Source: a virus
Length of the DNA stretch: 64,000 bases
IMG/VR virus record: IMGVR_UViG_3300017991_003989
Span: 1 to 64,000 of that record
Reading direction: 5' to 3' (one strand)
In this document: in pieces, positions 1-64,000 of the stretch
Position numbering within the stretch: the first letter of the stretch is position 1
Layout: each line of letters begins with the position of its first letter
The notes under the pieces: generated by a model
Told to the model about the DNA's origin: nothing
Databases searched by the model: none
Seen by the model: only the letters and a program-made list of their open reading frames with translations
Position numbers and translations under genes: made by a program

Positions 1-2622
1 TCGACGATAAACAGAGCGACGCCGGCGATAGATTATGCAAAATTGTGCATGGGCAATAGAGGTTCACTTGATAAATTTTCTGTGAAATTAGTATTCACTG
101 TCGACGCTAATGTTCTTAATGAACAAGATGTAAAAGCGTTTAGAATTTTTAGAGCAAAAAAGATCATTCCTGAATCGACAAGGAATGTTAGAACGAGATT
201 GTCATTGAGAGGAATAGACGAGATTAGCTCTACTGTTCAGAGAACGAGAAATAAGAATTTTGGAAAAGATGTGACATCATATCAGAGTAGGTTAGACGCC
301 AATGGCATTGATAATATGCTCTCACAAACTGTCATTGTCGATGATATAACTGGTAATAGGTCTGCTTTAACGAGCGCGTCAGCATCTTTATCTAATCTTA
401 ATAGTAGAAAGAGAGACACGCGAAGCTCTGATGATGCTATATTGAAAGATATTTCTTCATTCATAGATGTAAAAAAGATTAGCAGTGGCATTGATAAGTC
501 TGTTGCAGAAGACTTGAAATCGATGAGAAACATACAGGTTCAAAATCCAGAACTTAAACTCATGACAAATTTGAATGACATCGTTGGGCGTGCATCACCG
601 AATAGAGATGTTATAGGCAAATTGGGTTTACAGCAGATTAAAAATATACGAGAAGCATCTATTGTGAAAAATGGTCTCGTATCAAATAGCAGGGGTTCTG
701 GATATGCAGAGATAGCGACACTTCCTTTGTCAAGGTTGAAGAAGAAGAGTGTTGACAGGTTCGTCGAATTTTCATTTACTGATGAAACTGTTGAATTTGG
801 GAACTCATACTCATATTACATTACATCTGTTGATGCTACGATGGTCGAAAGCTCGCGCTCTCGTATCATTAAGATGACGGTAGAGAGTGTCATACCACCG
901 AAGACGCCGAAGAGAATGACAGTAAAGTTTGATAGGCCTTTCATGCTTTTAAGCATATTGGCCGACGACGATGCAAGTTTGGTCGAGAAGTTTGAAATAT
1001 ACAGGAAAGAAGAGAACACAAATAAGCAGATAACAGATTACCCAGAAATTAAGGTCGTAAATGGAAAGCATGGGTTTTCTGTAGAAATGGAAAAGAGAAG
1101 CACGATAGATACGGGATATGTGCAAGTCGGTGAGACAGTGAATGGGAAATACGGCGGTTCATTCTTCAGAGACACGACTGTCGTTGAGGGAAAGAGATAC
1201 TCATATCGGGCGTACTCTGTGGATATCTTTGGAAATAAATCACAGCAACCAAAGATTGCATCTGTGTTTGCAAATGATGGAAGAACGATTGTCGACCTAG
1301 AGAAGCCGACGCTGATGGCAGAAGTGGATCCGAAGACGAGAATGATGAAGGTGACAATGCACTCAGATGATGAGCGCATCATATCTTTATTCCTTGAAAG
1401 AAAGGATTTAACGACGCATGAGAGAGCATTCAAATCTATGAAGCAGCCGTCCCATGCGAGGATGGGACAGTGCAGCAATCCGTCAAAGGGGTGCAAGACT
1501 GAGGAAGATGTCCTCATGAGGTCAGATGATAATGCTTGGAATGGGCATTTCTTAAGAAAAGACGGAGATATAACCTTTATAGACAAGGCTTCTCGTGTCG
1601 ACCACACGTACCAATACAGGGTATATGGGGTTGACCGCTTTGGTAATAGAAGCCCGTGCGCGATCACTCAGGCCCTTCTCATCACACGTAGAGCGATGGT
1701 CAATGAACCGGTCAATGTGAGAGCAGAGTTCTCTAATGGGAAGATGGATTTAACGTGGGATGATGCGAACATAGACGTCGATCCAGAGACTAGGATAGGT
1801 AATCGTTCTGATTTTGAGAACAACTCTGTGAATACATTGTTTCAAGTAGAGAGAAAAAGAGTGGGTCAAGAAATATGGCAGCAATTTCCATTGACCGAGA
1901 AGAATTTTTTGGAAGATAGAGTTGCTATGAACAAAGATGAAATTCTTCCAAAGTATAGACCAGAGTTTCTTGAGATCGATGCGAATTACTTGTATCGCGT
2001 AGCAGTGTATCAGACAGGTGGTTTCATTAGTAATTTTTCGTTGCCATTGAGAGTAGGAACGTTTACAGATGTTATGCAGCCTTCGAATTTTAGGGTAAAG
2101 ACGTGTGACCAAAAATGCGAACCATTCTATACTGCTCTTAATTGGAATACGCCAGATGAATCTGGTGTCGTAGAAAGATGGATGATAGAGCGTGCAGAAG
2201 TTAACAATTTTGCTGCCGCAACGCTGAATTCATCAAACGTTGAAGATATTGCTAATCTAGAGTTTGAGCACATTAATGACGTATTTCGTGAATCGAGTAG
2301 GTCAAGGTCAAGAATTGATGATGTGAGAGACGGCGAGACGGCAGATAAAATCAGAAAGAACAAGGTTCTTACAGCGCAACACAACTACATCGACAGTGAT
2401 GTGAGATTCGGAAACACATACTTCTATAGATTAACAGCATTCGGACTGAATGATGGAAATTCGTCGGAGCCGTTAATAAGAGGTATAAAATTGTCAGATG
2501 CAGAGTTCGACAGTAAGCTCAATGCTGTCACTGAGCAAAAAGAGAGAAATCGCCTATCACTACAAAGAAAACCTCTTGTGATGAGAGATAATACACTGAG
2601 GAACCATGGCGATAAGAACTGA
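1..2622 (+). CDS. FnIII-repeat virion structural protein, 5' end outside window
   Basis: The reading frame is open from base 1 with no stop, and the first start-like codon (TTG at 43) lies inside a coherent sequence, so the gene most likely begins upstream. The protein has repeated fibronectin-III-like signatures. Tyrosine-rich strand motifs such as YSYYITSVDA (near 808), YSYRAYSVDIFGNKS (1198), YQYRVYGVDRFGNRS (1609), YLYRVAVY (1987) and YFYRLTAFG (2421) each close a domain of about 130 residues. The N-terminal quarter lacks this pattern and may be the virion-anchoring part. FnIII-like arrays in phages occur in tail, baseplate and fibre proteins that contact host surfaces. The next two genes have the same architecture, so the three may act together. 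The exact virion location cannot be told from sequence. The DNA is clearly A+T-richer than the capsid genes. Confidence 0.75.
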   Translation, partial: STINRATPAIDYAKLCMGNRGSLDKFSVKLVFTVDANVLNEQDVKAFRIFRAKKIIPESTRNVRTRLSLRGIDEISSTVQRTRNKNFGKDVTSYQSRLDANGIDNMLSQTVIVDDITGNRSALTSASASLSNLNSRKRDTRSSDDAILKDISSFIDVKKISSGIDKSVAEDLKSMRNIQVQNPELKLMTNLNDIVGRASPNRDVIGKLGLQQIKNIREASIVKNGLVSNSRGSGYAEIATLPLSRLKKKSVDRFVEFSFTDETVEFGNSYSYYITSVDATMVESSRSRIIKMTVESVIPPKTPKRMTVKFDRPFMLLSILADDDASLVEKFEIYRKEENTNKQITDYPEIKVVNGKHGFSVEMEKRSTIDTGYVQVGETVNGKYGGSFFRDTTVVEGKRYSYRAYSVDIFGNKSQQPKIASVFANDGRTIVDLEKPTLMAEVDPKTRMMKVTMHSDDERIISLFLERKDLTTHERAFKSMKQPSHARMGQCSNPSKGCKTEEDVLMRSDDNAWNGHFLRKDGDITFIDKASRVDHTYQYRVYGVDRFGNRSPCAITQALLITRRAMVNEPVNVRAEFSNGKMDLTWDDANIDVDPETRIGNRSDFENNSVNTLFQVERKRVGQEIWQQFPLTEKNFLEDRVAMNKDEILPKYRPEFLEIDANYLYRVAVYQTGGFISNFSLPLRVGTFTDVMQPSNFRVKTCDQKCEPFYTALNWNTPDESGVVERWMIERAEVNNFAAATLNSSNVEDIANLEFEHINDVFRESSRSRSRIDDVRDGETADKIRKNKVLTAQHNYIDSDVRFGNTYFYRLTAFGLNDGNSSEPLIRGIKLSDAEFDSKLNAVTEQKERNRLSLQRKPLVMRDNTLRNHGDKN

Positions 2623-4603
2623 TAGAAGACGAGAAGAAGAACGCCGAGAACCGGGTTCGAGAGATGATACGACAACTGTGCCGAAATCGACGGGTGTGGG
2701 AAATAAAAAGAAGGTCCTCGATATAGCTGACTGTATGTTCAGCTTTCAGCTTGGTGATAATAACATAGCATCTCTTGAAGGCGGCATCGATGCTATGCTC
2801 ACAAAGTGTAAGAGTGCTGCGACTCTTGTAAGACGTCCGTATGACGCAGTTCCATTTACTGATCACGGTGAACCTGAGAATCATGGTGAACTTCAAGTCA
2901 TGAGAGCTGCATCAAATAACGTTATCGATGCAATAGATGATGTCACGGATTTCATCTCCAGAGCAAAAGCTGCTGGTTTCTCGCCGCCGTCAAACCCATT
3001 TTCAGAGATTGTTAGGTTCAACGAAGATAGACAGTTAGTTGCTAAGAATAGAATTGGTGTCACAAGTGATGAGACGGTAAGCACGATAATACCAGACATG
3101 ATAAATTCGCAGTTGGCCGATGATGTGATGTTTAATATCAGCGTGCTTCTTGATCTCATCGATAAGGAAAAAGATGGAGAACTGTCATTTTCGAGGAGAA
3201 AACCGTCAGATGCAGCTCAAATTGCGTCATACACAATATCACTTGATGGTTTTAGCACAACAAATACAGATGCAGAAACAGATATACTGAGCTTCATTCC
3301 AAACATCGATAACATTAAGCGTCGAAGAATACGTGAGGCTCTTGGTGCTCTTAATTTTGAGAACAGAATTCCACAACTTCTTTTTACATCAAATTATGAC
3401 CCAGACGGCATCTCAAGAGGTGCATTAATTGGATGGAAGAAAATTCCAGATGCGAGTGGATACGTTGTAGAGAGACACAGCGTTTTCGACAACGAAGAAA
3501 AAGTGATGAAGTTTAGCAATGAGAACATAACTGCTGAATACGATCTTGTTAAGGACTATGTGAATGAGTGGATTTTGTCATTTTACGATAAGATTGACCC
3601 AGATATGGTTTATGCATTTCTTGATAAAGATGTGAAGCATCACAATTTCTATACATACAAATTGACCGCATTTCAGAATGTTAGAACAGATAAGGAGTTT
3701 GTGTTCATCGTTGATACAACTCCGTTCATGTTGTCTAGCATAGCATTGAATGACATCGAAAATGAGATGAAGTCGATACTCGTAAGGACATTCGGTCCGA
3801 AGCTCAATATAGATGGGACGACGATGAGAAGGCTTGTTGATACAGGCGGCTTTTCTACTGATGACATCAGTCCTTATCCATCCATATCGAAGAAGTTCTA
3901 TGGTGATGATAGAATGGATTGGGTTCTTGCTGCGATGAATATGAATGCAGCGATAAAGAGGGGTGAGACGAAGTCTGAGGTAAGAAAATATTCTTACTTG
4001 GGAGCTAAACTCTCCTTCATAAAGGAGAAGATGGCAGATAGCAAGTTCGTCAGACCTGTAGATCCGAACGAAATTGTGCAGAATGTGAAAGATAGTATAG
4101 CGGCGTTCGGTGTTTCACAGACAATAGTAGAGATAATTAGAGCTACTGGTCTTGACTTATTTTTTGAGTCAAAGGAAAACCCTGCAGATGACCAGTTTAG
4201 AAGAGCCACATCAATTTTTGATGATACAGAATTGTCTGGCATGCTTAAGATTTTGTCGGCAATAGATCCCGACACTGCAACTGTGGAATTATCTGCTCTC
4301 ACGAATAACTTAATCGCAACGACGGGAGATAATGGACTGACAAACAGAATAAGCGCATTGTTGTCTCCACAGGAGATAAATGTTCCTCAATTCAGTGAGA
4401 AGACAGATGAAGATTTTGCTGAGGATATTCCACAATTTGTAGGAGATTTAGATCCATCAGAAGAAGTCCTTGATTTGACAACATTTGAGGGACTGAGTAA
4501 TTTCGTTAGAACAATACGTGTTTTCTTCGATACAAACCCAAATAGGAGCTCTTTTAACTCTAGCGATGATGCAACGCCGGACTTTGAGAAGTTTGACGTT
4601 TAG
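2606..4603 (+). CDS. FnIII-like virion structural protein
   Basis: A 665-residue protein. Its ATG lies inside the end of the preceding gene (17-base overlap) behind a TGAGGA ribosome site, which suggests translational coupling. One recognisable FnIII-like unit lies in the middle: GWKKIPDASGYVVERHSVF opens a domain (near 3430) and FYTYKLTAFQNV (near 3648) closes it. The flanks are predicted mixed alpha/beta with no family I recognise. No signal peptide or membrane segment is visible. Position between two other FnIII-bearing genes suggests a tail or baseplate appendage component. This is inference from architecture and context. Confidence 0.65.
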   Translation: MAIRTDRRREEERREPGSRDDTTTVPKSTGVGNKKKVLDIADCMFSFQLGDNNIASLEGGIDAMLTKCKSAATLVRRPYDAVPFTDHGEPENHGELQVMRAASNNVIDAIDDVTDFISRAKAAGFSPPSNPFSEIVRFNEDRQLVAKNRIGVTSDETVSTIIPDMINSQLADDVMFNISVLLDLIDKEKDGELSFSRRKPSDAAQIASYTISLDGFSTTNTDAETDILSFIPNIDNIKRRRIREALGALNFENRIPQLLFTSNYDPDGISRGALIGWKKIPDASGYVVERHSVFDNEEKVMKFSNENITAEYDLVKDYVNEWILSFYDKIDPDMVYAFLDKDVKHHNFYTYKLTAFQNVRTDKEFVFIVDTTPFMLSSIALNDIENEMKSILVRTFGPKLNIDGTTMRRLVDTGGFSTDDISPYPSISKKFYGDDRMDWVLAAMNMNAAIKRGETKSEVRKYSYLGAKLSFIKEKMADSKFVRPVDPNEIVQNVKDSIAAFGVSQTIVEIIRATGLDLFFESKENPADDQFRRATSIFDDTELSGMLKILSAIDPDTATVELSALTNNLIATTGDNGLTNRISALLSPQEINVPQFSEKTDEDFAEDIPQFVGDLDPSEEVLDLTTFEGLSNFVRTIRVFFDTNPNRSSFNSSDDATPDFEKFDV

Positions 4604-4612
4604 GCGAAGATT

Positions 4613-6901
4613 ATGACAATCAAGCAGATATTGGGTCTAGGAAATATGGGACAATTCATCAATGAGATGACGAATGAGCCCGGCTCCATTGATAGGCCAG
4701 TAGGCGGTGAAGCGAAAACAGGTGAGGGAAGAACTGTAATCTCAGATTTGGGCGACTTTTCTGTGCAGAATGAAATTCCATCGAGAGTGATAGAGACGAA
4801 AACGTCTACTACTGCGCCGTATTGCTCGTTATACAATTCATTCAGATTTGAAGCTATTCCTGTGTATAATTTCTTTGTCGAAGACGAAGAATTAAACGAT
4901 GATGAACCTAGAGGTGATAGAAAACTTAGAGACATACCACGCTATATTCATTTGAAGTGGAGGAGAGCTCCAAATACAGACAAACCACCAATTGCTAAGA
5001 GATATCCTCCTGCGACGAAGCAGATAAGAAATAGTTCTTTCGGTTTGGGACCCGCCGTTAGGTCTTCAACGAGACAGGGAATAAACTTCGACACAGATAA
5101 TGTAAGGGCGTTTTCAACAATAAGAAAGTCTGTCTCAAATGGGTATATCGCTCCCGGCACGATAAACGCTGTCGTAGAGATGCCATTGCCGAATGCAGGC
5201 GTGAGGATAAAGAGAGCTACACCGAAAGTTGATGAACAGAGCTTCTTGGAGGCTCAAGATACCGATGGGATACCAATTCATGACCTTCAATCTAATATTA
5301 ACATGAGATTGAATGGAACTCTTGGTGCATCGATCGTAAGTAAGAGCACTACATCGAAGAAGACAAAATCATCGAAGGGAAGTTTGTTTGACGGCAAATT
5401 CGCTGTGTCAAGGCAATTAGGGCTTACGACAGTGAAAAGCACAGCTGCAAGTTCTCCTGCTATATCTATGAAGATAAAAACAGCCAATGGTAATTCTCCG
5501 GGAGCGATGTCTAGAAGAAATGATAGTGAAGACGTCGTCGATGCTTTAATCGTGCAGACTGCAGATACACGAAAATATGATGATGATAGTGATTTTACTG
5601 AAGTAAGCTTCGTTAATCCAGCTATAACAGGCTTAGTTAGCGAGAAAAAGATCGACTTAATTTCTTCTCCAGATCATGCTGAGAACGCAATTGGAATAGC
5701 TCAGTTCATGCCAAATTTGGCGGTCTTAGCTGATGTAAAAGATGATATGCGGAATGAGGCGCAACCACCGTCATTTCCAGCTGTCCAAGAAGATAGTGGA
5801 ACTGAATATGTCGGTTACGTAATAGAGAAATATAAGCAAGTTGATGACGGTGTGTTCGATTTAATTGATGAAATTGAGATACCTGATGTCAATGCGACAG
5901 AATTTGTTGATACTGAGGTTTTGTATGGTGGTGTGTATCGCTATCGAATGCGCACAATACTTCGCTGGACGAGAAAGGGTAATATTAATCACGGCGGATA
6001 TGAACATGGAAATTTTGTAAATGAAGATTTTACTTCTACGAAGAGCCTAGCATCACATAAGAGTTCGTATTATCAGAGTGAGTGGAATAGAAAGTGGCAA
6101 TATTCTGCTGTGATAGATACCGTAAATCCTCCACCTCCAGATGAATTTAGGACTAGAACAGAGAGCCACAGAAAAAGAGTGGTAGTGAGTTGGAAGCTTC
6201 CCGATAATAGTCAGAAAGATATTCATTATTACAGATTATTTAGGAAAACTCAAGATGATAGTGGAAGAGACACTAGTGATTGGGAACTTTTGGACATACG
6301 ATTTGGCGCCTCCAATGTTCTGTATTTCGATAATGATGTAGATTACGGCACGAGATACGTCTATGCAGCGCAGACAGTGTCAAAACATAGCGAATTTTCA
6401 TTGTTGTCTGCTCAGCTAGCTGTGAAACTGAATGAGCAATTCAGGTTTGAGGGTGAGCATCCAATTAGACAAGTGTCAGAGAAAGGTGTAAGGCTCGATG
6501 CTGCTGGAGTATTTGAGACGAAGCCGCCGAGAAGAGTTAGACCACTGATAGTAGCACAGGATAAATTCATGCTGACATCCAGAGTAGGAGTTGATAAGCA
6601 GCCATTGATTGACAGGGATTACCACGTTAGGTTTGAAAGTCTAGACACGGGTCAGAAGAAAGAGATAATCGTCAGCATGAAATACGATAACGGTGTTCCT
6701 GTTGATGAGACGATAAATGAGGACCGCGTAGTCGTGCAGAGAGATAAGCCGGTGATGGATGAAAGGTTCATCAGGGATGCAGTAGATGGCGTGTCCGTGG
6801 GTTCATCGGGGCGAGAGAGCGACGCAGCAGCTGACAGGGGCAGAAGTCCTGGGAAATACGTGTCAAGTCTGCTTGATACCAACCCAAGTGGGTTGAAATA
6901 A
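4613..6901 (+). CDS. FnIII-like virion structural protein
   Basis: A 762-residue protein starting 9 bases after the previous stop. The N-terminal half is low in recognisable structure and contains Ser/Lys-rich stretches (about residues 235-300), possibly flexible. The C-terminal half holds two FnIII-like domains. The first runs from YVGYVIEKYKQV (near 5812) to YRYRMRTILRW (near 5937). The second runs from RVVVSWKLPDN (near 6178), through HYYRLFRKT, to TRYVYAAQTVSKHSEFS (near 6352). This is the third of three consecutive FnIII-type genes, probably one structural assembly. A GIY-YIG endonuclease gene follows directly. Confidence 0.65.
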   Translation: MTIKQILGLGNMGQFINEMTNEPGSIDRPVGGEAKTGEGRTVISDLGDFSVQNEIPSRVIETKTSTTAPYCSLYNSFRFEAIPVYNFFVEDEELNDDEPRGDRKLRDIPRYIHLKWRRAPNTDKPPIAKRYPPATKQIRNSSFGLGPAVRSSTRQGINFDTDNVRAFSTIRKSVSNGYIAPGTINAVVEMPLPNAGVRIKRATPKVDEQSFLEAQDTDGIPIHDLQSNINMRLNGTLGASIVSKSTTSKKTKSSKGSLFDGKFAVSRQLGLTTVKSTAASSPAISMKIKTANGNSPGAMSRRNDSEDVVDALIVQTADTRKYDDDSDFTEVSFVNPAITGLVSEKKIDLISSPDHAENAIGIAQFMPNLAVLADVKDDMRNEAQPPSFPAVQEDSGTEYVGYVIEKYKQVDDGVFDLIDEIEIPDVNATEFVDTEVLYGGVYRYRMRTILRWTRKGNINHGGYEHGNFVNEDFTSTKSLASHKSSYYQSEWNRKWQYSAVIDTVNPPPPDEFRTRTESHRKRVVVSWKLPDNSQKDIHYYRLFRKTQDDSGRDTSDWELLDIRFGASNVLYFDNDVDYGTRYVYAAQTVSKHSEFSLLSAQLAVKLNEQFRFEGEHPIRQVSEKGVRLDAAGVFETKPPRRVRPLIVAQDKFMLTSRVGVDKQPLIDRDYHVRFESLDTGQKKEIIVSMKYDNGVPVDETINEDRVVVQRDKPVMDERFIRDAVDGVSVGSSGRESDAAADRGRSPGKYVSSLLDTNPSGLK

Positions 6902-6924
6902 ACGATAGACGACTATTTAGTGTG

Positions 6925-7602
6925 ATGGGAAAACATTTGATATACGCCTTGAGAGACCCGAATCATCTAGAGGTGAGGTATGTGGGACAATCTTCTCGTG
7001 GAATGGTAGAACCGAAGGGGTATCTAAAAGAGACGAAGAACCCGACTAGGCACGTTCAATGTTGGGTGAATAGTCTTCTGCTGGAAGGCGTGCTTCCAGA
7101 GATAACAGTGCTTCAGAAACTGAGTTCGACGGATGAGTTGGATGACGCTGAGATTTTCTGGATAGCACACTATCGTTTCTGTGGGAATAAATTGACGAAC
7201 CACACAGACGGTGGTGGCGGAGCAAGAGGATTTCATCCAAGTGAAAAGTCTAGAAAGAAAATGAGAGAGGCGAAGCTAGGCACAACAAGGACTGAACAGA
7301 CGAAGAAAAAGATTTCTCAGTCCATCATGGGTGTGCTGAATGGGAATACGAATGGATCGGGTAATAAAGGAAGGACGAATTCAGATGAAAGTCGGGCTAA
7401 CATAGCTAAAGCAACATCAGAAGCCATTAAAAGATGGTGGAGTGGCGAAAAAACGATAAGATGTTTAAACGATGATATGACATTTGTTACGATGGCAGAA
7501 GCTTCAAGACATTATGGGATATCTCTTAGTAGTGTAAGTCGGTCTTTGCTAGATGGCAGCAGGCGAGCAGGATATAGATTTACGAGATTACAAAAAGGAT
7601 AA
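6925..7602 (+). CDS. GIY-YIG homing endonuclease (NUMOD and HTH tail)
   Basis: A free-standing homing endonuclease. The N-terminus has the GIY-YIG core: IYAL followed by RYVGQS, then a conserved Glu in DDAEIFWIAHYR that fits the catalytic acid, and NHTDGGGGARG, typical of these enzymes. Residues about 105-155 carry NUMOD3-like DNA-binding motifs (SEKSRKKMREAKLG, TEQTKKKISQS, SDESRANIAKA). The C-terminus (about 170-225) looks like a NUMOD1-type helix-turn-helix, with MAEASRHYGISLSSVSRSL. ATG at 6925 is chosen over the adjacent GTG at 6922; neither has a good ribosome site. The gene sits between two structural genes and its 3' end precedes the next start by only 7 bases. It is a mobile element rather than part of the virion programme. 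Confidence 0.88.
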   Translation: MGKHLIYALRDPNHLEVRYVGQSSRGMVEPKGYLKETKNPTRHVQCWVNSLLLEGVLPEITVLQKLSSTDELDDAEIFWIAHYRFCGNKLTNHTDGGGGARGFHPSEKSRKKMREAKLGTTRTEQTKKKISQSIMGVLNGNTNGSGNKGRTNSDESRANIAKATSEAIKRWWSGEKTIRCLNDDMTFVTMAEASRHYGISLSSVSRSLLDGSRRAGYRFTRLQKG

Positions 7603-7609
7603 TAAAATA

Positions 7610-8326
7610 ATGGGGTTCCTTAATAATTCAGGTGACATCTTCATTGATGCAGTGCTCACCGACTTAGGACGCGAAAAACTAGCACGAAATGATGGTTCAT
7701 TCGAGATTGTAGCCTTTAGATTGGGCGACGACGAGATTGACTATCGTGACTGGAATGAGCTGACAGGCTCCGATAGCAAAGATAGGAAGATACTCGACAC
7801 TCCCGTGTTTGAGGCTTTCACGAACGAGAACATTGCTCTTCGCAATCCGCTGATAACAATCAGAAATGCGAAATTGCAGTTCCTTCCGAAATTCACATCC
7901 AAGCCGACTAGCGTGGCTCTCAAGGAGCAGATTGATAGTGTGGGAGGGGGAGCTGATATCATCGTCAGCCAAGACATTTCACGTTCTCAGACAATTATTC
8001 CTGCTGAGATTATCGACGTCAACTACGCTATCGAAGTTGATAATGATGTCTTATTTGTTCACGACGAGGTTCCCGTGTCAATCACTCCATTTGGCACAGC
8101 GAATTACATCGTGTCAGCAACGCCAGGAAGGACGACGTCGGCAGGTGGAACAGAGGTAAAATTCAATCTGAGAGTTCAGACGCTGACAACGGAAGTATTT
8201 GACACTCTCGTCGGGTCGAGTGTGGCAAAGCCGAGAAGCTTTACGACGAACGTCACTGTCACAGGCCAGCAAAGCGGAATGTTTGTCAGGATACAAGTGA
8301 CGATTACAGAGTTCGCCACTAGCTAG
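7610..8326 (+). CDS. Conserved T4-like virion-associated protein, function unknown
   Basis: A 238-residue protein. The frame is open further upstream (from 7553, inside the endonuclease gene), but ATG 7610 has a proper AAGGA site 10 bases before it and gives the familiar N-terminus MGFLNNSGDIFIDAVLTDLG. I recognise this opening (FLNNSGDIILDAVLTD-like) as a conserved protein of unknown function in T4-like environmental phages, where it lies among tail/baseplate genes. The C-terminal half is rich in short beta strands (VKFNLRVQTLTTEVF, FVRIQVTITEFA). It is followed 14 bases later by two paralogous structural genes. Confidence 0.6.
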   Translation: MGFLNNSGDIFIDAVLTDLGREKLARNDGSFEIVAFRLGDDEIDYRDWNELTGSDSKDRKILDTPVFEAFTNENIALRNPLITIRNAKLQFLPKFTSKPTSVALKEQIDSVGGGADIIVSQDISRSQTIIPAEIIDVNYAIEVDNDVLFVHDEVPVSITPFGTANYIVSATPGRTTSAGGTEVKFNLRVQTLTTEVFDTLVGSSVAKPRSFTTNVTVTGQQSGMFVRIQVTITEFATS

Positions 8327-8339
8327 GGGATAGATATCA

Positions 8340-9350
8340 ATGTCACTAAAAAAGTTTGACCAGGCCGACGACGTAGCATCTGTCGTATCACACGTCAATG
8401 AAGTCGTCGCGATTTCAGGCTCAATTTACACGCTCGACGATAATACGAAGTTCTACGACAACATCGCATCGGCATCTTCCGATGTAAACTTGGGTGGATA
8501 TTTTCAAACCGTATATGATGCGTCGCCGACAAGCTCTCTCAGCACAGCATTGTTCGATATCACATACGGTTTTGCAACTGGTTCATCATATAATGTGAAC
8601 ACTTCGACAAGCTCATCATTAAATGAGAAGATTAAAGTATACAGACACCACGCGAAGACGCTTTTGGGTGACCCTGATGGGATATTTTCTGTGGCATCAG
8701 CTGATCGCGAGGATTGCTTCTTTATTCTCGTCAAGAGAAACATTCATAAAGATGAGCTGAAGAAGGGTTCTGTGAAGCTTACGTTGAATACCGACCTTGC
8801 TGACAGCGGCCTGGCACAGTTTACTGCATCTGATGATGGAGCGGTCACTGCTTTCAAGCAGGACGTTGGCGGTGAATACGCACCTCTTAAGATTTCTGGC
8901 TCAAGCGGAACCGAAGTGGGACAAGTGTGGTACAACGCAGGTGTGATAGTAATTCCTGCAGATTTGGCATTTAAAACAGTTTTACTGTGGTCGGGGTCAG
9001 ATACTCTCATCAACTTACAATCATCGGGTTCGATCAACAATTTAGCCAATGGACTGCGCAGGCACATAGAAAGAGTGGATTTTCACAATCAGACGAACCT
9101 ACATTCAACGGTATATTTCTGCCGTGCAACGAACAAGGAGTTCAATTACTCATCGAATCCGACATTCATAGATGCTGATCAGCGTATCAGAGTGACGTCG
9201 GGGAGCAACATCCTTCAGACGAGGACATACGTGACGACAATCGGTTTATATGATGCTAATGATAACATGCTTGCTGGGGGAAAGGTTAATAAGCCGATTG
9301 CAAAGAGCCCGGACACAGAGAGCATTTATCGCGTTAGGCTCGACTACTAA
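8340..9350 (+). CDS. Virion structural protein, paralogue of the next gene
   Basis: A 336-residue beta-rich Ser/Thr/Asp protein with a GGGGATAG site upstream. Its C-terminal ~200 residues share an ordered set of motifs with the C-terminus of the following gene: GSVKLTLNTDL, GQVWYNAGVIVIP, then a Cys-Arg-Ala strand in the middle, and TYVTTIGLYDANDNMLAGGK near the end followed by KPIA. The family is common among T4-like phages of unknown tail/baseplate role. The N-terminal ~110 residues (FYDNIASASSDVNLGGYF) are specific to this copy. No catalytic motif is seen. Confidence 0.55.
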   Translation: MSLKKFDQADDVASVVSHVNEVVAISGSIYTLDDNTKFYDNIASASSDVNLGGYFQTVYDASPTSSLSTALFDITYGFATGSSYNVNTSTSSSLNEKIKVYRHHAKTLLGDPDGIFSVASADREDCFFILVKRNIHKDELKKGSVKLTLNTDLADSGLAQFTASDDGAVTAFKQDVGGEYAPLKISGSSGTEVGQVWYNAGVIVIPADLAFKTVLLWSGSDTLINLQSSGSINNLANGLRRHIERVDFHNQTNLHSTVYFCRATNKEFNYSSNPTFIDADQRIRVTSGSNILQTRTYVTTIGLYDANDNMLAGGKVNKPIAKSPDTESIYRVRLDY

Positions 9351-9361
9351 GGAGATAACGA

Positions 9362-11086
9362 GTGGCCGTTTATCACAAGTTCGGCCCGGCGGACGTAGTC
9401 CATTACAGTCTGAGCACATCCCCCAAGACAGAGCTGGCCTCCGGCTCTAGCGGCTGGAAGGGCAACACTGGGACCAACGGAACTTTGAGCATCTACGGCG
9501 GCATTCGTGCGCTGGAGAGAAGCATGTCTGCAGATGGCATAAGCATCCAGCCCGTCATAAATTTGCCTGCTTATAGCGCCGATGGAACCATCGAGCTGAC
9601 GGGATCGTATCCACATACAGGTTCAGTTGATTGGGTGAAGTGCAGAAACTCCGCGCTGGCATCAACAACTCAGTATGACTGGGGTGAGGAGCATTTCAAA
9701 CCGATAATGAACCTCTACGACTATTATGAGAGGTTCGATTACGATTACAATACGGGTTCATATGATTTCTACTGCTTGTACTCTCAGCCGACTTCTGATA
9801 ACGCTGTAGAATATGCAGACAGCGCCACTTACGACTTCATGTCATCATCTTATGCGATAGAGGCGAGGATTAAACCTCTGTCAATCACAGGTAGTGCTCA
9901 TAATAGGACGCTCATCGCTAGGGGAGACCTCTGGAGCTTCTACATTGACCAGACGACTGGCAATTTGGCATTTTCTGCGAGCGACGGAAGCGGCGTAATC
10001 TATACTTCGTCGTTCGCACCGACGAATAATAGGTGGAGCCACGTGGCATACAGCGTCAATGAGAGCGTCGGAAGCTTCCTCATTAACATGGTTGATGGAG
10101 GCCAATACAACATCACTGGTAGCATCGACGCAGGTTCCGATGTCATTAGGGTGTTTGCCGACAGCACTGGCTCCTCGACGTTCCACGGATTTGCGCATGA
10201 CGTGAAGGTGTGGAAAGCGGGAAGAACGTATGCTCAACTTTCTGCAAGCCATGCAAGCGTCTTGACGTCGTCTGGTTCTGAGGCTGACCTCATGCTTTAC
10301 GGAAGGTTCAATGATGGACCGCTTATGACATTTGACGCGATAACTGCGGGCTCTGGAGCGTTCGACCACTCTCTCACTGCGAACCATGGAACTATGGTGA
10401 AGTATGATGAGAGGTGTGCACCGGGTTGGCATCCGTGTGACGATGTCGGCTATACTGCGCAGAAGACAAGAGTGACGAGTTCCATAGATTTCATACGGTT
10501 GCTTCACGTACCAAGCCTCTATTACGGAAGACAGATGGCGACGGGTAGCGTGAAGCTTGTTTGTAACACGTACCTCTCTTCTAGCATAAAGAGGACGCTG
10601 GTAGATGATGGAAGGGGAGGTCTGTATATTTCAGGCTCAGTCAGTTCGGCATCTCTTGAGAATGCAGAGCATTATAAAGGTGTAGAGTGGCCGAAAGTTG
10701 GGAATGTCTTTTATTCAGAGGGTCTCGTTGTGATAAAGGACCCATCTCTCTTTGATTTTGGCGATTACGTCATGGGTGGTGAGACATCGCCGATGGCATC
10801 AGATGTCCTCCAGGTGAGCTTTAAGGGAACACAGAACATTCCAACGAAGGTCATGATGTGCAGGATAAATGGAGCGGCCTCGAATGCATCAAACAACGAG
10901 ACATTTACGAGCAGAAATGCTGATACTGGCAAGCTTGATGTGGTGAGAAGCAGCCCAATAACATATGTAACGGCTGTGGGCATATATAATGAGGAGCGAA
11001 AGCTCGTCGCTGTGGCGAAGCTGGCTCAGCCGGTTCGAAATCGTGAGCGTGACAAGATAAACATTCGGCTGAAATGTGATTTCTAA
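9362..11086 (+). CDS. Virion structural protein with LamG/concanavalin-like insertion
   Basis: A 574-residue protein starting with GTG, supported by a GGAGATAA site directly upstream; no ATG fits. It shares its C-terminal module with the preceding gene (GSVKLVCNTYL, GNVFYSEGLVVIKD, TYVTAVGIYNEERKLVAVAKL and QPV). Between the N-terminus and this module, about residues 145-325, lies a LamG/concanavalin-A-like jelly roll: AIEARIKPLS, RTLIARGDLWSFYID, NNRWSHVAYSVNE, FHGFAHDVKVWKAGRTYAQ. Such domains bind carbohydrate, so this copy may contact host glycans. The pair looks like a tandem duplication followed by domain insertion in one copy. Confidence 0.65.
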   Translation: MAVYHKFGPADVVHYSLSTSPKTELASGSSGWKGNTGTNGTLSIYGGIRALERSMSADGISIQPVINLPAYSADGTIELTGSYPHTGSVDWVKCRNSALASTTQYDWGEEHFKPIMNLYDYYERFDYDYNTGSYDFYCLYSQPTSDNAVEYADSATYDFMSSSYAIEARIKPLSITGSAHNRTLIARGDLWSFYIDQTTGNLAFSASDGSGVIYTSSFAPTNNRWSHVAYSVNESVGSFLINMVDGGQYNITGSIDAGSDVIRVFADSTGSSTFHGFAHDVKVWKAGRTYAQLSASHASVLTSSGSEADLMLYGRFNDGPLMTFDAITAGSGAFDHSLTANHGTMVKYDERCAPGWHPCDDVGYTAQKTRVTSSIDFIRLLHVPSLYYGRQMATGSVKLVCNTYLSSSIKRTLVDDGRGGLYISGSVSSASLENAEHYKGVEWPKVGNVFYSEGLVVIKDPSLFDFGDYVMGGETSPMASDVLQVSFKGTQNIPTKVMMCRINGAASNASNNETFTSRNADTGKLDVVRSSPITYVTAVGIYNEERKLVAVAKLAQPVRNRERDKINIRLKCDF

Positions 11087-11121
11087 CGATAATTAGATGC
11101 TATGCATCCATATTTACGGAC

Positions 11122-11853
11122 ATGGCAATCACATACGGGCTTTTTGACCCTAAGCACTGCATAATTCGATACGTCGGAAAGACAATACGTTCTGACGAGA
11201 AGAGATTACAACTTCATGATTATGAGGCTTTTGGGGCAAAAAGAAGAAATTGGAATAGACCAGTCTGTCGTTGGATACGAAAACTGATGAGTGAAGGTCG
11301 TTATCCTGACATCATCGTCCTCGAAGAATGTGAGACTGAGCAAGAAGCACTTGATATGGAGATAGTGTGGATAGCACGTCTTAAAGAGGATGGAGCACGT
11401 CTTCTTAATGCAACAGAGGGAGGAGATGGGATATCTGGTTATCGACATGATGATAAAAGTAAGGATAAGATTGCTGAAGCATCTCGTAATCAAGTTTGGA
11501 CAGACGAGAGAAAAAAGAAGATAGGAGATGCAATACGTGGTGATAACCATTATTTGAGAAAAAACCCTGAACTTCATCCCTTCTTGGGTAAGACACATTC
11601 TCCTGAAGCACGTCGTAAGATAGGTGAAGCGGGAAAAGGTCGTCCTGGACCAAGGAAAGGCGTAGAAGTATCGCAAGAAACTCGTCGTAGAATGAGTGAA
11701 AGTGCAAAGAAACGAAAAAGAAAACCGCGAACAGAAGAAACGAAAAGAAAAATATCAGAAGCACTTAAAGGAAGAGGTCATCCACAAACTGAAGAGACAC
11801 GTAGGAAAATTTCTTTAGCTTTTAAGAAGAAAAGAGAGAAAAAAAATAATTGA
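11122..11853 (+). CDS. GIY-YIG homing endonuclease with NUMOD3 repeats
   Basis: The N-terminus has the GIY-YIG fold: ITYGLFDP then IRYVGKT, an Arg-rich helix RPVCRWIRKLMSEG, and the catalytic-type Glu in EALDMEIVWIARLK, ending with NATEGGDGISGY. Residues about 115-240 are a run of NUMOD3-like helices (DKSKDKIAEASRNQVW, SPEARRKIGEAGKG, SQETRRRMSESAKK, TEETKRKISEALKG, TEETRRKISLAFKK). Each binds DNA in the phosphate-backbone style of this group. The very basic, A-rich C-terminus is typical. It is free-standing, between a structural gene and the resolvase gene, and I see no intron boundaries. Confidence 0.88.
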   Translation: MAITYGLFDPKHCIIRYVGKTIRSDEKRLQLHDYEAFGAKRRNWNRPVCRWIRKLMSEGRYPDIIVLEECETEQEALDMEIVWIARLKEDGARLLNATEGGDGISGYRHDDKSKDKIAEASRNQVWTDERKKKIGDAIRGDNHYLRKNPELHPFLGKTHSPEARRKIGEAGKGRPGPRKGVEVSQETRRRMSESAKKRKRKPRTEETKRKISEALKGRGHPQTEETRRKISLAFKKKREKKNN

Positions 11854-11867
11854 CATAAAATAATTTC

Positions 11868-12428
11868 ATGCCGATATCATATTACATGTATATCGGCCTC
11901 GACGTATCGACTGCGATAATAGGTTTCTGTCGTCTGAATGATGACGGAGGGCCGATGGAGTTCGATTATCTGGACCTTAGAAAAGCAGATAAGAGCCTCT
12001 TTAAGAAGTCTGAGATGTTCGATGAGTGGGTAGAGAGAAAATGTTTGGTCTCCAAGGAAGATGTGGTCTTCATCGAAGACAAGCTTTCTGGTTTCTCCGG
12101 CGGAAAGTCGATGCAACGGACAATCATAACGTTGGCCACATTCAACGCGATGGTCTCACTTAAGGTTTATCAACAGATAGGAAAAGAGCCTCTTTACATT
12201 CACCCATCCACCGCCAAGGCTCTAATGAAGAGTGATGGCCTAATTATACCAAAGGGTTCTGACAAGAAACGTGTGACGGTCGATTTTGTCAAGAATTCAC
12301 TCAACAATTTTCCCTACGTTGAGACGAGAAATGGCAATCCGCAAGCATATTGTTATGACATGGCCGACGCCTACATCACGGCGCGAGCTGGATACCTGAA
12401 ATACGCATGCGGAGAGAACAAAAGCTAG
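11868..12428 (+). CDS. RuvC-like Holliday junction resolvase
   Basis: An RNase H-fold nuclease of the RuvC type. YIGLDVSTAIIGF supplies the first catalytic Asp (D12), VVFIEDKLSG the Glu (E70), and CYDMADAYITAR the C-terminal acidic pair (D164, D167). At 186 residues it has the size of bacterial RuvC and phage resolvases. It would cut branched DNA during recombination-dependent replication and before packaging, taking the role of T4 gp49. ATG 11868 and ATG 11886 (MYIGLDV) are both possible starts, and neither has a clear ribosome site. The 3' end overlaps the primase gene by 22 bases. Confidence 0.82.
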   Translation: MPISYYMYIGLDVSTAIIGFCRLNDDGGPMEFDYLDLRKADKSLFKKSEMFDEWVERKCLVSKEDVVFIEDKLSGFSGGKSMQRTIITLATFNAMVSLKVYQQIGKEPLYIHPSTAKALMKSDGLIIPKGSDKKRVTVDFVKNSLNNFPYVETRNGNPQAYCYDMADAYITARAGYLKYACGENKS

Positions 12429-13324
12429 CGTCGATACGTCGTGTTTTAAACATCGAGAGCTTCAAGAAGGGTGATGAATACATCTTTTTTTGTCCTCGAC
12501 ACCAGCATCACAAAGCGAAGCTGAGCGTCAATCTGAAGACGGACAACTTTCACTGCTGGATTTGCGGGTGGAAGGGAAAGACGCTTCTTCCAATCTTCAG
12601 GATGGTCGGAGGCGAGGAGCTTCAGCTCTATCTTGAGAGCATTGGTAGGAAAAGAGATGTTGAAGATGAGGAAAGAAGATACGATAACCCTGTGCTTCCT
12701 GACACCTTCAGGACACTTTCGTCGAGTATCATTTCGCCATACGCGAGAGCGGCGTTTATGTATTGTAAAGGACGAGGTCTATCTGAAGAGGACATTCTCA
12801 GGTTCAAGCTCGGATATTGTGAAGACGGAGAATACAGATACAGGGTCATCGTCCCATCTTTCGATGCGAACGGTGAGCTCAATTTCTTCGTAGGACGAAA
12901 GTTTTACGATCACATCGGACTTTCCTACAAACATGGAAACTTTGACAAAGACATCATCTTCAATGAGTATCTGATCGATTGGGATGAGCCGATAATACTG
13001 ACAGAGGGACCATTTGACGCTATGAAAGCGGGAACGAATGCGATACCGTTACAGGGAACGATACTGAGGGAAGAAATGAAGTTATTTCAGAAGATAGTCT
13101 CCTCTGGAACTAAGATATACGTCGCTTTAGATGCTGACGCGAGGAAAAAGCAAATGAAGCTTGTGAAGATGCTGATGGAGTATGACGTGAATGTGTTCAG
13201 TGTCTCTCTGAATGATGCAGAAGACCTGGGAGACATGAAGAAGGAGGACATTTCCTCCGCTTTGGAGTGTGCAAGACCGGTGAGGTCAGAAATTGACATG
13301 CTTAGACTGAGAGTATCTGCGTGA
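12407..13324 (+). CDS. DnaG-type DNA primase (zinc finger + Toprim)
   Basis: A 305-residue primase. A CHC2-type zinc-binding site is formed by C29, H32, C50 and C53 (FFCPRHQ ... FHCWICGWKG). A Toprim catalytic domain follows: ILTEGPFDAMKAG gives the metal-binding Glu (about 200) and IYVALDADARKK the DxD (about 242-244). No helicase domain is fused, so it resembles T4 gp61 in role and would make RNA primers for the lagging strand. It overlaps the resolvase by 22 bases and its TGA is shared with the ATG of the next small gene (TGATG), so the set is probably co-translated. Confidence 0.88.
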   Translation: MRREQKLASIRRVLNIESFKKGDEYIFFCPRHQHHKAKLSVNLKTDNFHCWICGWKGKTLLPIFRMVGGEELQLYLESIGRKRDVEDEERRYDNPVLPDTFRTLSSSIISPYARAAFMYCKGRGLSEEDILRFKLGYCEDGEYRYRVIVPSFDANGELNFFVGRKFYDHIGLSYKHGNFDKDIIFNEYLIDWDEPIILTEGPFDAMKAGTNAIPLQGTILREEMKLFQKIVSSGTKIYVALDADARKKQMKLVKMLMEYDVNVFSVSLNDAEDLGDMKKEDISSALECARPVRSEIDMLRLRVSA

Positions 13325-13533
13325 TGAACGAACGAGATTTAACGAGGTTGAATTACTTGTTGGATGCGCTTACTGCAAATCCTTTGAAGTTTCGTAAGTT
13401 CCTTGATATTCTTCGTGCACGAGAAGTTTCTCAAGAACTAGAAGAAGTCCTATGTTTTATCCATGACGAGATTGAGAGAGACGTCAATGTGAATATTCGT
13501 AGTGTTGTTCTTTCATATTTGGTGCTTGCATGA
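13324..13533 (+). CDS. Small conserved-position protein, unknown
   Basis: A 69-residue, mostly helical protein (NERDLTRLNYLLDALTANPL ... ELEEVLCFIHDEIERDV). ATG 13324 overlaps the primase stop (TGATG) and its own TGA overlaps the ATG of the SbcD-SbcC gene (ATGA), so it is stitched between two replication genes. No family recognised. It may be an accessory of either partner, which is inference from coupling only. Confidence 0.55.
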   Translation: MNERDLTRLNYLLDALTANPLKFRKFLDILRAREVSQELEEVLCFIHDEIERDVNVNIRSVVLSYLVLA

Positions 13534-16500
13534 AGATAGCACACGTTAGCGATATCCACCTGCGTAATCTCAAATACCACAGTGAATATCACAAGGTATT
13601 CGAGAATTTCTATGGCCTCCTGAGAGAGATACAACCGGACATCGTTGTAAATACGGGTGATACGGCGCACGCGAAGGTGCAGATATCACCAGAGTTCGTT
13701 CAGATGTGCTCGGATCACATTAAGGCCGTATCGGAGATTGCCCCCTACCATATACTTCTCGGCAATCATGACCTCAATTTGGCGAACCTCAATAGGAGAG
13801 ACGCCATTTCACCAATCGTTGAGAGCATCAATAGCGACAGGGTGGTGCTTCATAAGAGATGTGGTTCGTGGGGGGAACTATGGGGCGAAGAAGATGGATA
13901 CGAATTTTACATCTTTTCATGCGCTGATAAGAAGAACTATCCAACACGATTTAATCTTGATCCAGGCAAGAATGTACTTCGTATTGGCTTGTTCCACGGG
14001 ACCGTCCGTGGCTGCGAGACCGACACTGAATGGATGATGCGAGACGCCGAGCTCGACATCTCTCGTTTTGAGGGTCTCGATTTCGTGATGATGGGAGACA
14101 TCCACAAGCATCAGTTCATGGATGTAGAAAAGAGGATTGCTTACGCTGGCTCTCTCATCCAACAGAACTACGGTGAGAGCATCGAGAAGGGCTTCCTTCT
14201 CTGGGACATAAGAAGCAAGGACGATTTTGACGTGGAGCTAATTCCCGTAGAGGGAAGCAGGAAGTTCTACACGGTCGAGCTAAACGACGATCTCAGCATA
14301 CCTGATGTCGAGCTGGATGAGGGTTCTAGGGTTAGATTAGTCTCTCCGAGAAAACATACTCTTAGCGAGCAGCACATATTCGAACGTGAAGCGAAGAAAC
14401 GTTTCAAGCCATACGACTTAGCAGTAGCACTGTCTTCGAACATCGGCATGCAAGCTACGAATATTGCTGCGAAGACGATAAAGATGGAGAGACTGAGAGA
14501 TATCGATGTTCAGGAGAAATTGATAAGAAAGTTTCTTGAGGGAAGAACGATATCTGATGAGGTTATGTCACAGATACTTGAGCTCAACAAGCGTTATCAA
14601 CTTACCATTGAGAAGGAGGAAGAGGTCATTCGTGATATCTCATGGAAGGTGGATAGCATTGCGTGGAACGGAATGTTCAATTATGGTGATGGAAATGTAA
14701 TCGACTTTTCGAAGATGAAGGGCATCATCGGCATGTTCGCGCCGAACGGTTCAGGAAAATCGGCGCTTATCGACGTGATAACGACGACGCTCTTCAATAA
14801 GACGACGAAGGGCGTTAATAAGAACATTGAGCTCATTAACGATAGGAAACAGACCGCAGAAATGGTGGCTTACATTTCGACGAGCGATGAACAATATGTA
14901 GTTGAGAGGGGAATTGAGAGGGTCAGATACGGCAAGAAGAAATTTGAAGTAGAAAAAGAATGGGGAAAGACATCTCTTGACTTCACTGTGAGAAATGAGC
15001 TAGGCGAAGAGAAGGTGAGCGGAACTCAGAGGACAGAGACTGAGAAGCTCGTGAGGAAGCGAATAGGAACTTACGATGACTTCGTGCTGACAACGCTCCT
15101 TACACAGGGACGTGAGAGCGACCTCATCAAATGTAAGGAGACTGAGCGCAGGAAGATACTCTCTAAGTTCATGGATCTTGACATTTTTGAGCAGAAAGCG
15201 AAGATGGCCAAAGAAGAAAGCAAGACGTTCGTAAAGAAGCTCAAAGAGATCGAGGGAGAGGACTTAGAGGAGTTAAAGAAGAGCTCGGAACTTGAGCTAA
15301 ATGCAACGAAACACGAAGTGACGTCCGAGGAGACGAAAAGAAAATCGATAGTGAAGAGCCTAGAGACGCTCAGAGATATGATTTCTAACCTGAAAGCATC
15401 AAGAAAAGATGCAATACAGAGTTTCGATATAAAGAAGATTGAGAGGATGAGAAACGATGTATTCACGAAATGGAGCGAGTGGAAGACAATATTAGATGAT
15501 CAAAGATGCTCACTCAGAAGCACCAAAGAGACCCTCAGAGACCTCGAACAGGAGAGGGCTGTGTTCCCCATCGAGGACTATATGAGGGGACAGAAGGAGC
15601 TTGAGGGCTACGAGAGAAGCATCCATGCCGCCGATGCGGACCTCGAGAACCAGTCGAGAATTCTCGGGGAATATATGAAGAACGCGAAGTTCCTCGCGAG
15701 CGTTCCATGCGGCGACAAGTATCCAAAATGCAAGTTTCTAATCGAGGCGTTTGAGAAGAAGGGCGATATAGAAGAGCAGAGAGAGAAAGTTCTGCGATGT
15801 CAAAAGACAGTTCGTGAGTTTGAAGATGAGATAAACAGCTTGAAGTCTGAAAAGTATGAAGAGAAGATAGCCAGATACGAACAGATGACGAGGAAAATAG
15901 CTCAGATGTCATCTGATGTTGTAAGCTTAGCTGTGGGGATTGAAAATACAGAGCTGAAGATGATGTCAGAGTGGAAGGATGCGCTTAGGTTAGACGCCGA
16001 TGAGCTCAGTTATCTTAAGACTAGGGACGATATTGAGAAAAATAAAGATATCGACGTTGACATCGAGCGGACAGAGAAGATGATTTCCGTTCAGCAGGAG
16101 CAGATTGAGTTCATTAATAAAAAGATAATAGAACTTACCAAGAAGCAGGGTGCCACGGAGATAATCGTTGAGCAGGTCAATAAGCAGATGAAAGAGCTCA
16201 AGAAAATGCGCACGCTCTGCGATGCTTATGAGCATTATTGTGATGCGATGGGCAAGCACGGCATCTCGTATCAAATTTTGGTAGAAAAGCTTCCGCTGTT
16301 GAACGAGGAGATAAACAAGATACTTTCCACAATCGTAAAATTCAATGTCATCCTCGACCACAATGAAGATGATCAGACAATTAGCATGTTTCTTCAGTAT
16401 GGAGATCATAGTAATAGAAATTTGAAGCTGGCAGGTGGAGCGGAGAAGCTAATAGCGTCAATCGCAATCCGCGTAGCACTGTTAAGCATAACCAATCTAC

Positions 16501-16709
16501 CGAAGAACAACATGTTCATTATCGATGAGGGTTTTGGCAGCCTCGACGCGAAAAATCTTGATAACATCAACAGGATGTTTAACTATTTACGTATGATGTT
16601 TGACCATGTCCTAATCATTAGTCATATTGATTTGATGAAAGATATGGTCGACCATAGCGTAACAATACTGACAGACGACAAACAATTTAGCAAGGTAGAA
16701 GTGATATGA
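13530..16709 (+). CDS. Fused SbcD-SbcC (Mre11-Rad50, T4 gp47-gp46) nuclease-ATPase
   Basis: One 1059-residue chain carries both halves of the Mre11-Rad50 complex. Residues 1 to about 300 are the SbcD/Mre11 phosphoesterase: D8 and H10 in VSDIH, NTGD (about 39-42), GNHD (about 78-81) and GDIHKH (about 188-193). From about 370 on it is SbcC/Rad50: Walker A FAPNGSGKSA (about 402-411), Q-loop region LLTQGRESD, long coiled coils either side of a zinc-hook-like CGDKYPKC (about 726-733), signature LAGGAEK (about 966), Walker B MFIIDEGFGSLD (about 993) and the H-loop IISHID. In T4 and most bacteria these are two genes. The complex resects DNA ends for recombination-dependent replication. I find no stop or shift at the junction. 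It is coupled by ATGA overlaps on both sides. Confidence 0.93.
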   Translation: MKIAHVSDIHLRNLKYHSEYHKVFENFYGLLREIQPDIVVNTGDTAHAKVQISPEFVQMCSDHIKAVSEIAPYHILLGNHDLNLANLNRRDAISPIVESINSDRVVLHKRCGSWGELWGEEDGYEFYIFSCADKKNYPTRFNLDPGKNVLRIGLFHGTVRGCETDTEWMMRDAELDISRFEGLDFVMMGDIHKHQFMDVEKRIAYAGSLIQQNYGESIEKGFLLWDIRSKDDFDVELIPVEGSRKFYTVELNDDLSIPDVELDEGSRVRLVSPRKHTLSEQHIFEREAKKRFKPYDLAVALSSNIGMQATNIAAKTIKMERLRDIDVQEKLIRKFLEGRTISDEVMSQILELNKRYQLTIEKEEEVIRDISWKVDSIAWNGMFNYGDGNVIDFSKMKGIIGMFAPNGSGKSALIDVITTTLFNKTTKGVNKNIELINDRKQTAEMVAYISTSDEQYVVERGIERVRYGKKKFEVEKEWGKTSLDFTVRNELGEEKVSGTQRTETEKLVRKRIGTYDDFVLTTLLTQGRESDLIKCKETERRKILSKFMDLDIFEQKAKMAKEESKTFVKKLKEIEGEDLEELKKSSELELNATKHEVTSEETKRKSIVKSLETLRDMISNLKASRKDAIQSFDIKKIERMRNDVFTKWSEWKTILDDQRCSLRSTKETLRDLEQERAVFPIEDYMRGQKELEGYERSIHAADADLENQSRILGEYMKNAKFLASVPCGDKYPKCKFLIEAFEKKGDIEEQREKVLRCQKTVREFEDEINSLKSEKYEEKIARYEQMTRKIAQMSSDVVSLAVGIENTELKMMSEWKDALRLDADELSYLKTRDDIEKNKDIDVDIERTEKMISVQQEQIEFINKKIIELTKKQGATEIIVEQVNKQMKELKKMRTLCDAYEHYCDAMGKHGISYQILVEKLPLLNEEINKILSTIVKFNVILDHNEDDQTISMFLQYGDHSNRNLKLAGGAEKLIASIAIRVALLSITNLPKNNMFIIDEGFGSLDAKNLDNINRMFNYLRMMFDHVLIISHIDLMKDMVDHSVTILTDDKQFSKVEVI

Positions 16710-16948
16710 GTGATATGAGTGATAAAGAGCATTTAACTATTTTTGTTCCTGTAGATGAAAACGGTAAAGATGATAAAGACGGAAAGTTTTTACGTGGTCA
16801 TAAGAAATTTGTCGATGGAACGAAACAAGAAACAGGCATCTTCAGACCAGTAGTTGAGGGTGAAGAATTTGATGAAAACGCTGAATATGCTGTAGTTTAT
16901 AGATCGGCAGAGAATTTTGTGCCGTATAAGATTGTGAGGATAAAATGA
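16706..16948 (+). CDS. Small acidic protein, unknown
   Basis: An 80-residue protein overlapping the previous stop by ATGA. A second in-frame ATG at 16715 repeats the opening MSD, so the exact start is uncertain. Beta-rich with charged loops (TIFVPVDENGKDDKDGK, YAVVYRSAENFVPYKIVRI), no membrane segment, no family recognised. Its stop overlaps the next start (ATGA). Confidence 0.5.
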   Translation: MSDMSDKEHLTIFVPVDENGKDDKDGKFLRGHKKFVDGTKQETGIFRPVVEGEEFDENAEYAVVYRSAENFVPYKIVRIK

Positions 16949-17202
16949 ACCCCTGGATGACGAATACATCGGGAAAAAAAGATGCTGTCTTGACGATGGC
17001 ATTTATAGGTTTTATTTTGGTTGTCATTAAGGTTCTTCTTGCTGGCTCTACAATTATCTGGAATGGTGACACAATTAGTTTCGGCGAGATTGATGCGCCT
17101 ACAATTGGTGCAATATTGACGCCAACTTTAGGTGCTTATTGTGCCAGGCGATTTACAGATAAGAAGTATTTTAGTGAAAACAATGAAGAAAAAAGACCCT
17201 GA
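16945..17202 (+). CDS. Small two-helix membrane protein, holin-like
   Basis: An 85-residue protein with two hydrophobic segments: about residues 15-32 (LTMAFIGFILVVIKVLL) and about 51-64 (APTIGAILTPTLGAYCA), joined by a short polar loop and followed by a charged tail (RRFTDKKYFSENNEEKR). The size and topology fit a class II holin or a small inner-membrane protein. A coiled-coil, single-membrane-span gene resembling an i-spanin lies two genes downstream, which supports a lysis role, but no endolysin is adjacent. The 3' end overlaps the HNH endonuclease gene by 20 bases. Confidence 0.5.
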   Translation: MNPWMTNTSGKKDAVLTMAFIGFILVVIKVLLAGSTIIWNGDTISFGEIDAPTIGAILTPTLGAYCARRFTDKKYFSENNEEKRP

Positions 17203-17683
17203 ACGTTCTAGAAGAGCTAAAGAGTTTTGGAGCAGGCCTGGATATCGTAAGAAGATGTCTGTTGCGGCATCTAAAGGTAGTAAGAAACGATGGTCAAGAC
17301 CTGAAGAAATTCAAAAATTTAGAAAATTAGTCGTTGAGCCGAGTGTAATCAGATATTTTATGAACGGATATTCCGTTGATGAAAAGGGTGCATATAGTTA
17401 TGTAAAGATGATTTGTGAGCAGCATAACATTTCACCTGAAAAGCTTGTTTTCTATTACGAAAGGTCAAATTTCGTTTGTGAGTGTTGTAGTAGAGAAGCC
17501 CCTCATTTTAAGATGAATGGAAGTAGGGGCACAAAGACAAAGCTGTGCGTTGACCATGACCACGATACTGGTTTGGTGCGAGGCATATTATGTCATTCTT
17601 GTAATGTTGCGCTCGGACTTTTAGACCATGATTATATCTTGTGCGAGAAATTAGCAGAATATCTTAAAAGAGAAGAGGAATAG
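17183..17683 (+). CDS. HNH / endonuclease VII-family homing endonuclease
   Basis: A 166-residue protein from ATG 17183; the frame is open further upstream but that part overlaps the membrane-protein gene. The C-terminal half is an endonuclease VII-type HNH domain: zinc cysteines in CECCSRE and CHSCN, the catalytic run KLCVDHDHDTGLVRGILCH, and NVALGLLDHD. The N-terminus has NUMOD-like basic repeats (RRAKEFWSRPGYRKKMS, ASKGSKKRWSRPEE), which suggest a homing enzyme rather than the phage's own resolvase; a RuvC-like resolvase is already present at 11868. A+T-rich compared with the terminase region. Confidence 0.8.
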   Translation: MKKKDPERSRRAKEFWSRPGYRKKMSVAASKGSKKRWSRPEEIQKFRKLVVEPSVIRYFMNGYSVDEKGAYSYVKMICEQHNISPEKLVFYYERSNFVCECCSREAPHFKMNGSRGTKTKLCVDHDHDTGLVRGILCHSCNVALGLLDHDYILCEKLAEYLKREEE

Positions 17684-17686
17684 GGA

Positions 17687-18496
17687 ATGCTGGGCAAGCT
17701 TCACAAGTATCTGACTGTCGGGCTTGTCCTGGCACTGGTCGCAGCTTTAGGCTATGGAAGATACATAGAGAACCAGATGCAGGATGAGATGACGGTTCTC
17801 CACAATCAGATTGCGCAGCAGGCTGAGACGATAGAAGTCAAGGATGACATCTATAGAAAAGCGACACAGAGAATAGAGAACATTCAAGACTTTCTCAAAT
17901 CGTTGGAAGCAGATAATGGGAAGTTCAAGAAGACGATAGATGAGCTTCGTAAAGAACTAAAGAAGCGAGATGAGGAGCTTCTCGCTGCAACTTCGTTGGC
18001 TGCAAAATGGAAGGAAGCTTACGAGGCTGAAGCGAACGCCAATCAGGAAGAGGAGCCACCCGTGGTGCCTGGAGACCCTCCTAGGGTCCGCGTGAATTTC
18101 GACAAGGACTTCGGATATATCAGCGTTGATGGGTATACTTTGACGAACCCCGCATATGCGTGGGTGAAAGTGCAGCAGAACAGAGCGTTGAGGCTAATTC
18201 TGACGCTTTCTCAGAGAAAAGACGGTGGTTGGAACACGCATATCGCCTCAAGTGAGGATAACGTGGGTGTCGATATTCAGCTTTCTGCCGTCAATCCGTA
18301 TCTTTTTAGAGATAAGTGGTATGAGAAGTTATCAATTGATGTGGGCATGCAGCTAGATACTGGCGTATTTCCATACGTTGGTCTTTCATATACATTTGAT
18401 AGCGGCGTGTATGTCTCTGCAGGGGCTTGGGGGAGTGAGACGAAAATAGGACCATATGCGACGATAGGATATTCTTGGCGTCCGTTTGGAAGGTGA
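17687..18496 (+). CDS. Membrane-anchored coiled-coil protein, spanin-like
   Basis: A 269-residue protein with one N-terminal membrane span (about residues 8-24, LTVGLVLALVAALGYG), a long coiled coil (about 30-118, including ELRKELKKRDEELLAA), a proline-rich linker (EEEPPVVPGDPP) and a C-terminal beta-rich part. The last ~70 residues have alternating aromatic/glycine strands (FPYVGLSYTFDSGVYVSAGA, ATIGYSWRPFG) like a small outer-membrane-type sheet. N-in topology with a periplasmic coiled coil is the layout of an i-spanin, and the beta-rich end could reach the outer membrane. This is a structural guess. A generic virion or membrane role is also possible. Confidence 0.45.
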   Translation: MLGKLHKYLTVGLVLALVAALGYGRYIENQMQDEMTVLHNQIAQQAETIEVKDDIYRKATQRIENIQDFLKSLEADNGKFKKTIDELRKELKKRDEELLAATSLAAKWKEAYEAEANANQEEEPPVVPGDPPRVRVNFDKDFGYISVDGYTLTNPAYAWVKVQQNRALRLILTLSQRKDGGWNTHIASSEDNVGVDIQLSAVNPYLFRDKWYEKLSIDVGMQLDTGVFPYVGLSYTFDSGVYVSAGAWGSETKIGPYATIGYSWRPFGR

Positions 18497-18499
18497 TGC

Positions 18500-18808
18500 T
18501 TGCAGAAGTTTGATGGAGATATAGTGGTCTTGAACTTTAGGGATACATACCATGAAGTCGGAGATTACGAGTTCAAGATTATTTTGGATCCAAAGAGATT
18601 TAAGAATGGGCATCGTGCAACAATTAGAATGATGAATGCAGATAGAAAAGAGGTTAGCCTTGATGTGAACAGGTGGGGAAGGAAGATAAACTGTTTCTTC
18701 TCAATAAATGATGATGACCCAAGTGGAGTTTATGTCGTCAATTTTCGTATTAATGACGATGATGGAAATGAAATAGATAAGACTTTTCATTGCTGGGTGA
18801 TAAAATGA
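18500..18808 (+). CDS. Small beta-rich protein, unknown
   Basis: A 102-residue protein. TTG 18500 is taken as start because GGAAGGTGAT lies just upstream, while the nearby ATG 18496 gives a dead frame after five codons. The alternating strand pattern (DYEFKIILDPKRF, ATIRMMNADRKEVSLDV, VYVVNFRINDDDGNEID) resembles a small immunoglobulin-like fold. Function unknown. The stop overlaps the next ATG. Confidence 0.5.
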   Translation: MQKFDGDIVVLNFRDTYHEVGDYEFKIILDPKRFKNGHRATIRMMNADRKEVSLDVNRWGRKINCFFSINDDDPSGVYVVNFRINDDDGNEIDKTFHCWVIK

Positions 18809-19020
18809 ACGAAAAAGATAGACAATCATTAGTCGTGCCGCTGTGTTGTCCAGTGTGCCAGACTGTGATGAGAGGAAGCAAGTCTAATATCACATATTAC
18901 AATTGGAGCTGTTGTTCAAACTGTTTCATATATTTCGTAGAGGGCCGTGAGGAGAGATGGAGAAGTGGGTGGAGGCCATCTGAGAAGCTAATACAGGTGA
19001 TGATAGACGAGCTTTACTAG
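18805..19020 (+). CDS. Small zinc-ribbon-like protein, unknown
   Basis: A 71-residue protein from ATG 18805, overlapping the previous stop by ATGA; the frame is open to a TTG at 18790 but this lies inside the previous gene. Two cysteine pairs, CCPVC and CCSNC, about 20 residues apart are a likely treble-clef or zinc-ribbon site. The rest is aromatic and charged (EERWRSGWRPSEKL). No family named. It closes the small-gene block before the packaging genes. Confidence 0.5.
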   Translation: MNEKDRQSLVVPLCCPVCQTVMRGSKSNITYYNWSCCSNCFIYFVEGREERWRSGWRPSEKLIQVMIDELY

Positions 19021-19106
19021 AGTATGGGTTCTAGTTTTTAAGTTCTATTTCGTGAAAATGTATCTAATTATGCATGTTCGATAACAGTCTCAGGAGATAA
19101 GCGGAC

Positions 19107-19508
19107 ATGCAGAAGCCAGAAGGATACGAAGTTCAGGGAACTCCCTATTTTCAAACAGAAGACCAGATTGCCCTGGTCAAGCAGATAGCCGAAGAGCTAA
19201 TTCCCGCCAACCCAGGTTACGGATATATCGTAAAGTTTCAGGGCGGTAAAGATGTCGACAAACATCAGATGGTCGTCGCATATCACTCATATGAGATGGA
19301 CCTTCCATACAGGATGAAAGAGATAGAGAGCCTCGCGGAGACATGCCTCAAGGACTTTGAGAAGCACCTCAAGAAACAGTACAAATCTCGTGCAGGTAAG
19401 GCTCTGAAGATGAAAGAGCTTAAGGATCAGCGTGGAACTGTCACTGAAAAAGTGTCGATGAACAATCGTTATTACTACAGGTCCATGCGCACATACCAGC
19501 TCTCCTAG
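19107..19508 (+). CDS. Conserved protein upstream of terminase, unknown
   Basis: A 133-residue protein, 14 bases before the terminase gene. The first part is beta-rich (YGYIVKFQGGKDVDKHQMVV), then helical (LAETCLKDFEKHLKKQYKSR), and it ends in a Tyr/Arg-rich tail (NNRYYYRSMRTYQL). The position just before the large terminase subunit invites a small-terminase guess, but I see no helix-turn-helix or gp16-like coiled coil, and the tail resembles head-tail or neck proteins. Left as unknown. Confidence 0.5.
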   Translation: MQKPEGYEVQGTPYFQTEDQIALVKQIAEELIPANPGYGYIVKFQGGKDVDKHQMVVAYHSYEMDLPYRMKEIESLAETCLKDFEKHLKKQYKSRAGKALKMKELKDQRGTVTEKVSMNNRYYYRSMRTYQLS

Positions 19509-19522
19509 GGAGATGAGCTGGT

Positions 19523-21205
19523 ATGAACAAGAAGACAGTAAAAGCAGAAATAATCAGGTGCGGGCAAGACCCTGTCTATTTCATCCGTAATTACGTCAAA
19601 ATTCAGCATCCCAAGCGCGGTTTGATACCTTTTGACCTCTATCCTTATCAAGAAGAGCTCATTAGGGCCTACCAAAAGAACCGTTTCAACGTAATTCTGA
19701 AGGCTCGTCAGCTCGGTATTTCCGAGGTGACCGCAGCTTATGCCACGTGGATGATACTCTTCCGTCGTGATAAGAACATCCTTGTCATGGCGACGAAGAA
19801 GGACACATCCAAGAACATCATTCGCAAAGTCGATACGGCCATCAAGAACCTCCCAAGTTGGCTCATGCTGGCGAAGGTCAAGAGGAACAACGTTTTCGAT
19901 ATCGAACTAACGACTGGTTCACGCATAAAGGCGATTTCGACGACGAGGGAAGCTGGGCGCTCGGAAGCGGTCTCATTTCTCATAATTGATGAGGCTGCTC
20001 ACATTGACAATATGGAGGAAATCTGGACAGGCATCTTGCCGACGGTTCAGGCGGGCGGCTCCGTCTCCATGTTATCCACCCCGAAGGGCGTGGGAAATAC
20101 GTTCCACAAGGTGTATGTCCAGGCAGAACAGGGAGAGAATGATTTCTTCTTGACGAAGCTCATGTGGTGGCTGCATCCCGAACGCGTCCTAAATGAGGAG
20201 GGATTGCCAGACCTCGAGGATGATCCGCTTAGGCCCGGTTTCAAGACTAGCTCATGGTTCCGCAAGGAGACGATGGGAATGGGCCCGAGAGATGTCGCTC
20301 AGGAACTTGAATGCAACTTCAATGCCTCGGGAGACAACTTCATTTCGGCAGATTACATGGAGTGGATTGAGAAGAATACGATGTTCGACCCGGAGAGCTA
20401 TGAGAATTGGGACAGGGCTCTTCATGTGTGGAAGAAACCGGAAGCGGGAAGACAGTATTTCATATCTGCAGATGTAGCGAGGGGTGACGGAAAGGATAAC
20501 TCTGCAGCACACGTGTGGGATATAAGCACGATGGAGCAAGTCGCGGAGTATTATGGCAAGGTTCCTCCCGATGATTTTGCTAATTTGGTGTGTCGGATGG
20601 GGAGAGAGTATAACGGAGCTCTGCTTGTAGTGGAGAACAACTCCATCGGTCTGGCATGCCTGGAGCATGTGAAGCTAGCAGAATATGAGAACGTGTATTA
20701 CTCTAGCAAGGGGAATTTTAGCCCAGGAAAGTCCGTGAACACAGCATTTCAGATGCCGAGCATGAATGAGCTGGTTCCAGGCTTTACGACATCTCCAAGA
20801 ACCAGACCGCTGATGCTGGCGAAGCTTGAGGAGTATGTTAGGACGAGAATGATAATCATCAGGTCTCCTAGGCTTATGGGAGAGCTGAGGAAGTTCGTCT
20901 GGCACAACGGCAAGGCCGAGGCGATGAAGGGTTATAACGATGACCTCGTCATGGCTGCAGCCATAGGATGCTGGATTAGAGACACATTCTTGGGTTCTTC
21001 GATATTGAACGAGGAGCTCAGCAAGAAGATGCTGGACTGTACGTCATACAATAGGACGGAGAATGTGGATATTCCGGGAGCGACGAAGAACCCTGAATTT
21101 ATCAAGAAGAACGAGCGCATCTCTCTGATGAAGAGAAATCCATATACAATGACGATGCCGAACGGTCAATTAATAGACATCGGATGGCTAATCAGCACAA
21201 AATGA
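19523..21205 (+). CDS. terL: Terminase large subunit (gp17-like)
   Basis: The packaging motor ATPase-nuclease, 560 residues. The ATPase half has a Walker A-type loop ARQLGISE (about 61-68), which lacks the usual Lys-Ser/Thr, and Walker B FLIIDEAAH (about 152-160) followed by a coupling motif MLSTPKG. The RNase H-fold nuclease half has ISADVARGDG (first Asp about 317), VVENNSIG (Glu about 371) and NDDLVMAA (Asp pair about 473-474). T4 gp17 is 610 residues. The gene precedes the portal gene by 57 bases, the T4-like order. It translocates DNA through the portal and cuts concatemers at headful. The altered Walker A deserves note but the rest of the fold is intact. Confidence 0.95.
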   Translation: MNKKTVKAEIIRCGQDPVYFIRNYVKIQHPKRGLIPFDLYPYQEELIRAYQKNRFNVILKARQLGISEVTAAYATWMILFRRDKNILVMATKKDTSKNIIRKVDTAIKNLPSWLMLAKVKRNNVFDIELTTGSRIKAISTTREAGRSEAVSFLIIDEAAHIDNMEEIWTGILPTVQAGGSVSMLSTPKGVGNTFHKVYVQAEQGENDFFLTKLMWWLHPERVLNEEGLPDLEDDPLRPGFKTSSWFRKETMGMGPRDVAQELECNFNASGDNFISADYMEWIEKNTMFDPESYENWDRALHVWKKPEAGRQYFISADVARGDGKDNSAAHVWDISTMEQVAEYYGKVPPDDFANLVCRMGREYNGALLVVENNSIGLACLEHVKLAEYENVYYSSKGNFSPGKSVNTAFQMPSMNELVPGFTTSPRTRPLMLAKLEEYVRTRMIIIRSPRLMGELRKFVWHNGKAEAMKGYNDDLVMAAAIGCWIRDTFLGSSILNEELSKKMLDCTSYNRTENVDIPGATKNPEFIKKNERISLMKRNPYTMTMPNGQLIDIGWLISTK

Positions 21206-21262
21206 TGTTTCACGCGAGGTTCCTATATTTAAAGGATAGGGTATCTTGGGAAAGTTGATATC

Positions 21263-23173
21263 ATGTCGCCAATTATGAAGAAAAAGGAAAGCATCTGGTC
21301 ACAGCTAACAAGGTTGTTTAAGAACGGCCCTATCGTTAGGCATAAGGTTGCCAGCAGCTCGAAGATGTATGAGCCCCAGGGGACTGCTCGGGCATATAAG
21401 AAAGAACTGAGCAGTCTTTACGTGAATAGTCTTGCCAGTTATGGCCAGTATGAGAGGCTGGCCAGGTATGGAGATTATTCAGAAATGGAATATACTCCTG
21501 AACTGTCTGCAGCCCTTGACATCTACGCCGATGAGACGACGTCGGTCGATGAGAAGGGTCACATGTTGCAGATTGAGAGCGACAATGATGCCGTCAAGGG
21601 CATCCTTGAGACGCTCTTCTTCGATATTCTGAACATCGAGTTCAATCTGCATTCATGGGTGAGAAATCTCTGTAAATACGGCGACTTTGTGATGTTCGTC
21701 GATGCATCAGAGCACAACGGCATCCTGAACCTCCTTCCCATTCCCATCAATGAGATTGAACGCGAGGAGGGATACGACAAGGAGAACCCGTTTGCATTCC
21801 GCTTCAGGTGGCTGACGCAGGGAAACATGATACTTGAGGCGTGGCAGATAATCCACTTCAGGCTCCTCGGCAACGATAACTTCATGCCATACGGTTCTTC
21901 CGTGGTGGAGCCCGCCAGACGCATCTGGCGCCAGCTCATTCTCATCGAGGATGCAATGCTCATCTATCGCATCGTCAGGTCTCCTGAGCGACGTGTGTTT
22001 CGCATCGAGATCGGCATGGTTAAACCTGAAGACGTTGATACTGAGATGGAGCAGGTGAAGACGAGGCTGAAGCGTTCGCAGATAATCGATAGCACGACGG
22101 GAAGAGTTGACCTGAGATACAACCCACTCAGCGTGGATGAAGATTATTTCATTCCCGTTAGGAATGGTCACGGTTCAGAGATTGACACTCTCCCCGGCGG
22201 CCAATTCACGGGCGATATTGAGGACGTCGAATACATCCAGAACAAGCTGTTCGCGGCGCTGAAAATTCCTAAGGCATATCTCGGATACGAGGGCGATGTG
22301 GGCTCCAAGGCGACGTTGGCCCAGGAGGATGTGAGGTTCTCAAGGACTATCCAACGCATTCAGAAAATTGTCCTCTCGGAATTATCGAAGATTGCTATCA
22401 TTCATCTTTATCTACTGGGATATAGAGATAGCGAGCTCGTTGATTTTGACATCAAGATGGCAAACCCATCTACAATCGCCGAACAGCAGAAGCTTGAGCT
22501 GTGGAGGCTAAAGTTGGAGATTGCTGGGACTGCGCAAGAGGGCATGTTAGATAAGGAGACAATCTGGAAAGATGTCTTCGGATTTTCAGAGGATAAAATT
22601 ACCGAAGTTCTCGATGGACAGCGTGCTGATAAATTGTTTGAGCTTGAACTTGAGGGAATGCAGCTTCCTGACGATGGCGGAGTTGAGGGTGAAGAGCCTG
22701 CAGCCGGTGAGGAGGAGCTTCCGGATACATTAGGTGGAGAACCTGGTGGTGAGGAACCTGAAGGCGGTGAAGAGGAGCTAACTGCCGGTGTCGATACGGA
22801 TAAACAGTTTGATCAGGATGATACGGAGCTTTCGAAATACGTGCGTCCATCTCTTTTAAATGACGATGAAGAGATTGATGAAGATGACGAGGAGATTGAA
22901 GAAAAGAAAAATTACGGTAGTGAAGGCGACCAGGCAGAGCTATCTGTTGATAAGGGTAAGGACCTATTCGACCCCGTTGAAGACCTTTCCACGACGGTGT
23001 TCGGAACTGAGAAACAGACTGCTAGCGACCCTGGCGATGCAAGATACATGAGAAGTTTAGTGACACGACCATTCTCTGAGGGTGATGCTGTCGCTAATTA
23101 CGTGAGAGAAAAGGTCGAGAGAAGTCAACGCTTAGAAGATAAACTTAAGAAATTGAAAATTCTAAAAAGCTAA
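21263..23173 (+). CDS. 20: Portal protein (gp20-like) with acidic C-terminal tail
   Basis: A 636-residue portal. Recognisable T4-like portal segments are LARYGDYSEMEYTPELSAAL, ALDIYADE, the YGSSVVEPARRIWRQL stretch, and IPKAYLGYEGDVGSKATLAQ, followed by a conserved RIQKIVLSEL helix. It forms the dodecameric vertex ring through which DNA enters and to which the neck attaches. After about residue 470 comes a long Glu/Asp/Gly-rich tail (for example GEEPAAGEEELP), which is longer than in T4 (524 residues) and probably disordered. The start ATG has a GGGAAAG site 8 bases upstream. Confidence 0.92.
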   Translation: MSPIMKKKESIWSQLTRLFKNGPIVRHKVASSSKMYEPQGTARAYKKELSSLYVNSLASYGQYERLARYGDYSEMEYTPELSAALDIYADETTSVDEKGHMLQIESDNDAVKGILETLFFDILNIEFNLHSWVRNLCKYGDFVMFVDASEHNGILNLLPIPINEIEREEGYDKENPFAFRFRWLTQGNMILEAWQIIHFRLLGNDNFMPYGSSVVEPARRIWRQLILIEDAMLIYRIVRSPERRVFRIEIGMVKPEDVDTEMEQVKTRLKRSQIIDSTTGRVDLRYNPLSVDEDYFIPVRNGHGSEIDTLPGGQFTGDIEDVEYIQNKLFAALKIPKAYLGYEGDVGSKATLAQEDVRFSRTIQRIQKIVLSELSKIAIIHLYLLGYRDSELVDFDIKMANPSTIAEQQKLELWRLKLEIAGTAQEGMLDKETIWKDVFGFSEDKITEVLDGQRADKLFELELEGMQLPDDGGVEGEEPAAGEEELPDTLGGEPGGEEPEGGEEELTAGVDTDKQFDQDDTELSKYVRPSLLNDDEEIDEDDEEIEEKKNYGSEGDQAELSVDKGKDLFDPVEDLSTTVFGTEKQTASDPGDARYMRSLVTRPFSEGDAVANYVREKVERSQRLEDKLKKLKILKS

Positions 23174-23228
23174 GATAGTTTGCTGCAAAATGCAGTGACA
23201 TGATTGCTAGACAGAGGAGATGCGAAAT

Positions 23229-24077
23229 ATGTCCTTTAAACACAATAAGAAAAGAAACGGAGCTCTTGTATATGAGTTCTTAATTCGCAAGCTTTCAGAG
23301 GCGGCGATTGAAGAGAATAAGAAAGACTACGAAAAGTCTCTCTCCTTGCTGAGAAAATATTACTCTTCTGGGCAACTGCTGACGGAAGAGAAGCAGATAT
23401 TTGACGTTATTCTAGGAACGAATGGCGTGAGTAGGGGCGTGGCGAGGGGAATAGTAGATGAGGTCGTGTCAGCTGCACGTCAGCTTGACCATAAGAGAGT
23501 AGATATAAAGAAGAGCAATCTCATCAAGGAAATCAATCATTCTTTTGGTAAGAATTTCTTCAGTGACTATAAGTTGGATGACTATAGAGTTTATGCCTCA
23601 GTGCAGCTTCTTATCAATGGTTGCTCTCCGAAGAAGACAATCGTTGAGAGTGCACAACGCGTTCAGTTAGAGGAGGCCTTGGTCGAATATATGACGAAGC
23701 CTGTAATCACTGAGGAGACGTCATCGGAGAATGATGACCTCGTTTACGTTCTTGCAATGAAGAAGTTCAATGAAAAATATCAGAGCTCTTTGAATGAAGC
23801 ACAGAGGACGGTATTGAGAAGTTACGTTGAGGCATCCATGTCTTCTACTCAGGAGAACAAGGATAAGCTTGTGGACGTTCTTAAGGAAGAGAAAAAGAGA
23901 GTTATCGGCATAATTGACGGTTCATTCATGACGAAGGAAATTGCCGAAGATGAAAAGATGAGGGAGCGTTTGGTGGAGGCGAAGAAGACGCTTTCATCGA
24001 TGGGCGTCTCGACGAGCGCAGCTGGAGTGGAAGAGATGATGCTCTTTTCTAAGCTTGCGGAGGAGATTTCGTCATGA
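23229..24077 (+). CDS. Conserved head-region protein, unknown
   Basis: A 282-residue, largely helical protein. ATG 23229 (MSFKHNKKRNG) is preferred to ATG 23220, because the GAGGAGA site abuts 23220 but is well spaced for 23229. The opening FKHNKKRNGALVYEFLIRKL is a familiar signature of a protein next to the portal gene in T4-like environmental phages; its role is not known. Nothing suggests an enzyme. The stop overlaps the next ATG (ATGA). A head assembly or completion role is inferred from position. Confidence 0.6.
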   Translation: MSFKHNKKRNGALVYEFLIRKLSEAAIEENKKDYEKSLSLLRKYYSSGQLLTEEKQIFDVILGTNGVSRGVARGIVDEVVSAARQLDHKRVDIKKSNLIKEINHSFGKNFFSDYKLDDYRVYASVQLLINGCSPKKTIVESAQRVQLEEALVEYMTKPVITEETSSENDDLVYVLAMKKFNEKYQSSLNEAQRTVLRSYVEASMSSTQENKDKLVDVLKEEKKRVIGIIDGSFMTKEIAEDEKMRERLVEAKKTLSSMGVSTSAAGVEEMMLFSKLAEEISS

Positions 24078-25246
24078 ACAAAGTAAATGAGATGGGATGT
24101 GCAAGCGGAGCGGGAATGCAGCTTCCAATTGGAATGAAAAGGAAGAAGAAAAAGATAAAGGAGATGCTGGAGATGAACCCAGACATCTCTATCGATGAGG
24201 TTATCTCGTATTTCACAGGCCTCAATGAAGATGAAGCTAGTCAATTTGAGGTCGATTTAGAGACTGGCGAATTCGAGAAAGTCGCTGAGATGGTGCGTCT
24301 GGGCATGGTTGAGAAGATGCTTAGACCCGTCATTCGACAGAAGGTTCGAGAGATAGTTAGGAAAAAAGAGGGCGGCGGCGGATACACATTGTATGCTCCA
24401 AATCCTGGGAAGGGAAAGGAAGCGAAGGGCGTCGGAGATTTTCCGACTAAGCTTGGAGCGAAGGCCGCTGAGCTTTCGCGTTTTCCGCCGAAGGACCCCG
24501 CTCTTCTACAAAAGAAGAGGAAAGAGATAGATAGGCTTCGTAAGGACCCAAAGAAAGCTGCAGAGAAGGAAAAGTCTTGGGGTAAAGCGCAGAAGAAGCA
24601 GCCGAAACATAAGAAGGCAAAGAAACGCACGAAGAAGGAGATGGTGAGCTACATCTCTGATCTCGTCGTCGAGAGCTTGTTCCGTGAGGAGAAGAAGGGA
24701 AGTGATTGGGACGAATACATCTCGAAGCTCTCTAAACAGGCGGTGCTGGGCGACAAGAAGTTTCAGTCTTTCCAGAAGGTCATCGAGAAGAAGACGATGG
24801 ATGTCATGAAGAGTTCATTGAAGGCGCTAAAGAGCGCGTTGGGCGGGGCATCGTTCGAGGTGAAGGAGCGTGGCATCAATAAAGATGAAGACAGGGGCAT
24901 CACGTATCTCGAGTTCTTCATCGGCGATAAGGAGGGAACAGCGGAGGCCGGTCCTTTTTACGTCGTGGTCGAGGGTGGTTATCCAAAGATGGAGATACCG
25001 CAGGAGGCGAAGGCGTCGCTAACGAAGATAGACCCCGAGAGGGGAAAGCTTCTCAGGGCTGAGCTCATCACCGTGCAGGAGCAGGTCCTCGACAAGGACA
25101 ACACGGTGGCCGATGCGGTGAAAAAGAGGGATGACTACCTCAATAAGATGGAGGCAAAGCTCGACAAGATTGTCTCGGGCCTCTCTTCGCTCGAAATCAC
25201 GGTCCTCAAGAGGCTCATGGTTTCGAAGTATAGGAAAATATCATAA
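24074..25246 (+). CDS. Head-region protein, Lys-rich linker, unknown
   Basis: A 390-residue protein with a GGAGGAG site inside the previous gene. The N-terminal ~100 residues are helical. About 100-195 is a Lys/Pro-rich disordered linker (KEAKGVGDFPTKLG, KKQPKHKKAKKRTKK). The C-terminal ~190 residues are folded alpha/beta and end with a coiled helix pair. VSYISDLVVESLFREE near residue 193 resembles the short amphipathic tags seen in other head-region proteins here. It sits between portal and prohead protease, so a minor head or core protein is likely. No family recognised. Confidence 0.5.
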   Translation: MNKVNEMGCASGAGMQLPIGMKRKKKKIKEMLEMNPDISIDEVISYFTGLNEDEASQFEVDLETGEFEKVAEMVRLGMVEKMLRPVIRQKVREIVRKKEGGGGYTLYAPNPGKGKEAKGVGDFPTKLGAKAAELSRFPPKDPALLQKKRKEIDRLRKDPKKAAEKEKSWGKAQKKQPKHKKAKKRTKKEMVSYISDLVVESLFREEKKGSDWDEYISKLSKQAVLGDKKFQSFQKVIEKKTMDVMKSSLKALKSALGGASFEVKERGINKDEDRGITYLEFFIGDKEGTAEAGPFYVVVEGGYPKMEIPQEAKASLTKIDPERGKLLRAELITVQEQVLDKDNTVADAVKKRDDYLNKMEAKLDKIVSGLSSLEITVLKRLMVSKYRKIS

Positions 25247-25839
25247 TGAAAAAGCAACTTCTACGAGAGTGGGTGGCTCTCGAATACACGACAGACATGA
25301 TTAAGGAGAGCAGAGAACAGAATGACGGCAAAATCATCGTTTCTGCAGTCCTACAGAAAGCGCATACGAAGAACCAGAATGGTCGCGTTTATCCCAATGA
25401 GCTCCTTCAGAGGGAGGTGATGAACTATGAGAAGGTAGTTCGGGAAAACAGGGCTCTCGGCGAGCTTGACCATCCGGAGACCTCGACCGTCGCTCTTGAC
25501 CGCGCGTCCCACATCGTCAGGGAGATATTCTGGCAGGGAGACACCGTCAAGGGGATGGTCGAGGTTCTCAATACTCCCAAGGGAAAAGTGCTTCAGGAGC
25601 TGCTTGAGAGCGGTGTCCGCATCGGCATGTCATCCAGGGGAGTGGGCAGCACTGAGAAAAATGAGAGCAGCGGGACAGATATCGTGCAAGACGACTACCA
25701 GCTCATCTGCTTTGATGCTGTCAGTGAGCCTTCCACTCCCGGCGCATTTATGAATGAGAGCGTTGAGCTGGATGGTAGGAAGCTGTTCGGCAAGGCCGAC
25801 CGCATTTGGCGTGCTTTGAACGATATTAAGATGAAGTAA
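25246..25839 (+). CDS. 21: Prohead maturation protease (gp21-like)
   Basis: A serine protease that cleaves scaffold, capsid protein N-termini and internal proteins during head maturation. The T4 gp21-type signature is complete: AHTKNQNGRVYP near the N-terminus, GELDHPE with the catalytic His (H76), IGMSSRGVG with the Ser (S129 or S130) and CFDAVSEPSTPGAFM with the Asp/substrate region (about 156-170). At 197 residues it matches T4 gp21 (212). It starts on the last base of the previous stop (TAATG). Order portal - protease - scaffold - capsid agrees with T4, with four small genes and bS21 inserted. Confidence 0.93.
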   Translation: MKKQLLREWVALEYTTDMIKESREQNDGKIIVSAVLQKAHTKNQNGRVYPNELLQREVMNYEKVVRENRALGELDHPETSTVALDRASHIVREIFWQGDTVKGMVEVLNTPKGKVLQELLESGVRIGMSSRGVGSTEKNESSGTDIVQDDYQLICFDAVSEPSTPGAFMNESVELDGRKLFGKADRIWRALNDIKMK

Positions 25840-25853
25840 GAAAGGTGATGACG

Positions 25854-26360
25854 ATGAAGAAGACAGATGTAGTGGAGATGATTAGGGCAATCGTCGCTGA
25901 AGAGGTGCGAAAGCAACTTCCTGGTGTCGTGTCTGAGATGTATCTGCGCAAGCTCGTCTCCGAGGCGGCGCAACCGCCGAGAAGGGAGCTCAGCTTCGAG
26001 GAAGCATACGAGGAAGAAATGCAGAGCGTTCCACAACCTCTGAGGAATTCCGATGAGGGCATCTACCAGAAGGGTCCTATAACCAGAAAGAATGAAGTCG
26101 TCAGCAGATTGATGTCACAGGACAATCCGATGTCACACCTTTACGAGGGCGTGTCACCGATAGATCCGAACACTCCCGCCGGAAATGTGCCGCAGACGAA
26201 CATTCCGTTGAATGCGATACCGGGTATGCAGAATTTCAGCAAGTTCATGAAACCAAATACCAGCGGTCCCATGCCTAATACTCCCTCTTCTGAGGAGAGA
26301 AGACTTGCAGCGATGCGCAGCAAGCTTGATGAAGTCGTGATAGATACGACAAAGAAGTGA
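25854..26360 (+). CDS. Small head-region protein with N-terminal helical tag
   Basis: A 168-residue protein. ATG 25854 is best spaced from AAAGGTGAT; GTG 25845 and ATG 25848 are too close to it. It opens with an amphipathic helix (MKKTDVVEMIRAIVAEEVR) followed by Pro/Asn-rich low-complexity sequence (PNTPAGNVPQTNIPLNAIPG). A helical N-terminus with a disordered body is typical of minor capsid or core proteins in this gene neighbourhood. No enzyme motif. Function unknown. Confidence 0.5.
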   Translation: MKKTDVVEMIRAIVAEEVRKQLPGVVSEMYLRKLVSEAAQPPRRELSFEEAYEEEMQSVPQPLRNSDEGIYQKGPITRKNEVVSRLMSQDNPMSHLYEGVSPIDPNTPAGNVPQTNIPLNAIPGMQNFSKFMKPNTSGPMPNTPSSEERRLAAMRSKLDEVVIDTTKK

Positions 26361-26370
26361 GGAAAGAAAA

Positions 26371-27255
26371 ATGGCGTCGCTTCTAGAGACATTCTACGGC
26401 ACTGGAACATTCCAGCGACCCGACGGCTCCGGCATTCGCGGGCAGGGCGTTGTGCGAAAGGCTCAGCAGTCCGGCGGCGACGATTATCCTTATGACAAGC
26501 CACGTGGCAAGTGGGGAGAGCCGCACCCATACTCTCGTGATAGCAAGGGTGGAAGTTTGGGGAAGAACACAATGACGCCGAAGAAAGTTCCACCCGGTGA
26601 TGACAGATGGGATGACGACTTGGATGAGATAAAGATTGATGGATGGCAGAGCGGAACTCCTGCTGATGGTAACATCGTAAAGAACCCTCCGAGAGACGGC
26701 AGCAAGTTCGGCATCGACGGCGATGATGGAATGGGCGAAGCAACGGGAGTGCCGTTTAACGTCGCTAAGGGAAATCAGGGGACGGGAGCGAGTGGAGGAA
26801 GGACCATGCCGGGCACCGGCGGAAGCTGGAGTGCCGGGCCTGTCGGTGACCAATGGGACGACCGCATGGATCCTGATAAGCTTGAGGATGAGGGTGACGT
26901 CGAGGAGACCACCAACGGGCTTGCGATGCGAACGAACAACATGTATCGTTATCGTCCGCCGAATAAACCGGGAGAACGGGATGATGAGGAAGAACAAGTC
27001 AGAAATATGCTCTCTTTTCACATTCCAGATGACGATGAGACTAGGGATGATGTAGGCTGGGCAGCGGTCAAAAAACATGGTGGAGCGGCTTTCGGGACCC
27101 CAGGGCAAGCAACTAAATATTCACGCATGCAACCGGGTTTTACGTGGAAGGAAAGCATGCAGAGGGTGTTCGAAGTACGTTCATCGAGAGAAGGTATAAA
27201 ACCAGATTTCAGAGGTATTTACGAAAGGCGCGTCAGTCGCTGCGGAGAAAAATAA
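26371..27255 (+). CDS. Gly/Asp-rich disordered head-region protein
   Basis: A 294-residue protein with very biased composition (Gly, Asp, Pro, Arg). Examples are GGSLGKNTMTPKKVPPGDDR and GTGASGGRTMPGTGGSWSAG. Only the last ~40 residues (FTWKESMQRVFEVRSSREG) look folded. A strong GAGGAAAG site precedes the ATG. It lies in the head gene block between protease and scaffold, so an internal head protein is plausible. Long minus-strand frames here are shadows of the biased codon pattern. Function unknown. Confidence 0.5.
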   Translation: MASLLETFYGTGTFQRPDGSGIRGQGVVRKAQQSGGDDYPYDKPRGKWGEPHPYSRDSKGGSLGKNTMTPKKVPPGDDRWDDDLDEIKIDGWQSGTPADGNIVKNPPRDGSKFGIDGDDGMGEATGVPFNVAKGNQGTGASGGRTMPGTGGSWSAGPVGDQWDDRMDPDKLEDEGDVEETTNGLAMRTNNMYRYRPPNKPGERDDEEEQVRNMLSFHIPDDDETRDDVGWAAVKKHGGAAFGTPGQATKYSRMQPGFTWKESMQRVFEVRSSREGIKPDFRGIYERRVSRCGEK

Positions 27256-27256
27256 G

Positions 27257-27751
27257 ATGATGGAACTTACTGCAAAGGAGCTTGCTGAAATTCTTGCTAA
27301 CGCCATGAAGGCCATCGAGAAGAAGGGCGAGGGCGAGAAGGGTAGAGATGGATACGATCAGGATGATGAGGAAGAGCAGCCGCGTGGATACAAACACTGT
27401 CATACGACAGATTTCTCGAATTCTAAAGACGAGATTGAGCCGAACAGGCTGAAAGTGCAGGGTGCAGCAAATTTTGGTCCGTACACAGAAATGCACATCA
27501 GGGCAATTGCTAGAGATACAATCCTTAATGAATTAAAGAAAGTCAACAAGGTAAAGGTATCAAAGCCGTTCGGAAAGAGGGTTGATGGGACGACGAAAGA
27601 GGGCTGGAGGCCGTCCAAGACGTCGGAAGCTCTGAGGACCGAGTGGGCCAGATGGTATGACGTGAATGAGATGGCTAAAGACAGGAAGAAAGCCAGTAAA
27701 AAAGTGGAGCGAGACATCTACAAAGAAAGAATGTCTAGAAAGAAGGACTAG
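27257..27751 (+). CDS. Small basic head-region protein, unknown
   Basis: A 164-residue protein. Helical N-terminus (ELTAKELAEILANAMKAIEK), an acidic linker (YDQDDEEEQPRGY), a central helical part (FGPYTEMHIRAIARDTI) and a very basic C-terminus (KDRKKASKKVERDIYKERM). GGAG sits 9 bases before ATG 27257. It ends 1 base before the bS21 start, so the two are surely co-translated. No family recognised. Confidence 0.5.
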   Translation: MMELTAKELAEILANAMKAIEKKGEGEKGRDGYDQDDEEEQPRGYKHCHTTDFSNSKDEIEPNRLKVQGAANFGPYTEMHIRAIARDTILNELKKVNKVKVSKPFGKRVDGTTKEGWRPSKTSEALRTEWARWYDVNEMAKDRKKASKKVERDIYKERMSRKKD

Positions 27752-27752
27752 A

Positions 27753-27989
27753 ATGTCGAAAGTGCCAGGGGACGCGATACAGCAGAAATATCTTGATGTT
27801 GAACCAAGGAAAGGCGAGAGCGGAGAGAAGCTGATACGTCGTTTTACTAAAAAAGTAAGGATGGATGGCATTCTTAGAGAATTCTCGCAGAGGACATATT
27901 TCGAGAAGCCGTCTATCGTGAGACGGAGAAAGAAGAATTCTGCCAAGTGGAATGCAAAGCAAGGTCTCAAAAATAGAAAAACAGATTGA
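27753..27989 (+). CDS. rpsU: Ribosomal protein bS21 homologue
   Basis: A 78-residue protein that matches the bacterial small-subunit protein bS21: VEPRKGESGEKLIRRF aligns with the 'ENEPFDVALRRF' region, then GILREFSQRTYFEKPSIVRR aligns with the conserved 'GVLxEVRRREFYEKPTxxRK' region, followed by a basic tail. In the ribosome bS21 sits by the anti-Shine-Dalgarno site and aids initiation. Phage copies are known in many environmental phages and are thought to replace the host's labile bS21 and bias translation. The frame is open 87 bases upstream inside the previous gene, but ATG 27753 with AAGGA before it is clearly the start. Placement inside the head operon suggests late, high expression. 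Confidence 0.88.
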   Translation: MSKVPGDAIQQKYLDVEPRKGESGEKLIRRFTKKVRMDGILREFSQRTYFEKPSIVRRRKKNSAKWNAKQGLKNRKTD

Positions 27990-28049
27990 AAAAGATGTTC
28001 ATGCTTTACTTAAGTTAAGAATTCCTATCTTGAATTCCGGAGAATCACA

Positions 28050-29168
28050 ATGAGCAGCAGTGGTAATATTGTTAAGGAAGCCATCGCCGATGCAGAGAGG
28101 GTGAGGAAGCTCGCCACTGAAGCAGCCAAGAAGAGAATTCTTGAGGAGCTTGCACCAGGCATGAAGAGACTCGTAGAACAAGAAATAGGTAATGCAGTGG
28201 CAAATGAAGATTCAGATCGTCTTCGTCGTGCTGCTGATGGACATGGAGAGACGGAATTCGAAGAGGGAGCTGAGTGCCCCAGAGGAGAAACTGAAATGGA
28301 TAAGGACGAGCTAGATATGGAGTCCCTGGGTGCTATGTTTCCCGGTATCTCCGAGACCGAAGAAGAGACTTACGATATGCCAGAAGCAAAAGATCAGGAT
28401 GACGCAGAGATGGACTTTGCTGATGAATCGACAATTCCTACCCTTGGAGAGGGTGAAGAAGAAGAGGAAGGCGAAATGGACGAAGAAATCACTCTTGACG
28501 AAAAGGGTCTAAAGAAAGCGTATGAGAGGCTCGAGCAGACAAATGCAGCCCTCGCGGAAGCGCAAGTCTCGAGCGGTTTCAAGGACTCCTACAAGACGAC
28601 TGAGTGGGAGACTGAGGATGGAGCGCCTCCAAGCGACACCGGTCTAATGGACAAGGGACAGGATGGCAAGGGTTGGGAAGAGACCAAGCCGCCCGCAGCG
28701 ACCGACTACTCCGTGAAGGAAGCAATCGACCGCGCAATCAGCGAAAGCCCGGAGCTTCGCGCATACGTATCGTTCCTCGAGGAGAGCCTGAAGGAAGCGA
28801 ACAGTGTGGCACACAAGCTTCGTAACGAAGTAAGAGAAGTTAACCTTTTTAATACGAAGGTTCTGAAAGTGAATGAGATGCTCAGCAAGTTCGGTAAGAA
28901 CCTGACCAATGAGCAGAAGAGGGTCGTCATCGAGAAGATGGATGAAGCTAAGACGATTCGAGAGGTCAAGCTGGTCTCCGAGAGCCTTGAGCGTGCCTTC
29001 AGCGTTGTTACTGAGAGCGTGGCACGACGACCAAAAGCAAATGCACAGCGAGTTCGCCGATCAGGCGGAGCAAATCAGAAAGTCCTCAGGGAGTCTGTGG
29101 ATAAGAGCACGGGTAATCAATACTCACGCATGCAAAAACTTGCTGGTCTGAACAAAGCCGTTCAGTAG
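28050..29168 (+). CDS. 22: Prohead core scaffold protein (gp22-like)
   Basis: A 372-residue, very acidic, helical protein directly before the capsid gene. The N-terminus is helical, residues about 70-165 are Glu/Asp-rich (GEGEEEEEGEMDEEITLDEK), and about 235-330 hold the conserved coiled region of T4-like scaffolds (NLFNTKVLKVNEMLSKFG, ... KTIREVKLVSESLERAF). It forms the core around which gp23 assembles and is then degraded by the gp21 protease; L/I-x-E sites are frequent. It has a GGAG site and a candidate promoter box (TTACTTA) 38 bases upstream of the start codon. Confidence 0.87.
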   Translation: MSSSGNIVKEAIADAERVRKLATEAAKKRILEELAPGMKRLVEQEIGNAVANEDSDRLRRAADGHGETEFEEGAECPRGETEMDKDELDMESLGAMFPGISETEEETYDMPEAKDQDDAEMDFADESTIPTLGEGEEEEEGEMDEEITLDEKGLKKAYERLEQTNAALAEAQVSSGFKDSYKTTEWETEDGAPPSDTGLMDKGQDGKGWEETKPPAATDYSVKEAIDRAISESPELRAYVSFLEESLKEANSVAHKLRNEVREVNLFNTKVLKVNEMLSKFGKNLTNEQKRVVIEKMDEAKTIREVKLVSESLERAFSVVTESVARRPKANAQRVRRSGGANQKVLRESVDKSTGNQYSRMQKLAGLNKAVQ

Positions 29169-29200
29169 AAACCCACACAGACATTCTAGGAGAAGAAAAA

Positions 29201-30928
29201 ATGAGAGGCGCAAATTTTAACCTCAACGAACTCACCAAGGATATCCAAGCCAGGGATAGAATGGGCGAAGTTCGTAGGCTCGTCGAGAAGTGGTCGGTAA
29301 CAGGCCTGCTCGAGGACCTCAGCGAATCAAATAGAAGCAACATGGCTGTCCTCTTGGAGAACCAAGCAGCTGAGCTTCTGAATGAGACTTCACAGGTCGC
29401 CGATATCATCGGTTTCCAGAACGTGGCATTTCCGATCGTCAGGCGCGTCTTCGGCGGTCTCATCGCTAACGAGCTTGTCTCGGTCCAGCCAATGAGCCTA
29501 CCGTCGGGACTTCTGTTCTACCTCGACTACAGGTTTGACACCGTCAAGGCCGGTAACAAGAACGACGACTTCACGGTCGGCGGTTCCCTGTTCGGCGACC
29601 AGACGGCACCCGGCACCGAGAACCTCGCGACAAATGGTTTCTACAACCTAGGCACCAGCTTCTCACAGCGTGAGAAGGTGAGCACTGCGAAGTTTGCATA
29701 CAGCTCAGCGACGGCATCGCTTAGCGATATCAATTGGGATCCGGACCTGTCGGCCTCAATCGCGACCGACGACACCAAACACCTTAAGAAGCTGACGGTC
29801 ACCAGCGGTTACAGCATCATGTTGAGCTCCGGTTCCGACACTTCGACGAACGGTCTGAAGCATTGGATGCCTCTTTCCGGTTCATCGACTGTCGCCAGCA
29901 CGACGACCGACGGCACCCCCGTCCAGCTCGGAACGGACGCGGCGTCGGACATCATCGTCTATCGTCGTTACACCGTCAAGAGCGGCAACGACCTCGTCTT
30001 CATCGTCTCTGGAACGCTGCCCGGCGAGGGTGGAGCGGGAACGATGGTAGACTCGACCAACAACTGGTTGTATCTCAGCTATCTCGTAGATCCTACGCTC
30101 AAGGGCGGAACTTCTGGAACGCTGGTTCTTCCGAACTTTGAGAGCGACTTTGCATCGTCACCCACTCCGGACATTCCGGAAATTGACCTCCGCATCCAGA
30201 GCGTCTCCGTTACTGCAGAGACCAGGAAGCTGAAGGCAAAGTGGACCCCCGAGCTTGCTCAGGACCTCGCCGCTTACAAGAACCTAGATGCAGAAGTGGA
30301 GCTTACGCAGATTCTCTCGGAGCAGATCGCTCTGGAAATCGACCGTGAAATCCTCGCTGACCTGCTCTACGGTGCAACCGGTGAGACGATGTATTGGTCA
30401 CGCAAGCCCGGCAACTTCCTCGACAAGCTGACCGGCAACACCGCGACGGGCGCGTCCTTCACAGGAACTGTGCGTGAGTGGTATGAGACCCTCATCGAGA
30501 CGATCATCGATGTGGCGAACGTCATCCATCGCAAGACCCTCCGCGGAGCGGCGAACTTCCTGGTCGTGAGCCCGGACGTCGCAACCATCCTCGAGGCATC
30601 GGTTCTCTACAAGCCGAACCTGAGCATGGACCCGAAGGAGAGCCAGTTCACGGTCGGCACCGAGCGCGTCGGCTCCCTGAACAACCGCTTTACGGTCTAC
30701 AAGGACCCATATTTCCCTCGCAACCAAATCCTGGTTGGCTATAAGGGTGGTAGCTTCCTCGAGACCGGGTTCGTGTATGCTCCTTACGTGCCTCTCATCG
30801 TCACCCCGACGATCTACGCACCCGAGGATTTCACGCCTCGCAAGGCGGTCATGACCCGCTACGCCAAGAAGCTGGTTCGCTCCGACTTCTACGGCAAGGT
30901 CATCGTCCAGGACATGAACGTAATCTAA
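29201..30928 (+). CDS. 23: Major capsid protein (gp23-like)
   Basis: A 575-residue HK97-fold capsid protein. T4-like landmarks are NMAVLLENQ near the N-terminus, IVRRVFGGLIANELVSVQPM (about 81-100), the segment KLKAKWTPELAQDLAAY before the spine helix, DREILADLLYGA, and the C-terminal RSDFYGKVIVQDM. A likely protease cleavage site is ELLNE|TSQ (after about residue 62), matching the gp21 L-x-E rule. The insertion region (about residues 165-320) is long and Ser/Thr/Gly-rich, larger than in T4 gp23 (521 residues). G+C is higher than in the neighbours and codon use is strongly biased, as expected for the most expressed gene. A strong terminator follows. Confidence 0.95.
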   Translation: MRGANFNLNELTKDIQARDRMGEVRRLVEKWSVTGLLEDLSESNRSNMAVLLENQAAELLNETSQVADIIGFQNVAFPIVRRVFGGLIANELVSVQPMSLPSGLLFYLDYRFDTVKAGNKNDDFTVGGSLFGDQTAPGTENLATNGFYNLGTSFSQREKVSTAKFAYSSATASLSDINWDPDLSASIATDDTKHLKKLTVTSGYSIMLSSGSDTSTNGLKHWMPLSGSSTVASTTTDGTPVQLGTDAASDIIVYRRYTVKSGNDLVFIVSGTLPGEGGAGTMVDSTNNWLYLSYLVDPTLKGGTSGTLVLPNFESDFASSPTPDIPEIDLRIQSVSVTAETRKLKAKWTPELAQDLAAYKNLDAEVELTQILSEQIALEIDREILADLLYGATGETMYWSRKPGNFLDKLTGNTATGASFTGTVREWYETLIETIIDVANVIHRKTLRGAANFLVVSPDVATILEASVLYKPNLSMDPKESQFTVGTERVGSLNNRFTVYKDPYFPRNQILVGYKGGSFLETGFVYAPYVPLIVTPTIYAPEDFTPRKAVMTRYAKKLVRSDFYGKVIVQDMNVI

Positions 30929-30951
30929 GCGTTCAACGCCTTAGCTTAAAG

Positions 30952-30980
30952 GGAGGACTTTCGGGTCCTCCTTTTTTTTT
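30952..30980 (+). terminator. Rho-independent terminator after capsid gene
   Basis: GGAGGAC (30952-30958) pairs with GTCCTCC (30965-30971) around a 6-base loop, followed by nine T. It closes the scaffold-capsid transcription unit 24 bases after the capsid stop. Confidence 0.93.
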
Positions 30981-31033
30981 GCCTCTGGATCAATCTGTTG
31001 GAGACATCCTAGTTATAATGACGGAGGTGTTCC

Positions 31034-31705
31034 ATGGACAAGAAATTTCTTAGACGCATTTATGAAGCGAGGCAGGTAGAGAACGTCGAGGAGGCGGATG
31101 ATTTCGCCGATTGGACGAAAAGACAAGGATATAAGTCCAGCCCAGGTGAGCTGCCGGACCGGCTGCCGGGCCAGGCATGGAAAGTAAAACAGAGGCAGTC
31201 CATTGGGTCTGAGCCGTCGAAACGACGAACTTCAGTTGGGATGATGCGGGGGACCCACGGCGGTTCGGAGCGCTCACCGTCTGGCATTTGGCACAATGCA
31301 CAGAAGGCGGCTATCCAACATAAGGGTGCCGAGAAGGCGGCTGCTAGGAAGGGCAAGAAATATGTCAAGCCTGACCCATACGTATGGCCGAAGACGCCGG
31401 AGGGCTGGAAGAAATATATGAAGGCCGTAGGAAAAGACCCGAACAGGGAGGACTGGAGACAATTCAGACATTCGCTGGCGGGAGGAGCGGGCAAACCCAC
31501 ATCGACCGCAGCATCGGCTCCACCACAAGCTCCTTCGACGTCAAGCGAGCCGCTGCCGACATCACCATCTAAGCCTTTTGACCCGAAGGATGGGCCCGAT
31601 ATCAAGGGTTCACACGGCGGAAAGGATTGGGCAGAACGGGGCCAATCAACAGAGCCAACAGCAAAGAAAAAGACGAAACTGGGCAAGTTGAAGCTGAAGA
31701 GATAG
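31034..31705 (+). CDS. Basic disordered protein with N-terminal tag, unknown
   Basis: A 223-residue, Lys/Arg/Pro-rich protein with an excellent GGAGGTG site. It opens with MDKKFLRRIYEARQ, one of several short helical tags in this window, then low-complexity basic sequence (KAAIQHKGAEKAAARKGKKY) and a Ser/Pro/Thr linker (ASAPPQAPSTSSEPLPTSP). A DNA-binding internal head protein is a reasonable guess: packaged, basic, disordered, and next to the capsid gene. No family is recognised. Confidence 0.5.
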   Translation: MDKKFLRRIYEARQVENVEEADDFADWTKRQGYKSSPGELPDRLPGQAWKVKQRQSIGSEPSKRRTSVGMMRGTHGGSERSPSGIWHNAQKAAIQHKGAEKAAARKGKKYVKPDPYVWPKTPEGWKKYMKAVGKDPNREDWRQFRHSLAGGAGKPTSTAASAPPQAPSTSSEPLPTSPSKPFDPKDGPDIKGSHGGKDWAERGQSTEPTAKKKTKLGKLKLKR

Positions 31706-31710
31706 AGAAG

Positions 31711-32208
31711 ATGGCTGCATCTCTTAAGGAAGCGTTTGGCATCGAGGAAGATGACCTTTTCGGAGGCATGGGTAGTGATGACGTGAAAACTGGTGCCTAC
31801 AGCCCCAAAGCTGTGAAAAATAAGGGAAGGAAATTTCCACGTGCAAGCCGCATCGATGGTTCAAAAAGAGGCCTGCACGACAACTTCACCGATGATATGA
31901 AGAAGGCGATAGCGAATGCGAAGCTTCAGAATGATAAGGAGCTTGTCGGCATGTTGCACGTTCTCGGTGAGACGATGGCAATGAGAATATCTGATTATGA
32001 CGGAAAGGTTGAGCGCGAGAACGTGAGTGACAACATGGAGAAGGTGACGAAGTCATTCACTGAATTAATTAGCGTGTTCTCAGAGGCCGACACAGAGCTT
32101 GATGCTTTGAGTGATGAGAGTGGTTCGGAGGAACCAGAGAAGAGAGAGCCCGCTCCGGCGAGAGGGATGACGTCTCCGCGCTCGATGGGCATGAGGAGAA
32201 TGGCATGA
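31711..32208 (+). CDS. Helical head-region protein, unknown
   Basis: A 165-residue protein. ATG 31711 is chosen, 5 bases after the previous stop; the frame extends back to 31627 inside that gene but without support. A basic patch (KNKGRKFPRASRIDGSKRG) is followed by a helical core (DDMKKAIANAKLQNDKELVG ... KVTKSFTELISVFSEADTEL) and a short disordered tail. The stop overlaps the next ATG. Function unknown, probably a head accessory by position. Confidence 0.5.
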   Translation: MAASLKEAFGIEEDDLFGGMGSDDVKTGAYSPKAVKNKGRKFPRASRIDGSKRGLHDNFTDDMKKAIANAKLQNDKELVGMLHVLGETMAMRISDYDGKVERENVSDNMEKVTKSFTELISVFSEADTELDALSDESGSEEPEKREPAPARGMTSPRSMGMRRMA

Positions 32209-33443
32209 GCGTCGATGAAAAGTTCGTCAGGTTGATGATGGAGGCCGTTATCGAGGCATCCGATAAGCCAGGAAGTAATGCACCGACAGGAGGAAGGCGG
32301 GCTCCAGAGCCGGAGTGGAAGCCCGACGACGAGAGGTTTAGAAAGATTGCGAAGCTTTCTAAGCTTAGGAATGTGCAGAAGGACAAGGAGGCTGAGACCG
32401 GCGCAGAACTGCATAGGCAAGACAGATTAGCAAAGATAAAGAAGAGAGCTCAAGCTCCTTCATTTGGCAAGAAGCTTCCGCCGGAAGTCGATGCATCGGA
32501 TGCTGGTGATTTCTTTAAGAAGATGGGCCTCACTAAGGATGAGCCGCTCACGAAGGCCGATATGCCGTCTAGCGCTGGCGGAGTGGGAATGGGCACGAAG
32601 GTGAAGCAGGGTCAGAAGATGGTGCCTCCGAGTAGTAAAGAAGATGACCTGCCGCTGTGGGCGCAAACTGGAACGGGAGCTGGCCCTAAGAAGGGCATTA
32701 AGCCTCCTCAATACGATGGAAAGTTCTTCGGTCACATGGCCACGATGGGAAGCAAACGCAACTGGAAGAACGTCTCGTATCTCTCCAATCCGCATGACCC
32801 GAAGAGCCGAAGATATGGAAAAGTTCTGGGCACGCCTGAGGGTGTGAATGTCTGGGTATGGGACGGAAAGAAATGGCTGCCCAGAGCCGAGTTCGACATT
32901 CGGTATCCCGGCGGAGAGATGCCGGCATCGAGCCCGCCGCCCGAGACTTTCAAGGTGCAGGGCGCGCCCGAGCCCGAGCATGAGCCGAAGAAATTGAAGA
33001 TGAAGATGGGAAGGAAAAAGCCGAGGATAATCGGTGGAGAGAATGAGGGCGTCGATGAGAACCTCGTCAGGATGATGGTGGAGGCCACTTTCGATTGGGG
33101 CAAATTTCCGACGTCAAAAAGCCCGAAGAAGGATATTTCCGTCCACTCTGGCAAACCCACTCCGACCTCCGCCGAAGAGAGTGAGATACAAATCGTCGAT
33201 CTGCCGCAGGAGGCACGGGATGCTCTTGACACTCTCATGAGTGAGATAGAGGAGGAGATGGAGAGGGCGGCGCCCGGGCATTTTGAGCTCGGTACTGACG
33301 AAGATGAGCTCACATTCGCGACGGTCATCGACGATGGGCAGAACGTATTTTATGCATCACCTCACATGGACAGTCCAATAGCAAACTTTTTCGATGGTTA
33401 TTGGTATTGGGACGGTGAGGCCGGCAAATGGATGGAAGGCTAG
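32205..33443 (+). CDS. Head-region protein with duplicated helical tag, unknown
   Basis: A 412-residue protein coupled to the previous gene by ATGA. The N-terminal tag VDEKFVRLMMEAVIEAS recurs inside the chain as VDENLVRMMVEATFDWG (near nucleotide 33050). The protein therefore looks like two fused tagged units: about residues 1-280 (mostly disordered, with a small Trp-rich domain GVNVWVWDGKKWLPRAEFD) and about 281-412 (acidic, ending in GYWYWDGEAGKWMEG). The two Trp-rich ends, VWVWDGKKWLP and YWYWDGEAGKWME, are also similar. It is probably a minor or internal head protein that arose by duplication-fusion. No enzyme motif. Confidence 0.5.
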   Translation: MSVDEKFVRLMMEAVIEASDKPGSNAPTGGRRAPEPEWKPDDERFRKIAKLSKLRNVQKDKEAETGAELHRQDRLAKIKKRAQAPSFGKKLPPEVDASDAGDFFKKMGLTKDEPLTKADMPSSAGGVGMGTKVKQGQKMVPPSSKEDDLPLWAQTGTGAGPKKGIKPPQYDGKFFGHMATMGSKRNWKNVSYLSNPHDPKSRRYGKVLGTPEGVNVWVWDGKKWLPRAEFDIRYPGGEMPASSPPPETFKVQGAPEPEHEPKKLKMKMGRKKPRIIGGENEGVDENLVRMMVEATFDWGKFPTSKSPKKDISVHSGKPTPTSAEESEIQIVDLPQEARDALDTLMSEIEEEMERAAPGHFELGTDEDELTFATVIDDGQNVFYASPHMDSPIANFFDGYWYWDGEAGKWMEG

Positions 33444-33455
33444 GAGAGACAAAGG

Positions 33456-34625
33456 ATGGCATTTACAGCTGGCTCGACCCCTTTCGGTGTATATGATGCA
33501 GACGCAGACTTCATAGCTGATGCTGACAAGCTCGTGACATACATCAACGCGAAGCTCGGCGGTTCAAAGATTTGCGTTGAGCTCAGCTCGTCCGACATCT
33601 ACCAGTCGTTCGAGGAGGCCGCGCTAGAATACTCTGCATACATCAACCAGTACCAGTTCAAGTCTGCCGCTGCGGCCATACTCGGGTCCGCCACAGGCTC
33701 TCTAAGCGGCTCGGAGAACCGTTACCACCAGAACCTACTTGAGCATCACAGGAGGATGGCTGAGCCCTACGGAGAGCTTGCAGGAGTGGGAGGAGCGTTC
33801 GACCTTCACAGTGCATCGTTCACGACTGTCAATGGGCAGCAGAACTATGATATTCAGGACCTCATCAGTGGCTCGTTAACTGGTTCTGATGGTCGCGTGA
33901 GGAAGGCACAGATAAAGGAGATTTTTCACTTCTCACCGACTACCGCGTATCGCTTCTTTGGAACGACGTCTGCGGTGAATTACCTTAACAACCAGTTTAG
34001 TTTCGAGAGCTTCACTCCGGAGACTATCTTCTATCTGCTTCCAGTGTGGGAGGACATTCTTAGGGGGATGCAGTTTGAGACGTCCAACAGAGTGAGACGC
34101 TCGCAGTATAGCTTCGACGTGAATAATAATACAATCAAGCTCTACCCATCGCCGACGACGGCTGCCCGCATTCATTTTACCTATTGGCTGCCGAAGGAGC
34201 CCTACTCTCCTGACTACACAGATGAGAGGCTTGATGGCGTGGCAAACGTGTCAAATGCTCCGTTCGGCAACATAACGTATAGCCAGCTCAACTCTATTTC
34301 AAAGCAGTGGATTTGGAAGATGTCATTCGCGCTTGCCAAGGAGATTGTCGGCGAGATGCGAAGCAAGATGAGCACCATCCCAATTCCGAACGGTGACCTC
34401 ACGCTGAACGGGCCTGAGCTGATAAGCGACGCACGCATTGAGCAGGAGCGACTGAGGACGGAGTTACGTGAGCTGCTCGAGGAAACTACTTATCAAAACA
34501 TTGCTGCTCGAGAGGCTGAGCATGCGGAGAACGTGAATAGAGTGATAAAGGAAATTCCTCTCGGAATTTATGTAGGAACTTTTTTGCCATTCTTCATTCC
34601 ACTCTCATACTTAATAAATGGTTGA
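33456..34625 (+). CDS. Neck / head-tail connector protein
   Basis: A 389-residue structural protein of a type I recognise from T4-like environmental phages, in the neck position after the head genes. Conserved-looking segments are FEEAALEYSAYINQYQ, a beta region (INYDIQ-like, FHFSPTTAYRFFG), ARIHFTYWLPKEP and the helical MSFALAKEIVGEMRSKMSTI followed by PNGDLTLNGPELISDA. Homologues, as I recall them, end shortly after a P-x-x-I-Y-x-G motif; here PLGIYVG is followed by 16 extra hydrophobic residues (TFLPFFIPLSYLING). The frame then ends 8 bases inside the homing endonuclease gene. The C-terminal extension may thus come from endonuclease insertion. Confidence 0.65.
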   Translation: MAFTAGSTPFGVYDADADFIADADKLVTYINAKLGGSKICVELSSSDIYQSFEEAALEYSAYINQYQFKSAAAAILGSATGSLSGSENRYHQNLLEHHRRMAEPYGELAGVGGAFDLHSASFTTVNGQQNYDIQDLISGSLTGSDGRVRKAQIKEIFHFSPTTAYRFFGTTSAVNYLNNQFSFESFTPETIFYLLPVWEDILRGMQFETSNRVRRSQYSFDVNNNTIKLYPSPTTAARIHFTYWLPKEPYSPDYTDERLDGVANVSNAPFGNITYSQLNSISKQWIWKMSFALAKEIVGEMRSKMSTIPIPNGDLTLNGPELISDARIEQERLRTELRELLEETTYQNIAAREAEHAENVNRVIKEIPLGIYVGTFLPFFIPLSYLING

Positions 34626-35457
34626 ATGTAAAGAGTGTGGCAACAAATATAAGCGATTGAACATATTCCATTTACGAAAGCACGGTCTCGACGAAAAATC
34701 GTACCTTGAAAAGTATCCGGGTTCACAATTGATGGCAGATGAATGTAAAAAGAACATCTCTGAAGGCACGAAGAAGGGAATGCGTAAGGAAGCGTCGTGG
34801 GATAAGTTCATGACACATGTTAGGAATAGGGATTATACAGGTGAGAACAATTCTTTTTATGGGAAACACCATTCAGAAGAAACGAAGAGAAGCATCTCAC
34901 AGAATGAAGAGAGAAGCAGGAAAATCTCAAAGAAAAAGTCTGCTTGGTGGGCCGATGGGCGTATAGGAATGAATTTTGAAGAACTATACGGCAAAGAGAC
35001 TGCAGAAAGAGTTAGTAGAATTAAGTCTGAACAGACAACCGGTGAGAATAATCCAGCATATGGTAAAGTGTATGAGAAGACGGGTAGAAAAGTGGGAAGA
35101 TATAGAGGCATTCTATTCAGAAGTCTTTACGAATATTCTTACTATAAACACCTTGAAACACAAGACCTCTTTGAAGAGATGGAATACGAGCCATTTTCTA
35201 TACCATTTAAGCTTGATGGTAGAAAGAGAACATATACACCCGATGTATTACTAACGAGTGAAAAGAAACTCATCGAGATAAAATCGACTTACGAATTAGG
35301 AAAAGCGACAAAGCTAAATGAAGAAAAGTTCAAAGCAGCAATCAAATATTGCAGTGAAAACGACTTAACATTTGAAGTTCTAACAGAGAAGGACTTCAAA
35401 ATAATCCCGTTCAGACTTGCAGAGCGAGATGAAAATGTAGAGTGGATAAAGAAGTAG
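34618..35457 (+). CDS. PD-(D/E)XK homing endonuclease with zinc-finger N-terminus
   Basis: A 279-residue endonuclease-like protein. The N-terminus has a MucR/Ros-like zinc finger (CKECGNKYKRLNIFHLRKHG) continuing DEKSYLEKYPG. The middle has NUMOD3-type repeats (GENNSFYGKHHSEETKRSIS, GENNPAYGKVYEKTG). The C-terminal domain looks like a PD-(D/E)XK nuclease: FRSLYEYSYYKHLE supplies an acidic helix, and YTPDVLLTSEKKLIEIKS gives the PD...ExK core. This combination is known in small phage-borne homing enzymes. It overlaps the 3' end of the neck gene by 8 bases and abuts the next start. It is A+T-rich compared with both neighbours, consistent with recent insertion. Confidence 0.8.
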   Translation: MVECKECGNKYKRLNIFHLRKHGLDEKSYLEKYPGSQLMADECKKNISEGTKKGMRKEASWDKFMTHVRNRDYTGENNSFYGKHHSEETKRSISQNEERSRKISKKKSAWWADGRIGMNFEELYGKETAERVSRIKSEQTTGENNPAYGKVYEKTGRKVGRYRGILFRSLYEYSYYKHLETQDLFEEMEYEPFSIPFKLDGRKRTYTPDVLLTSEKKLIEIKSTYELGKATKLNEEKFKAAIKYCSENDLTFEVLTEKDFKIIPFRLAERDENVEWIKK

Positions 35458-35970
35458 ATGGCCAAGGGTTTCATATCGACGAAAGAGCTCAACTATATCG
35501 ATGAGCTGACGAAGGAGCTCTTGCAGAACTTCAGTATGCAAGAGGTCCTCTACTACGCCATATCGATGGAGCACACGGTCGCAGATGACCTATACAATGA
35601 AGCTATCGAGAAGACCTGGTTCGCTCCGGTAAAGGTGAACGCCAGGGTTGATTTCGATAATCCGACGGTGACGACGACGGAGTTCACGCTTGACAGCCAA
35701 TACTCGCTTGAGATTTACTTTCACACCGAAGAGCTCGGCGAGAGGAACGTGAAGCCGCGTGAGGGCGATTTCGTAGAGTTCGGGGAGATAATCTTTGAGG
35801 TAACAGCGGTGACGATGCCGCAGTTGGTGTTCGGCCAGGTCAATAAGAAGATAATGACGAAGTGTGTCTGCGTGCCCAGTCGTGAGGGCCAGTTTCAGGT
35901 CAACGGAGATTTCGCCAAGTTCGTAAGCAACACGCATCCCGTGGAGCCTGTAACATGCACAAAGCCGTAG
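35458..35970 (+). CDS. Neck / tail completion protein
   Basis: A 170-residue protein starting directly after the endonuclease stop. It belongs to a family I recognise near the neck genes of T4-like environmental phages: helical N-terminus (ELNYIDELTKELLQNF), then a beta-sandwich with VNARVDFDNPTVTTTEF, REGDFVEFGEIIFEVTAVTM and PQLVFGQVNKKIMTKCVC. By position it would sit at the head-tail interface (gp13/gp14/gp15/gp3 group), but I cannot say which T4 gene it replaces. No signal peptide or catalytic motif. Confidence 0.6.
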   Translation: MAKGFISTKELNYIDELTKELLQNFSMQEVLYYAISMEHTVADDLYNEAIEKTWFAPVKVNARVDFDNPTVTTTEFTLDSQYSLEIYFHTEELGERNVKPREGDFVEFGEIIFEVTAVTMPQLVFGQVNKKIMTKCVCVPSREGQFQVNGDFAKFVSNTHPVEPVTCTKP

Positions 35971-35999
35971 GGTAGAAAAGATAGAAGGAGTAAAGTAAG

Positions 36000-36872
36000 A
36001 TGTCGAAGTTTAAGTTGTTCGTGGTCGCTGCGTTGTCGTGGTTCTTGATCTCTAGTTCAGGAGCAAGCATCACATTCGATGCAGCTGAGCGACAGACGTT
36101 TTACTCGGCTGTGGTAACATCGGCCGTCCTTACTAGCGCCGTCGATGACATGCCCATTGAAGCTGTGTCCCACAGTGATGCCGTAGCGAAGAGAAACGCG
36201 AGAGCTGCTCGTTCCGCAGTCTTCATTCGTGAAGATGTAGAGATAAAGGATATTCGTGGAAATGAACGAGAAGTAAAGGGAGCATCGACGGGCTCCGGTA
36301 CTGTCATCGCGGTGAGGTGGGATGGCAAGTCTAGTCTTATCCTAACAGCACATCACGTCTGCACTAATTCTTATGATGTCGGTGATGTCGTGGTATATGA
36401 TAGGTTCGTGATAACATCGACAGTCAAAAAGTTGGTGACGTTCGATGGCGATGAGATGGACGTCCGCGTGTTACATGAAGATAGAGATAACGACCTTTGC
36501 GTCATGGAAGCTGACGGAAAGGCGGGTCTCGTCGCTCCATTGACATCGTATTATCCTCCTCTCGGCGCTAGCGTATACACAGCGGGAGCGCCGTCTGGAC
36601 AGTGGGGCAAGGGGACAGCAAACATAGTCATGGGCATCTTTTCTGGCGTAGTAGAAGAAGACATAAGTTATAGCGGTTATGTAGGAAAGAAGTTTCTTCA
36701 GTGTTCGATACCGACCATCGGTGGGATGAGCGGCTCTAGCATATATTACAGGGGCAAAGTCATCGGTGTGTTGGTTGCTGGTCATACATCGTATGAACAC
36801 CTCATGTATGGTCCAGGTCCTGGCGTTACGAAGAAGGCCGTTGAGGCGGCCATGGAAATTTGGAATAAATGA
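36000..36872 (+). CDS. Secreted trypsin/HtrA-like serine protease
   Basis: A 290-residue protein with an N-terminal Sec-type signal peptide (positive MSKFK, hydrophobic LFVVAALSWFLISSS, probable cleavage after GAS or nearby) and no lipobox cysteine. A chymotrypsin-fold protease follows with a full triad: His in LTAHHVC (H119), Asp in DNDLCVMEA (D165) and Ser in GGMSGSSIYY (S244). The GTGSGTVI-like strand (ASTGSGTVIAV) before the His is typical of HtrA-type proteases. No PDZ domain follows. It would act in the periplasm or outside the cell. It sits among neck genes and overlaps the next gene by ATGA. Its job could be envelope remodelling, superinfection exclusion or lysis; none can be chosen from sequence. 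Confidence 0.85.
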   Translation: MSKFKLFVVAALSWFLISSSGASITFDAAERQTFYSAVVTSAVLTSAVDDMPIEAVSHSDAVAKRNARAARSAVFIREDVEIKDIRGNEREVKGASTGSGTVIAVRWDGKSSLILTAHHVCTNSYDVGDVVVYDRFVITSTVKKLVTFDGDEMDVRVLHEDRDNDLCVMEADGKAGLVAPLTSYYPPLGASVYTAGAPSGQWGKGTANIVMGIFSGVVEEDISYSGYVGKKFLQCSIPTIGGMSGSSIYYRGKVIGVLVAGHTSYEHLMYGPGPGVTKKAVEAAMEIWNK

Positions 36873-37714
36873 CAAGAGAGAACGCGCATTACCGTTCCAT
36901 AACAATAAGGGACGTCGATGAGAGCATTCGCGATTGGTTTCGTGATAGGGTTGACGTGCACGTAAAGACGCCGACTGACGAGCTGAAGAAGGTTCCTGTT
37001 CTTTTCGCTTCCGGTGAGCGGTGGGCGACGAATAGGGATCAACGCGGGATAAGAGACAAGAATGGTTTGCTAATTCTCCCTCTCATCAGCATAAGACGTG
37101 TTAGCATGGAGCGTACCAAGGATAGGATGGCACTCGGCGTTGAGAAGGAAACCATGACTATCGCGAGGCGTGTAGATAAAAAGTCAAACACAATACAGAA
37201 TGCGATATCAGAGAGAGAAGCGCCGTTTAGAGCAAAAGATGATAAGGTAGTATACGAGATAACGACCATACCGTATCCAGATCATTTCACGACGACATAT
37301 GAAGTGATTTTCTGGGCACAATATATCGGGCAGATGAATACGATGATAGAGAAGGTTTTCGACAGTTTTGACCTTCAGAGCTCGTTCGTCATGCCGATAG
37401 CGGAGACGCGGTTCGAAGGAAATCCTAAAGATGATAGGGACTTCGAGGAGAGGAAGCCGCTCGTCGGAAGGACGTATTTCGTGGGATACGTAGACACCGA
37501 TGTTTCAGACGCTGGGAATTTTGAGGAGTTTACGGACCAGGAGAGAATAGTTAGGTATTCATTTAACGTAGAAGTTCCGACGTACCTTGAGCTTGAAACT
37601 GACGGTGAGAGACCCGTCCCACAGAGAAAATACACGTCATATCAGATTAGCATGGGCGACGAGAGCGTTACTTTCGTTGATGATCCAGAAGAATTAGATA
37701 AGATTTTTTCCTAA
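36869..37714 (+). CDS. Neck/tail structural protein (T4-like, conserved)
   Basis: A 281-residue protein recognisable as a conserved T4-like environmental phage structural protein at the neck-sheath boundary. Motifs are VPVLFASGERWATNRDQRGI, NGLLILPLISIRRVSMERTK, then PYPDHFTTTYEVIFWAQYIG and QMNTMIEKVF. The ...YEV.IW..YI.QMN pattern is typical of this family, often annotated as gp14-like or a tail completion protein. It overlaps the protease by ATGA and precedes the sheath gene by 115 bases. No enzyme motif. The exact T4 equivalent is uncertain. Confidence 0.6.
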   Translation: MTRENAHYRSITIRDVDESIRDWFRDRVDVHVKTPTDELKKVPVLFASGERWATNRDQRGIRDKNGLLILPLISIRRVSMERTKDRMALGVEKETMTIARRVDKKSNTIQNAISEREAPFRAKDDKVVYEITTIPYPDHFTTTYEVIFWAQYIGQMNTMIEKVFDSFDLQSSFVMPIAETRFEGNPKDDRDFEERKPLVGRTYFVGYVDTDVSDAGNFEEFTDQERIVRYSFNVEVPTYLELETDGERPVPQRKYTSYQISMGDESVTFVDDPEELDKIFS

Positions 37715-37759
37715 TCTTTTCAAATTTTTAGTTTTTCTGTCTTCTTGGGCTTGAATTGT

Positions 37760-37782
37760 CTAGTTATACACAGCTATACTAG
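37760..37782 (+). promoter_or_regulatory. Imperfect inverted repeat upstream of sheath gene
   Basis: CTAGTTATA (37760-37768) and TATACTAG (37775-37782) form near-mirror arms with one unpaired base around CACAGC. It lies in the 115-base gap before the tail sheath gene, 48 bases before its start, and has no T-tract. Possibly an operator or promoter element. Confidence 0.35.
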
Positions 37783-37829
37783 TCGTCTATCATGTGTGCA
37801 TTTGACGACCGTCATCAGGAGATATCTCA

Positions 37830-40193
37830 ATGGCTCAGAAGTTCATTAGTCCGGGCATTTTTACCACTGAAATCGACCAAAGTTTCGTAGGACAGGCGCC
37901 AGCGGGCGTAGGAGCTGTCATTGTTGGCGGTGCCGAGAAGGGTCCGGCATTTGAGCCCGTGAGGCTCGCAAATTTTCAAGAACACTTAGAGCGTTTTGGA
38001 AATCTGAACGTTCTCCACCAGGCATCATATGCCTCGAGGAACTATCTCGCTAACTCTGGTATCATGCATCGCGTGAGAGTTCTTGGTCATGACGATGGGA
38101 CGGGTGTGAACAACGGATATCAAGTGGGAGGAATAACGGGAATAACAGACGCATCAGGCTCAGATGACGTGACAGGTTCGATCATGGCCGTCATTCATCA
38201 CTCCGGTACGTCTAGCGAGCTATCTGTTGTAGGAGTTTCGGATGACGGCGACAGGTTCGTTTTTACGATCGGAACTTTCTCAGCAACAGCATCGTTCTTG
38301 ACAAGTTCGGCAGATTACATAGAGAAGGTCCTCAATACCGACCCGACGCGATACACGACAGATAATCACTATCTCTACCAAACCTTTAAATACACGCCAG
38401 TGGCAGCGAGCGCGTCTTGGCATCTAGTGGCTGTGTCGGGAGCAGATGACCTGACGCTGAATGATTTTCAGAAAAACTACGCTGGAGGCTCGACGCCGTG
38501 GGTGAAATCGCAGCTCATTGGAGCTAACGAATATGATCTTTTTAAGTTTCATACGAGAGCACATGGCCGTGTGACTAACGATGAGCTGAAGATTTCGATA
38601 AGAAACGTCAGACCGTCAATAAACACAGAAGCAACTCCGTACGGAACATTTGATTTAGCGGTAAGGAGCTTCTACGACACAGACCTTAGACAAGAAGTTC
38701 TTGAGACATTCGCTAATTTGACTTTGGACCCGAACGACAAGAACTACATTGCTCGTCGCATCGGAGACCAAATTGAGACATTTGATACTGATGAAAGAAA
38801 GATGGCCAAGGTCGGTGACTACGCGAACAAGTCCAATCACATTCGTGTAGAGATAAACAAGAACAACGGTTCTCCGCCAGAGGCACTTCCATGGGGATTT
38901 CGTGGATACACGAAGATGCTATACTCTGGTTCTGATACAGATGAAGGCGAAGAAACGACGACATTGTATCAAATTGATGATATGACGTATACTCCAAACA
39001 TGAGAGATAAAAATTCTGTCTGGAATGCAGGCATTCACTGGGGTGTCCTCTTTGTTTCGGGTGGCGTTGTAGACAGGATGAGAGCCGTTCCGAACCTAGA
39101 CACAGCGGCGAAATTGCTCCTGACGGGCTCAGATGCTGATTTTTCATTGAAACACCTGTCGGGAACTTACGAAAGCGGCAAACTTCGCTACCACTACAAT
39201 ACAACACAGGAAGATTACGCGCCAATTTACGGCTCGGCGTCACTGCAACAATTCACTATGCCACTTGAAGGTGGTTTTGATGGTTTCGATTTTCGCACTG
39301 AAAATTCGCTTGACGTGTCGAATACTGCAGCTGACACTAACTTCGTCGTAACTTCGATGAAGAGAGCACTTGACGTCATCGCTGATCCTGATTTTATCGA
39401 TGCAAACTTGCTTGTTGTTCCCGGCGTGCACAACACTGTCGTCACCGACCATGCTAGAAATGTTGTTAACGACCGCAGAGACATGATTTACATCATGGAT
39501 ATCACGGGCTCGACGGTCACGCAAGCGATTGACAACTTGAAGTCGAGAAACATTGACGACAACTACTCTGCTGTCTATTACCCAGATGTAAAAATCGATG
39601 ATGAGGTGAACAACAGAGTGGTCAGAATTGCACCATCAGTCGTAGCTGCAGGCGCGATTGCTTATAATGACAAGATAGCGCAACCGTTCTTTGCACCAGC
39701 AGGAATGAACAGAGGTGGTTTAGATCAGTTTTCAGTCGTCGACGTCGTCGATAGGTTAAACTACACGAATAGGAGTGACCTATATGATAACCGCATCAAT
39801 CCCATCGCGTCATTCCCGAATGAGGGAATAACGATTTGGGGCCAAAAGACTATGCAAGTAGCGGCAAGTTCTTTGGACCGCATAAATGTTCGTAGGCTTC
39901 TCATTTTTGCAAAAAGGACTATCAAGGTTGCATCGAAAGAGTTAGTCTTTGAGCCGAACAACAGTTCGACTTACACTAAATTCACGAACAAGGTTAATCC
40001 AATCTTGGAGAAAGTTCGTCAAGACCGAGGTATCGAGAGGTTCAAGGTTGTCATGGATGTGAACACAAACACTCCTGATGTCGTTGATAGGAATACGATG
40101 GTAGGAAAGATATTTCTTCAACCTACGAAATCGGTTGAGTTCGTCGACTTGCGTTTTATCATAACGAACGCGGGCGTGCAGTTCGAAGAATAA
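37830..40193 (+). CDS. 18: Tail sheath protein (gp18-like)
   Basis: A 787-residue contractile sheath subunit, larger than T4 gp18 (659). The N-terminus ISPGIFTTEIDQSFVG followed by GVGAVIVGGAEKGPAFEPV is the diagnostic sheath opening. The middle (about residues 90-420) is a surface-exposed Ser/Thr-rich expansion. The C-terminal core has the conserved pattern INPIASFPNEGITIWGQKTM, INVRRLLIFAKRTI and FKVVMDVNTNTPDVVDRN ending with a beta strand VEFVDLRFIITNAG. Contraction drives the tube through the envelope. A strong GGAGATA site precedes the ATG. Confidence 0.95.
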   Translation: MAQKFISPGIFTTEIDQSFVGQAPAGVGAVIVGGAEKGPAFEPVRLANFQEHLERFGNLNVLHQASYASRNYLANSGIMHRVRVLGHDDGTGVNNGYQVGGITGITDASGSDDVTGSIMAVIHHSGTSSELSVVGVSDDGDRFVFTIGTFSATASFLTSSADYIEKVLNTDPTRYTTDNHYLYQTFKYTPVAASASWHLVAVSGADDLTLNDFQKNYAGGSTPWVKSQLIGANEYDLFKFHTRAHGRVTNDELKISIRNVRPSINTEATPYGTFDLAVRSFYDTDLRQEVLETFANLTLDPNDKNYIARRIGDQIETFDTDERKMAKVGDYANKSNHIRVEINKNNGSPPEALPWGFRGYTKMLYSGSDTDEGEETTTLYQIDDMTYTPNMRDKNSVWNAGIHWGVLFVSGGVVDRMRAVPNLDTAAKLLLTGSDADFSLKHLSGTYESGKLRYHYNTTQEDYAPIYGSASLQQFTMPLEGGFDGFDFRTENSLDVSNTAADTNFVVTSMKRALDVIADPDFIDANLLVVPGVHNTVVTDHARNVVNDRRDMIYIMDITGSTVTQAIDNLKSRNIDDNYSAVYYPDVKIDDEVNNRVVRIAPSVVAAGAIAYNDKIAQPFFAPAGMNRGGLDQFSVVDVVDRLNYTNRSDLYDNRINPIASFPNEGITIWGQKTMQVAASSLDRINVRRLLIFAKRTIKVASKELVFEPNNSSTYTKFTNKVNPILEKVRQDRGIERFKVVMDVNTNTPDVVDRNTMVGKIFLQPTKSVEFVDLRFIITNAGVQFEE

Positions 40194-40223
40194 TCAGGGC
40201 ATAGAGACTGGGAGAGATAGAAA

Positions 40224-40766
40224 ATGGCAGATACAGCAGTTTTAGGAATGGAGACCGCGAACTACGCGGCAACGCAGAAGGGGTATGCTGAGAGGGTTGA
40301 AGATGACCGCATCGAAAATGCAAATCGTGATAAGGTCGACGCATGGGCAGGAGCCGTAACTGGTTCTTTCCAGTCAGTCTTCTACGTCTCTGGAGCGCTT
40401 GGCACGCATCTCGGCAATAGCGAGACGTATGGCGGAATAGCGGTGGCACAGGAGCACAGGGTCATAACTGAAGTAAGCCTCGTTTGCGCGACGACGGGAA
40501 CTGCTGACGTTACGACAGTCGATGTTCTTCGACAGGAGACTGCTGGCTCAACTCCGACCACAATTTTCGTAACTGATGACGTAAGACCATATATCTCTGC
40601 ATCAAAAGATGCTACAAATACTTGGGACGTTGCATCCACTGCTACCATTTCTGGTTCAGCATGGGATAAGGGTCGCGTTCTGATTGTGAATGTCAAGGAA
40701 GTTGCTACTGGTGCGTCGGACGCTGCAGTCATCGTTCACTGGAAGCCTTCTGCTAGTTACGCGTAG
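40224..40766 (+). CDS. Small beta-rich virion protein, unknown
   Basis: A 180-residue Ala/Thr/Val-rich protein between sheath and the collagen-like gene, with a GGGAGAG site. After a helical N-terminus (YAERVEDDRIENANRDKVDA) it is beta-rich, as in VITEVSLVCATTGTADVTTV and VLIVNVKEVATGASDAAVIV, resembling the C-terminal beta-sandwich of decoration or fibre-associated proteins. The same style is seen in the next gene's C-terminal domain, so both may be surface decorations. A terminator follows. Confidence 0.5.
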   Translation: MADTAVLGMETANYAATQKGYAERVEDDRIENANRDKVDAWAGAVTGSFQSVFYVSGALGTHLGNSETYGGIAVAQEHRVITEVSLVCATTGTADVTTVDVLRQETAGSTPTTIFVTDDVRPYISASKDATNTWDVASTATISGSAWDKGRVLIVNVKEVATGASDAAVIVHWKPSASYA

Positions 40767-40824
40767 GGTGAATTTCTATAGCCCTGTGAGGGGACAATCA
40801 GCGTGATATAAAACGCTTCAACTC

Positions 40825-40856
40825 GAGGGGACGAATTGCGTCCCCTCCGTTGTTTT
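40825..40856 (+). terminator. Rho-independent terminator before collagen-like gene
   Basis: GAGGGGACG (40825-40833) pairs perfectly with CGTCCCCTC (40839-40847) around AATTG, followed by CGTTGTTTT. A second small stem (AGCGT...ACGCT) lies just upstream at about 40800-40817. It ends the sheath transcription unit. Confidence 0.88.
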
Positions 40857-40869
40857 AGGAGAAAGAGGA

Positions 40870-41433
40870 ATGCCGTATTATAGCACAATTCAAGGAGCTT
40901 CTGGTTCTGACGGAGCTGACGGGGCTGACGGGGCTGACGGGGCTGACGGGGCTGACGGGGCTGACGGGGCAGCGGGTCCAACGGGTTCGACTGGACCGGG
41001 AGGTCAGACTGTCTGGGTTGCGGCATCGGATGCATCTGGTAGCGAATATGCCAATGGTCTATCATATGTTCCTCTACTGTCGGCATCTGCTCACCAGATT
41101 GAGTTTCAATACATTGCGCCTGAGACGGGAGACGTTGAAGTAAACGTCATCTACGCTATGAGTGCGGCAGATACTGGGACTGTCGAGTGCCAGCTGGATT
41201 TCGCGACAATCGCCACAGGCAGCGCTCCAACTACGGGTTTCGTCTCACAGGATCCGTTCATCGTAACTCCTGGCAACGACGCTAACATGCACGCAATAAA
41301 CGCGTCAAACACGTCGTCGATGACATTCAGTCCAGCAGATGGCGACATCGTCTTATGCACGTTTCAGAGGTTGGCATCGGCTAATGATACACATCCAGGT
41401 AGCATGAATATTATTGAAGTAAGGGTCAAGTAA
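40870..41433 (+). CDS. Collagen-like fibre/decoration protein
   Basis: A 187-residue protein whose N-terminus (about residues 9-42) is a Gly-X-Y collagen-like run with six GAD triplets, then GAAGPTGSTGPGG. The C-terminal ~140 residues are a beta-sandwich (HQIEFQYIAPETGDVEVNVI and so on). Phage collagen-like stretches form trimeric triple helices in short fibres or capsid spikes. It has its own AGGAGAAAGAGG site immediately after a terminator, so it is probably the first gene of the next transcript. The GAD triplets come from an exact 9-base tandem repeat. Confidence 0.72.
   Translation: MPYYSTIQGASGSDGADGADGADGADGADGADGAAGPTGSTGPGGQTVWVAASDASGSEYANGLSYVPLLSASAHQIEFQYIAPETGDVEVNVIYAMSAADTGTVECQLDFATIATGSAPTTGFVSQDPFIVTPGNDANMHAINASNTSSMTFSPADGDIVLCTFQRLASANDTHPGSMNIIEVRVK
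40912..40965 (+). repeat. 9-bp tandem repeat encoding Gly-Ala-Asp
   Basis: One GGAGCTGAC followed by five identical copies of GGGGCTGAC in frame. Near-perfect identity at the DNA level, including third positions, points to recent slippage expansion; copy number may vary between individual genomes. Confidence 0.95.
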
Positions 41434-42015
41434 ATGTTGAATCGCAAAGACCAAAATTTTAAAGCGTTTTTCATCAAGGATTTTCTTAACGACCAAACGA
41501 GAAGCTGGACGAACGAAAAGTCGAACACTGATGACATAGAGTTATCGGCGTCTGTCGGCATGGGTTCTGATGATGGAGATACTACTGTCGTTCTCATGGG
41601 CATGGGAGGGTTTAGAGACCAATACGCTTCTGCGAGATTAAAATTCATAAGCCCAACTGTAACAGGCTCTGAAGACATCGGTATCTGCATAAGAATATTG
41701 ACAATGGATGCTCCCGACGCTGCATACTATTATGCTCGCGCCGATGGGGGCATCGCGAAGTTGACGAGAGTGAGCAGTGGGTCGTTCACGAACTTGTCAC
41801 AGTCAGCATTCGCGCTTGCAGAAAATCAGTGGTGCAGAATTACATTACAAGCAGTGGGGAACGTTCTGTCGGCGTCATTTGTTGCCGACGGCGGAACGCC
41901 AGCAGCCGTAAATTTGACCGCCGTAGACAGCAGAATTCCGACTGGTGGGTCAATGTGCTTCAGGTCGATGAGCTCCACTGTCTTTTGTGAAAGCTTTACG
42001 GGCTCACAACTGTAG
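41434..42015 (+). CDS. Jelly-roll (LamG-like) virion protein
   Basis: A 193-residue protein starting on the base after the previous stop. Its order of strands fits a concanavalin/LamG-like domain: SARLKFISPTVTGSEDIGIC, AAYYYARADGGIAKLTRV, ENQWCRITLQAVGNVLSASF and GGSMCFRSMSSTVFCESF. A closely similar strand order occurs in the domain inserted in the next gene's peptidase. It is probably a carbohydrate-contacting decoration or fibre part. No catalytic residues are evident. Confidence 0.6.
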   Translation: MLNRKDQNFKAFFIKDFLNDQTRSWTNEKSNTDDIELSASVGMGSDDGDTTVVLMGMGGFRDQYASARLKFISPTVTGSEDIGICIRILTMDAPDAAYYYARADGGIAKLTRVSSGSFTNLSQSAFALAENQWCRITLQAVGNVLSASFVADGGTPAAVNLTAVDSRIPTGGSMCFRSMSSTVFCESFTGSQL

Positions 42016-42023
42016 GACGAAAG

Positions 42024-43493
42024 ATGTTCGCGAAAAGGAAAAAGGGGCAAAGAGGAGAGGGAAAGGGCGTCGTTTGGCCAGACACGGGAACGTCAGTGCC
42101 ATCTGATGATGTCAGAGATGTGTTCGGTCCCAGGCCGTTTAGCGCACACTTGTCTACTGTGGGGTACGATTACGATTTTCATCGAGGCGTAGACATAGGA
42201 GGATATAATCAGGGAGATAACGTCTATGCGTCGATAAACGGTGGGATAATAAGGCAACACTACACACATTTCGGTTGGGAAGCAGACATTCAGATGGACC
42301 GCTGGGTAGAGATAGATGCTAGCGGTTCTGCGACATTTACAAGGCAGGGAGACAGTTACTTAAGAGTGACAGGTGATAGAGTTGGGTCACAAGATTTAGT
42401 TACGGGAGCGGCGAGATATCAATCGAGAGATGTCTTGCAGCCCAAGGGTGATGATTGGCTCGTAGAGTGCGTGTTATCGGCCTCATACTCGTCAGTTACT
42501 GGCGCATTTGGTTTTGGTATTTACGATCCCACGACCGATGAGCACGCTACATTGGAATATGATGGGGCGGATTTTACGATAAAGGGTGCGCACGTCAGCG
42601 GAACGATGGAAGTTGATGGGACGACTGACGCGACGGCCGGTAAGGTCTGGCTTCGTGTGGAGTGGGATGACAGTTTGGGGACGTTGAAGTGGAGACATTC
42701 TGATGATGGCGATAGCTGGACCGATATAACGACGACTGGGAGCGTCTATTGGTCTGGAGATGACGCTGCGACATTCAATGTCGTGTTGTACTGGAAGTCT
42801 ACTGACACTGATGCCGCGCAGGAGACTGTAGATATTGACTTTTTGGGTTGGATTGATGACCAGACGATAGGACGTTTCGGAAATTGGATGTTGATAACGG
42901 ACGGCGACAGGTCTTTTATGAGCGTTCATCTCAGGGAAATATCTTCGTCACTGGGAGATTACGTTCACGCTGGACAGTTAGTCGCTCACGTGGGAACTAC
43001 GGGTTTCGATACGACGTCAGGAAGAATAAGTTATCCACACATTCACTCAGAGTATCTGACGAGCTCGACCTACCTTTACAACAATGCCTACGGACAAAAT
43101 CCGCTGAGGCATGGCGTGTTGCCAAGAGCGTCGACGCTGACATCTCTGACTGTTAATCGTTTGGACTTAAAATTAGATCCTGGGAACTCCGGAAGTCAGG
43201 CTTTGGAGATAACGGCGAGCAGGGGAGCGAACCAAGCGTTCGACGTAAACTACGTCATTTTCACTGGTTCTAGCGGTCAAACGTCTTTCAATTTTGATAC
43301 GAGAGATGGGTTGAATGCCAACAACGATATACCTTTTAACAATGGCGTCTACATCGTTCCTGAGAGTTTCGACGAGAATGACGACGCGTATATCATGACA
43401 GTATATTTCCACACTTCAAGTTACGGAGACACGTTTACTTCTGCGGCGATCCATGATAGTGACGGAAATGTTTTGTGGATCGAGGTCACTTGA
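42024..43493 (+). CDS. M23 (LytM-type) peptidase split by an inserted jelly-roll domain
   Basis: A 489-residue protein with an M23 zinc endopeptidase core: DFHRGVDIGGYNQGDNVYAS supplies H53 and D57 of HxxxD, FMSVHLREI supplies a later His (about 302), GDYVHAGQLVAHVGTTG follows, and SYPHIHSEY supplies the HxH pair (H339, H341). Between the first and second half, about residues 84-283, a LamG-like beta domain is inserted (SATFTRQGDSYLRVTGDR ... AGKVWLRVEWDDSLGTLKW). The M23 sequence resumes at IGRFGNWMLITDGD. C-terminal to about 360 is another beta domain. M23 enzymes cut peptide cross-bridges of peptidoglycan, so this is likely a virion-borne wall-degrading enzyme, placed with the fibre genes. 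Confidence 0.82.
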   Translation: MFAKRKKGQRGEGKGVVWPDTGTSVPSDDVRDVFGPRPFSAHLSTVGYDYDFHRGVDIGGYNQGDNVYASINGGIIRQHYTHFGWEADIQMDRWVEIDASGSATFTRQGDSYLRVTGDRVGSQDLVTGAARYQSRDVLQPKGDDWLVECVLSASYSSVTGAFGFGIYDPTTDEHATLEYDGADFTIKGAHVSGTMEVDGTTDATAGKVWLRVEWDDSLGTLKWRHSDDGDSWTDITTTGSVYWSGDDAATFNVVLYWKSTDTDAAQETVDIDFLGWIDDQTIGRFGNWMLITDGDRSFMSVHLREISSSLGDYVHAGQLVAHVGTTGFDTTSGRISYPHIHSEYLTSSTYLYNNAYGQNPLRHGVLPRASTLTSLTVNRLDLKLDPGNSGSQALEITASRGANQAFDVNYVIFTGSSGQTSFNFDTRDGLNANNDIPFNNGVYIVPESFDENDDAYIMTVYFHTSSYGDTFTSAAIHDSDGNVLWIEVT

Positions 43494-43519
43494 TATCATG
43501 AAAACAGATGCCGGATAAC

Positions 43520-43526
43520 TATTTAA
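43520..43526 (+). promoter_or_regulatory. Candidate late-promoter box CTATTTA
   Basis: Lies in the 55-base gap before the 43549 gene, 29 bases upstream of its ATG. One of a family of CTAYTTA/ATATTTA boxes found in intergenic gaps before late genes in this window. No -35-like partner, as in T4 late promoters. Confidence 0.4.
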
Positions 43527-43548
43527 GAGGAATAGAGGAAGAAAAGAA

Positions 43549-43863
43549 ATGCCATACACACCGAACAAGGTAATCACGGACGTAACAGGAACTCTCGTGG
43601 CAGCTGCCACCACTACGACTACGCTTCTCGGCGCAGAACCTCATAGGAAGATGGTATCCATCTACAATGACAGCACTGCAGTAATGTTCATGAAGCTAGG
43701 TGGAGGTGCAGCATCGAATGATTTCACCATCAGGATGGCTGCTGATAGTTTCTATGAGTTGCCTGACAACGGAATGTACACAGGCTCCATAACTGCTGTC
43801 TGGGTATCTGCAACTGGCAGCGCTCAGGTTGCTCAGTTTACTGGTCCAATCGTTAATCCGTAA
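43549..43863 (+). CDS. Small beta-rich virion protein
   Basis: A 104-residue protein opening with a Thr/Ala-rich strand (TGTLVAAATTTTTLLGAEPH), followed by MVSIYNDSTAVMFMKLGGGA, DSFYELPDNGMYTGSITAVW and AQVAQF. This is a small beta-sandwich of a type common in phage tail/fibre clusters, often a fibre adaptor or decoration protein. It sits between the M23 protein and the long fibre and has a candidate promoter box upstream. Confidence 0.5.
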   Translation: MPYTPNKVITDVTGTLVAAATTTTTLLGAEPHRKMVSIYNDSTAVMFMKLGGGAASNDFTIRMAADSFYELPDNGMYTGSITAVWVSATGSAQVAQFTGPIVNP

Positions 43864-43878
43864 GGGAAGGGAGCTTAG

Positions 43879-46173
43879 ATGTCTCCGTATTATGATTTTA
43901 CACCGCAGATAACATCTGCCGGCATCCCGGATCCGTTCGTTCCAGTCGACGGTAATTGGAATGTGACTGGTGCCATCACTGCGACTGGCGACATCACCGG
44001 TGACAATCTCATCGCGACGGGTGACGTCAGTGCCGGCGGCTCAATAACGGGTTCTGGTCTTCTTGTAGATGACATTGCCGTTAACTCGTTGACTGCTTCA
44101 AATCCCTCTGGCATACGCAATGAGGGTGATTTGGACTTTGCAAATACGAAGTTCATAAAAGCTGATGGGACTAACATCGCTCAAGTGTGGAACACGCAGT
44201 TTGCGTTTTATAAGACAATAGCAGCTGGCGCAAATAATGATGTTGACATAGGCACAAATGCAGTGAGGTTTAAGGACCTCTATCTCTCCGGTACTATCGA
44301 TGCCGTAGGCGTGATAAATACTGACGAACACTTCAATGTAGCACAAGCTAATCAGTCATTATTGCAGACGCAGAATACCGATGTTGTTAGTAGACCTGGT
44401 GGGAATACACCGACGATATCAATAGCGAGTGCTTCGTACTGGGAGAATATTGATTTTCACACAGCTGGCACGATTGCATTCTCTGTGAATGCGGCTAAAC
44501 TTGCTAATTTTTACGGAAATGTCGCGACGAGTGGCGACATTGATGCTCAAGGCTCTATCACGGGTTCTGGCATCTTGTGTGATACGCTCAACGCCGGTGT
44601 CTCAACGGCTACAGATTTAACAGTTAATTCGCTCACTGCATCGAACTCTGTCGGCATATCACCAGCAGTCGACAATGCTTCTGATGTAGGCACGAGCACG
44701 CTTAGGTTCAAGGACCTGTACCTGTCGGGCAACATCAACGTTCCCGCAGAGGGGAGGCTAGACTTCAGCCCGACCGCCGATACGATATACATTGGAACTG
44801 CTGCTGGAGGCCTCGATTTCCATGCGGGTGGAGGCAGGCCGCTTGCGCTATTCGGCGGTGTAATACAGCCGCTGGTGAACATCGTTCCGCAATTGAACAA
44901 TACTGTCGATTTGGGCTCCGACACAACGAGGTTCAAGGACCTCTTTCTTTCTGGCAACGCAGTTATTGACGGTGATGTTGATGTCGAAGGTTCAATAACT
45001 GGGTCGAGCATCTACTCTGAGGGAAATATTTTCATTGGAAATGGAAAATTCATAGGCGCTGCTGGAGAGCCGACGATACAACTTTTTACTACACAGATAG
45101 GCATCTATAAAAATATTGCTGTCTCTGCAGACAACACCTGGGATTTGGGAACGAATGCGCTTCGCTTCAAGGACCTGTACCTGTCGGGCAACCTTAATAT
45201 GTCAGGGAACGGCCAGCTGCTCATACCGACGGGATCGAATACCCTTTCTGCTCCGGGCCTCGCGTTTCCCGGTGACGAGAACACGGGCATCACGAAGGTC
45301 GGCAGCAACGTCTACTTCGGCGTCGACGGCGTCGAGGCGTTTCATTACGGGAGCATCGTCGTCTTCGCGAAGGACATCTGGCCCGTTGCAAACGACACGA
45401 TAACGCTGGGCGACGTCGATTACAAGTTCAAGGCGCTGCACGTGTCGAGCGCGTCGCTGGGCTCAGGCTCGGCGGCGTGGCCGGCCATCGGAATCGGCGG
45501 TTACGGCAGCGGCAACGGTTTCTGGATGCCGAACGACAACAACTTGCGTCTATCGATGGCAGGCGGCAACACTGTCGCTGATTTTAATACAACCGGCATC
45601 ATCACTTCGAGAAACCTCGTGCCGTCGGTCACGAACGCGCTCAACGTGGGAAGCCCGAGCTACGCGTTCAAGAACGTGATCGCATCAGGCTCCTACTTCG
45701 CCGGCGGCGCTCCCCTCACGGCGTACGGCAGCATCGTCACGAACGACGACGGCTCCGCCCCGACGGCGACGATCGACGCCACCCCGCGACCGCTTCTGAC
45801 GTACGACAACGTCGGGATGTCGAAGTTCATGACGGGCTCGGTCGGCGCCTCACACCACGGGCTGACTGTGGACTACAACGGCGTCTACGAGGTCAGGTTC
45901 AACATGTCGTTCACGGGCACAGGCAACGGGAAGGCCTGGGACTTCCACGTGTATTCGGGACCGTCGGGAAGCACGTCGTTTAAGTTCACGAGCCTCTCGA
46001 CCCAGCGCAAGATTGGGACCGGCGGCGACATCGGGAGCTGCGGCTTCGGCGGCATCGTCCCCCTCACCGCCTCGGACCTCGTCGAGGTGTGGGCGGAGTG
46101 CACTGATGAGCAGACGATAAGCGTGCACGCGTCGGCGCTCACGTTGAGGATGGTCGATGACTGGCCCGCGTAG
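43879..46173 (+). CDS. Long repeat tail fibre protein
   Basis: A 764-residue fibre. The shaft has repeats built around LRFKDLYLSGN: six copies near 44267, 44704, 44930, 45168, 45425 and 45665, the last two degenerate (YKFKALHVSS, YAFKNVIASG). Interspersed GSITGSGxL units occur three times. This is the common trimeric beta-fibre shaft pattern. The C-terminal ~150 residues form a jelly-roll-like head (YDNVGMSKFMTGSVG ... NGVYEVRFNMSFTGTGNGKA ... LTLRMVDDW), likely the receptor-binding tip. DNA from about 45220 to the end is far richer in G+C (43/60 and 45/60 in two 60-base blocks) than the first half (26/60 at 44161), so the tip was probably acquired from elsewhere. Confidence 0.8.
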   Translation: MSPYYDFTPQITSAGIPDPFVPVDGNWNVTGAITATGDITGDNLIATGDVSAGGSITGSGLLVDDIAVNSLTASNPSGIRNEGDLDFANTKFIKADGTNIAQVWNTQFAFYKTIAAGANNDVDIGTNAVRFKDLYLSGTIDAVGVINTDEHFNVAQANQSLLQTQNTDVVSRPGGNTPTISIASASYWENIDFHTAGTIAFSVNAAKLANFYGNVATSGDIDAQGSITGSGILCDTLNAGVSTATDLTVNSLTASNSVGISPAVDNASDVGTSTLRFKDLYLSGNINVPAEGRLDFSPTADTIYIGTAAGGLDFHAGGGRPLALFGGVIQPLVNIVPQLNNTVDLGSDTTRFKDLFLSGNAVIDGDVDVEGSITGSSIYSEGNIFIGNGKFIGAAGEPTIQLFTTQIGIYKNIAVSADNTWDLGTNALRFKDLYLSGNLNMSGNGQLLIPTGSNTLSAPGLAFPGDENTGITKVGSNVYFGVDGVEAFHYGSIVVFAKDIWPVANDTITLGDVDYKFKALHVSSASLGSGSAAWPAIGIGGYGSGNGFWMPNDNNLRLSMAGGNTVADFNTTGIITSRNLVPSVTNALNVGSPSYAFKNVIASGSYFAGGAPLTAYGSIVTNDDGSAPTATIDATPRPLLTYDNVGMSKFMTGSVGASHHGLTVDYNGVYEVRFNMSFTGTGNGKAWDFHVYSGPSGSTSFKFTSLSTQRKIGTGGDIGSCGFGGIVPLTASDLVEVWAECTDEQTISVHASALTLRMVDDWPA

Positions 46174-46178
46174 AACAT

Positions 46179-46185
46179 CTATTTA
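46179..46185 (+). promoter_or_regulatory. Candidate late-promoter box CTATTTA
   Basis: In the 39-base gap after the fibre gene, 34 bases before ATG 46213. Matches the box at 43520 exactly. Confidence 0.4.
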
Positions 46186-46212
46186 CATGAAACTAGTCTG
46201 AAAGGATAAGAT

Positions 46213-47157
46213 ATGGCGATAAGGAACGTCCCTCTCTCTCCGGACGCTTTGATAACTCAGGACCAGGCCGATGAGCTTGATGAACGTCTCGATGAGTATG
46301 AGGAGGCAAATGATGATTTCATCGAGGCACGAGCTGAGATGGACCAGTTCTACGCTCTTCGAGCTTTCGAGCACGGACAGGCAATCTCCGATGCGACCGG
46401 CGAGGACCATGCGGTCGACCTCTACGGCGATGGAAAATTGAAGAAGTTCGATCAGCTTGAGCTCGCGCCAGGTTTGCAGCCTGCGTATTTTGAAAGAAAG
46501 AATAGAAGGGTCAAAACAAAGAAGGCAACGCCGGCCGATGTTAAATCGAGGTCTGAACGAGGACATTCAGTTAGGAGACCGCCTGGCGAGAGACGGCATC
46601 CGCTGGACGCTGTGGTGACAGTCGGTGACATGATAAAAGCAGACAAGCTTTCAGACGATGTGAGGGACGCTCTCATTGCCAGGAGAGACACTGCGCTTGC
46701 TCTGAATGAGAAGCTGAACGAGCTGATGAGGCCCGTGGGTCTGGAAATGATGGGAGACGAGAGCGTCGACGTCTTCGGAGATGGATTGGTGAAGAATGTG
46801 AACGATATAAAGATGCCAGAATTTCTCAGTCTCATCAAGAAACGAGGCAACAAGATGCTCGGCCACGAAAAGGTCAAGAACGTCCTCACTAGCTCTGAGC
46901 CAGAGCCTGGACCAGGACGAGGCAGGATGGCCAGAAGCCCATCATCGTTTTTTGGTCCCTCGCTTCCGAAGCCGCCGGACGAGGAGCCCTCGTTCGCATC
47001 GACGGCCGGTCTCATCGATGCGGCCAGCGAGAAGGCGAAGCTGATGGGCGGTCGTCTCGCGAATTCGAAGATGACAAAATTTCGTCGATATGCGATTGGC
47101 GGCGGAATTGTGAGCGCCGCGCTCGCCGCAGCTGCCGCGCTCTATTGGCTTCTCTGA
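46213..47157 (+). CDS. Tail-anchored helical protein, unknown
   Basis: A 314-residue protein, helical and charged throughout (DQADELDERLDEYEEANDDF), with a Pro/Arg linker (about 215-255) and one C-terminal membrane helix (about 292-312, AIGGGIVSAALAAAAALYWLL minus the first residues). It contains two similar segments, VDLYGDGKLKKFDQL and VDVFGDGLVKNVNDIKM, each after a helix pair, which suggests an internal duplication. The C-terminal anchor could insert in a host membrane. It lies between the fibre and tail-tube genes. Function unknown. Confidence 0.5.
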   Translation: MAIRNVPLSPDALITQDQADELDERLDEYEEANDDFIEARAEMDQFYALRAFEHGQAISDATGEDHAVDLYGDGKLKKFDQLELAPGLQPAYFERKNRRVKTKKATPADVKSRSERGHSVRRPPGERRHPLDAVVTVGDMIKADKLSDDVRDALIARRDTALALNEKLNELMRPVGLEMMGDESVDVFGDGLVKNVNDIKMPEFLSLIKKRGNKMLGHEKVKNVLTSSEPEPGPGRGRMARSPSSFFGPSLPKPPDEEPSFASTAGLIDAASEKAKLMGGRLANSKMTKFRRYAIGGGIVSAALAAAAALYWLL

Positions 47158-47180
47158 GCCCGCAGACGCTGTCTGCGGGC
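47158..47180 (+). terminator. Perfect 10-bp hairpin after 46213 gene
   Basis: GCCCGCAGAC (47158-47167), loop GCT, GTCTGCGGGC (47171-47180), starting on the base after the TGA. No clear T-tract follows, so it could be a weak terminator or an mRNA 3' stabiliser. The rest of the 179-base gap holds a 12-bp palindrome (CAGAGGCCTCTG, 47239-47250) and a CTACTTA box but no gene. Confidence 0.6.
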
Positions 47181-47289
47181 CTCCGCGTTTGCATGCACAT
47201 GACACTGCCATCTCATCAATTCTTCGTCTGAAGGCGTCCAGAGGCCTCTGAGCAAAATACGCCATCAAGCATAAAAAAGGATTGTCAAT

Positions 47290-47296
47290 CTACTTA
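47290..47296 (+). promoter_or_regulatory. Candidate late-promoter box CTACTTA
   Basis: 47 bases upstream of the tail-tube ATG in an otherwise empty gap. Belongs to the CTAYTTA family of boxes. Confidence 0.4.
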
Positions 47297-47336
47297 AGAT
47301 TGAGGGACAACGAATTGGTCCTCGGGAGAAAGAAAG

Positions 47337-47822
47337 ATGGCAGAAAGACTTGAAATTGGCGACATGTTGGCGCTTGATTATGAGCCGAAGAGGAAATTTA
47401 GATGGTTCCTCGAGATTGACGGCCAGGATGCCTTCGTCATGAAGACGGCGGCGCGTCCCCAAGCGACGTTCGAGGAGACGGTCATCGACTACATCAACGC
47501 TAAGCGTTGGATATCTGGGAAGCAAGCGTGGAACCCGATCGCGGTGACGCTTCATGACCCAATCAATCCGTCTGCGGCAAATAACGTGATGCAGTGGATG
47601 AGGCTGAATTACGAGAACCGCACGGGACGCATGGGATATGCTAGCGTCTATAAGAAGGACATCACCCTGAAGCTGCTCGACCCTGAGGGAAATGTGGTGG
47701 AGATTTGGGATCTCAAGGGAACGTGGCCCATGGACATCAACTGGGGCGACTTGGATTATGCCAGCTCCGACAATGTCGAAATCTCGATGAGCTTGAGATT
47801 TGATAACGCTATCTTGCTCTAA
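47337..47822 (+). CDS. 19: Tail tube protein (gp19-like)
   Basis: A 161-residue tube subunit, equal in size to T4 gp19 (163). Motifs are KFRWFLEIDGQDAFVMKTAA, VTLHDPINPSAANNVMQWM, KKDITLKLLDPEGNVVEIW and the diagnostic LKGTWPMDINWGDLDYASSD, which continues into a strand EISMSLRFDNA. It polymerises on the baseplate inside the sheath and forms the DNA conduit. A GGGAGAAAG site precedes the ATG and a terminator follows, so it forms its own short transcript. Confidence 0.92.
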   Translation: MAERLEIGDMLALDYEPKRKFRWFLEIDGQDAFVMKTAARPQATFEETVIDYINAKRWISGKQAWNPIAVTLHDPINPSAANNVMQWMRLNYENRTGRMGYASVYKKDITLKLLDPEGNVVEIWDLKGTWPMDINWGDLDYASSDNVEISMSLRFDNAILL

Positions 47823-47848
47823 AAGTTAAAACATATAAATATGGATGA

Positions 47849-47873
47849 GGGGAGCCTTTGTGCTCCCCTTTTT
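47849..47873 (+). terminator. Rho-independent terminator after tail tube gene
   Basis: GGGGAGC (47849-47855) pairs with GCTCCCC (47862-47868), loop CTTTGT, then five T. A TATAAATA stretch lies directly before it at 47834-47841. Confidence 0.9.
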
Positions 47874-47900
47874 CTTTCCGTTTAAAAGTCATCCGAGAAA

Positions 47901-47907
47901 CTACTTA
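47901..47907 (+). promoter_or_regulatory. Candidate late-promoter box CTACTTA
   Basis: Follows the tube-gene terminator and lies 42 bases before ATG 47943, where a new promoter is expected for the tail-assembly genes. Confidence 0.45.
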
Positions 47908-47942
47908 TCGATGAACTTCTAGAGATACAGAAAGGTATATTA

Positions 47943-48785
47943 ATGTCGAAAGAGAAGATCGATTTGGGCAAGCAAGTACAGCAAGAAAATGCTGAGCCCG
48001 CAACAGCTCAAGTGTATAACGTCCCCGTTGAGTGTGTTGCGCTTCCAAGCAGGGGAAAAGTTTATCCTAAAGAATCGTCACTTCACATGAAGCCGACTGT
48101 CAACATTCGCTCCATGACGGCGAGGGATGAGGACATCTTGACGTCACCGGCTCTTCTCAGGAAGGGCATTGCCATGAACGAGCTCCTTCGGGCTTGTATA
48201 ATGGACAAAAGCGTCGATGTGGACGACTTTCTTGTCGGAGACAGAAATGCGTTGCTAATTGTTCTTAGGGCTTCCAGTTACGGCGCAAAGTATGAAGCGC
48301 AAGTAATGTGTCCAGAGTGTGAAGAGACGTTCGAGCATGCGTTCGATTTAAGCAAGTTGCCAATTAGGCCGCTTAATGTTGAGCCCGTTGAACCCGGCGT
48401 GAACCTCTTTGAATTTACGCTCCCGATAAGTGGGATGAAAGTGCTCTTTAGGCTTCTTACTGGTAAGCAAGAAAGAGAACGCGCTGAGGAACAGAAACGT
48501 CGAAAGAAAGCGATGGGCGTCGGCGGCATTGAAGACAACGTGACGAGCATGCTCTTTCGTAGCATCATTTCAATTGATGGCAATGACGACAGGAAAGAGA
48601 TAAAGAGAGCCGTAGATAATATGCCATCGATGGACTCACGAGAACTTAGGGACTACATCGACGAGATTTCACCGGTCGTCGATTGGGTAGAGAAGATTGA
48701 GTGTTTGGCATGCGGAGAGGAAACGGAGGTCGACATGCCGGTAACGGCTGACTTCTTTTGGCCTTCCTCCAGGAGAAGAAGGTAA
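47943..48785 (+). CDS. 26: gp26-like baseplate hub / tail assembly protein
   Basis: A 280-residue protein of the T4 gp26 base-plate family. Family-like segments are VECVALPSRGKVYP, VNIRSMTARDEDILTSPAL, LRACIMDKSVDVDDFLVGDR, LIVLRASSYGAKYEAQVMCP and the two CxxC pairs CPEC and CLAC, a probable zinc site. It ends at DFFWPSSRRRR followed by TAA. In related genes the final DFFWP/DFF is followed by further sequence; an adjacent +1 frame continues with a convincing protein (next entry), so this may be the short product of a frameshifting pair. Position between tube and tape measure is that of a tail assembly chaperone. Confidence 0.75.
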   Translation: MSKEKIDLGKQVQQENAEPATAQVYNVPVECVALPSRGKVYPKESSLHMKPTVNIRSMTARDEDILTSPALLRKGIAMNELLRACIMDKSVDVDDFLVGDRNALLIVLRASSYGAKYEAQVMCPECEETFEHAFDLSKLPIRPLNVEPVEPGVNLFEFTLPISGMKVLFRLLTGKQERERAEEQKRRKKAMGVGGIEDNVTSMLFRSIISIDGNDDRKEIKRAVDNMPSMDSRELRDYIDEISPVVDWVEKIECLACGEETEVDMPVTADFFWPSSRRRR

Positions 48786-48966
48786 GAAATACTTCTATGA
48801 AGAGCTCTTCACGTTGGTCAGATACTGCGGTTTGACGCTCACTGAAGCGTGGGACATGCCGACGTTGAGGAGAAAATGGTGGATAAAGAGGACAAACAAA
48901 GCAAGGGAAGAGGAAGGCGGTGATACGAACAATACCGACCCATTCGGAAGCAAAGTTGTGAGGTGA
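48760..48966 (+). CDS. Frameshift extension / tail chaperone second part
   Basis: The +1 frame relative to the preceding gene is open from 48745 to a TGA at 48964-48966 and has no ATG in its first 50 codons. It encodes GLPPGEEGKKYFYEELFTLV, RYCGLTLTEAWDMPTLRRKW and WIKRTNKAREEEGG, a charged helical sequence resembling the downstream tail chaperone part found after gp26-like genes. The run TTC TTT TGG at 48753-48761 would let the Phe tRNA slip by one base on TTTT and continue as GGC CTT CCT, giving a fused product of about 340 residues. Alternatives are independent start at CTG 48748 or TTG inside the frame. It is separated from the tape measure ATG by 11 bases. Confidence 0.6.
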   Translation, partial: GLPPGEEGKKYFYEELFTLVRYCGLTLTEAWDMPTLRRKWWIKRTNKAREEEGGDTNNTDPFGSKVVR

Positions 48967-48977
48967 GGGGTTGATTA

Positions 48978-51900
48978 ATGGCTGACAGGATACCAGGTCT
49001 CGACAGGATAAAAAGAGCAGGAAGTCTTCTTAGGGACATCACTAACAGGATCGATAGCTTGCCAGTCGTCGCCGATCGTGCCACACGAACTGCAGGAAAG
49101 AATTTCAGCAGCCTGACGAGAAACATCGACGAGACCAACGACGCAGTACGGGGTCTCAGCAGGTCGATGGACAAGCTATCGACGGGACCGGGTCGGAACA
49201 TGATGGGAACGCTCAACAAGCTAGGCAAGGCCGTAACTTCGTTGGGCACTTCCATCATAGGCATGGGAATAAATCTCCTCATCGACGGCATTCAGCGTGT
49301 GTATGAGCTGAAGGAAAGATGGGCGAAGGTTACCGGCGCGATGCGCATGCAGATAGGCGGTCTCTCTGCGAATGTCAAGAGCGCCACTAAGCTCATGTCC
49401 AACTGGGAGGGGACGATGCACGGCCTAACCGGTCAGTTCGGCATTGGCTCGCAGATGGCCAATGAGTTCGCCTCGACTCTCGAGACGATGAACAAGCGCA
49501 TCATCGAGGGTTCGACTTTCATCGGCAAGGTCCTGGCTCGCGGTTTCAACCTCGGCGGCAAGGCGGCCGGCGAGCTCATGAGAGCGATGAGGTCCATCGG
49601 CGTCGATGGAAAAGCCACGACGGAGAACATGGCGAGGATGACGCAGCTTGCTGCGAAGTTCGAGGTGCCCGTCAATGCCGTAGCACAAGACCTTCACGAC
49701 GCCCGTGACATGATGGTGGCGTTCGGGAAGGATGGCGTGAAGTCGATGATACGCTCGTCCGTCTATCTTAGGCAGTTCAACATCGGTCTGAAGGACACTA
49801 ACAATCTGATGAATACGTTCGACAGGTTTGACAGTGCGACTGAGGCGACTGCGAAGCTGAACACCGCGTTTGGAACGACCATCAGCTCTCTCGACATGCT
49901 GCTCACTGACGATCCGGCGGAGCGCATAGAGAAGGTCAGGCAGCAGCTGTTGAGCCAGGGCAGGACTTACGAGACCATGACCCGTAAGCAGCGCATCTTC
50001 CTCGCAGAGACGATGGGTCTCGAGAACGAGCAGATTGCCATGCTCCTCGACAGGAACAAAGCTAACGTCTCGTTCCTAGACATGCAAGAGAAGGCAGCCA
50101 AGGCTGAAAAGAAGGAGATAAATGCAAAGAAGCTGATGCAGAAGCACCTGAGAGCGACTGCACAGACGATGTACTCCTTCAGCCAGGCGATGGACGAGAT
50201 AACAGTAGCCATTGCGAAGGCGCTTAGGCCTTTGCTTGAGGCATTGGGTCTCGTAAAGTCAAGCAAGAAAGAGTGGAAGGGATTCGCTAGCGTAATGCGC
50301 GGCGCAACAAACGTGTTCGTTCGCTTTTTCGAGGGATTGGCGAAGAGTCCGAAATGGATAAGCATGATGCAACGCCTCGCCGATGCGTTAAAGAGCGCCG
50401 CGAAGTGGATCGCGGGCTTGACCGTGAAGGACTTTTCTCAGTTCTTTGACGCTGCTGTCGGCGCGATGCAGAGGATTTTTACCTGGGTCAAGAGGATTGC
50501 CATTCTTTGGGCTGGCATGAGGATTGGCACTGCTGGGCTTGCATTTGCTGGTGCGGCGAAGGGGTTGCTGGGCGGCGCTGGTGGGGCGGTGAAGGGAATG
50601 GGTGGCGTCGCGGGAGTCGGTCTCGGCGTCGCGGGAGGTGCCATCGGCGGAGGTGCCATCGGCGGTCTCCTCGGCGGTAATACGACCGGCGGCAGCGTTG
50701 GTGGAGCGATAGGTGGCGGGGCTGGCGCGATGCTTGGTTCTGCATTCGGACCGCTTGGGCAGATGCTTGGAGGTGCCATCGGCACTGCGTTGGGAGGCGC
50801 AGTCGGTGCGGGCGTCCAGTTCATCGCAGGCAAGATAGGAGATATGGTCGATAGGGGCGCGGCCACAGGCCTGTCGTATTACGAGGGAGTTCTTGAGAAG
50901 GAAAAGAAAAAGAACGCGACAATCGAGAAGGAGATGGTCGCAACAGCAAGTAGGACGTCGGTTCTCAACAAGGTGATACACGCAGAGAGAGAGCACGAGT
51001 TGGGTGTGCTTAGGAGGCTAGCGGAACAGAACGAAGATAGGGTCGAGCTCATGGGCAACGAGCGTGAAGTCGTGCAGAGGCTTGTGAAGAATATGATATC
51101 TATGGGAGTAGAGACGGGTCTGACTGATGCTCAGATGAAAGAACTTTCGAAGCAGGGAGGGTCGCTGGTCCTTACAAAGACTATGCTCGATAAGTTATAC
51201 GGTTCGACTGAGAGACTGCATACCTCGACAAACAGTCTCGCTAATGAGATGCTCGAGGCTGCTGGAGCGGCGAAGGCGATGAGGGAAGCGCAGGCGAAGA
51301 AGGAGATTGCTGATATAGCAATTGCGCGTGAGGAGAACAGGAGAAAACGTGGCATTACAGAGCTCGAGGGGATGAAGGGCGGCGGCAGATACGCCGACAT
51401 CGCCAGGACACAGGGTTTTACTGCGGCACTGACGGAGATACGAAAGTCGGGGCCCATGCAGGAAATGCAGACGCTTCAGAGTAGCATCTTGAACAGGGAA
51501 AAACGTGGGCTAGCGTCGCCGCAAGACAAAAAGCGTCTAGAGCATTTGAAGAGACAGCATTCTGGATTGCTGAAGATGGAAGAAACGTTGATGAAGTTTT
51601 CTCGCTCTGATAAGGAACTTCTCAGGCTACGACGCGATCAGATGTCTGTCGAGGGAACGATACTTAGGCAAAATGAGCTTAAGGCAAGGCTGACGATGCT
51701 TGGGATAGCTGATGCAGACGCGATGCAGAGAGTGCAGGCGAAGTTGGGTGGCGCATCTGAGACGTTGATGAGCGGGGAAGAGCAAAAGATATATGAGGGA
51801 TTACTTGACATTAAGAGAGCGCGTGTCAAGGCGAGAGCACAATCATCTGTTACCATTCGCGGTAACGATGGCAGGCCGATGAACCTCGCGAGTGGGGCTA

Positions 51901-52016
51901 CTGGAGCCGGCGGAGGACAGGGAGGTCCTATTCAAGTCGTAGCAGGTGACGTATATCTTGATGGTGATAAAGTGGGTAGAACTCAGGTCAAATGGTCTGC
52001 AGCAGGAGCAAGCTAA
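48978..52016 (+). CDS. Tape measure protein
   Basis: A 1012-residue tail-length protein. The N-terminal 500 residues are helical and coiled-coil (SLTRNIDETNDAVRGLSRSM ... MARMTQLAAKFEVPVNAVAQ). About 505-620 is a hydrophobic Gly/Ala-rich stretch (IGGGAIGGLLGGNTTGGSVG) typical of tape measures and likely membrane-active on ejection. About 640-960 is again coiled coil. The C-terminus is a short beta element (IQVVAGDVYLDGDKVGRTQV) like that which docks tape measures to the tube or hub. It follows the chaperone genes, as expected. No peptidase domain seen. Confidence 0.87.
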   Translation: MADRIPGLDRIKRAGSLLRDITNRIDSLPVVADRATRTAGKNFSSLTRNIDETNDAVRGLSRSMDKLSTGPGRNMMGTLNKLGKAVTSLGTSIIGMGINLLIDGIQRVYELKERWAKVTGAMRMQIGGLSANVKSATKLMSNWEGTMHGLTGQFGIGSQMANEFASTLETMNKRIIEGSTFIGKVLARGFNLGGKAAGELMRAMRSIGVDGKATTENMARMTQLAAKFEVPVNAVAQDLHDARDMMVAFGKDGVKSMIRSSVYLRQFNIGLKDTNNLMNTFDRFDSATEATAKLNTAFGTTISSLDMLLTDDPAERIEKVRQQLLSQGRTYETMTRKQRIFLAETMGLENEQIAMLLDRNKANVSFLDMQEKAAKAEKKEINAKKLMQKHLRATAQTMYSFSQAMDEITVAIAKALRPLLEALGLVKSSKKEWKGFASVMRGATNVFVRFFEGLAKSPKWISMMQRLADALKSAAKWIAGLTVKDFSQFFDAAVGAMQRIFTWVKRIAILWAGMRIGTAGLAFAGAAKGLLGGAGGAVKGMGGVAGVGLGVAGGAIGGGAIGGLLGGNTTGGSVGGAIGGGAGAMLGSAFGPLGQMLGGAIGTALGGAVGAGVQFIAGKIGDMVDRGAATGLSYYEGVLEKEKKKNATIEKEMVATASRTSVLNKVIHAEREHELGVLRRLAEQNEDRVELMGNEREVVQRLVKNMISMGVETGLTDAQMKELSKQGGSLVLTKTMLDKLYGSTERLHTSTNSLANEMLEAAGAAKAMREAQAKKEIADIAIAREENRRKRGITELEGMKGGGRYADIARTQGFTAALTEIRKSGPMQEMQTLQSSILNREKRGLASPQDKKRLEHLKRQHSGLLKMEETLMKFSRSDKELLRLRRDQMSVEGTILRQNELKARLTMLGIADADAMQRVQAKLGGASETLMSGEEQKIYEGLLDIKRARVKARAQSSVTIRGNDGRPMNLASGATGAGGGQGGPIQVVAGDVYLDGDKVGRTQVKWSAAGAS

Positions 52017-53383
52017 TGGCACAAAGAGATGAAGGACTGGGCGCCGACTTCAAGAGAAACGCCAGAGAAGCGGCTGGAAGGAACAGGAGAATAGAGCTCG
52101 ATGCAACGAGGGGAGACCTAGGTGCTGCCGATGACGTCCAGAAGATTGCTCATGAGGGTGATGCCACCGTCCAGAAGACGCTTGCAGATGTTTCCGAGAG
52201 GATAATGGATGCGCTCGATGCTGTTCCTGTGTTGGGAGATGCTGTGAATGTCGGTGTGAGTGTTGGTAAGCTTGGCGGCGTGTCGACGGCTACGGGAAGA
52301 GCAACGCTTACAGGTCTATTCGATGAGGCAAATCTGAGCTTTGCGGCTCTAGCCCGCCCGCTGAATGAAGACCTCAGAAAGTCTGACGCGCGTATGAGGA
52401 AAAACATAATCATAGATGATGAGCTCGCCGGAACGCAACAGTCGAGAGCGTTCTTTTTCGATCAACATCACACGCCAATGCAATTTCCTGGCGAGCAGAA
52501 GGACGGTTCTTTTCTAACGAAGAACCCAGCGCAGGGTCCACCCGTCGATGATGATGACGCGTATGTCCCTCTTTCATTTACTGACGTGAGACCCGTGGGT
52601 TCTGACAATACTTTTAGGTCGGTGTATTTCAGACCGTTCATAACATCGCTTACGGAGGAGTTTACTCCGGAATATGACAAGAAGACTTATTACGGTAGGT
52701 CCGATCAAGTTGCTACGTATATGAGCACGATGAGAACGGTGTTCTTGGGATTCGAAATACATGCGTTCAGTCCGACAGACTTAGAGTTAATTTATAAGAA
52801 ATTGAATTGGCTATCGTCGATGGTCTACCCGCAATACGGAAGTAACATGCTCATGAATGCGGGACCAGTCTTGCGCATGAGAGTCGGTGATGTAATAAGC
52901 AGCAGAGATAAGATGGGTCTGCCAGGTGTGATAGACAGTCTCAGCTACGATTACAGCGATAGCATCTGGGAGGTAGACAGAGACCACAAGGCGCCAAGAA
53001 CAATAAAGGTTGCAATCTCATTTCACATTCTTCATGATGTCGTCATCGGAAGAGGAGAAGACGGAGACTTCGGCGGCATCGGATATGTCAACGGTGAGGG
53101 TAAGTATACTCTTGATAATGGAGGTATCGCAGCACGGTACGACGTAGATGAGCGAGCAACATCTAACAAAGTTTTTAAGCAAGCTGAAAGCTTTCGAGGA
53201 TACGGTGATATCACACCTGAAGAAAAGGGAGCAATCGGTGCCCGTGGAAATAATTTAGGACTGTCATCGGAGCAATTAGGATTTGGTCCAACATTAGAAG
53301 AAGCTGAGCGTGCTCCGCACGGCGCTGCAGGTCCAAAAGAGCTTGAGCTGCGGACGATAGACAATCTTAGAGGGATAGGATAA
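52016..53383 (+). CDS. Baseplate / tail tube initiator-like structural protein
   Basis: A 455-residue protein. ATG 52016 shares a base with the tape-measure stop (TAATG); the frame is open slightly upstream without support. After a helical N-terminus comes a family-specific core: YYGRSDQVATYMSTMRTVFL, LGFEIHAFSPTDLELIYKKL, NWLSSMVYPQYGSNMLMNAG, then RVGDVISSRDKMGLPGVIDS and LSYDYSDSIWEVD. I recognise this core from T4-like environmental phages, where the gene lies just before the gp53-like gene. The pattern of a tube-like barrel suggests a tube-baseplate junction protein (gp48/gp54 role). The C-terminal 100 residues are low-complexity. Confidence 0.62.
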   Translation: MAQRDEGLGADFKRNAREAAGRNRRIELDATRGDLGAADDVQKIAHEGDATVQKTLADVSERIMDALDAVPVLGDAVNVGVSVGKLGGVSTATGRATLTGLFDEANLSFAALARPLNEDLRKSDARMRKNIIIDDELAGTQQSRAFFFDQHHTPMQFPGEQKDGSFLTKNPAQGPPVDDDDAYVPLSFTDVRPVGSDNTFRSVYFRPFITSLTEEFTPEYDKKTYYGRSDQVATYMSTMRTVFLGFEIHAFSPTDLELIYKKLNWLSSMVYPQYGSNMLMNAGPVLRMRVGDVISSRDKMGLPGVIDSLSYDYSDSIWEVDRDHKAPRTIKVAISFHILHDVVIGRGEDGDFGGIGYVNGEGKYTLDNGGIAARYDVDERATSNKVFKQAESFRGYGDITPEEKGAIGARGNNLGLSSEQLGFGPTLEEAERAPHGAAGPKELELRTIDNLRGIG

Positions 53384-53384
53384 G

Positions 53385-53678
53385 ATGGCGAGAAGCAGAT
53401 ATAGCAGGCTCGATGTGATAGATGGCGATCATTATGAGACATTTACTCTAGATCAGACAAACATGTTCAGAGAGCCAGACACATTTTCAGGTGTTAAGAC
53501 GAGAGAATATGTCGTAAAGCGTGGAGACAGATTGGACCACCTTGCAGCGAGGTTTCTAAATGATGACAAATATTGGTGGGTGATAGCGTTGGTAAGCAAC
53601 ATATCAGTTCCATTTCTTACTCCGAGGCAGAAAATAAGAATACCATTGGATGTGAATGACGTTTTAGATAGGCTGTGA
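53385..53678 (+). CDS. 53: LysM-like baseplate wedge protein (gp53-like)
   Basis: A 97-residue protein with the gp53/LysM-type core: REYVVKRGDRLDHLAARFLN, DDKYWWVIALVSNI and TPRQKIRIPLDVNDVL. The GD-x-L-x-x-LA-x-x-x-x-x-D-x-x-x-W-x-x-I pattern is the signature of gp53-like wedge proteins and P2 gpX. It stabilises the baseplate centre around the hub. It starts 1 base after the previous stop and ends 3 bases before the next gene. Confidence 0.82.
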   Translation: MARSRYSRLDVIDGDHYETFTLDQTNMFREPDTFSGVKTREYVVKRGDRLDHLAARFLNDDKYWWVIALVSNISVPFLTPRQKIRIPLDVNDVLDRL

Positions 53679-53681
53679 TGC

Positions 53682-55451
53682 ATGGCAAAGTTCCAGACAG
53701 GAAACGATATTGACGTATCACTGAGAAGCTCGCAGAAAACTGTTGAGCTTTTGCAGACGATAACGCCAGCAGACATCGCTCAGTCTGTTCCATTTCTAAA
53801 AATAACGAGGATCGACCCACAGACGAGTGAACCGATGGGAGGGGTGCCAATTCTGAATGCGTTTTTTCAAAAACCACCGGAGTTCGGCATGCCGGCGGGA
53901 GATAGGAGATACGGAGAGAGACCTCCTGTATCGATAGAAAAGTTTGTCGTAAGGACGAAACAGAATCTCGGCGTCATTATCCACGAAGAGGTTGAGCTGG
54001 ACATTGTGGCGCATAGGCCGGGCGCAATATTCAATGATGATGACAGCGTGTGGAATTCAATACTGGTCCCCGGCGCTTTACACTTTGCTGAGTATGGATG
54101 GGCTGGGACATCGAAGAATGACCTAATAAATGGTTCCGGTTTTGATGATGAGGGAACGACGGGAAACTTGAGAGTTCTCGTTCCGTCGAGGAAGACAATT
54201 CTATTTGAGACGTATTACTATACATTTAGCATAAAACAGACTGGCGAGATAGTAATAAAAGTAAAGGCGTATAACATAGGTGATTACATGCTTAGAAGGA
54301 TGCGTTTGTCTGAGACTGACCTCCTCGAGAGCGATGTTCCTGGACAGCTGCCTAGGCGTGTGGAGAGAGACAGCAACACAGATCACGAGATACGTGGCGC
54401 GATACAGGCTGCGCTCAATGACAAGAAGTCATTTAATCCGAAGAAATATAAGAAGAGCAAGGAAACTGCGAAGTTATCAGATATACTTGATATCTTTGCA
54501 GCAAATACAATTAGTAGAACGGCGAGAGCATGGGGTTATGATGACGTTGAGCTCGTCATAGGAAATTTCAATCCACTTACACCGACAACGACGAAGAAAT
54601 ATGGCGCGAAGAAAGTGAGTTCAATCGGAGATTTCGAGATACCGCTGTTCGACGTGATGAATATAATTTCCAAGTTCGTGAGGAGAGGTTCGAGCCCGGG
54701 ATTGAGGGCAATAATGACGCAGTTTTTCAGCGTTTGCAATAGGCAAGATGCGTGGAAAGCGTCGGTCATATCGCTTGGCGAAAAGTCATTCACAAGCCTC
54801 AAGCCCAACGTCATGGTTCGTATTGGCGATAAAAATGTGAAGGGCAAGAAGATAATGCGGATAGCAATCTTCGATAATAATAAGGAATTCACACGCTTTA
54901 TCGAGGTTGGCACAAGCAAGATAGATGCTACAACGTTGACGAAGGAGAAGGTGCGGAAGCTTATGGCTAACGCAAACGTTCCTATGATAGAGTTCGGCAA
55001 CGCTCTCTCTTTCATCAAGGATGCAAATTTCGAGGTCCTTCTAGACAATCAGCTTCAGGCGCAGCTCATCGAAGCTGCGCACTTAAAGTCGAAAAGCAGA
55101 GAAGAGATAGTCTCAAAGACCGATGCTGAAGCAAGGAAGGACCTTCCAGATAAGTTCCACTATATTTGGTCGAGTGCACTGAAGGGTAATGTCACTATGC
55201 TTGGCAACTTCGCCTTCGACGTATTCTCATATCTTTGGCTTGACTTCGATACTCCCATTTGGAACGGAGCATTCGTCATTAGACAAAGAGAAGATGTGAT
55301 AACGTCGGGAGGCTTTGAGACTGTCATGGAGCTTTATAGCGAAGGCGGTGACCCGATGGGCGTAAGAAAGAGCCGCGACTTGAGGACTGAAGCGAAAAAG
55401 AAAGAGGATGAACGAGCCAAGAGAAAACGTGCTAGAAGAAAGAAAAAATAG
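53682..55451 (+). CDS. Baseplate hub/spike-region protein
   Basis: A 589-residue protein. Features are an N-terminal FLKITRIDPQTSEPMGGVPI beta region, a Trp/Gly-rich patch (PGALHFAEYGWAG), FETYYYTFSIKQTGEIVIKV, a helical middle and the C-terminal GNVTMLGNFAFDVFSYLWLD, IRQREDVITSGGFETVMELY. The last piece (SGGF.T.MEL) is typical of baseplate hub proteins of the gp27/gpD class. It ends in a very basic tail (RAKRKRARRKKK). It closes the baseplate block. A hub role is inferred from position and the C-terminal motif. Confidence 0.6.
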   Translation: MAKFQTGNDIDVSLRSSQKTVELLQTITPADIAQSVPFLKITRIDPQTSEPMGGVPILNAFFQKPPEFGMPAGDRRYGERPPVSIEKFVVRTKQNLGVIIHEEVELDIVAHRPGAIFNDDDSVWNSILVPGALHFAEYGWAGTSKNDLINGSGFDDEGTTGNLRVLVPSRKTILFETYYYTFSIKQTGEIVIKVKAYNIGDYMLRRMRLSETDLLESDVPGQLPRRVERDSNTDHEIRGAIQAALNDKKSFNPKKYKKSKETAKLSDILDIFAANTISRTARAWGYDDVELVIGNFNPLTPTTTKKYGAKKVSSIGDFEIPLFDVMNIISKFVRRGSSPGLRAIMTQFFSVCNRQDAWKASVISLGEKSFTSLKPNVMVRIGDKNVKGKKIMRIAIFDNNKEFTRFIEVGTSKIDATTLTKEKVRKLMANANVPMIEFGNALSFIKDANFEVLLDNQLQAQLIEAAHLKSKSREEIVSKTDAEARKDLPDKFHYIWSSALKGNVTMLGNFAFDVFSYLWLDFDTPIWNGAFVIRQREDVITSGGFETVMELYSEGGDPMGVRKSRDLRTEAKKKEDERAKRKRARRKKK

Positions 55452-55535
55452 AACGCTGTCATTCTTTGAGCAAATGCTATTACAAGATAAATAGTAGATA
55501 TAATTAATATCAAATGGGAGAAGGCATGTGCCATA

Positions 55536-57005
55536 ATGGAGTTGATGATGTCTCTGGACGACCTGAAGGAAAGAGCTGCTGGCTCTGGCTTCGTGTTCGA
55601 GGCCATCAAGGATGACACAGGTGTCAAGGGCATATCACTGTCTTTCCATCAAGGGACGGGCCTCGATCATTTTTACGTTCTGAACGACGACTACGAGAAA
55701 TTTCGTTCGTTCATCACTGATGTATTCTCGCATTCACACATGAAAGTGTGTTTTGATATTCGAGATGTAATCAGCCTTGGCATTGAGCTGAAGGGATATT
55801 GCGACGTCATGGCAGTATCGACGATGATGGCCGAGGAAAACCATGTGAGAGCGGTGAATTCGGTCATCAAAGAGTGTGACATAGAGGAGTTCGAACGCAG
55901 TAGGAAAAGGCTGAGCTCACACGTGAAAGCATGCAAGACAGCGAAGATAGATCTCAGCAAGCATTCACTTATCGACGTGGTTCCTAGCAAGCTAATGATG
56001 AGCCTCTATCGTTTGAAGAACGAGATGACGTGGGAGCTCTACGGCAAGTTGCCGGAGCACGAGCTCGACAGGTTCAAGAATGTAATTTACGGCAGGTTGG
56101 CGTCTCTTTTCAAGATAGAGAAGAGCCGCGTCAGCGTAAATCCTGTCGATTATGTTGAGGGTGAAGTCGGAGATAGGAGGTTCATTGAGGACCTAAAGAG
56201 AAGGTCATACGATGGGTTCGTCGATGTGAGATACGGGACGGTCTTTAAGAAGACCGGGCGTGTGCATCCGAAGAAAAGTTTTTGGAACTGCATGAACATA
56301 CCGAACACTTACGTTAGACGTTCGATAGTGAGTGGATGGGACGGTGGCGTCATCGCCAGGATGGACCTTAACGCAGCAGACTACAGGTGCATTATGGCAT
56401 CGACCGATGATGAAGAGCTAAACATGCTCTACTCAGAAGACATGGATTTCCACGACAGAACAGCTGAGCTGTTGTTCGGTTTGGGTAGGTCCAATCAGAC
56501 GAGAAGAAGAGTGGTGAAGGACATCACTTACATGATGCTGTATGGAGGGTCGGACGAAGTATTGATGAAGAAGACTGGTCTCAGTCGTGAGATGCTTGAG
56601 GGCACGCTTAAGAGGCTCGACGAATATGTAGCACCGCTTGTTGAGTTCAAAGAGATGCTATTCGAGAAGTCGATGGTAGCGGGATACGTGGAGAACCCGG
56701 CCGGCCTTAGGATGAAGTTGGCGGGCGATGAGCACATGGGAAAGGTGTTGGCGTGGTACGCGCAGAGCTGCGCCAATGAGGTGTTCTTCGATGGGGTTGC
56801 CGCTGTGCTAAGAGAGCTCGAAAGCTCCCTCGCGCTCTTCACCGTCCATGACGAGCTAGTTATCGACGTCCATCCTGATGAGATATCGAAGCTGAATGAG
56901 CTCAAGGAAGCGATGGAGCTTGGGTCGTCGGCTCTGTTCGGCGTCAGGATGAGGTCGAGCTTAGATGTGGGACCTAACTACTGGGAGATGAAGAGATGGA
57001 GCTGA
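55536..57005 (+). CDS. Family A DNA polymerase (short, exonuclease-degenerate)
   Basis: A 489-residue polymerase I-type enzyme. Motif A is RMDLNAADYRCIMAS (about 275-288; Asp keeps the metal site, the usual Glu of SQIELR is Asp here). Motif B is RRVVKDITYMMLYGGS (about 322-338, R-x3-K ... YGG). Motif C is LFTVHDELVIDV (about 434-445). No 5' nuclease domain. The N-terminal ~130 residues vaguely follow a 3'-5' exonuclease domain (VKGISLSFHQG; VCFDIRDVISLGIELKG, then a D-x-M) but the first DxE motif is missing, so proofreading is doubtful. T4 uses a family B polymerase, so this differs. ATG 55536 is given; GGAG at 55538 fits ATG 55548 better. Confidence 0.9.
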   Translation: MELMMSLDDLKERAAGSGFVFEAIKDDTGVKGISLSFHQGTGLDHFYVLNDDYEKFRSFITDVFSHSHMKVCFDIRDVISLGIELKGYCDVMAVSTMMAEENHVRAVNSVIKECDIEEFERSRKRLSSHVKACKTAKIDLSKHSLIDVVPSKLMMSLYRLKNEMTWELYGKLPEHELDRFKNVIYGRLASLFKIEKSRVSVNPVDYVEGEVGDRRFIEDLKRRSYDGFVDVRYGTVFKKTGRVHPKKSFWNCMNIPNTYVRRSIVSGWDGGVIARMDLNAADYRCIMASTDDEELNMLYSEDMDFHDRTAELLFGLGRSNQTRRRVVKDITYMMLYGGSDEVLMKKTGLSREMLEGTLKRLDEYVAPLVEFKEMLFEKSMVAGYVENPAGLRMKLAGDEHMGKVLAWYAQSCANEVFFDGVAAVLRELESSLALFTVHDELVIDVHPDEISKLNELKEAMELGSSALFGVRMRSSLDVGPNYWEMKRWS

Positions 57006-57304
57006 GCAAGGAAAATTTGGTTAAGCAGGGCACGACGATGGTCAAGCTAATGGGTCAAGAGATTGAGGTCAGGTATAGGCTTCACAAAGAATTTGCTCCG
57101 AACCCCGACGATCCTGCTGGCAATCCGGTCGAGCTGTGGTATCTTTACGTTCCGAGATGCAACACGTGTTACATGGACCATTCTGAAGAACGGGTTTTCG
57201 AGGACATGCATGCGTGCTTTCAGGAGGATTTCATTCTTTATACTGCAAAGAGACTGAACGAGGAACGTGAAAAAAGAGAGAAGGAAGAGAATGACGAAAG
57301 CTGA
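56996..57304 (+). CDS. Small protein, possible metal site, unknown
   Basis: A 102-residue protein overlapping the polymerase by 10 bases and the HD gene by 14. Beta-rich start (MVKLMGQEIEVRYRLHKEF), a central VPRCNTCYMDHSE with CxxC and nearby His/Asp, later HACFQEDF, and a charged helical tail (RLNEEREKREKEEND). A small polymerase-associated or zinc-binding protein is possible. No family recognised. Confidence 0.5.
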   Translation: MELSKENLVKQGTTMVKLMGQEIEVRYRLHKEFAPNPDDPAGNPVELWYLYVPRCNTCYMDHSEERVFEDMHACFQEDFILYTAKRLNEEREKREKEENDES

Positions 57305-57878
57305 GAAGAACATTGAGCGCGTCCAGAAACTGATAAAGACGTTTCCTGACGACAGGTATGATCGTGTCCAGCATATGATGGATACGAAAATCGGCGAATA
57401 CTATTTTACGGCGCCCGCCAGCTCCAGGGAGAGCCATCACTGTGCCTGGCCTGGTGGCCTGGTGGAGCACTCATTGAACGTCGTGGCGAGCCTCTGGCGC
57501 CTGGCAAAGGACCTATGTCCCGACAGGTGGCCGAAGCACAAATTGGCATTTGTGGGGCTATTTCACGACCTGGGAAAGGTCGGCGACGGAGAGGTAGAGA
57601 GATACGTTCCTCATCCCTCCCAGTGGCACCGCGAGAGGGGGAACATCTACGAGATAAACCCCGAGATGCCGTTCATGGAGCATGCTGACGGAAGCATCTA
57701 CATCCTGCAGAAATACGGTGTGACGCTGGATTTTGATGAGTATGTAGCCATCAGGACGCATGACGGGCAGTATCACCCGAACAACACGAGCTACAAGATG
57801 AGAGAGCCTGACCTTAGCCTTCTCTTGCACTGGTCGGACATGTGGTCTTGCAAACAGGAGAAAAAGGGAGGACTGTAG
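57291..57878 (+). CDS. HD-domain phosphohydrolase
   Basis: A 195-residue HD-superfamily enzyme. ATG 57291 has a perfect GGAAGAGA site and is preferred to GTG 57267. The metal-binding set is visible: GGLVEHSLNVV (H60), LFHDLGKVGD (H92, D93) and LHWSDMWS (D183), with extra H131 and H157. Enzymes of this type hydrolyse nucleotides or phosphoesters; a 5'-nucleotidase/dNTPase role in nucleotide pools fits its coupling to a DNA polymerase gene through the small gene between. Substrate cannot be deduced. The pair family A polymerase + HD phosphohydrolase also occurs in phages with modified purines, see findings. Confidence 0.82.
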   Translation: MTKAEKNIERVQKLIKTFPDDRYDRVQHMMDTKIGEYYFTAPASSRESHHCAWPGGLVEHSLNVVASLWRLAKDLCPDRWPKHKLAFVGLFHDLGKVGDGEVERYVPHPSQWHRERGNIYEINPEMPFMEHADGSIYILQKYGVTLDFDEYVAIRTHDGQYHPNNTSYKMREPDLSLLLHWSDMWSCKQEKKGGL

Positions 57879-57896
57879 GAAAGGTCCCACGCGAGG

Positions 57897-57903
57897 ATAT
57901 TTA
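57897..57903 (+). promoter_or_regulatory. Candidate promoter box ATATTTA with shared CACGCGAGG
   Basis: In the gap before the 57937 gene. The preceding CACGCGAGG (57888-57896) also precedes an ATATTTA box before the portal gene (box at 21225-21231), making these two sites the longest non-coding match noticed. Confidence 0.4.
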
Positions 57904-57936
57904 GAACAAAGATTTCCACCCATGGGAAGTGATATC

Positions 57937-58485
57937 ATGAAGATTAACAAGAGCGTCGTAGAGCGAATTGTCAGGGAAGAGACCCTCGCCGTCATGAAGG
58001 AATTCATCGATGAGGCTGAGAAGGAAAAAGAGCCGGAAGTAAAGGGCGCAGAGAAGGACAATGATAAGACGGAGCCCGAGGCTCCTGCAGATGATATTGC
58101 TCCCGAGGTCGGTGCAAAGAAGAAAGATGCTCCGGACGAGGGCGAACCTCCCGTTGCTGATAAAGATAAGGATGAACCCAAACCTCCGACAGACGAACCA
58201 CCGATTGACGACGAGGTTCCTGCAGGCGATGATCCAGCGGATGATGAAATATCTAAGGATGTAGAGGATCCAGATGAGGAAGAGCCCGACGGCGGAGACA
58301 TCTCTAACGAAATCGCGCAGAAGACAGTCCAGAGCATAACGATGGACAAGGACGTGAAGGATTTTCCGGGCTTTAAAGTGATTGAAATCCAGTTTGAGGA
58401 CATTCCGTATCCGCTCAGAATTCTCGTTGGACAGAGCGGCTTAGTAAAATTTCATTTTCGCGGTGCACTTCATAATAGTTTATAA
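57937..58485 (+). CDS. Acidic protein with N-terminal helical tag
   Basis: A 182-residue protein. ATG 57937 has GGGAAG 7 bases upstream; ATG 57922 has no site. It begins with an amphipathic helix (MKINKSVVERIVREETLAVM), like other tagged proteins in this window. Residues about 30-120 are a Pro/Asp/Glu-rich disordered linker (EPPVADKDKDEPKPPTDEPP). The last ~60 residues are a small folded domain (FPGFKVIEIQFEDIPYPLRI). It heads the accessory cluster that includes the large multi-domain effector. Function unknown; packaging into the virion is possible. Confidence 0.5.
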   Translation: MKINKSVVERIVREETLAVMKEFIDEAEKEKEPEVKGAEKDNDKTEPEAPADDIAPEVGAKKKDAPDEGEPPVADKDKDEPKPPTDEPPIDDEVPAGDDPADDEISKDVEDPDEEEPDGGDISNEIAQKTVQSITMDKDVKDFPGFKVIEIQFEDIPYPLRILVGQSGLVKFHFRGALHNSL

Positions 58486-58488
58486 ATT

Positions 58489-58935
58489 ATGCCCTTTAAG
58501 TCAGACAAGCAGAGAAAGTTCATGTATTCTCAACATCCTGAGATTGCTAAGAAATGGTCTAAGGAAGAGCACGACGAGAAGGTTCCCGGCGGTCTGGCAT
58601 CCGGCATGAGCCCCTCGCAGTTCGATCAAGATCAGCTTATGAAGGGCATTCACGTCGAGCTTGAGCACACTCCGGATATAATGATGGCGATGGAGATTGC
58701 CATGGACCATCTGACGGAGGACCCAAAATACTACGTGAAGCTTGATGCAATGGAGAAGGGAGCGTGTGACGACGTCCCTGACATGCCGAAGATGAAGGAG
58801 CTCTACGGAGTTCAGGCGCATGAAGTCGATGACGACATGCTTGATCCGCTAGGCACTGGCATCGTTCATAGCAAATATCCCTTGAAGTTTGCCAAGGGAA
58901 TGGGCAGGATAAGCAAGGGAATAACGAACCAGTGA
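58489..58935 (+). CDS. Two-motif small phage protein (DUF5661-like)
   Basis: A 148-residue protein with two recognisable modules. The first is MPFKSDKQRKFMYSQHPEIA, a short motif common in phage and polyvalent-type proteins (PFKSxxQRRxLWxNxPEIA). The second is KGIHVELEHTPDIMMAMEIA followed by MDHLTEDPKYYVKL, matching the DUF5661 pattern (E-x-EHT ... A-x-x-IA-x-DHL-x-E-x-P-x-YY). Both are often seen next to, or fused with, the multi-domain effectors like the one at 59415. Biochemical role unknown. The TGA overlaps a downstream GTG. Confidence 0.65.
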   Translation: MPFKSDKQRKFMYSQHPEIAKKWSKEEHDEKVPGGLASGMSPSQFDQDQLMKGIHVELEHTPDIMMAMEIAMDHLTEDPKYYVKLDAMEKGACDDVPDMPKMKELYGVQAHEVDDDMLDPLGTGIVHSKYPLKFAKGMGRISKGITNQ

Positions 58936-59093
58936 TTAAGCTGTCTGAGTTATACAAGGGTTTCGATGAGACTGCTCAGCTTGAGGACGAGGAAGAGACT
59001 AAAAAGAAGAGGAAGAAGAAAGAATTCACTCACATAGCGAGTGAGTTCGACCCATTTATGATTGGTGGGACGGATGGTGGCATTGGGTTTTAG
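58932..59093 (+). CDS. Short lysine-rich protein, unknown
   Basis: A 53-residue frame starting GTG 58932 in a GTGA overlap with the previous stop, in a gap that would otherwise be 173 bases. It encodes MIKLSELYKGFDETAQLEDE, a run of Lys/Arg (KKKRKKKEF) and HIASEFDPFMIGGTDGGIGF. Codon use resembles the neighbours. The ribosome site (AAGGGA) is far. A plausible but unproven small gene. Confidence 0.4.
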   Translation: MIKLSELYKGFDETAQLEDEEETKKKRKKKEFTHIASEFDPFMIGGTDGGIGF

Positions 59094-59108
59094 CTTGGGG
59101 ATGTATCG

Positions 59109-59405
59109 ATGGCAACGACAGATGAAGTAGAACATGCGGCCATAAGGGAAAAGCTGGACGAGATGCATGATGACATCAAGCTTCTCAAGAAGACGATGTT
59201 CGTCGGCAACGGAAAAGAAAGCGTCATGGTTCGCCTATCCAACGTTGAGAACGAAATTGAAGACATTGCAGAGGACGTCGCCATTTCTGAGAAAGAGAAG
59301 AAGGAGCAGGAGGCTGCATCGAAGAATACGAGAAGCGCAATGTGGGTAGCAGTCATTAGCGGCATGCTCGGGATTGGTGCTGCGGTCATATCACTTCTAG
59401 CCTAG
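59109..59405 (+). CDS. Coiled-coil protein with C-terminal membrane helix (XhlA/holin-like)
   Basis: A 98-residue protein: helical coiled coil (about 1-70, KLDEMHDDIKLLKKTM; VENEIEDIAEDVAISEKEKK) and one C-terminal membrane helix (about 77-97, AMWVAVISGMLGIGAAVISL). This N-coil/C-anchor layout matches hemolysin XhlA-type and some holin-like proteins. A tail-anchored accessory of the following large effector is an alternative. It ends 9 bases before that gene. Confidence 0.5.
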   Translation: MATTDEVEHAAIREKLDEMHDDIKLLKKTMFVGNGKESVMVRLSNVENEIEDIAEDVAISEKEKKEQEAASKNTRSAMWVAVISGMLGIGAAVISLLA

Positions 59406-59414
59406 GAGAACGCA

Positions 59415-62400
59415 ATGAAAAAGATAGATGAGGTCATCATCGATGTCCTCGGTGAGCTGTCTGGATGGAAGACGGCGACGACGACCACGACGGTGGATAA
59501 GACTGGCCCCGGAGGCTCAAGAAGCCGGGGCCAATTTGCTAAGAGCTACCCGATTGGCGGGATGATCGCGGACCCCGATGAGCGCCCTGAGCTCGACGAT
59601 GGGACGACCCCGAAGCTTGAGAGAAAGGAAGAGAAGAAGGGCGAGGATTTGGGCTTCGGCTTCAACGACGCAGGCTACCCTCTTCAGGACAAATACGAAT
59701 TCCAGGGCATGCCAATCGCCATAGAGAACAGCGCAGGTTCCGTCAGAAAGTGGTATGATGAGAACGGAGATGAGACCGGTCAGACGGAGATGCACAACGA
59801 CTACGGTTACATCGAAGGTGTGAAGGGAGTTGATAAAGATGAAGTCGATGTCTATGTCGGCTCCAATCCAGATGCCGAGTTCGTCTTCGTCGTGCATCAG
59901 ACCAAGAAGCCCGACTTCGAAGAATATGATGAAGATAAGGTGATGCTCGGCTTTGAGCTTGAGGAGCACGCGAGAGAGGCATACCTTAAACATTACGACG
60001 ATGACCGCTTCTACGGTGGGATGTCGAGCATGCCAATCAGTGCATTCAAGGAAAAGCTTAAGGACAAAGAACCGAAGATAACTAACGAGGCTGCTTTCGA
60101 TGGAGAAGAAGAAAGGGCGATATATGGCCTCGGTGATGTGATGACGGACCCATGGGTCGTTGCAAAAGTCAGAGGGAGGGGATACGACATATCTGATCAT
60201 GCTGTGTTGGGTTCTGGAGGAATGGGAACTGCGTTCGACATAGGCAATAATAGAGTATTAAAGTTGACGACGGATGAAGATGAGGCGAAGTCGAGCAATC
60301 ACATAAGAGGGAAGAACATGAAGAATGTCGTCAGGGTGTTCGACGTGTTCAAATTGCCGAAGGAACGCTCTGGAAAAGCAGGAGACGTTTACGGCATCGT
60401 GCAGGAAAAGCTGCAGGAGATGCCAAATGACAAGGAAGAACAGTTCACTCAGGCGATGCGTGACCTCAAGAGCGCGACTGGCGTTGCCACGAAATACTTT
60501 ATAAACGGTCGTCGATGGGACGCATTCGTCGGTGATGTGATAACGAAAGCGGCGAGGCGTGGAAAAGAGGATGTAGCGAGGAAAGCGCTTGCACAGCTTG
60601 AAGATCTTGAGATGAATGACATGGTGGACCAATTGAACACCGCTAACGTAGAGTTCGAGGACTATCATCCCGGCAACATTATGATGAGAGGCACGAACTT
60701 CGTCATCACAGATCTCGGCTTCTCACAATCGCCGGGAGCGGATCCTGACGTGCTTGAGGCGACGGCTGTGACGAGACCGACGAACTCGATGGCCGCTAGA
60801 GCTGCTGTTGCTACCGCGCAGCTTGACCCATCATTCTTCGAGAAATGGAGCGACAAGCTGCTGAGACGTGGCATTGATACGCATGGAGCGAGGGAGCTCG
60901 GACACGGCTCCAACGGAACGGCGTTCCAATTGAAGTCTGGTGAAGTCCTGAAAGTCACAAAGGATAAGATGGAAGCGAAGACGAGCGCTTACATCAAGGG
61001 TAAGAAGTTGAGGAACGTCGTGCAGATATATGATGTGTTCAAGTTCCCCGCGCCGAACGACGTGTATTATGGCATCTTGCAAGAGAAGCTGCAGGACATG
61101 TCATCAACAGAAGTCAGGAGGTTTGATGACTTGGATGACCTCCTTCAGGATGCAGTTGAGGACAGTGATGAGTGGAGGGGAGACAACGAGACGACTTCAG
61201 GCGGATACTACTCCATACTCACTGGGTTAAAGAACATGACCTGGGACGAGTTCGAGGAATACATCTATCATTACGTGAAGACGCCGCAGGCTAAGCTCAA
61301 GGCGAAGCGTGCTCTCGCCATGTTAAAAGACCAATTTCAGCTGGATAAGATTGCTGATCAGCTCGTCGGTATAGGCATTCAGTTTCACGATTACCACACC
61401 GGCAATATAATGAGACGCGGTAACGAGCATGTCATTATCGATTTAGGTGTGTCGAGGTCTCCGGCGCCTGGCGAAATACCGACGCTCGAAGCTGTAATTA
61501 GGGAACAGTTGCTCTCTCTCTTTGAGGGCAGCATCTCCAATGTAGATCTGCGAAGGGCATTTAAGTCAGTTTCGCCAGAGACGAGGAAAAAGGCGATCGA
61601 GTTCTCGAAGAGACATGGAGGGATGGGTTCTCTTATTGGTATGATGAGAGACATGGCTGGGTGGATCTACGGAAAAGATAATATTAAGAATGAGGGTGGC
61701 GCTCACACGACGAAAGAAGACATTCCGTATCTGTGGAAGAACAAGGGCGCAAGAAACGAACTGTTCTCTATGCCATCAAAGCCACTGTTTAGAGGAATGT
61801 CGTTTGATGAACGAGTTGGTGATGAGGGTGATAGGAAGAGACTTAAGTCGAAGGGAATGTTCTCATCATGGTCGACAGACCCAGATGTTGCAGAGGGATA
61901 TGGTGACGAAAAAAGATATAGCTTTCTGTTCAAGCTGATTGGTGGCAACTATGATTTATTGTTCTCTGACAAAGATAACACTGTCAGTTGGTTTGACGAA
62001 TTGTTTGACATATACGTCGAGAATACCTTCATAAAATCAAGACAATACGAGAGAGAGACAGTCTTGATAGGCAAAGAATTTGATGTCGTCATAGACGCAA
62101 TCTATGATAATGACTTCGCTCGCAAGGGCATGGGTCTTACTGAGGCGAAGGCCGACACCGTCGTCGTGGTCCTAGGTCGCTTCCAGCCGTTCCACAGAGA
62201 TTGGTCAGAGGAGATACGACAGCTTGCTCGTGAATTTACCAAAGTGGTCCTCATCGTCGCTGGCAACAAAAAAGATGAGCTGAACCCGTTCTCATACGAC
62301 ACGAGAGTAAAGATGATGAGAGCATCGATGCCGGATGTTGAGCCGAAGCTGGAGGTGTATCGTGCTACCTATGATGGCGTGGATAGTTTCTATCTTCCTG

Positions 62401-62972
62401 GCATCATAGCAGACATCATCGCAGATCACAACTCCTCCATTAGGCCTGACACTGCGACGACCGTGTTGGCAGAACCTAGCCGCTTCGATGAAATAGAGGC
62501 TCAGTTTGACAAGGCGAGGACTGAAGATGAGAATGAGCTGTTTGACCCAAATCTATACAGAGTTCAAAAGTTTGAGCCGCTGGGTGACGATGAGGGAAAA
62601 CAATTGAATGTTCAGTCGAAGCAAGCAGTGATGAATGATGATAAGGAAGCGTTCAGAGGAATGGTAGATGAACATCTTGCTTCCAATGATAATGCATTCG
62701 ATCACATATGGCAGAAGTTGAAGGATGACATTACACCTTTTGACATCGAGGAGATGATCGGTAAGATGGTGATGGAGTTCATGGGAGCCGGCGTGATGGG
62801 CGGCACACACAATACAGCGGGCCTCGGGCACATTGCCGGACGCGGACCATCGGGTGCGTCCGCCTGGTCGAACTCAAGCATGCGTCGATATACTGATCCG
62901 TCAATCTACGGCGACGATTTTACTGCTGGCGATGTCAAGCGTGGCAACGATGATGATGACGACCTCGACTAA
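59415..62972 (+). CDS. Giant multi-domain effector: PPase-like, two kinase-like, ADP-ribosyltransferase, NMNAT-like
   Basis: A 1185-residue protein with AGGAGAA before ATG 59415. Domains in order: short N-terminal helix (MKKIDEVIIDVLGELSG); pyrophosphatase-like domain of phage polyvalent proteins, about 90-217 (DYGYIEGVKGVDKDEVDVYV, YDEDKVMLGFELEEHAREAY); kinase-like domain 1, about 260-440 (GSGGMGTAF, RVLKLT, DYHPGNI, ITDLGF); kinase-like domain 2, about 490-685 (GHGSNGTAF, EVLKVT, DYHTGNI, IIDLGV); ADP-ribosyltransferase, about 780-900 (LFRGMS, FSSWSTDPDVAEGY, QYERETVLIG giving R-S-ExE); nucleotidyltransferase, about 913-1060 (LGRFQPFHRDW, NPFSYDTRVKMM), where the usual HxGH reads HRDW; and a Gly/Asp-rich tail. 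Such composite proteins are thought to be packaged and injected to modify host targets at the start of infection. Both kinase domains keep the Asp, Asn and DLG residues. Confidence 0.82.
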   Translation: MKKIDEVIIDVLGELSGWKTATTTTTVDKTGPGGSRSRGQFAKSYPIGGMIADPDERPELDDGTTPKLERKEEKKGEDLGFGFNDAGYPLQDKYEFQGMPIAIENSAGSVRKWYDENGDETGQTEMHNDYGYIEGVKGVDKDEVDVYVGSNPDAEFVFVVHQTKKPDFEEYDEDKVMLGFELEEHAREAYLKHYDDDRFYGGMSSMPISAFKEKLKDKEPKITNEAAFDGEEERAIYGLGDVMTDPWVVAKVRGRGYDISDHAVLGSGGMGTAFDIGNNRVLKLTTDEDEAKSSNHIRGKNMKNVVRVFDVFKLPKERSGKAGDVYGIVQEKLQEMPNDKEEQFTQAMRDLKSATGVATKYFINGRRWDAFVGDVITKAARRGKEDVARKALAQLEDLEMNDMVDQLNTANVEFEDYHPGNIMMRGTNFVITDLGFSQSPGADPDVLEATAVTRPTNSMAARAAVATAQLDPSFFEKWSDKLLRRGIDTHGARELGHGSNGTAFQLKSGEVLKVTKDKMEAKTSAYIKGKKLRNVVQIYDVFKFPAPNDVYYGILQEKLQDMSSTEVRRFDDLDDLLQDAVEDSDEWRGDNETTSGGYYSILTGLKNMTWDEFEEYIYHYVKTPQAKLKAKRALAMLKDQFQLDKIADQLVGIGIQFHDYHTGNIMRRGNEHVIIDLGVSRSPAPGEIPTLEAVIREQLLSLFEGSISNVDLRRAFKSVSPETRKKAIEFSKRHGGMGSLIGMMRDMAGWIYGKDNIKNEGGAHTTKEDIPYLWKNKGARNELFSMPSKPLFRGMSFDERVGDEGDRKRLKSKGMFSSWSTDPDVAEGYGDEKRYSFLFKLIGGNYDLLFSDKDNTVSWFDELFDIYVENTFIKSRQYERETVLIGKEFDVVIDAIYDNDFARKGMGLTEAKADTVVVVLGRFQPFHRDWSEEIRQLAREFTKVVLIVAGNKKDELNPFSYDTRVKMMRASMPDVEPKLEVYRATYDGVDSFYLPGIIADIIADHNSSIRPDTATTVLAEPSRFDEIEAQFDKARTEDENELFDPNLYRVQKFEPLGDDEGKQLNVQSKQAVMNDDKEAFRGMVDEHLASNDNAFDHIWQKLKDDITPFDIEEMIGKMVMEFMGAGVMGGTHNTAGLGHIAGRGPSGASAWSNSSMRRYTDPSIYGDDFTAGDVKRGNDDDDDLD

Positions 62973-63009
62973 ATTCAATACACATTCAGTTTGAGATTGT
63001 AATTATATT

Positions 63010-63873
63010 GTGAGTAGCCTTTGGGCACCGTGGACGTCTGACGTTCCATTTAACAAGATAAGAGCGGCAGCTTATGTTGGGTATGCCGGTTCTAATCTTG
63101 ATATGATAGGAGATGGTGAAGAGAAATTCGCCGACGAAATCGGTGGCATGCGAACTTTCGATGATAAATACGATGTAATGGGCATCGATTTTATGCGATA
63201 TGAAGTGAAGAAGCTGACGTTGAGTGGACCGAAAAAGACAAATAATTTTCGGGCTTCAATTGCCGGTGAAGCGTGCCAGGAACTCATCACTCGAGTAAAG
63301 AAGATAACAGAAGAATATGATGCTGTCCATAACGTGCTTGGTATAGGACACGGTGATAATGCTGCAAGGTTTGAAGCGATATCTGAGAAGTTTTACTGTG
63401 GGACCGTGAGAGCAAAGGCTTTATTTGGGTATGAACCCATTTGGAGGATGCCAACTATAGGATTGAAACAGCTTATATTCAACGTTCACCATGCAATGAC
63501 AGGCATCGAAGAAGGAAAGAAGTTTGAGGCTATCATAGGTGATAAGCTGATTGAAGACATCGATGCGAAGAAATATGTAAGAATGATGCATGCGGCCGGG
63601 CTTGAGCCGACGGAAGCTACCGATGCAGAGATAGCATTCGCATTCGTAGATGACCCTGCATTTTTCGACCCATCAGAGCTAGATAGGCTTTGGAGGGCGG
63701 TCAAACCGTCATCTGTTATTCTTTCGCGTGCTGATAGGCTCGTCTTCGTCGATGAGATGAAGGGATATTGCATTGTTCCAAATGACATGCTTGACGAGCT
63801 CGTCATATTCATGGGCATCGGATATGCAAAAGATGTGTCATTTCGTGCTGTGAAAGAAATAATTTTAATGTGA
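63010..63873 (+). CDS. Conserved-looking protein, unknown
   Basis: A 287-residue protein starting with GTG (MSSLWAPWTSDVPF); no good ribosome site and no better ATG upstream. Alpha/beta composition, with segments such as ICYVGYAG-like AAYVGYAGSNLDMIGDGEE, HNVLGIGHGDNAARFEAISE and GLKQLIFNVHHAMTGIEEGK. No family recognised. GTGA overlap couples it to the next gene, and it follows the large effector by 37 bases. It could be an accessory to that locus or the first gene of the next block. Confidence 0.5.
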   Translation: MSSLWAPWTSDVPFNKIRAAAYVGYAGSNLDMIGDGEEKFADEIGGMRTFDDKYDVMGIDFMRYEVKKLTLSGPKKTNNFRASIAGEACQELITRVKKITEEYDAVHNVLGIGHGDNAARFEAISEKFYCGTVRAKALFGYEPIWRMPTIGLKQLIFNVHHAMTGIEEGKKFEAIIGDKLIEDIDAKKYVRMMHAAGLEPTEATDAEIAFAFVDDPAFFDPSELDRLWRAVKPSSVILSRADRLVFVDEMKGYCIVPNDMLDELVIFMGIGYAKDVSFRAVKEIILM

Positions 63874-64000
63874 GCTGGAATGTCATCTCAAATGGCGACG
63901 GGTTGGTTCTTCTAAATGGAGAAGACACAATTGTTCGTGGCAATAAGATGGTGAAAGACGAGCTGATCGTTGAAATACTATTAAATGTCGAAGAGATGGG
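63870..64000 (+). CDS. Partial gene, continues beyond the window
   Basis: GTG 63870 overlaps the previous TGA (GTGA). The frame is open to the end of the window: SWNVISNGDGLVLLNGEDTI then VRGNKMVKDELIVEILLNVE. Too short to classify. Confidence 0.45.
   Translation, partial: MSWNVISNGDGLVLLNGEDTIVRGNKMVKDELIVEILLNVEEM

Follow-up and report, generated by a model that had tools for sequence, protein, structure and literature searches.

A single-chain Mre11-Rad50 (SbcD-SbcC) fusion gene with a CX6C cysteine hook in an uncultured tailed phage

The Mre11-like nuclease and the Rad50-like ATPase of phages T4 (gp47/gp46) and T5 and of Listeria phage A511 (SbcD/SbcC) are encoded by two genes. In the stretch of viral DNA analysed here (the window, 64,000 nucleotides from IMG/VR record IMGVR_UViG_3300017991_003989) the same two enzymes, with the same presumed role, appear in one gene, which raises the question of whether they truly form one protein and what such a protein would do. 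Positions 13530..16709 (+) hold a single ATG-started ORF of 1059 codons plus stop, without an internal stop. Within it, Pfam Metallophos (PF00149) covers residues 1-193 (E 1e-10) and AAA_23 covers residues 381-598, both above the curated cut-off, and a match to PHROG 77 (SbcC-like) spans residues 328-1057. The phosphoesterase motifs SDIH, GDxxH, GNHD, H156, and GDIHKHQ can be read directly in the first half, and the ATPase motifs Walker A (GMFAPNGSGKS), Q-loop (Q526), signature (LAGGAEK), Walker B (FIIDE), D-loop (SLD), and H-loop (H1032) in the second. The preliminary description of one in-frame SbcD-SbcC fusion carrying the motifs and domains of both enzymes is thus borne out.

The features by which such fusions have been recognized (PMC3175470) are present. 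The phosphoesterase and Rad50 ATPase domains share one frame, with Mre11 first, and DxH, GDxxH/D, GNHD/E, H, and (H/D)xH are all found. A cap, a helix-loop-helix, and a linker lie between the halves (model residues 246-363), and Walker A, Q-loop, signature, Walker B, and H-loop flank a coiled coil, as in Rad50/SbcC. The protein is confirmed as a natural single-chain SbcD-SbcC fusion, an Mre11 half followed by a Rad50 half, both complete.

Searching IMG/VR with an alignment of three sequences gives at least 580 encoded relatives, and the 80 with the best scores were taken for comparison; with an alignment of two sequences, whose peptide patterns are too specific, the search returns two loci only. 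In an alignment of 66 fusion proteins, made up of fusions from the best-80 set and the window protein, the key residues of the motifs are invariant or nearly so. D8, H10, D44, H47, N79, H80, H156, D190, and H192 of the phosphoesterase are the same in all 66, as are N406, G409, K410, S411, Q526, G970, K973, D999, E1000, D1006, and H1032 of the ATPase.

An AlphaFold2 model built on the 66 sequences (mean pLDDT 85.6) has the domains in canonical order, all on the plus strand. The phosphoesterase domain (residues 1-245, 13530..14264; pLDDT mostly 85-97) is followed by the Mre11 capping region (residues 246-301, 14265..14432), assigned from secondary structure in the model and from Foldseek alignments to Mre11/SbcD chains. 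The flexible linker (residues 302-324, 14433..14501) has pLDDT below 50 at residues 302-316, a disordered stretch. Two helices (residues 325-336 and 343-363, 14502..14618) probably form the helix-loop-helix with which the Mre11 half binds Rad50, given their position between cap and ATPase as in PMC3175470. The ATPase N-lobe (residues 371-550, 14640..15179), with Walker A and Q-loop, and the C-lobe (residues 912-1059, 16263..16706), with signature, Walker B, D-loop, and H-loop, enclose a coiled coil of long helices. Its ascending arm (residues 551-724, 15180..15701) and descending arm (residues 738-907, 15741..16250) are each about 170 residues, joined by a tip loop of 13 residues. With a pTM of 0.50, the model does not settle how the nuclease and ATPase halves are placed with respect to each other.

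Foldseek matches in the PDB include Mre11-Rad50-Nbs1 7zr1 (E 1.7e-21), Mre11 chains 3tho_B and 6s6v_A, and Rad50 3av0_B, with alignments to Mre11/SbcD chains such as 3tho_B and 6s6v_A of 401-414 columns. Sequence profiles match E. coli SbcC 6s6v_C (6.7e-29) and Mre11 3qg5_C (3.5e-18). In BFVD the highest-ranking matches are long giant-virus proteins made as one chain (Tupanvirus, E 4.5e-65; Harvfovirus, Yasminevirus, Catovirus), followed closely by those of Tenacibaculum phages pT24 and PTm1.

The fused arrangement itself, implied to be new when the locus was first described, is clearly of a kind already known. In 2011 Yoshida, Claverie, and Ogata described Mimivirus R555 and twelve other proteins as Mre11/Rad50 fusions with this order of the halves, their sources being Mimivirus, Bacillus phage 0305phi8-36, plasmids, bacteria, and eukaryotes (PMC3175470). 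The authors pointed out that a short linker is enough to join the two, the C-terminus of Mre11 being near the N-terminus of Rad50 (PMC3175470). The window protein shares with R555-type fusions the order, the linker idea, the GDxxH motif, and the Asp that Mimivirus R555 has where P. furiosus Mre11 has His206 (PMC3175470), although R555 is longer (1351 aa, against 1059 aa here) and the window gene belongs to a phage whose head protein is of T4 type. The abundant marine (GOS) homologues of R555 were argued to be largely from phages, phage primase genes being present on the same scaffolds (PMC3175470); the window gene too has a primase beside it, and in this also fits the published description.

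Fused proteins with Metallophos and AAA domains are likewise present in Microcystis phage Mel-JY01 (WWT39521.1, 1066 aa), where a primase and a small ORF lie directly upstream, and in the LR756501 megaphage (1202 aa). In the public records of these cultured phages the proteins are named after one half: WWT39521.1 is an "AAA domain containing protein", and YP_009876626.1 of pT24 is a "metallo-phosphoesterase", in which Pfam detects the Metallophos half only and the fusion rests on length and the BFVD structural match. E. coli SbcCD and archaeal Mre11-Rad50 have the same domain folds and motifs as the window protein but in two chains; E. coli SbcC alone is 1048 aa, with a longer coiled coil, and archaeal Mre11 has GHxH in place of the GDIH of the window family. 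Split Mre11-Rad50 complexes are 2:2, and the covalent 1:1 joining that had been put forward as useful therefore brings no new stoichiometry. Within a large group of uncultured phages that have T4-type head proteins the single-chain form is common, a finding that broadens the known range of such fusions more than it surprises, and its spread among uncultured marine phages agrees with the 2011 inference about the marine R555-like sequences. At about 1050 aa, and with arms of about 170 residues in the coiled coil, such small fused enzymes are attractive targets for structural studies of the complete complex.

The record from which the window comes is a virus record of 69,959 bases, possibly a fragment. 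It carries a terminase (PHROG 2), a portal (PHROG 213), and a major head protein (PHROG 138, also matched in 10 of 12 related contigs); by its terminase this is a tailed phage, and its head protein is of T4 type. Upstream of the fusion are a DNA primase with a CHC2 zinc finger (12407..13324, +; Pfam PF01807, PHROG 47) and a RuvC-like Holliday junction resolvase (11868..12428, +; PHROG 159, E 3e-5), and downstream is the terminase large subunit (19523..21205, +). Relatives repeatedly show this gene order, from RuvC-like through primase and fusion to terminase and portal: the primase is found in 73 of the 85 loci with enough upstream sequence, and RuvC-like and terminase matches in 66 each. No second phosphoesterase gene of the Mre11 type is present in the 69,959-base record or in 12 long related contigs. 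Indeed, the one Metallophos place and the one PHROG 77 place of the record are both inside the fused gene, and each of the 12 contigs has a single Metallophos place, which falls in an open frame 1043-1071 codons long.

Two smaller features lie nearby. An ORF of 70 aa (window 13321-13533), without a Pfam or PHROG match, spans the gap between the primase and fusion genes and overlaps both, at the same place as the small ORF of Mel-JY01. Between a tail lectin-like gene and the RuvC-like gene is a gene for a GIY-YIG homing endonuclease with three NUMOD3 motifs (window 11122-11853), which is probably a recent insertion, since it is matched in only two of the related loci compared.

The intact conserved residues, the single copy in the records examined, and the replication-recombination neighbourhood of primase and RuvC-like genes support the reading that the gene encodes a functional single-chain Mre11-Rad50 (SbcD-SbcC) DNA-end processor of the phage, to which we give a probability of roughly 0.85. 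By analogy with characterised members of the family, two chains would pair through their Mre11 domains, their ATPase lobes, and metal-bridged cysteine tips, giving a 2:2 set of domains in which ATP-driven opening and closing of the ATPase would gate the nuclease on DNA ends. Resection and tethering of ends, as in characterised Mre11-Rad50 complexes and T4 gp46/gp47, would then feed recombination, recombination-dependent replication, or repair of phage DNA, the role of gp46/gp47 being taken as the analogy (PMC3175470). Recombination-dependent replication is probably the main use. The fusion would most likely fix equal expression and local assembly of the two activities; no sign that it alters the chemistry was seen.

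Roles apart from nuclease activity are possible for Mre11 proteins, and the metal ligand Asp190 of the GDIH motif differs from His206 of P. furiosus. The fused protein could accordingly be imagined as a nuclease-inactive protein that tethers DNA structurally or organises it in an SMC-like way, given this change of His to Asp at a metal ligand and the ability of Mre11 proteins to act independently of cleavage. This is unlikely, however, as Asp is a plausible metal ligand, and the remaining catalytic residues together with Asp190 are invariant in 66 divergent members, which argues for selection on the active site. A still less probable role is that of an ABC-ATPase-nuclease defence effector, acting between phages or against plasmids, rather than a replication or repair enzyme. 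The weak PADLOC matches that point to it (PbeC, 1.3e-5; mad8, 5.4e-5) are confined to the shared ATPase region, whereas the gene sits in a conserved block of replication and packaging genes and, being present once in each of the 12 long contigs, has the look of a core gene.

An error of assembly or sequencing that masks a stop and a start between two overlapping genes would be another explanation of the fusion, given that T4, T5, and many phages have the enzymes in two genes and that Listeria phage A511 has two separate CDSs. It is refuted, because both halves share one open frame in all of the best 80 of at least 580 IMG/VR relatives, with identities to the window protein of about 50% in the top segments and down to about 30%, the stretch at residues 300-324 is held at 18-27 residues in all 66 members, and records of cultured phages also carry the fused gene. 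The best 80 were picked by score, which is a bias toward fused genes, so that they show the fusion to be common, not universal; two of them (L007 and L013) end at contig edges. Neither of the grounds for doubt first raised against the fusion, a stop and start hidden between residues 300 and 380 or homologues that are all split, was found. There is no frame break in the best-80 relatives, and the search of related genomes found the fusion in these and in cultured phages. The part of the gene at issue, 14450-14700, encodes the linker, the pair of helices that precede the ATPase, and the first part of the ATPase.

The same fusion is borne by contigs of bacterial and archaeal MAGs (L088-L092), which are probably phage contigs binned with their hosts, since several have phage neighbours. 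In the WOR-3 "chromosome" CP070664.1 (L093, 4995-7052) a phage-type fusion gene enters a stretch of Ns with apparently cellular genes beyond, which suggests that phage sequence was wrongly joined to a MAG chromosome. In the 484-kb phage LR756508.1 (L004, 4944-9169) the fused gene is interrupted just after GDIHKRQ by an ORF of 305 aa with paired zinc-finger-like cysteines, after which fusion homology picks up again at about 6584. The ORF looks like a homing endonuclease; a group I intron was considered here, but Rfam shows no known intron in this sequence, and the insertion is described as an ORF only.

Split relatives were also seen. In one (L002, 4983-9309) a primase of the same kind is followed by SbcD, an AAA ATPase gene, and SbcC, in that order, and the sequence of another (L003, 4944-6153) stops before any SbcC. 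The idea that these arose from a fusion broken within its Mre11 half, so that the cap stayed with SbcC, was rejected, the N-terminus of the L002 SbcC matching the cap profile with a probability of 0.2%. In Listeria phage LMTA-57 (NC_047871.1, 59545-62457) a single gene annotated as "recombination exonuclease" (1009 aa in BFVD) takes the place of the two CDSs of A511, and is either a recent fusion or a sequencing artefact.

With the fusion known, the only fresh detail of the window protein is its cysteine hook. The CXXC of the Rad50/SbcC zinc hook is replaced by CX6C, CGDKYPKC (residues 727-734, 15708..15731, +), with C727 and C734 both in the tip loop of the model and kept in at least 90% of the 66 fusions. 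The spacing of six residues noted at the outset therefore stands, but it is not peculiar to this protein, being part of a conserved family motif, (V/I)PCG-D-x-F-P-x-C-K-F-(I/L), at the coiled-coil tip of most members. Close relatives swap this cassette for CX7C, CXXC, or no paired cysteines. Among 93 ATPase sequences, which include near-copies and split controls, 67 have CX6C, 11 CX7C (counting L039, CGDSYLTSC, assigned by eye), 11 CXXC, and 4 neither. Mel-JY01 (CKHC) and LR756501 (CVTC) have CXXC, unlike the window protein. Because hook spacing varies within the family, CXXC is not a strict criterion for the fused proteins, and assignment as Rad50-like rests on the other features.

On a tree of 79 ATPase sequences, made by a quick method with long branches and the hook columns kept in, 11 changes of hook type are needed, the CXXC label requiring at least 5; these counts are off by one, L039 having been entered as CX6C. 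In the close pairs L017/L023 and L048/L043, which have different hooks, the ATPase lobes are 79-92% identical and the coil around the tip 7-33%, whereas pairs with the same hook (L041/L043, L015/L016) have 36-79% identity in that coil. Replacement of the whole tip between relatives would be a reasonable reading of the few pairs compared. It may be, although we hold this tentatively and at a little under even odds, that the family cassette, with six or sometimes seven residues between the cysteines, is a second kind of hook that joins two chains by a metal with a geometry unlike that of CXXC, and that phages exchange the whole tip with the CXXC cassette HEYDPxCxxCxxNxFVKxA. If so, the CX6C and CXXC cassettes would be interchangeable dimerisation modules; the variants form a natural series for what a Rad50 hook must do. 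No description of a CX6C Rad50 hook was found in a literature search with subscription papers mostly outside its reach, which is weak evidence of novelty. The split phage proteins of A511, SBSphiJ7, and L002 have CXXC, as do all five plasmid SbcC-like proteins examined, and a split Moorella phage protein has CX7C (VPCNDKLKPSC).

Follow-up and report, generated by a model that had tools for sequence, protein, structure and literature searches.

Gene content of the locus and its relatives

The window analysed here is a stretch of 64,000 nucleotides, corresponding to positions 1-64,000 of a viral source record of 69,959 bases. It carries genes of a contractile-tailed phage, including terminase, portal, major head protein, sheath and tube. 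The gene at 42024-43493 encodes an M23 peptidase interrupted by a second domain (Table 1); enzymes of this type usually cleave cell-wall peptides. The gene is placed between the sheath and tube genes, within a run of fibre-like genes, and thus lies in the tail gene cluster, where virion-associated lysins are encoded.

Table 1. Coordinates of the features at the locus (positions of the window)
Feature	Position	Strand	Basis
Tail sheath gene	37830..40193	+	PHROG tail sheath, E 1.2e-67
Tail-fibre-like gene with collagen-like repeat and beta domain	40870..41433	+	Pfam Collagen, E 1.7e-6; PHROG tail fibre
Preceding gene, 193 aa, probable partner	41434..42015	+	homologue directly upstream of the M23 gene in 5/5 lineages
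M23 peptidase with nested concanavalin-A-like domain, 489 aa, ATG start	42024..43493	+	ORF; Pfam M23, E 8.5e-9
N-side M23 piece, residues 31-81 (FGPR ... HxxxD)	42114..42266	+	Pfam M23 profile 2-30 when searched alone, E 0.061
R37 codon, place of the oxyanion-stabilising Arg/Tyr of M23	42132..42134	+	invariant in 5/5 inserted proteins
H53 to D57 codons, HxxxD zinc ligands	42180..42194	+	H53 and D57 invariant in 11/11 aligned M23s
Inserted concanavalin-A-like beta-sandwich, residues 82-282, M23 loop 2	42267..42869	+	gap in 6/6 intact M23s; structural matches
C-side M23 piece, residues 283-361 (middle His, HxH)	42870..43106	+	Pfam M23 profile 32-89 when searched alone, E 1.2e-6
H302 codon, catalytic His before HxH	42927..42929	+	invariant in 11/11
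H339 and H341 codons, HxH motif	43038..43046	+	H341 in 11/11; H339 in 10/11
C-terminal beta-rich domain, residues 373-489	43140..43490	+	50.2% mean pairwise identity, 27 invariant positions
Downstream gene, 104 aa	43549..43863	+	common to L006, 40% identity, E 1e-15
Tail tube gene	47337..47822	+	PHROG tail tube, E 3.8e-33

The whole protein and parts of it served as queries against 2.9 million viral contigs. The same protein was found on five other contigs, namely 3300043411_002818 (L002), 3300032397_000005 (L006), 3300021579_000038 (L011), 3300050175_000081 (L003) and 3300050002_000040 (L004). The L003 and L004 proteins are identical as far as L004 reaches; with the window included, there are six contigs and five distinct phage proteins. 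The four other distinct proteins match the window protein at 35-40% identity over most of its length, and the insert is present in all five.

The surroundings of the gene were compared among these contigs. From residue 40 on, the non-collagen part of the product of 40870-41433 has homologues further upstream in the other four lineages, the one of the L003/L004 lineage being seen on contig 3300050002_000039 (L014). L002 also has the window's sheath and its gene 36869-37714; neither had a match in the other members within the flanks covered. A partial match to the sheath was found in the L006 record and none in the four shorter member contigs. Near the M23 gene of L003 there are a baseplate wedge subunit and a tail-lysozyme-like match. 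Three further phages are related in this region: in L017 and L018 a sheath gene is accompanied by relatives of both upstream genes, and L019 carries relatives of the preceding gene and of the sheath. In L017, tandem related genes of about 250 residues each lie at 2162-5954 between fibre-like genes and are possibly duplicated structural proteins.

Several other genes on the plus strand of the window were recorded. Shortly upstream of the sheath gene, 36000-36872 encodes a trypsin-like serine protease (Pfam Trypsin_2, E 2.8e-17) with a hydrophobic N-terminus. An inorganic pyrophosphatase domain (PF18823, E 5.2e-37) lies at the N-terminus of the 1185-aa product of 59415-62972, which also gave weak matches to nucleotidyltransferases and phosphotransferases and may be a fused multi-enzyme. 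The genes at 11122-11853 and 34618-35457 bear NUMOD3 and are probable homing endonucleases, one with a weak GIY-YIG match and one with a TnsA-like endonuclease domain.

A complete M23 signature split by an insert

With the whole ORF as query, Pfam M23 (PF01551) matched only residues 283-345, covering positions 31-88 of the 96-position profile, at 35.9 bits against a gathering score of 28.7 bits. One of the five other member contigs lies over this cut-off and four lie below it. We then searched the two sides of the domain separately. The N-side pieces alone matched the profile from position 2 or 3 to 28-30 in four of the five proteins (E 0.011-0.061), with M23 as the sole Pfam match in these four; the N-side piece of L003 alone gave no Pfam match. 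The C-side pieces alone matched from position 30 or 32 to 89-92 in all five (E 3.4e-7 to 1.1e-4). The N-side and C-side matches are complementary, indicating that a single M23 domain is interrupted. At the level of whole contigs, G004 showed M23 profile pieces 2-30 and 30-90, and in G003 the two pieces overlap in the profile (3-63 and 14-92) with no clean meeting. A phmmer search against solved structures paired lysostaphin with residues 289-361 (E 0.0011), and the same output held a second lysostaphin piece in which query residues 47-85, containing H53 and D57, correspond to the N-side of the domain at -1.4 bits, which is not significant alone.

The HxxxD and HxH motifs, the third catalytic His (H302) and the Arg (R37) of an M23 peptidase were found in all five inserted proteins, in which R37, H53, D57, H302, H339 and H341 are invariant. 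The split has been kept in five proteins whose inserts are only 26-44% identical to each other with all six catalytic positions unchanged, and it is therefore more than a chance arrangement. We also considered whether HxxxD might be a chance motif and ruled this out, since the N-side pieces of four of the five proteins match M23 only, in register, and the model folds with HxxxD included. Among the 11 aligned M23s, the single exception at H339 is the degenerate intact protein L009. The window protein does not contain a continuous M23 domain of ordinary length, its insert comprising 201 residues. Continuity of the domain is usual for M23 peptidases and does not define the family. H53 and H339 are 286 residues apart, compared with 80 for the matching histidines 29 and 109 of EnpA (PMC8269130, excerpts), and M23 domains average about 131 aa (PMC9662197, excerpts). 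The available parts of the latter source also give the roles of the zinc ligands, of both catalytic His and of the oxyanion Arg/Tyr place, and name His78 of EnpA and His329 of lysostaphin as the counterparts of H302.

The insert occupies loop 2 of the M23 domain

A scan of the genome collection returned one relative, the bacterial protein L009 from a Mariniphaga MAG. It is intact, matches on the N-side and has FGPR...GYDYDFHxGVDIG without an insert, and it has lost the first His of HxH. A scan for ordinary M23 domains gave eight loci, of which L030-L033 report the same match, so five ordinary M23s were used (L030 and L034-L037). Together with L009, the intact set numbered six. When aligned with the inserted proteins, each of the six leaves one long gap, at 82-282 in five (201 residues) and at 82-287 in L009 (206 residues).

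The position of the gap was compared with EnpA, whose loop 2 runs from Ser55 to Gly61 and joins strands 4 and 5 (PMC8269130, excerpts). In the match to EnpA 6smk (E 0.01), query residues 273-331 pair with chain residues 49-107, so loop 2 falls at query 279-285. On the N-terminal flank, EnpA D33+22 corresponds to D57+22, that is, residue 79. Because loop 2 maps to 279-285 on one side and to 79 on the other, the insert replaces loop 2. Loop 2 is one of the four loops lining the substrate groove, and the insertion lies at the groove's rim. According to the accessible sections of PMC8269130 and PMC9662197, M23 specificity lies in variable loops around a conserved active site, and the former adds that the further part of the groove's primed side varies through loops 2 and 4. 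Loop 2 seems to be the most flexible loop of lysostaphin (PMC4286107, excerpts).

These results agree with a preliminary description of this DNA, which had put H53, D57, H339 and H341 at the positions found here and had proposed that the M23 domain is split: the split is real. Its insert boundaries, 84-283, were within 2 residues of the alignment gap, and the homologue survey for intact M23s that it suggested yielded six proteins with a clean gap of 201-206 residues. Its placement of the insertion at the hairpin before the GN strand was borne out by the Pfam pieces and the model.

In the same Mariniphaga MAG, the PF01551 match to ORF C204 is broken into profile segments 2-60 and 62-96, with about 24 residues between them; a smaller insert at a different position in an M23 domain therefore exists.

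Structure models of the peptidase and the sandwich

We built two models. Model 1 covered the full length, with an alignment of 4 phage rows only, and reached pLDDT 59.9 and pTM 0.50. Its residues 78-280 match concanavalin-A-like sandwiches (best Z 16.7), including the phage J-1 Dit CBM2 (5ly8, Z 15.1) and lichenases and lectins (Z 14-16). Clostridial neurotoxin receptor-binding domains appeared in Foldseek as generic sandwich matches. No M23 was among the 50 matches listed for this model in each of two structure comparisons, one of which was Foldseek.

Model 2 was made with AlphaFold2 for residues 31-372 from five inserted and six intact M23 rows, and reached pLDDT 80.5 and pTM 0.80. On its residues 1-338, lysostaphin 4qpb superposes at Z 16.6 and 1.7 A over 117 of 133 residues, and LytM 2b13 at Z 16.6 and 1.5 A over 116 residues; in the model, the LytM beta-sheet fold is thus predicted to be formed by both motif segments. 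Further M23 matches were DipM, ShyA, EnpA (6smk, Z 15.9), EnvC and Csd3. Model residues 48-249, equivalent to protein residues 78-279, match GH43 C-terminal sandwiches (best Z 17.2) and lichenases. These superpositions indicate a single domain built from both M23 segments and a second one formed by the insert, although the M23 fold may be partly imposed, since six intact M23s stood in the alignment. Both ends of the sandwich lie on the same hairpin, and the peptidase therefore folds around it. The M23 matches came from the VIA comparison; the 50 matches listed by Foldseek were sandwich proteins only.

The preliminary description had named failure of the HxxxD and HxH segments to pack together as the outcome that would count against it. 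The prediction was run, and the two segments pack together at the deviations given above. Its expectation that the M23 fold could survive the insertion likewise held in model 2.

Identity of the insert and of the C-terminal domain

The insert is predicted to have a jelly-roll sandwich fold, as judged from its modelled superposition on 6ms3 (Z 17.2, 183 residues, 3.1 A). It had been described as a LamG-like beta-sandwich. The beta-sandwich is supported by the model, but LamG is not: the fold is broadly concanavalin-A-like, and none of the five inserts matched Pfam LamG at E ≤ 1 (the HMMER filters drop most matches above 0.1). No named carbohydrate-binding family was matched by the insert in PDB sequence or Pfam searches. 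Against PDB sequences at E ≤ 1, three antibody chains were returned (E 0.16-0.77). Weak Pfam matches below the cut-off were BIg21 for residues 180-220 of the window protein (E 0.097), DUF4178 for the L011 insert (E 0.0087) and two for the L002 insert (E 0.19 and 0.65). Many sandwich proteins, many of them unnamed, were among the 50 matches listed from the viral structure library, and no M23-labelled entry was among them.

The likeness to a beta-sandwich in the preceding gene, also part of the preliminary description, found no counterpart in sequence: profile-profile comparison of the insert with that gene gave a probability of 0.1, and the best BLASTP match had E 1.2. The preceding gene itself matched nothing among PDB sequences at E ≤ 1.

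The C-terminal domain shows strands in model 1 at low confidence. It had no Pfam match at E ≤ 1 (3 pieces scanned) and no PDB sequence match at E ≤ 1, and viral scans with it found it only in the inserted-M23 family. Although no other part of the five M23 proteins is better conserved, it belongs to no known family.

Conservation and distribution

Across the five lineages, mean pairwise identity was highest in the C-terminal domain (50.2%), followed by the N-side piece (49.0%), the C-side piece (44.5%), the upstream gene (42.2%) and the insert (29.6%). Only the N-terminal tail (residues 1-30, 27.4%, 4 rows) fell below the insert. The insert is the most divergent folded part and thus fits the expectation for a recognition module. 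The identity matrices of the M23 part, the insert, the C-terminal domain and the upstream gene correlated weakly over the ten pairs (-0.28 to 0.64), so they show neither co-inheritance nor domain swapping. A recent arrival of the insert in this phage was ruled out, given that all five lineages have the split and that the GC content is 0.505 in the insert and 0.474 in the rest. Four other virus lineages have the same design, which indicates that it is a real, conserved variant.

The wider distribution was then assessed. We ran tblastn against 50,697 phage records. The window protein had no match at E ≤ 1e-3, nor did the preceding gene at E ≤ 0.01 or the L006 homologue at E ≤ 0.1; the L011 homologue gave one marginal partial match (MT836340, E 0.04, query 258-366). 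The window, L006 and L011 proteins therefore have no relative over most of their length in these records. A profile of the five proteins recovered all six member contigs at E ≤ 5.4e-154 and neither of two sheath-bearing relatives. Among the matches listed for 296 Bacteroidota genomes, with at most 7 candidates scored per genome, this profile had none at 1e-8. On the Mariniphaga MAG it gave two partial matches only, at 1.1e-7 (positions 6-50) and 6.7e-4. With PF01551, the best matches listed for 60 genomes of the order of L009 were continuous, from profile position 1 or 2 to 95 or 96; since these are the best matches per listing, split M23s could be hidden in the same genomes. NCBIfam had no match for four of the five proteins at E ≤ 0.01 and one for L006, far below the cut-off. 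Among the open-licence papers listed by literature searches, no title or abstract opening described an insert in an M23 domain, whether in loop 2 or elsewhere, or a concanavalin-A-like domain in a phage M23.

Comparison with known systems

The M23 domains of lysostaphin and LytM (4qpb, 2b13 and 4zyb) resemble that of the model over the whole fold, at 1.5-1.8 A over 116-117 residues, and have HxxxD, the middle His and HxH in common with the window protein (PMC9662197, excerpts). In them loop 2 is short, whereas in the window protein it is a 200-residue domain, and the oxyanion place holds Tyr instead of Arg. The cell-wall binding domain of lysostaphin is separate and not nested in the catalytic domain as here, according to the sections of PMC4286107 at hand. 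EnpA, a prophage M23 (6smk) and thus also phage-encoded, has a similar M23 fold (Z 15.9) and Arg at the oxyanion place, as in the window protein (PMC9662197, excerpts), but its loop 2 comprises only Ser55-Gly61 (PMC8269130, excerpts) where the window protein has a whole domain. For phi29 gp13 and other virion-associated M23 lysins, compared by description only, the available parts of PMC9662197 place the M23 domain on the phage tail for entry and mention no large insert.

A comparable architecture is found in the evolved Dits of siphophages (phage J-1 Dit with CBM2, 5ly8, and skunavirus evoDits), where a carbohydrate-binding domain sits inside a tail protein core whose two ends are conserved. 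The window insert superposes on J-1 Dit 5ly8 at Z 15.1 in model 1, and in the skunavirus evoDits adsorption is helped by inserts of 168 or 319 aa (PMC10688798, excerpts). Dit is, however, a structural baseplate protein and no enzyme, whereas the carrier in the window is a peptidase with the insert beside its groove. The best fold match of the insert was the C-terminal sandwich of a GH43 beta-xylosidase (6ms3, Z 17.2, 3.1 A, 183 residues). Identity in the GH43 matches was 10-18%, and the window insert, in contrast, has no glycosidase partner and is nested in a peptidase.

Proposed function and alternatives

Computationally, a complete M23 signature is split at loop 2 in a protein modelled as two folds, conserved in five lineages and encoded among tail genes. 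The product of 42024-43493 is most likely a tail-associated peptidoglycan endopeptidase whose loop 2 has turned into a surface-binding domain. Stated in full, our reading is of a catalytically competent, tail-borne M23 zinc peptidase of the lysostaphin/LytM type, in which loop 2 has become a concanavalin-A-like domain of about 200 residues that binds a ligand and positions cutting during entry; we give it a probability of about 0.62. The peptidase would be carried on the phage tail or its fibres, where the conserved C-terminal domain may anchor it. The sandwich would bind a host surface ligand beside the groove's primed side, most likely a glycan and perhaps the peptidoglycan strand itself, and this binding would set the peptidase on its wall peptide during entry. 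A peptide bond of peptidoglycan would then be hydrolysed by zinc catalysis, as expected of an M23 with this residue set.

The same fold and an active enzyme are also compatible with a sandwich that has no host ligand and serves as a docking or oligomerisation module to tail fibre proteins, for example the product of the upstream gene. That gene is directly adjacent in all five lineages, and proteins with a sandwich fold are common in the viral structure library. A concanavalin-A-like fold can also serve a purely structural role. The insert does not, however, behave like a fixed docking surface, since it diverges fastest of the folded parts (mean identity 29.6%, compared with 42.2% in the upstream gene and 50.2% in the C-terminal domain). 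As an anchor, the C-terminal domain is the better candidate. In addition, the upstream gene is retained in the related phages L017 and L018, whose records contain no M23. We therefore regard a docking role as rather unlikely. It is distinctly less probable that the protein is a secreted or lysis-stage endolysin acting outside the virion, with the sandwich as an ordinary cell-wall-binding domain oddly placed. Against an endolysin speak the position of the gene among fibre-like genes, flanked by sheath and tube, the recurrence of its upstream neighbours in relatives and the lack of any strongly hydrophobic stretch in the protein (highest mean over 19 residues, 1.18). In favour are the occurrence of M23 domains in phage endolysins (PMC9662197, excerpts) and the finding of no second M23 in the viral record at E ≤ 0.001.

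The M23 part might instead be degenerate and inactive, serving as a scaffold like that of EnvC or NlpD, so that the protein binds only. A large insert beside the groove could block it, and non-catalytic M23 folds are known (PMC9662197, excerpts). Loss of activity nevertheless appears highly improbable, because none of the six catalytic positions varies among the five inserted proteins, whereas the first His of HxH is missing from the intact bacterial L009. For the preferred reading of an active, tail-borne peptidase, one further idea, which we hold to be unlikely, is that the nested sandwich acts as a specificity gate: once ligand-bound, it would shape or open the groove's primed side, and cutting would follow only after the correct host surface had been recognised. 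If this is true, recognition and cutting would be joined in one fold, with a groove loop exchanged for a lectin-like domain.

In five phage lineages, a complete domain stands in place of one specificity loop of an M23 peptidase, and the active site has been retained. This is a natural design for a wall-cutting enzyme in which the targeting domain sits on the groove itself and not on a linker, and it offers a bench-testable case of a possible coupling of recognition and cutting at the phage tail.
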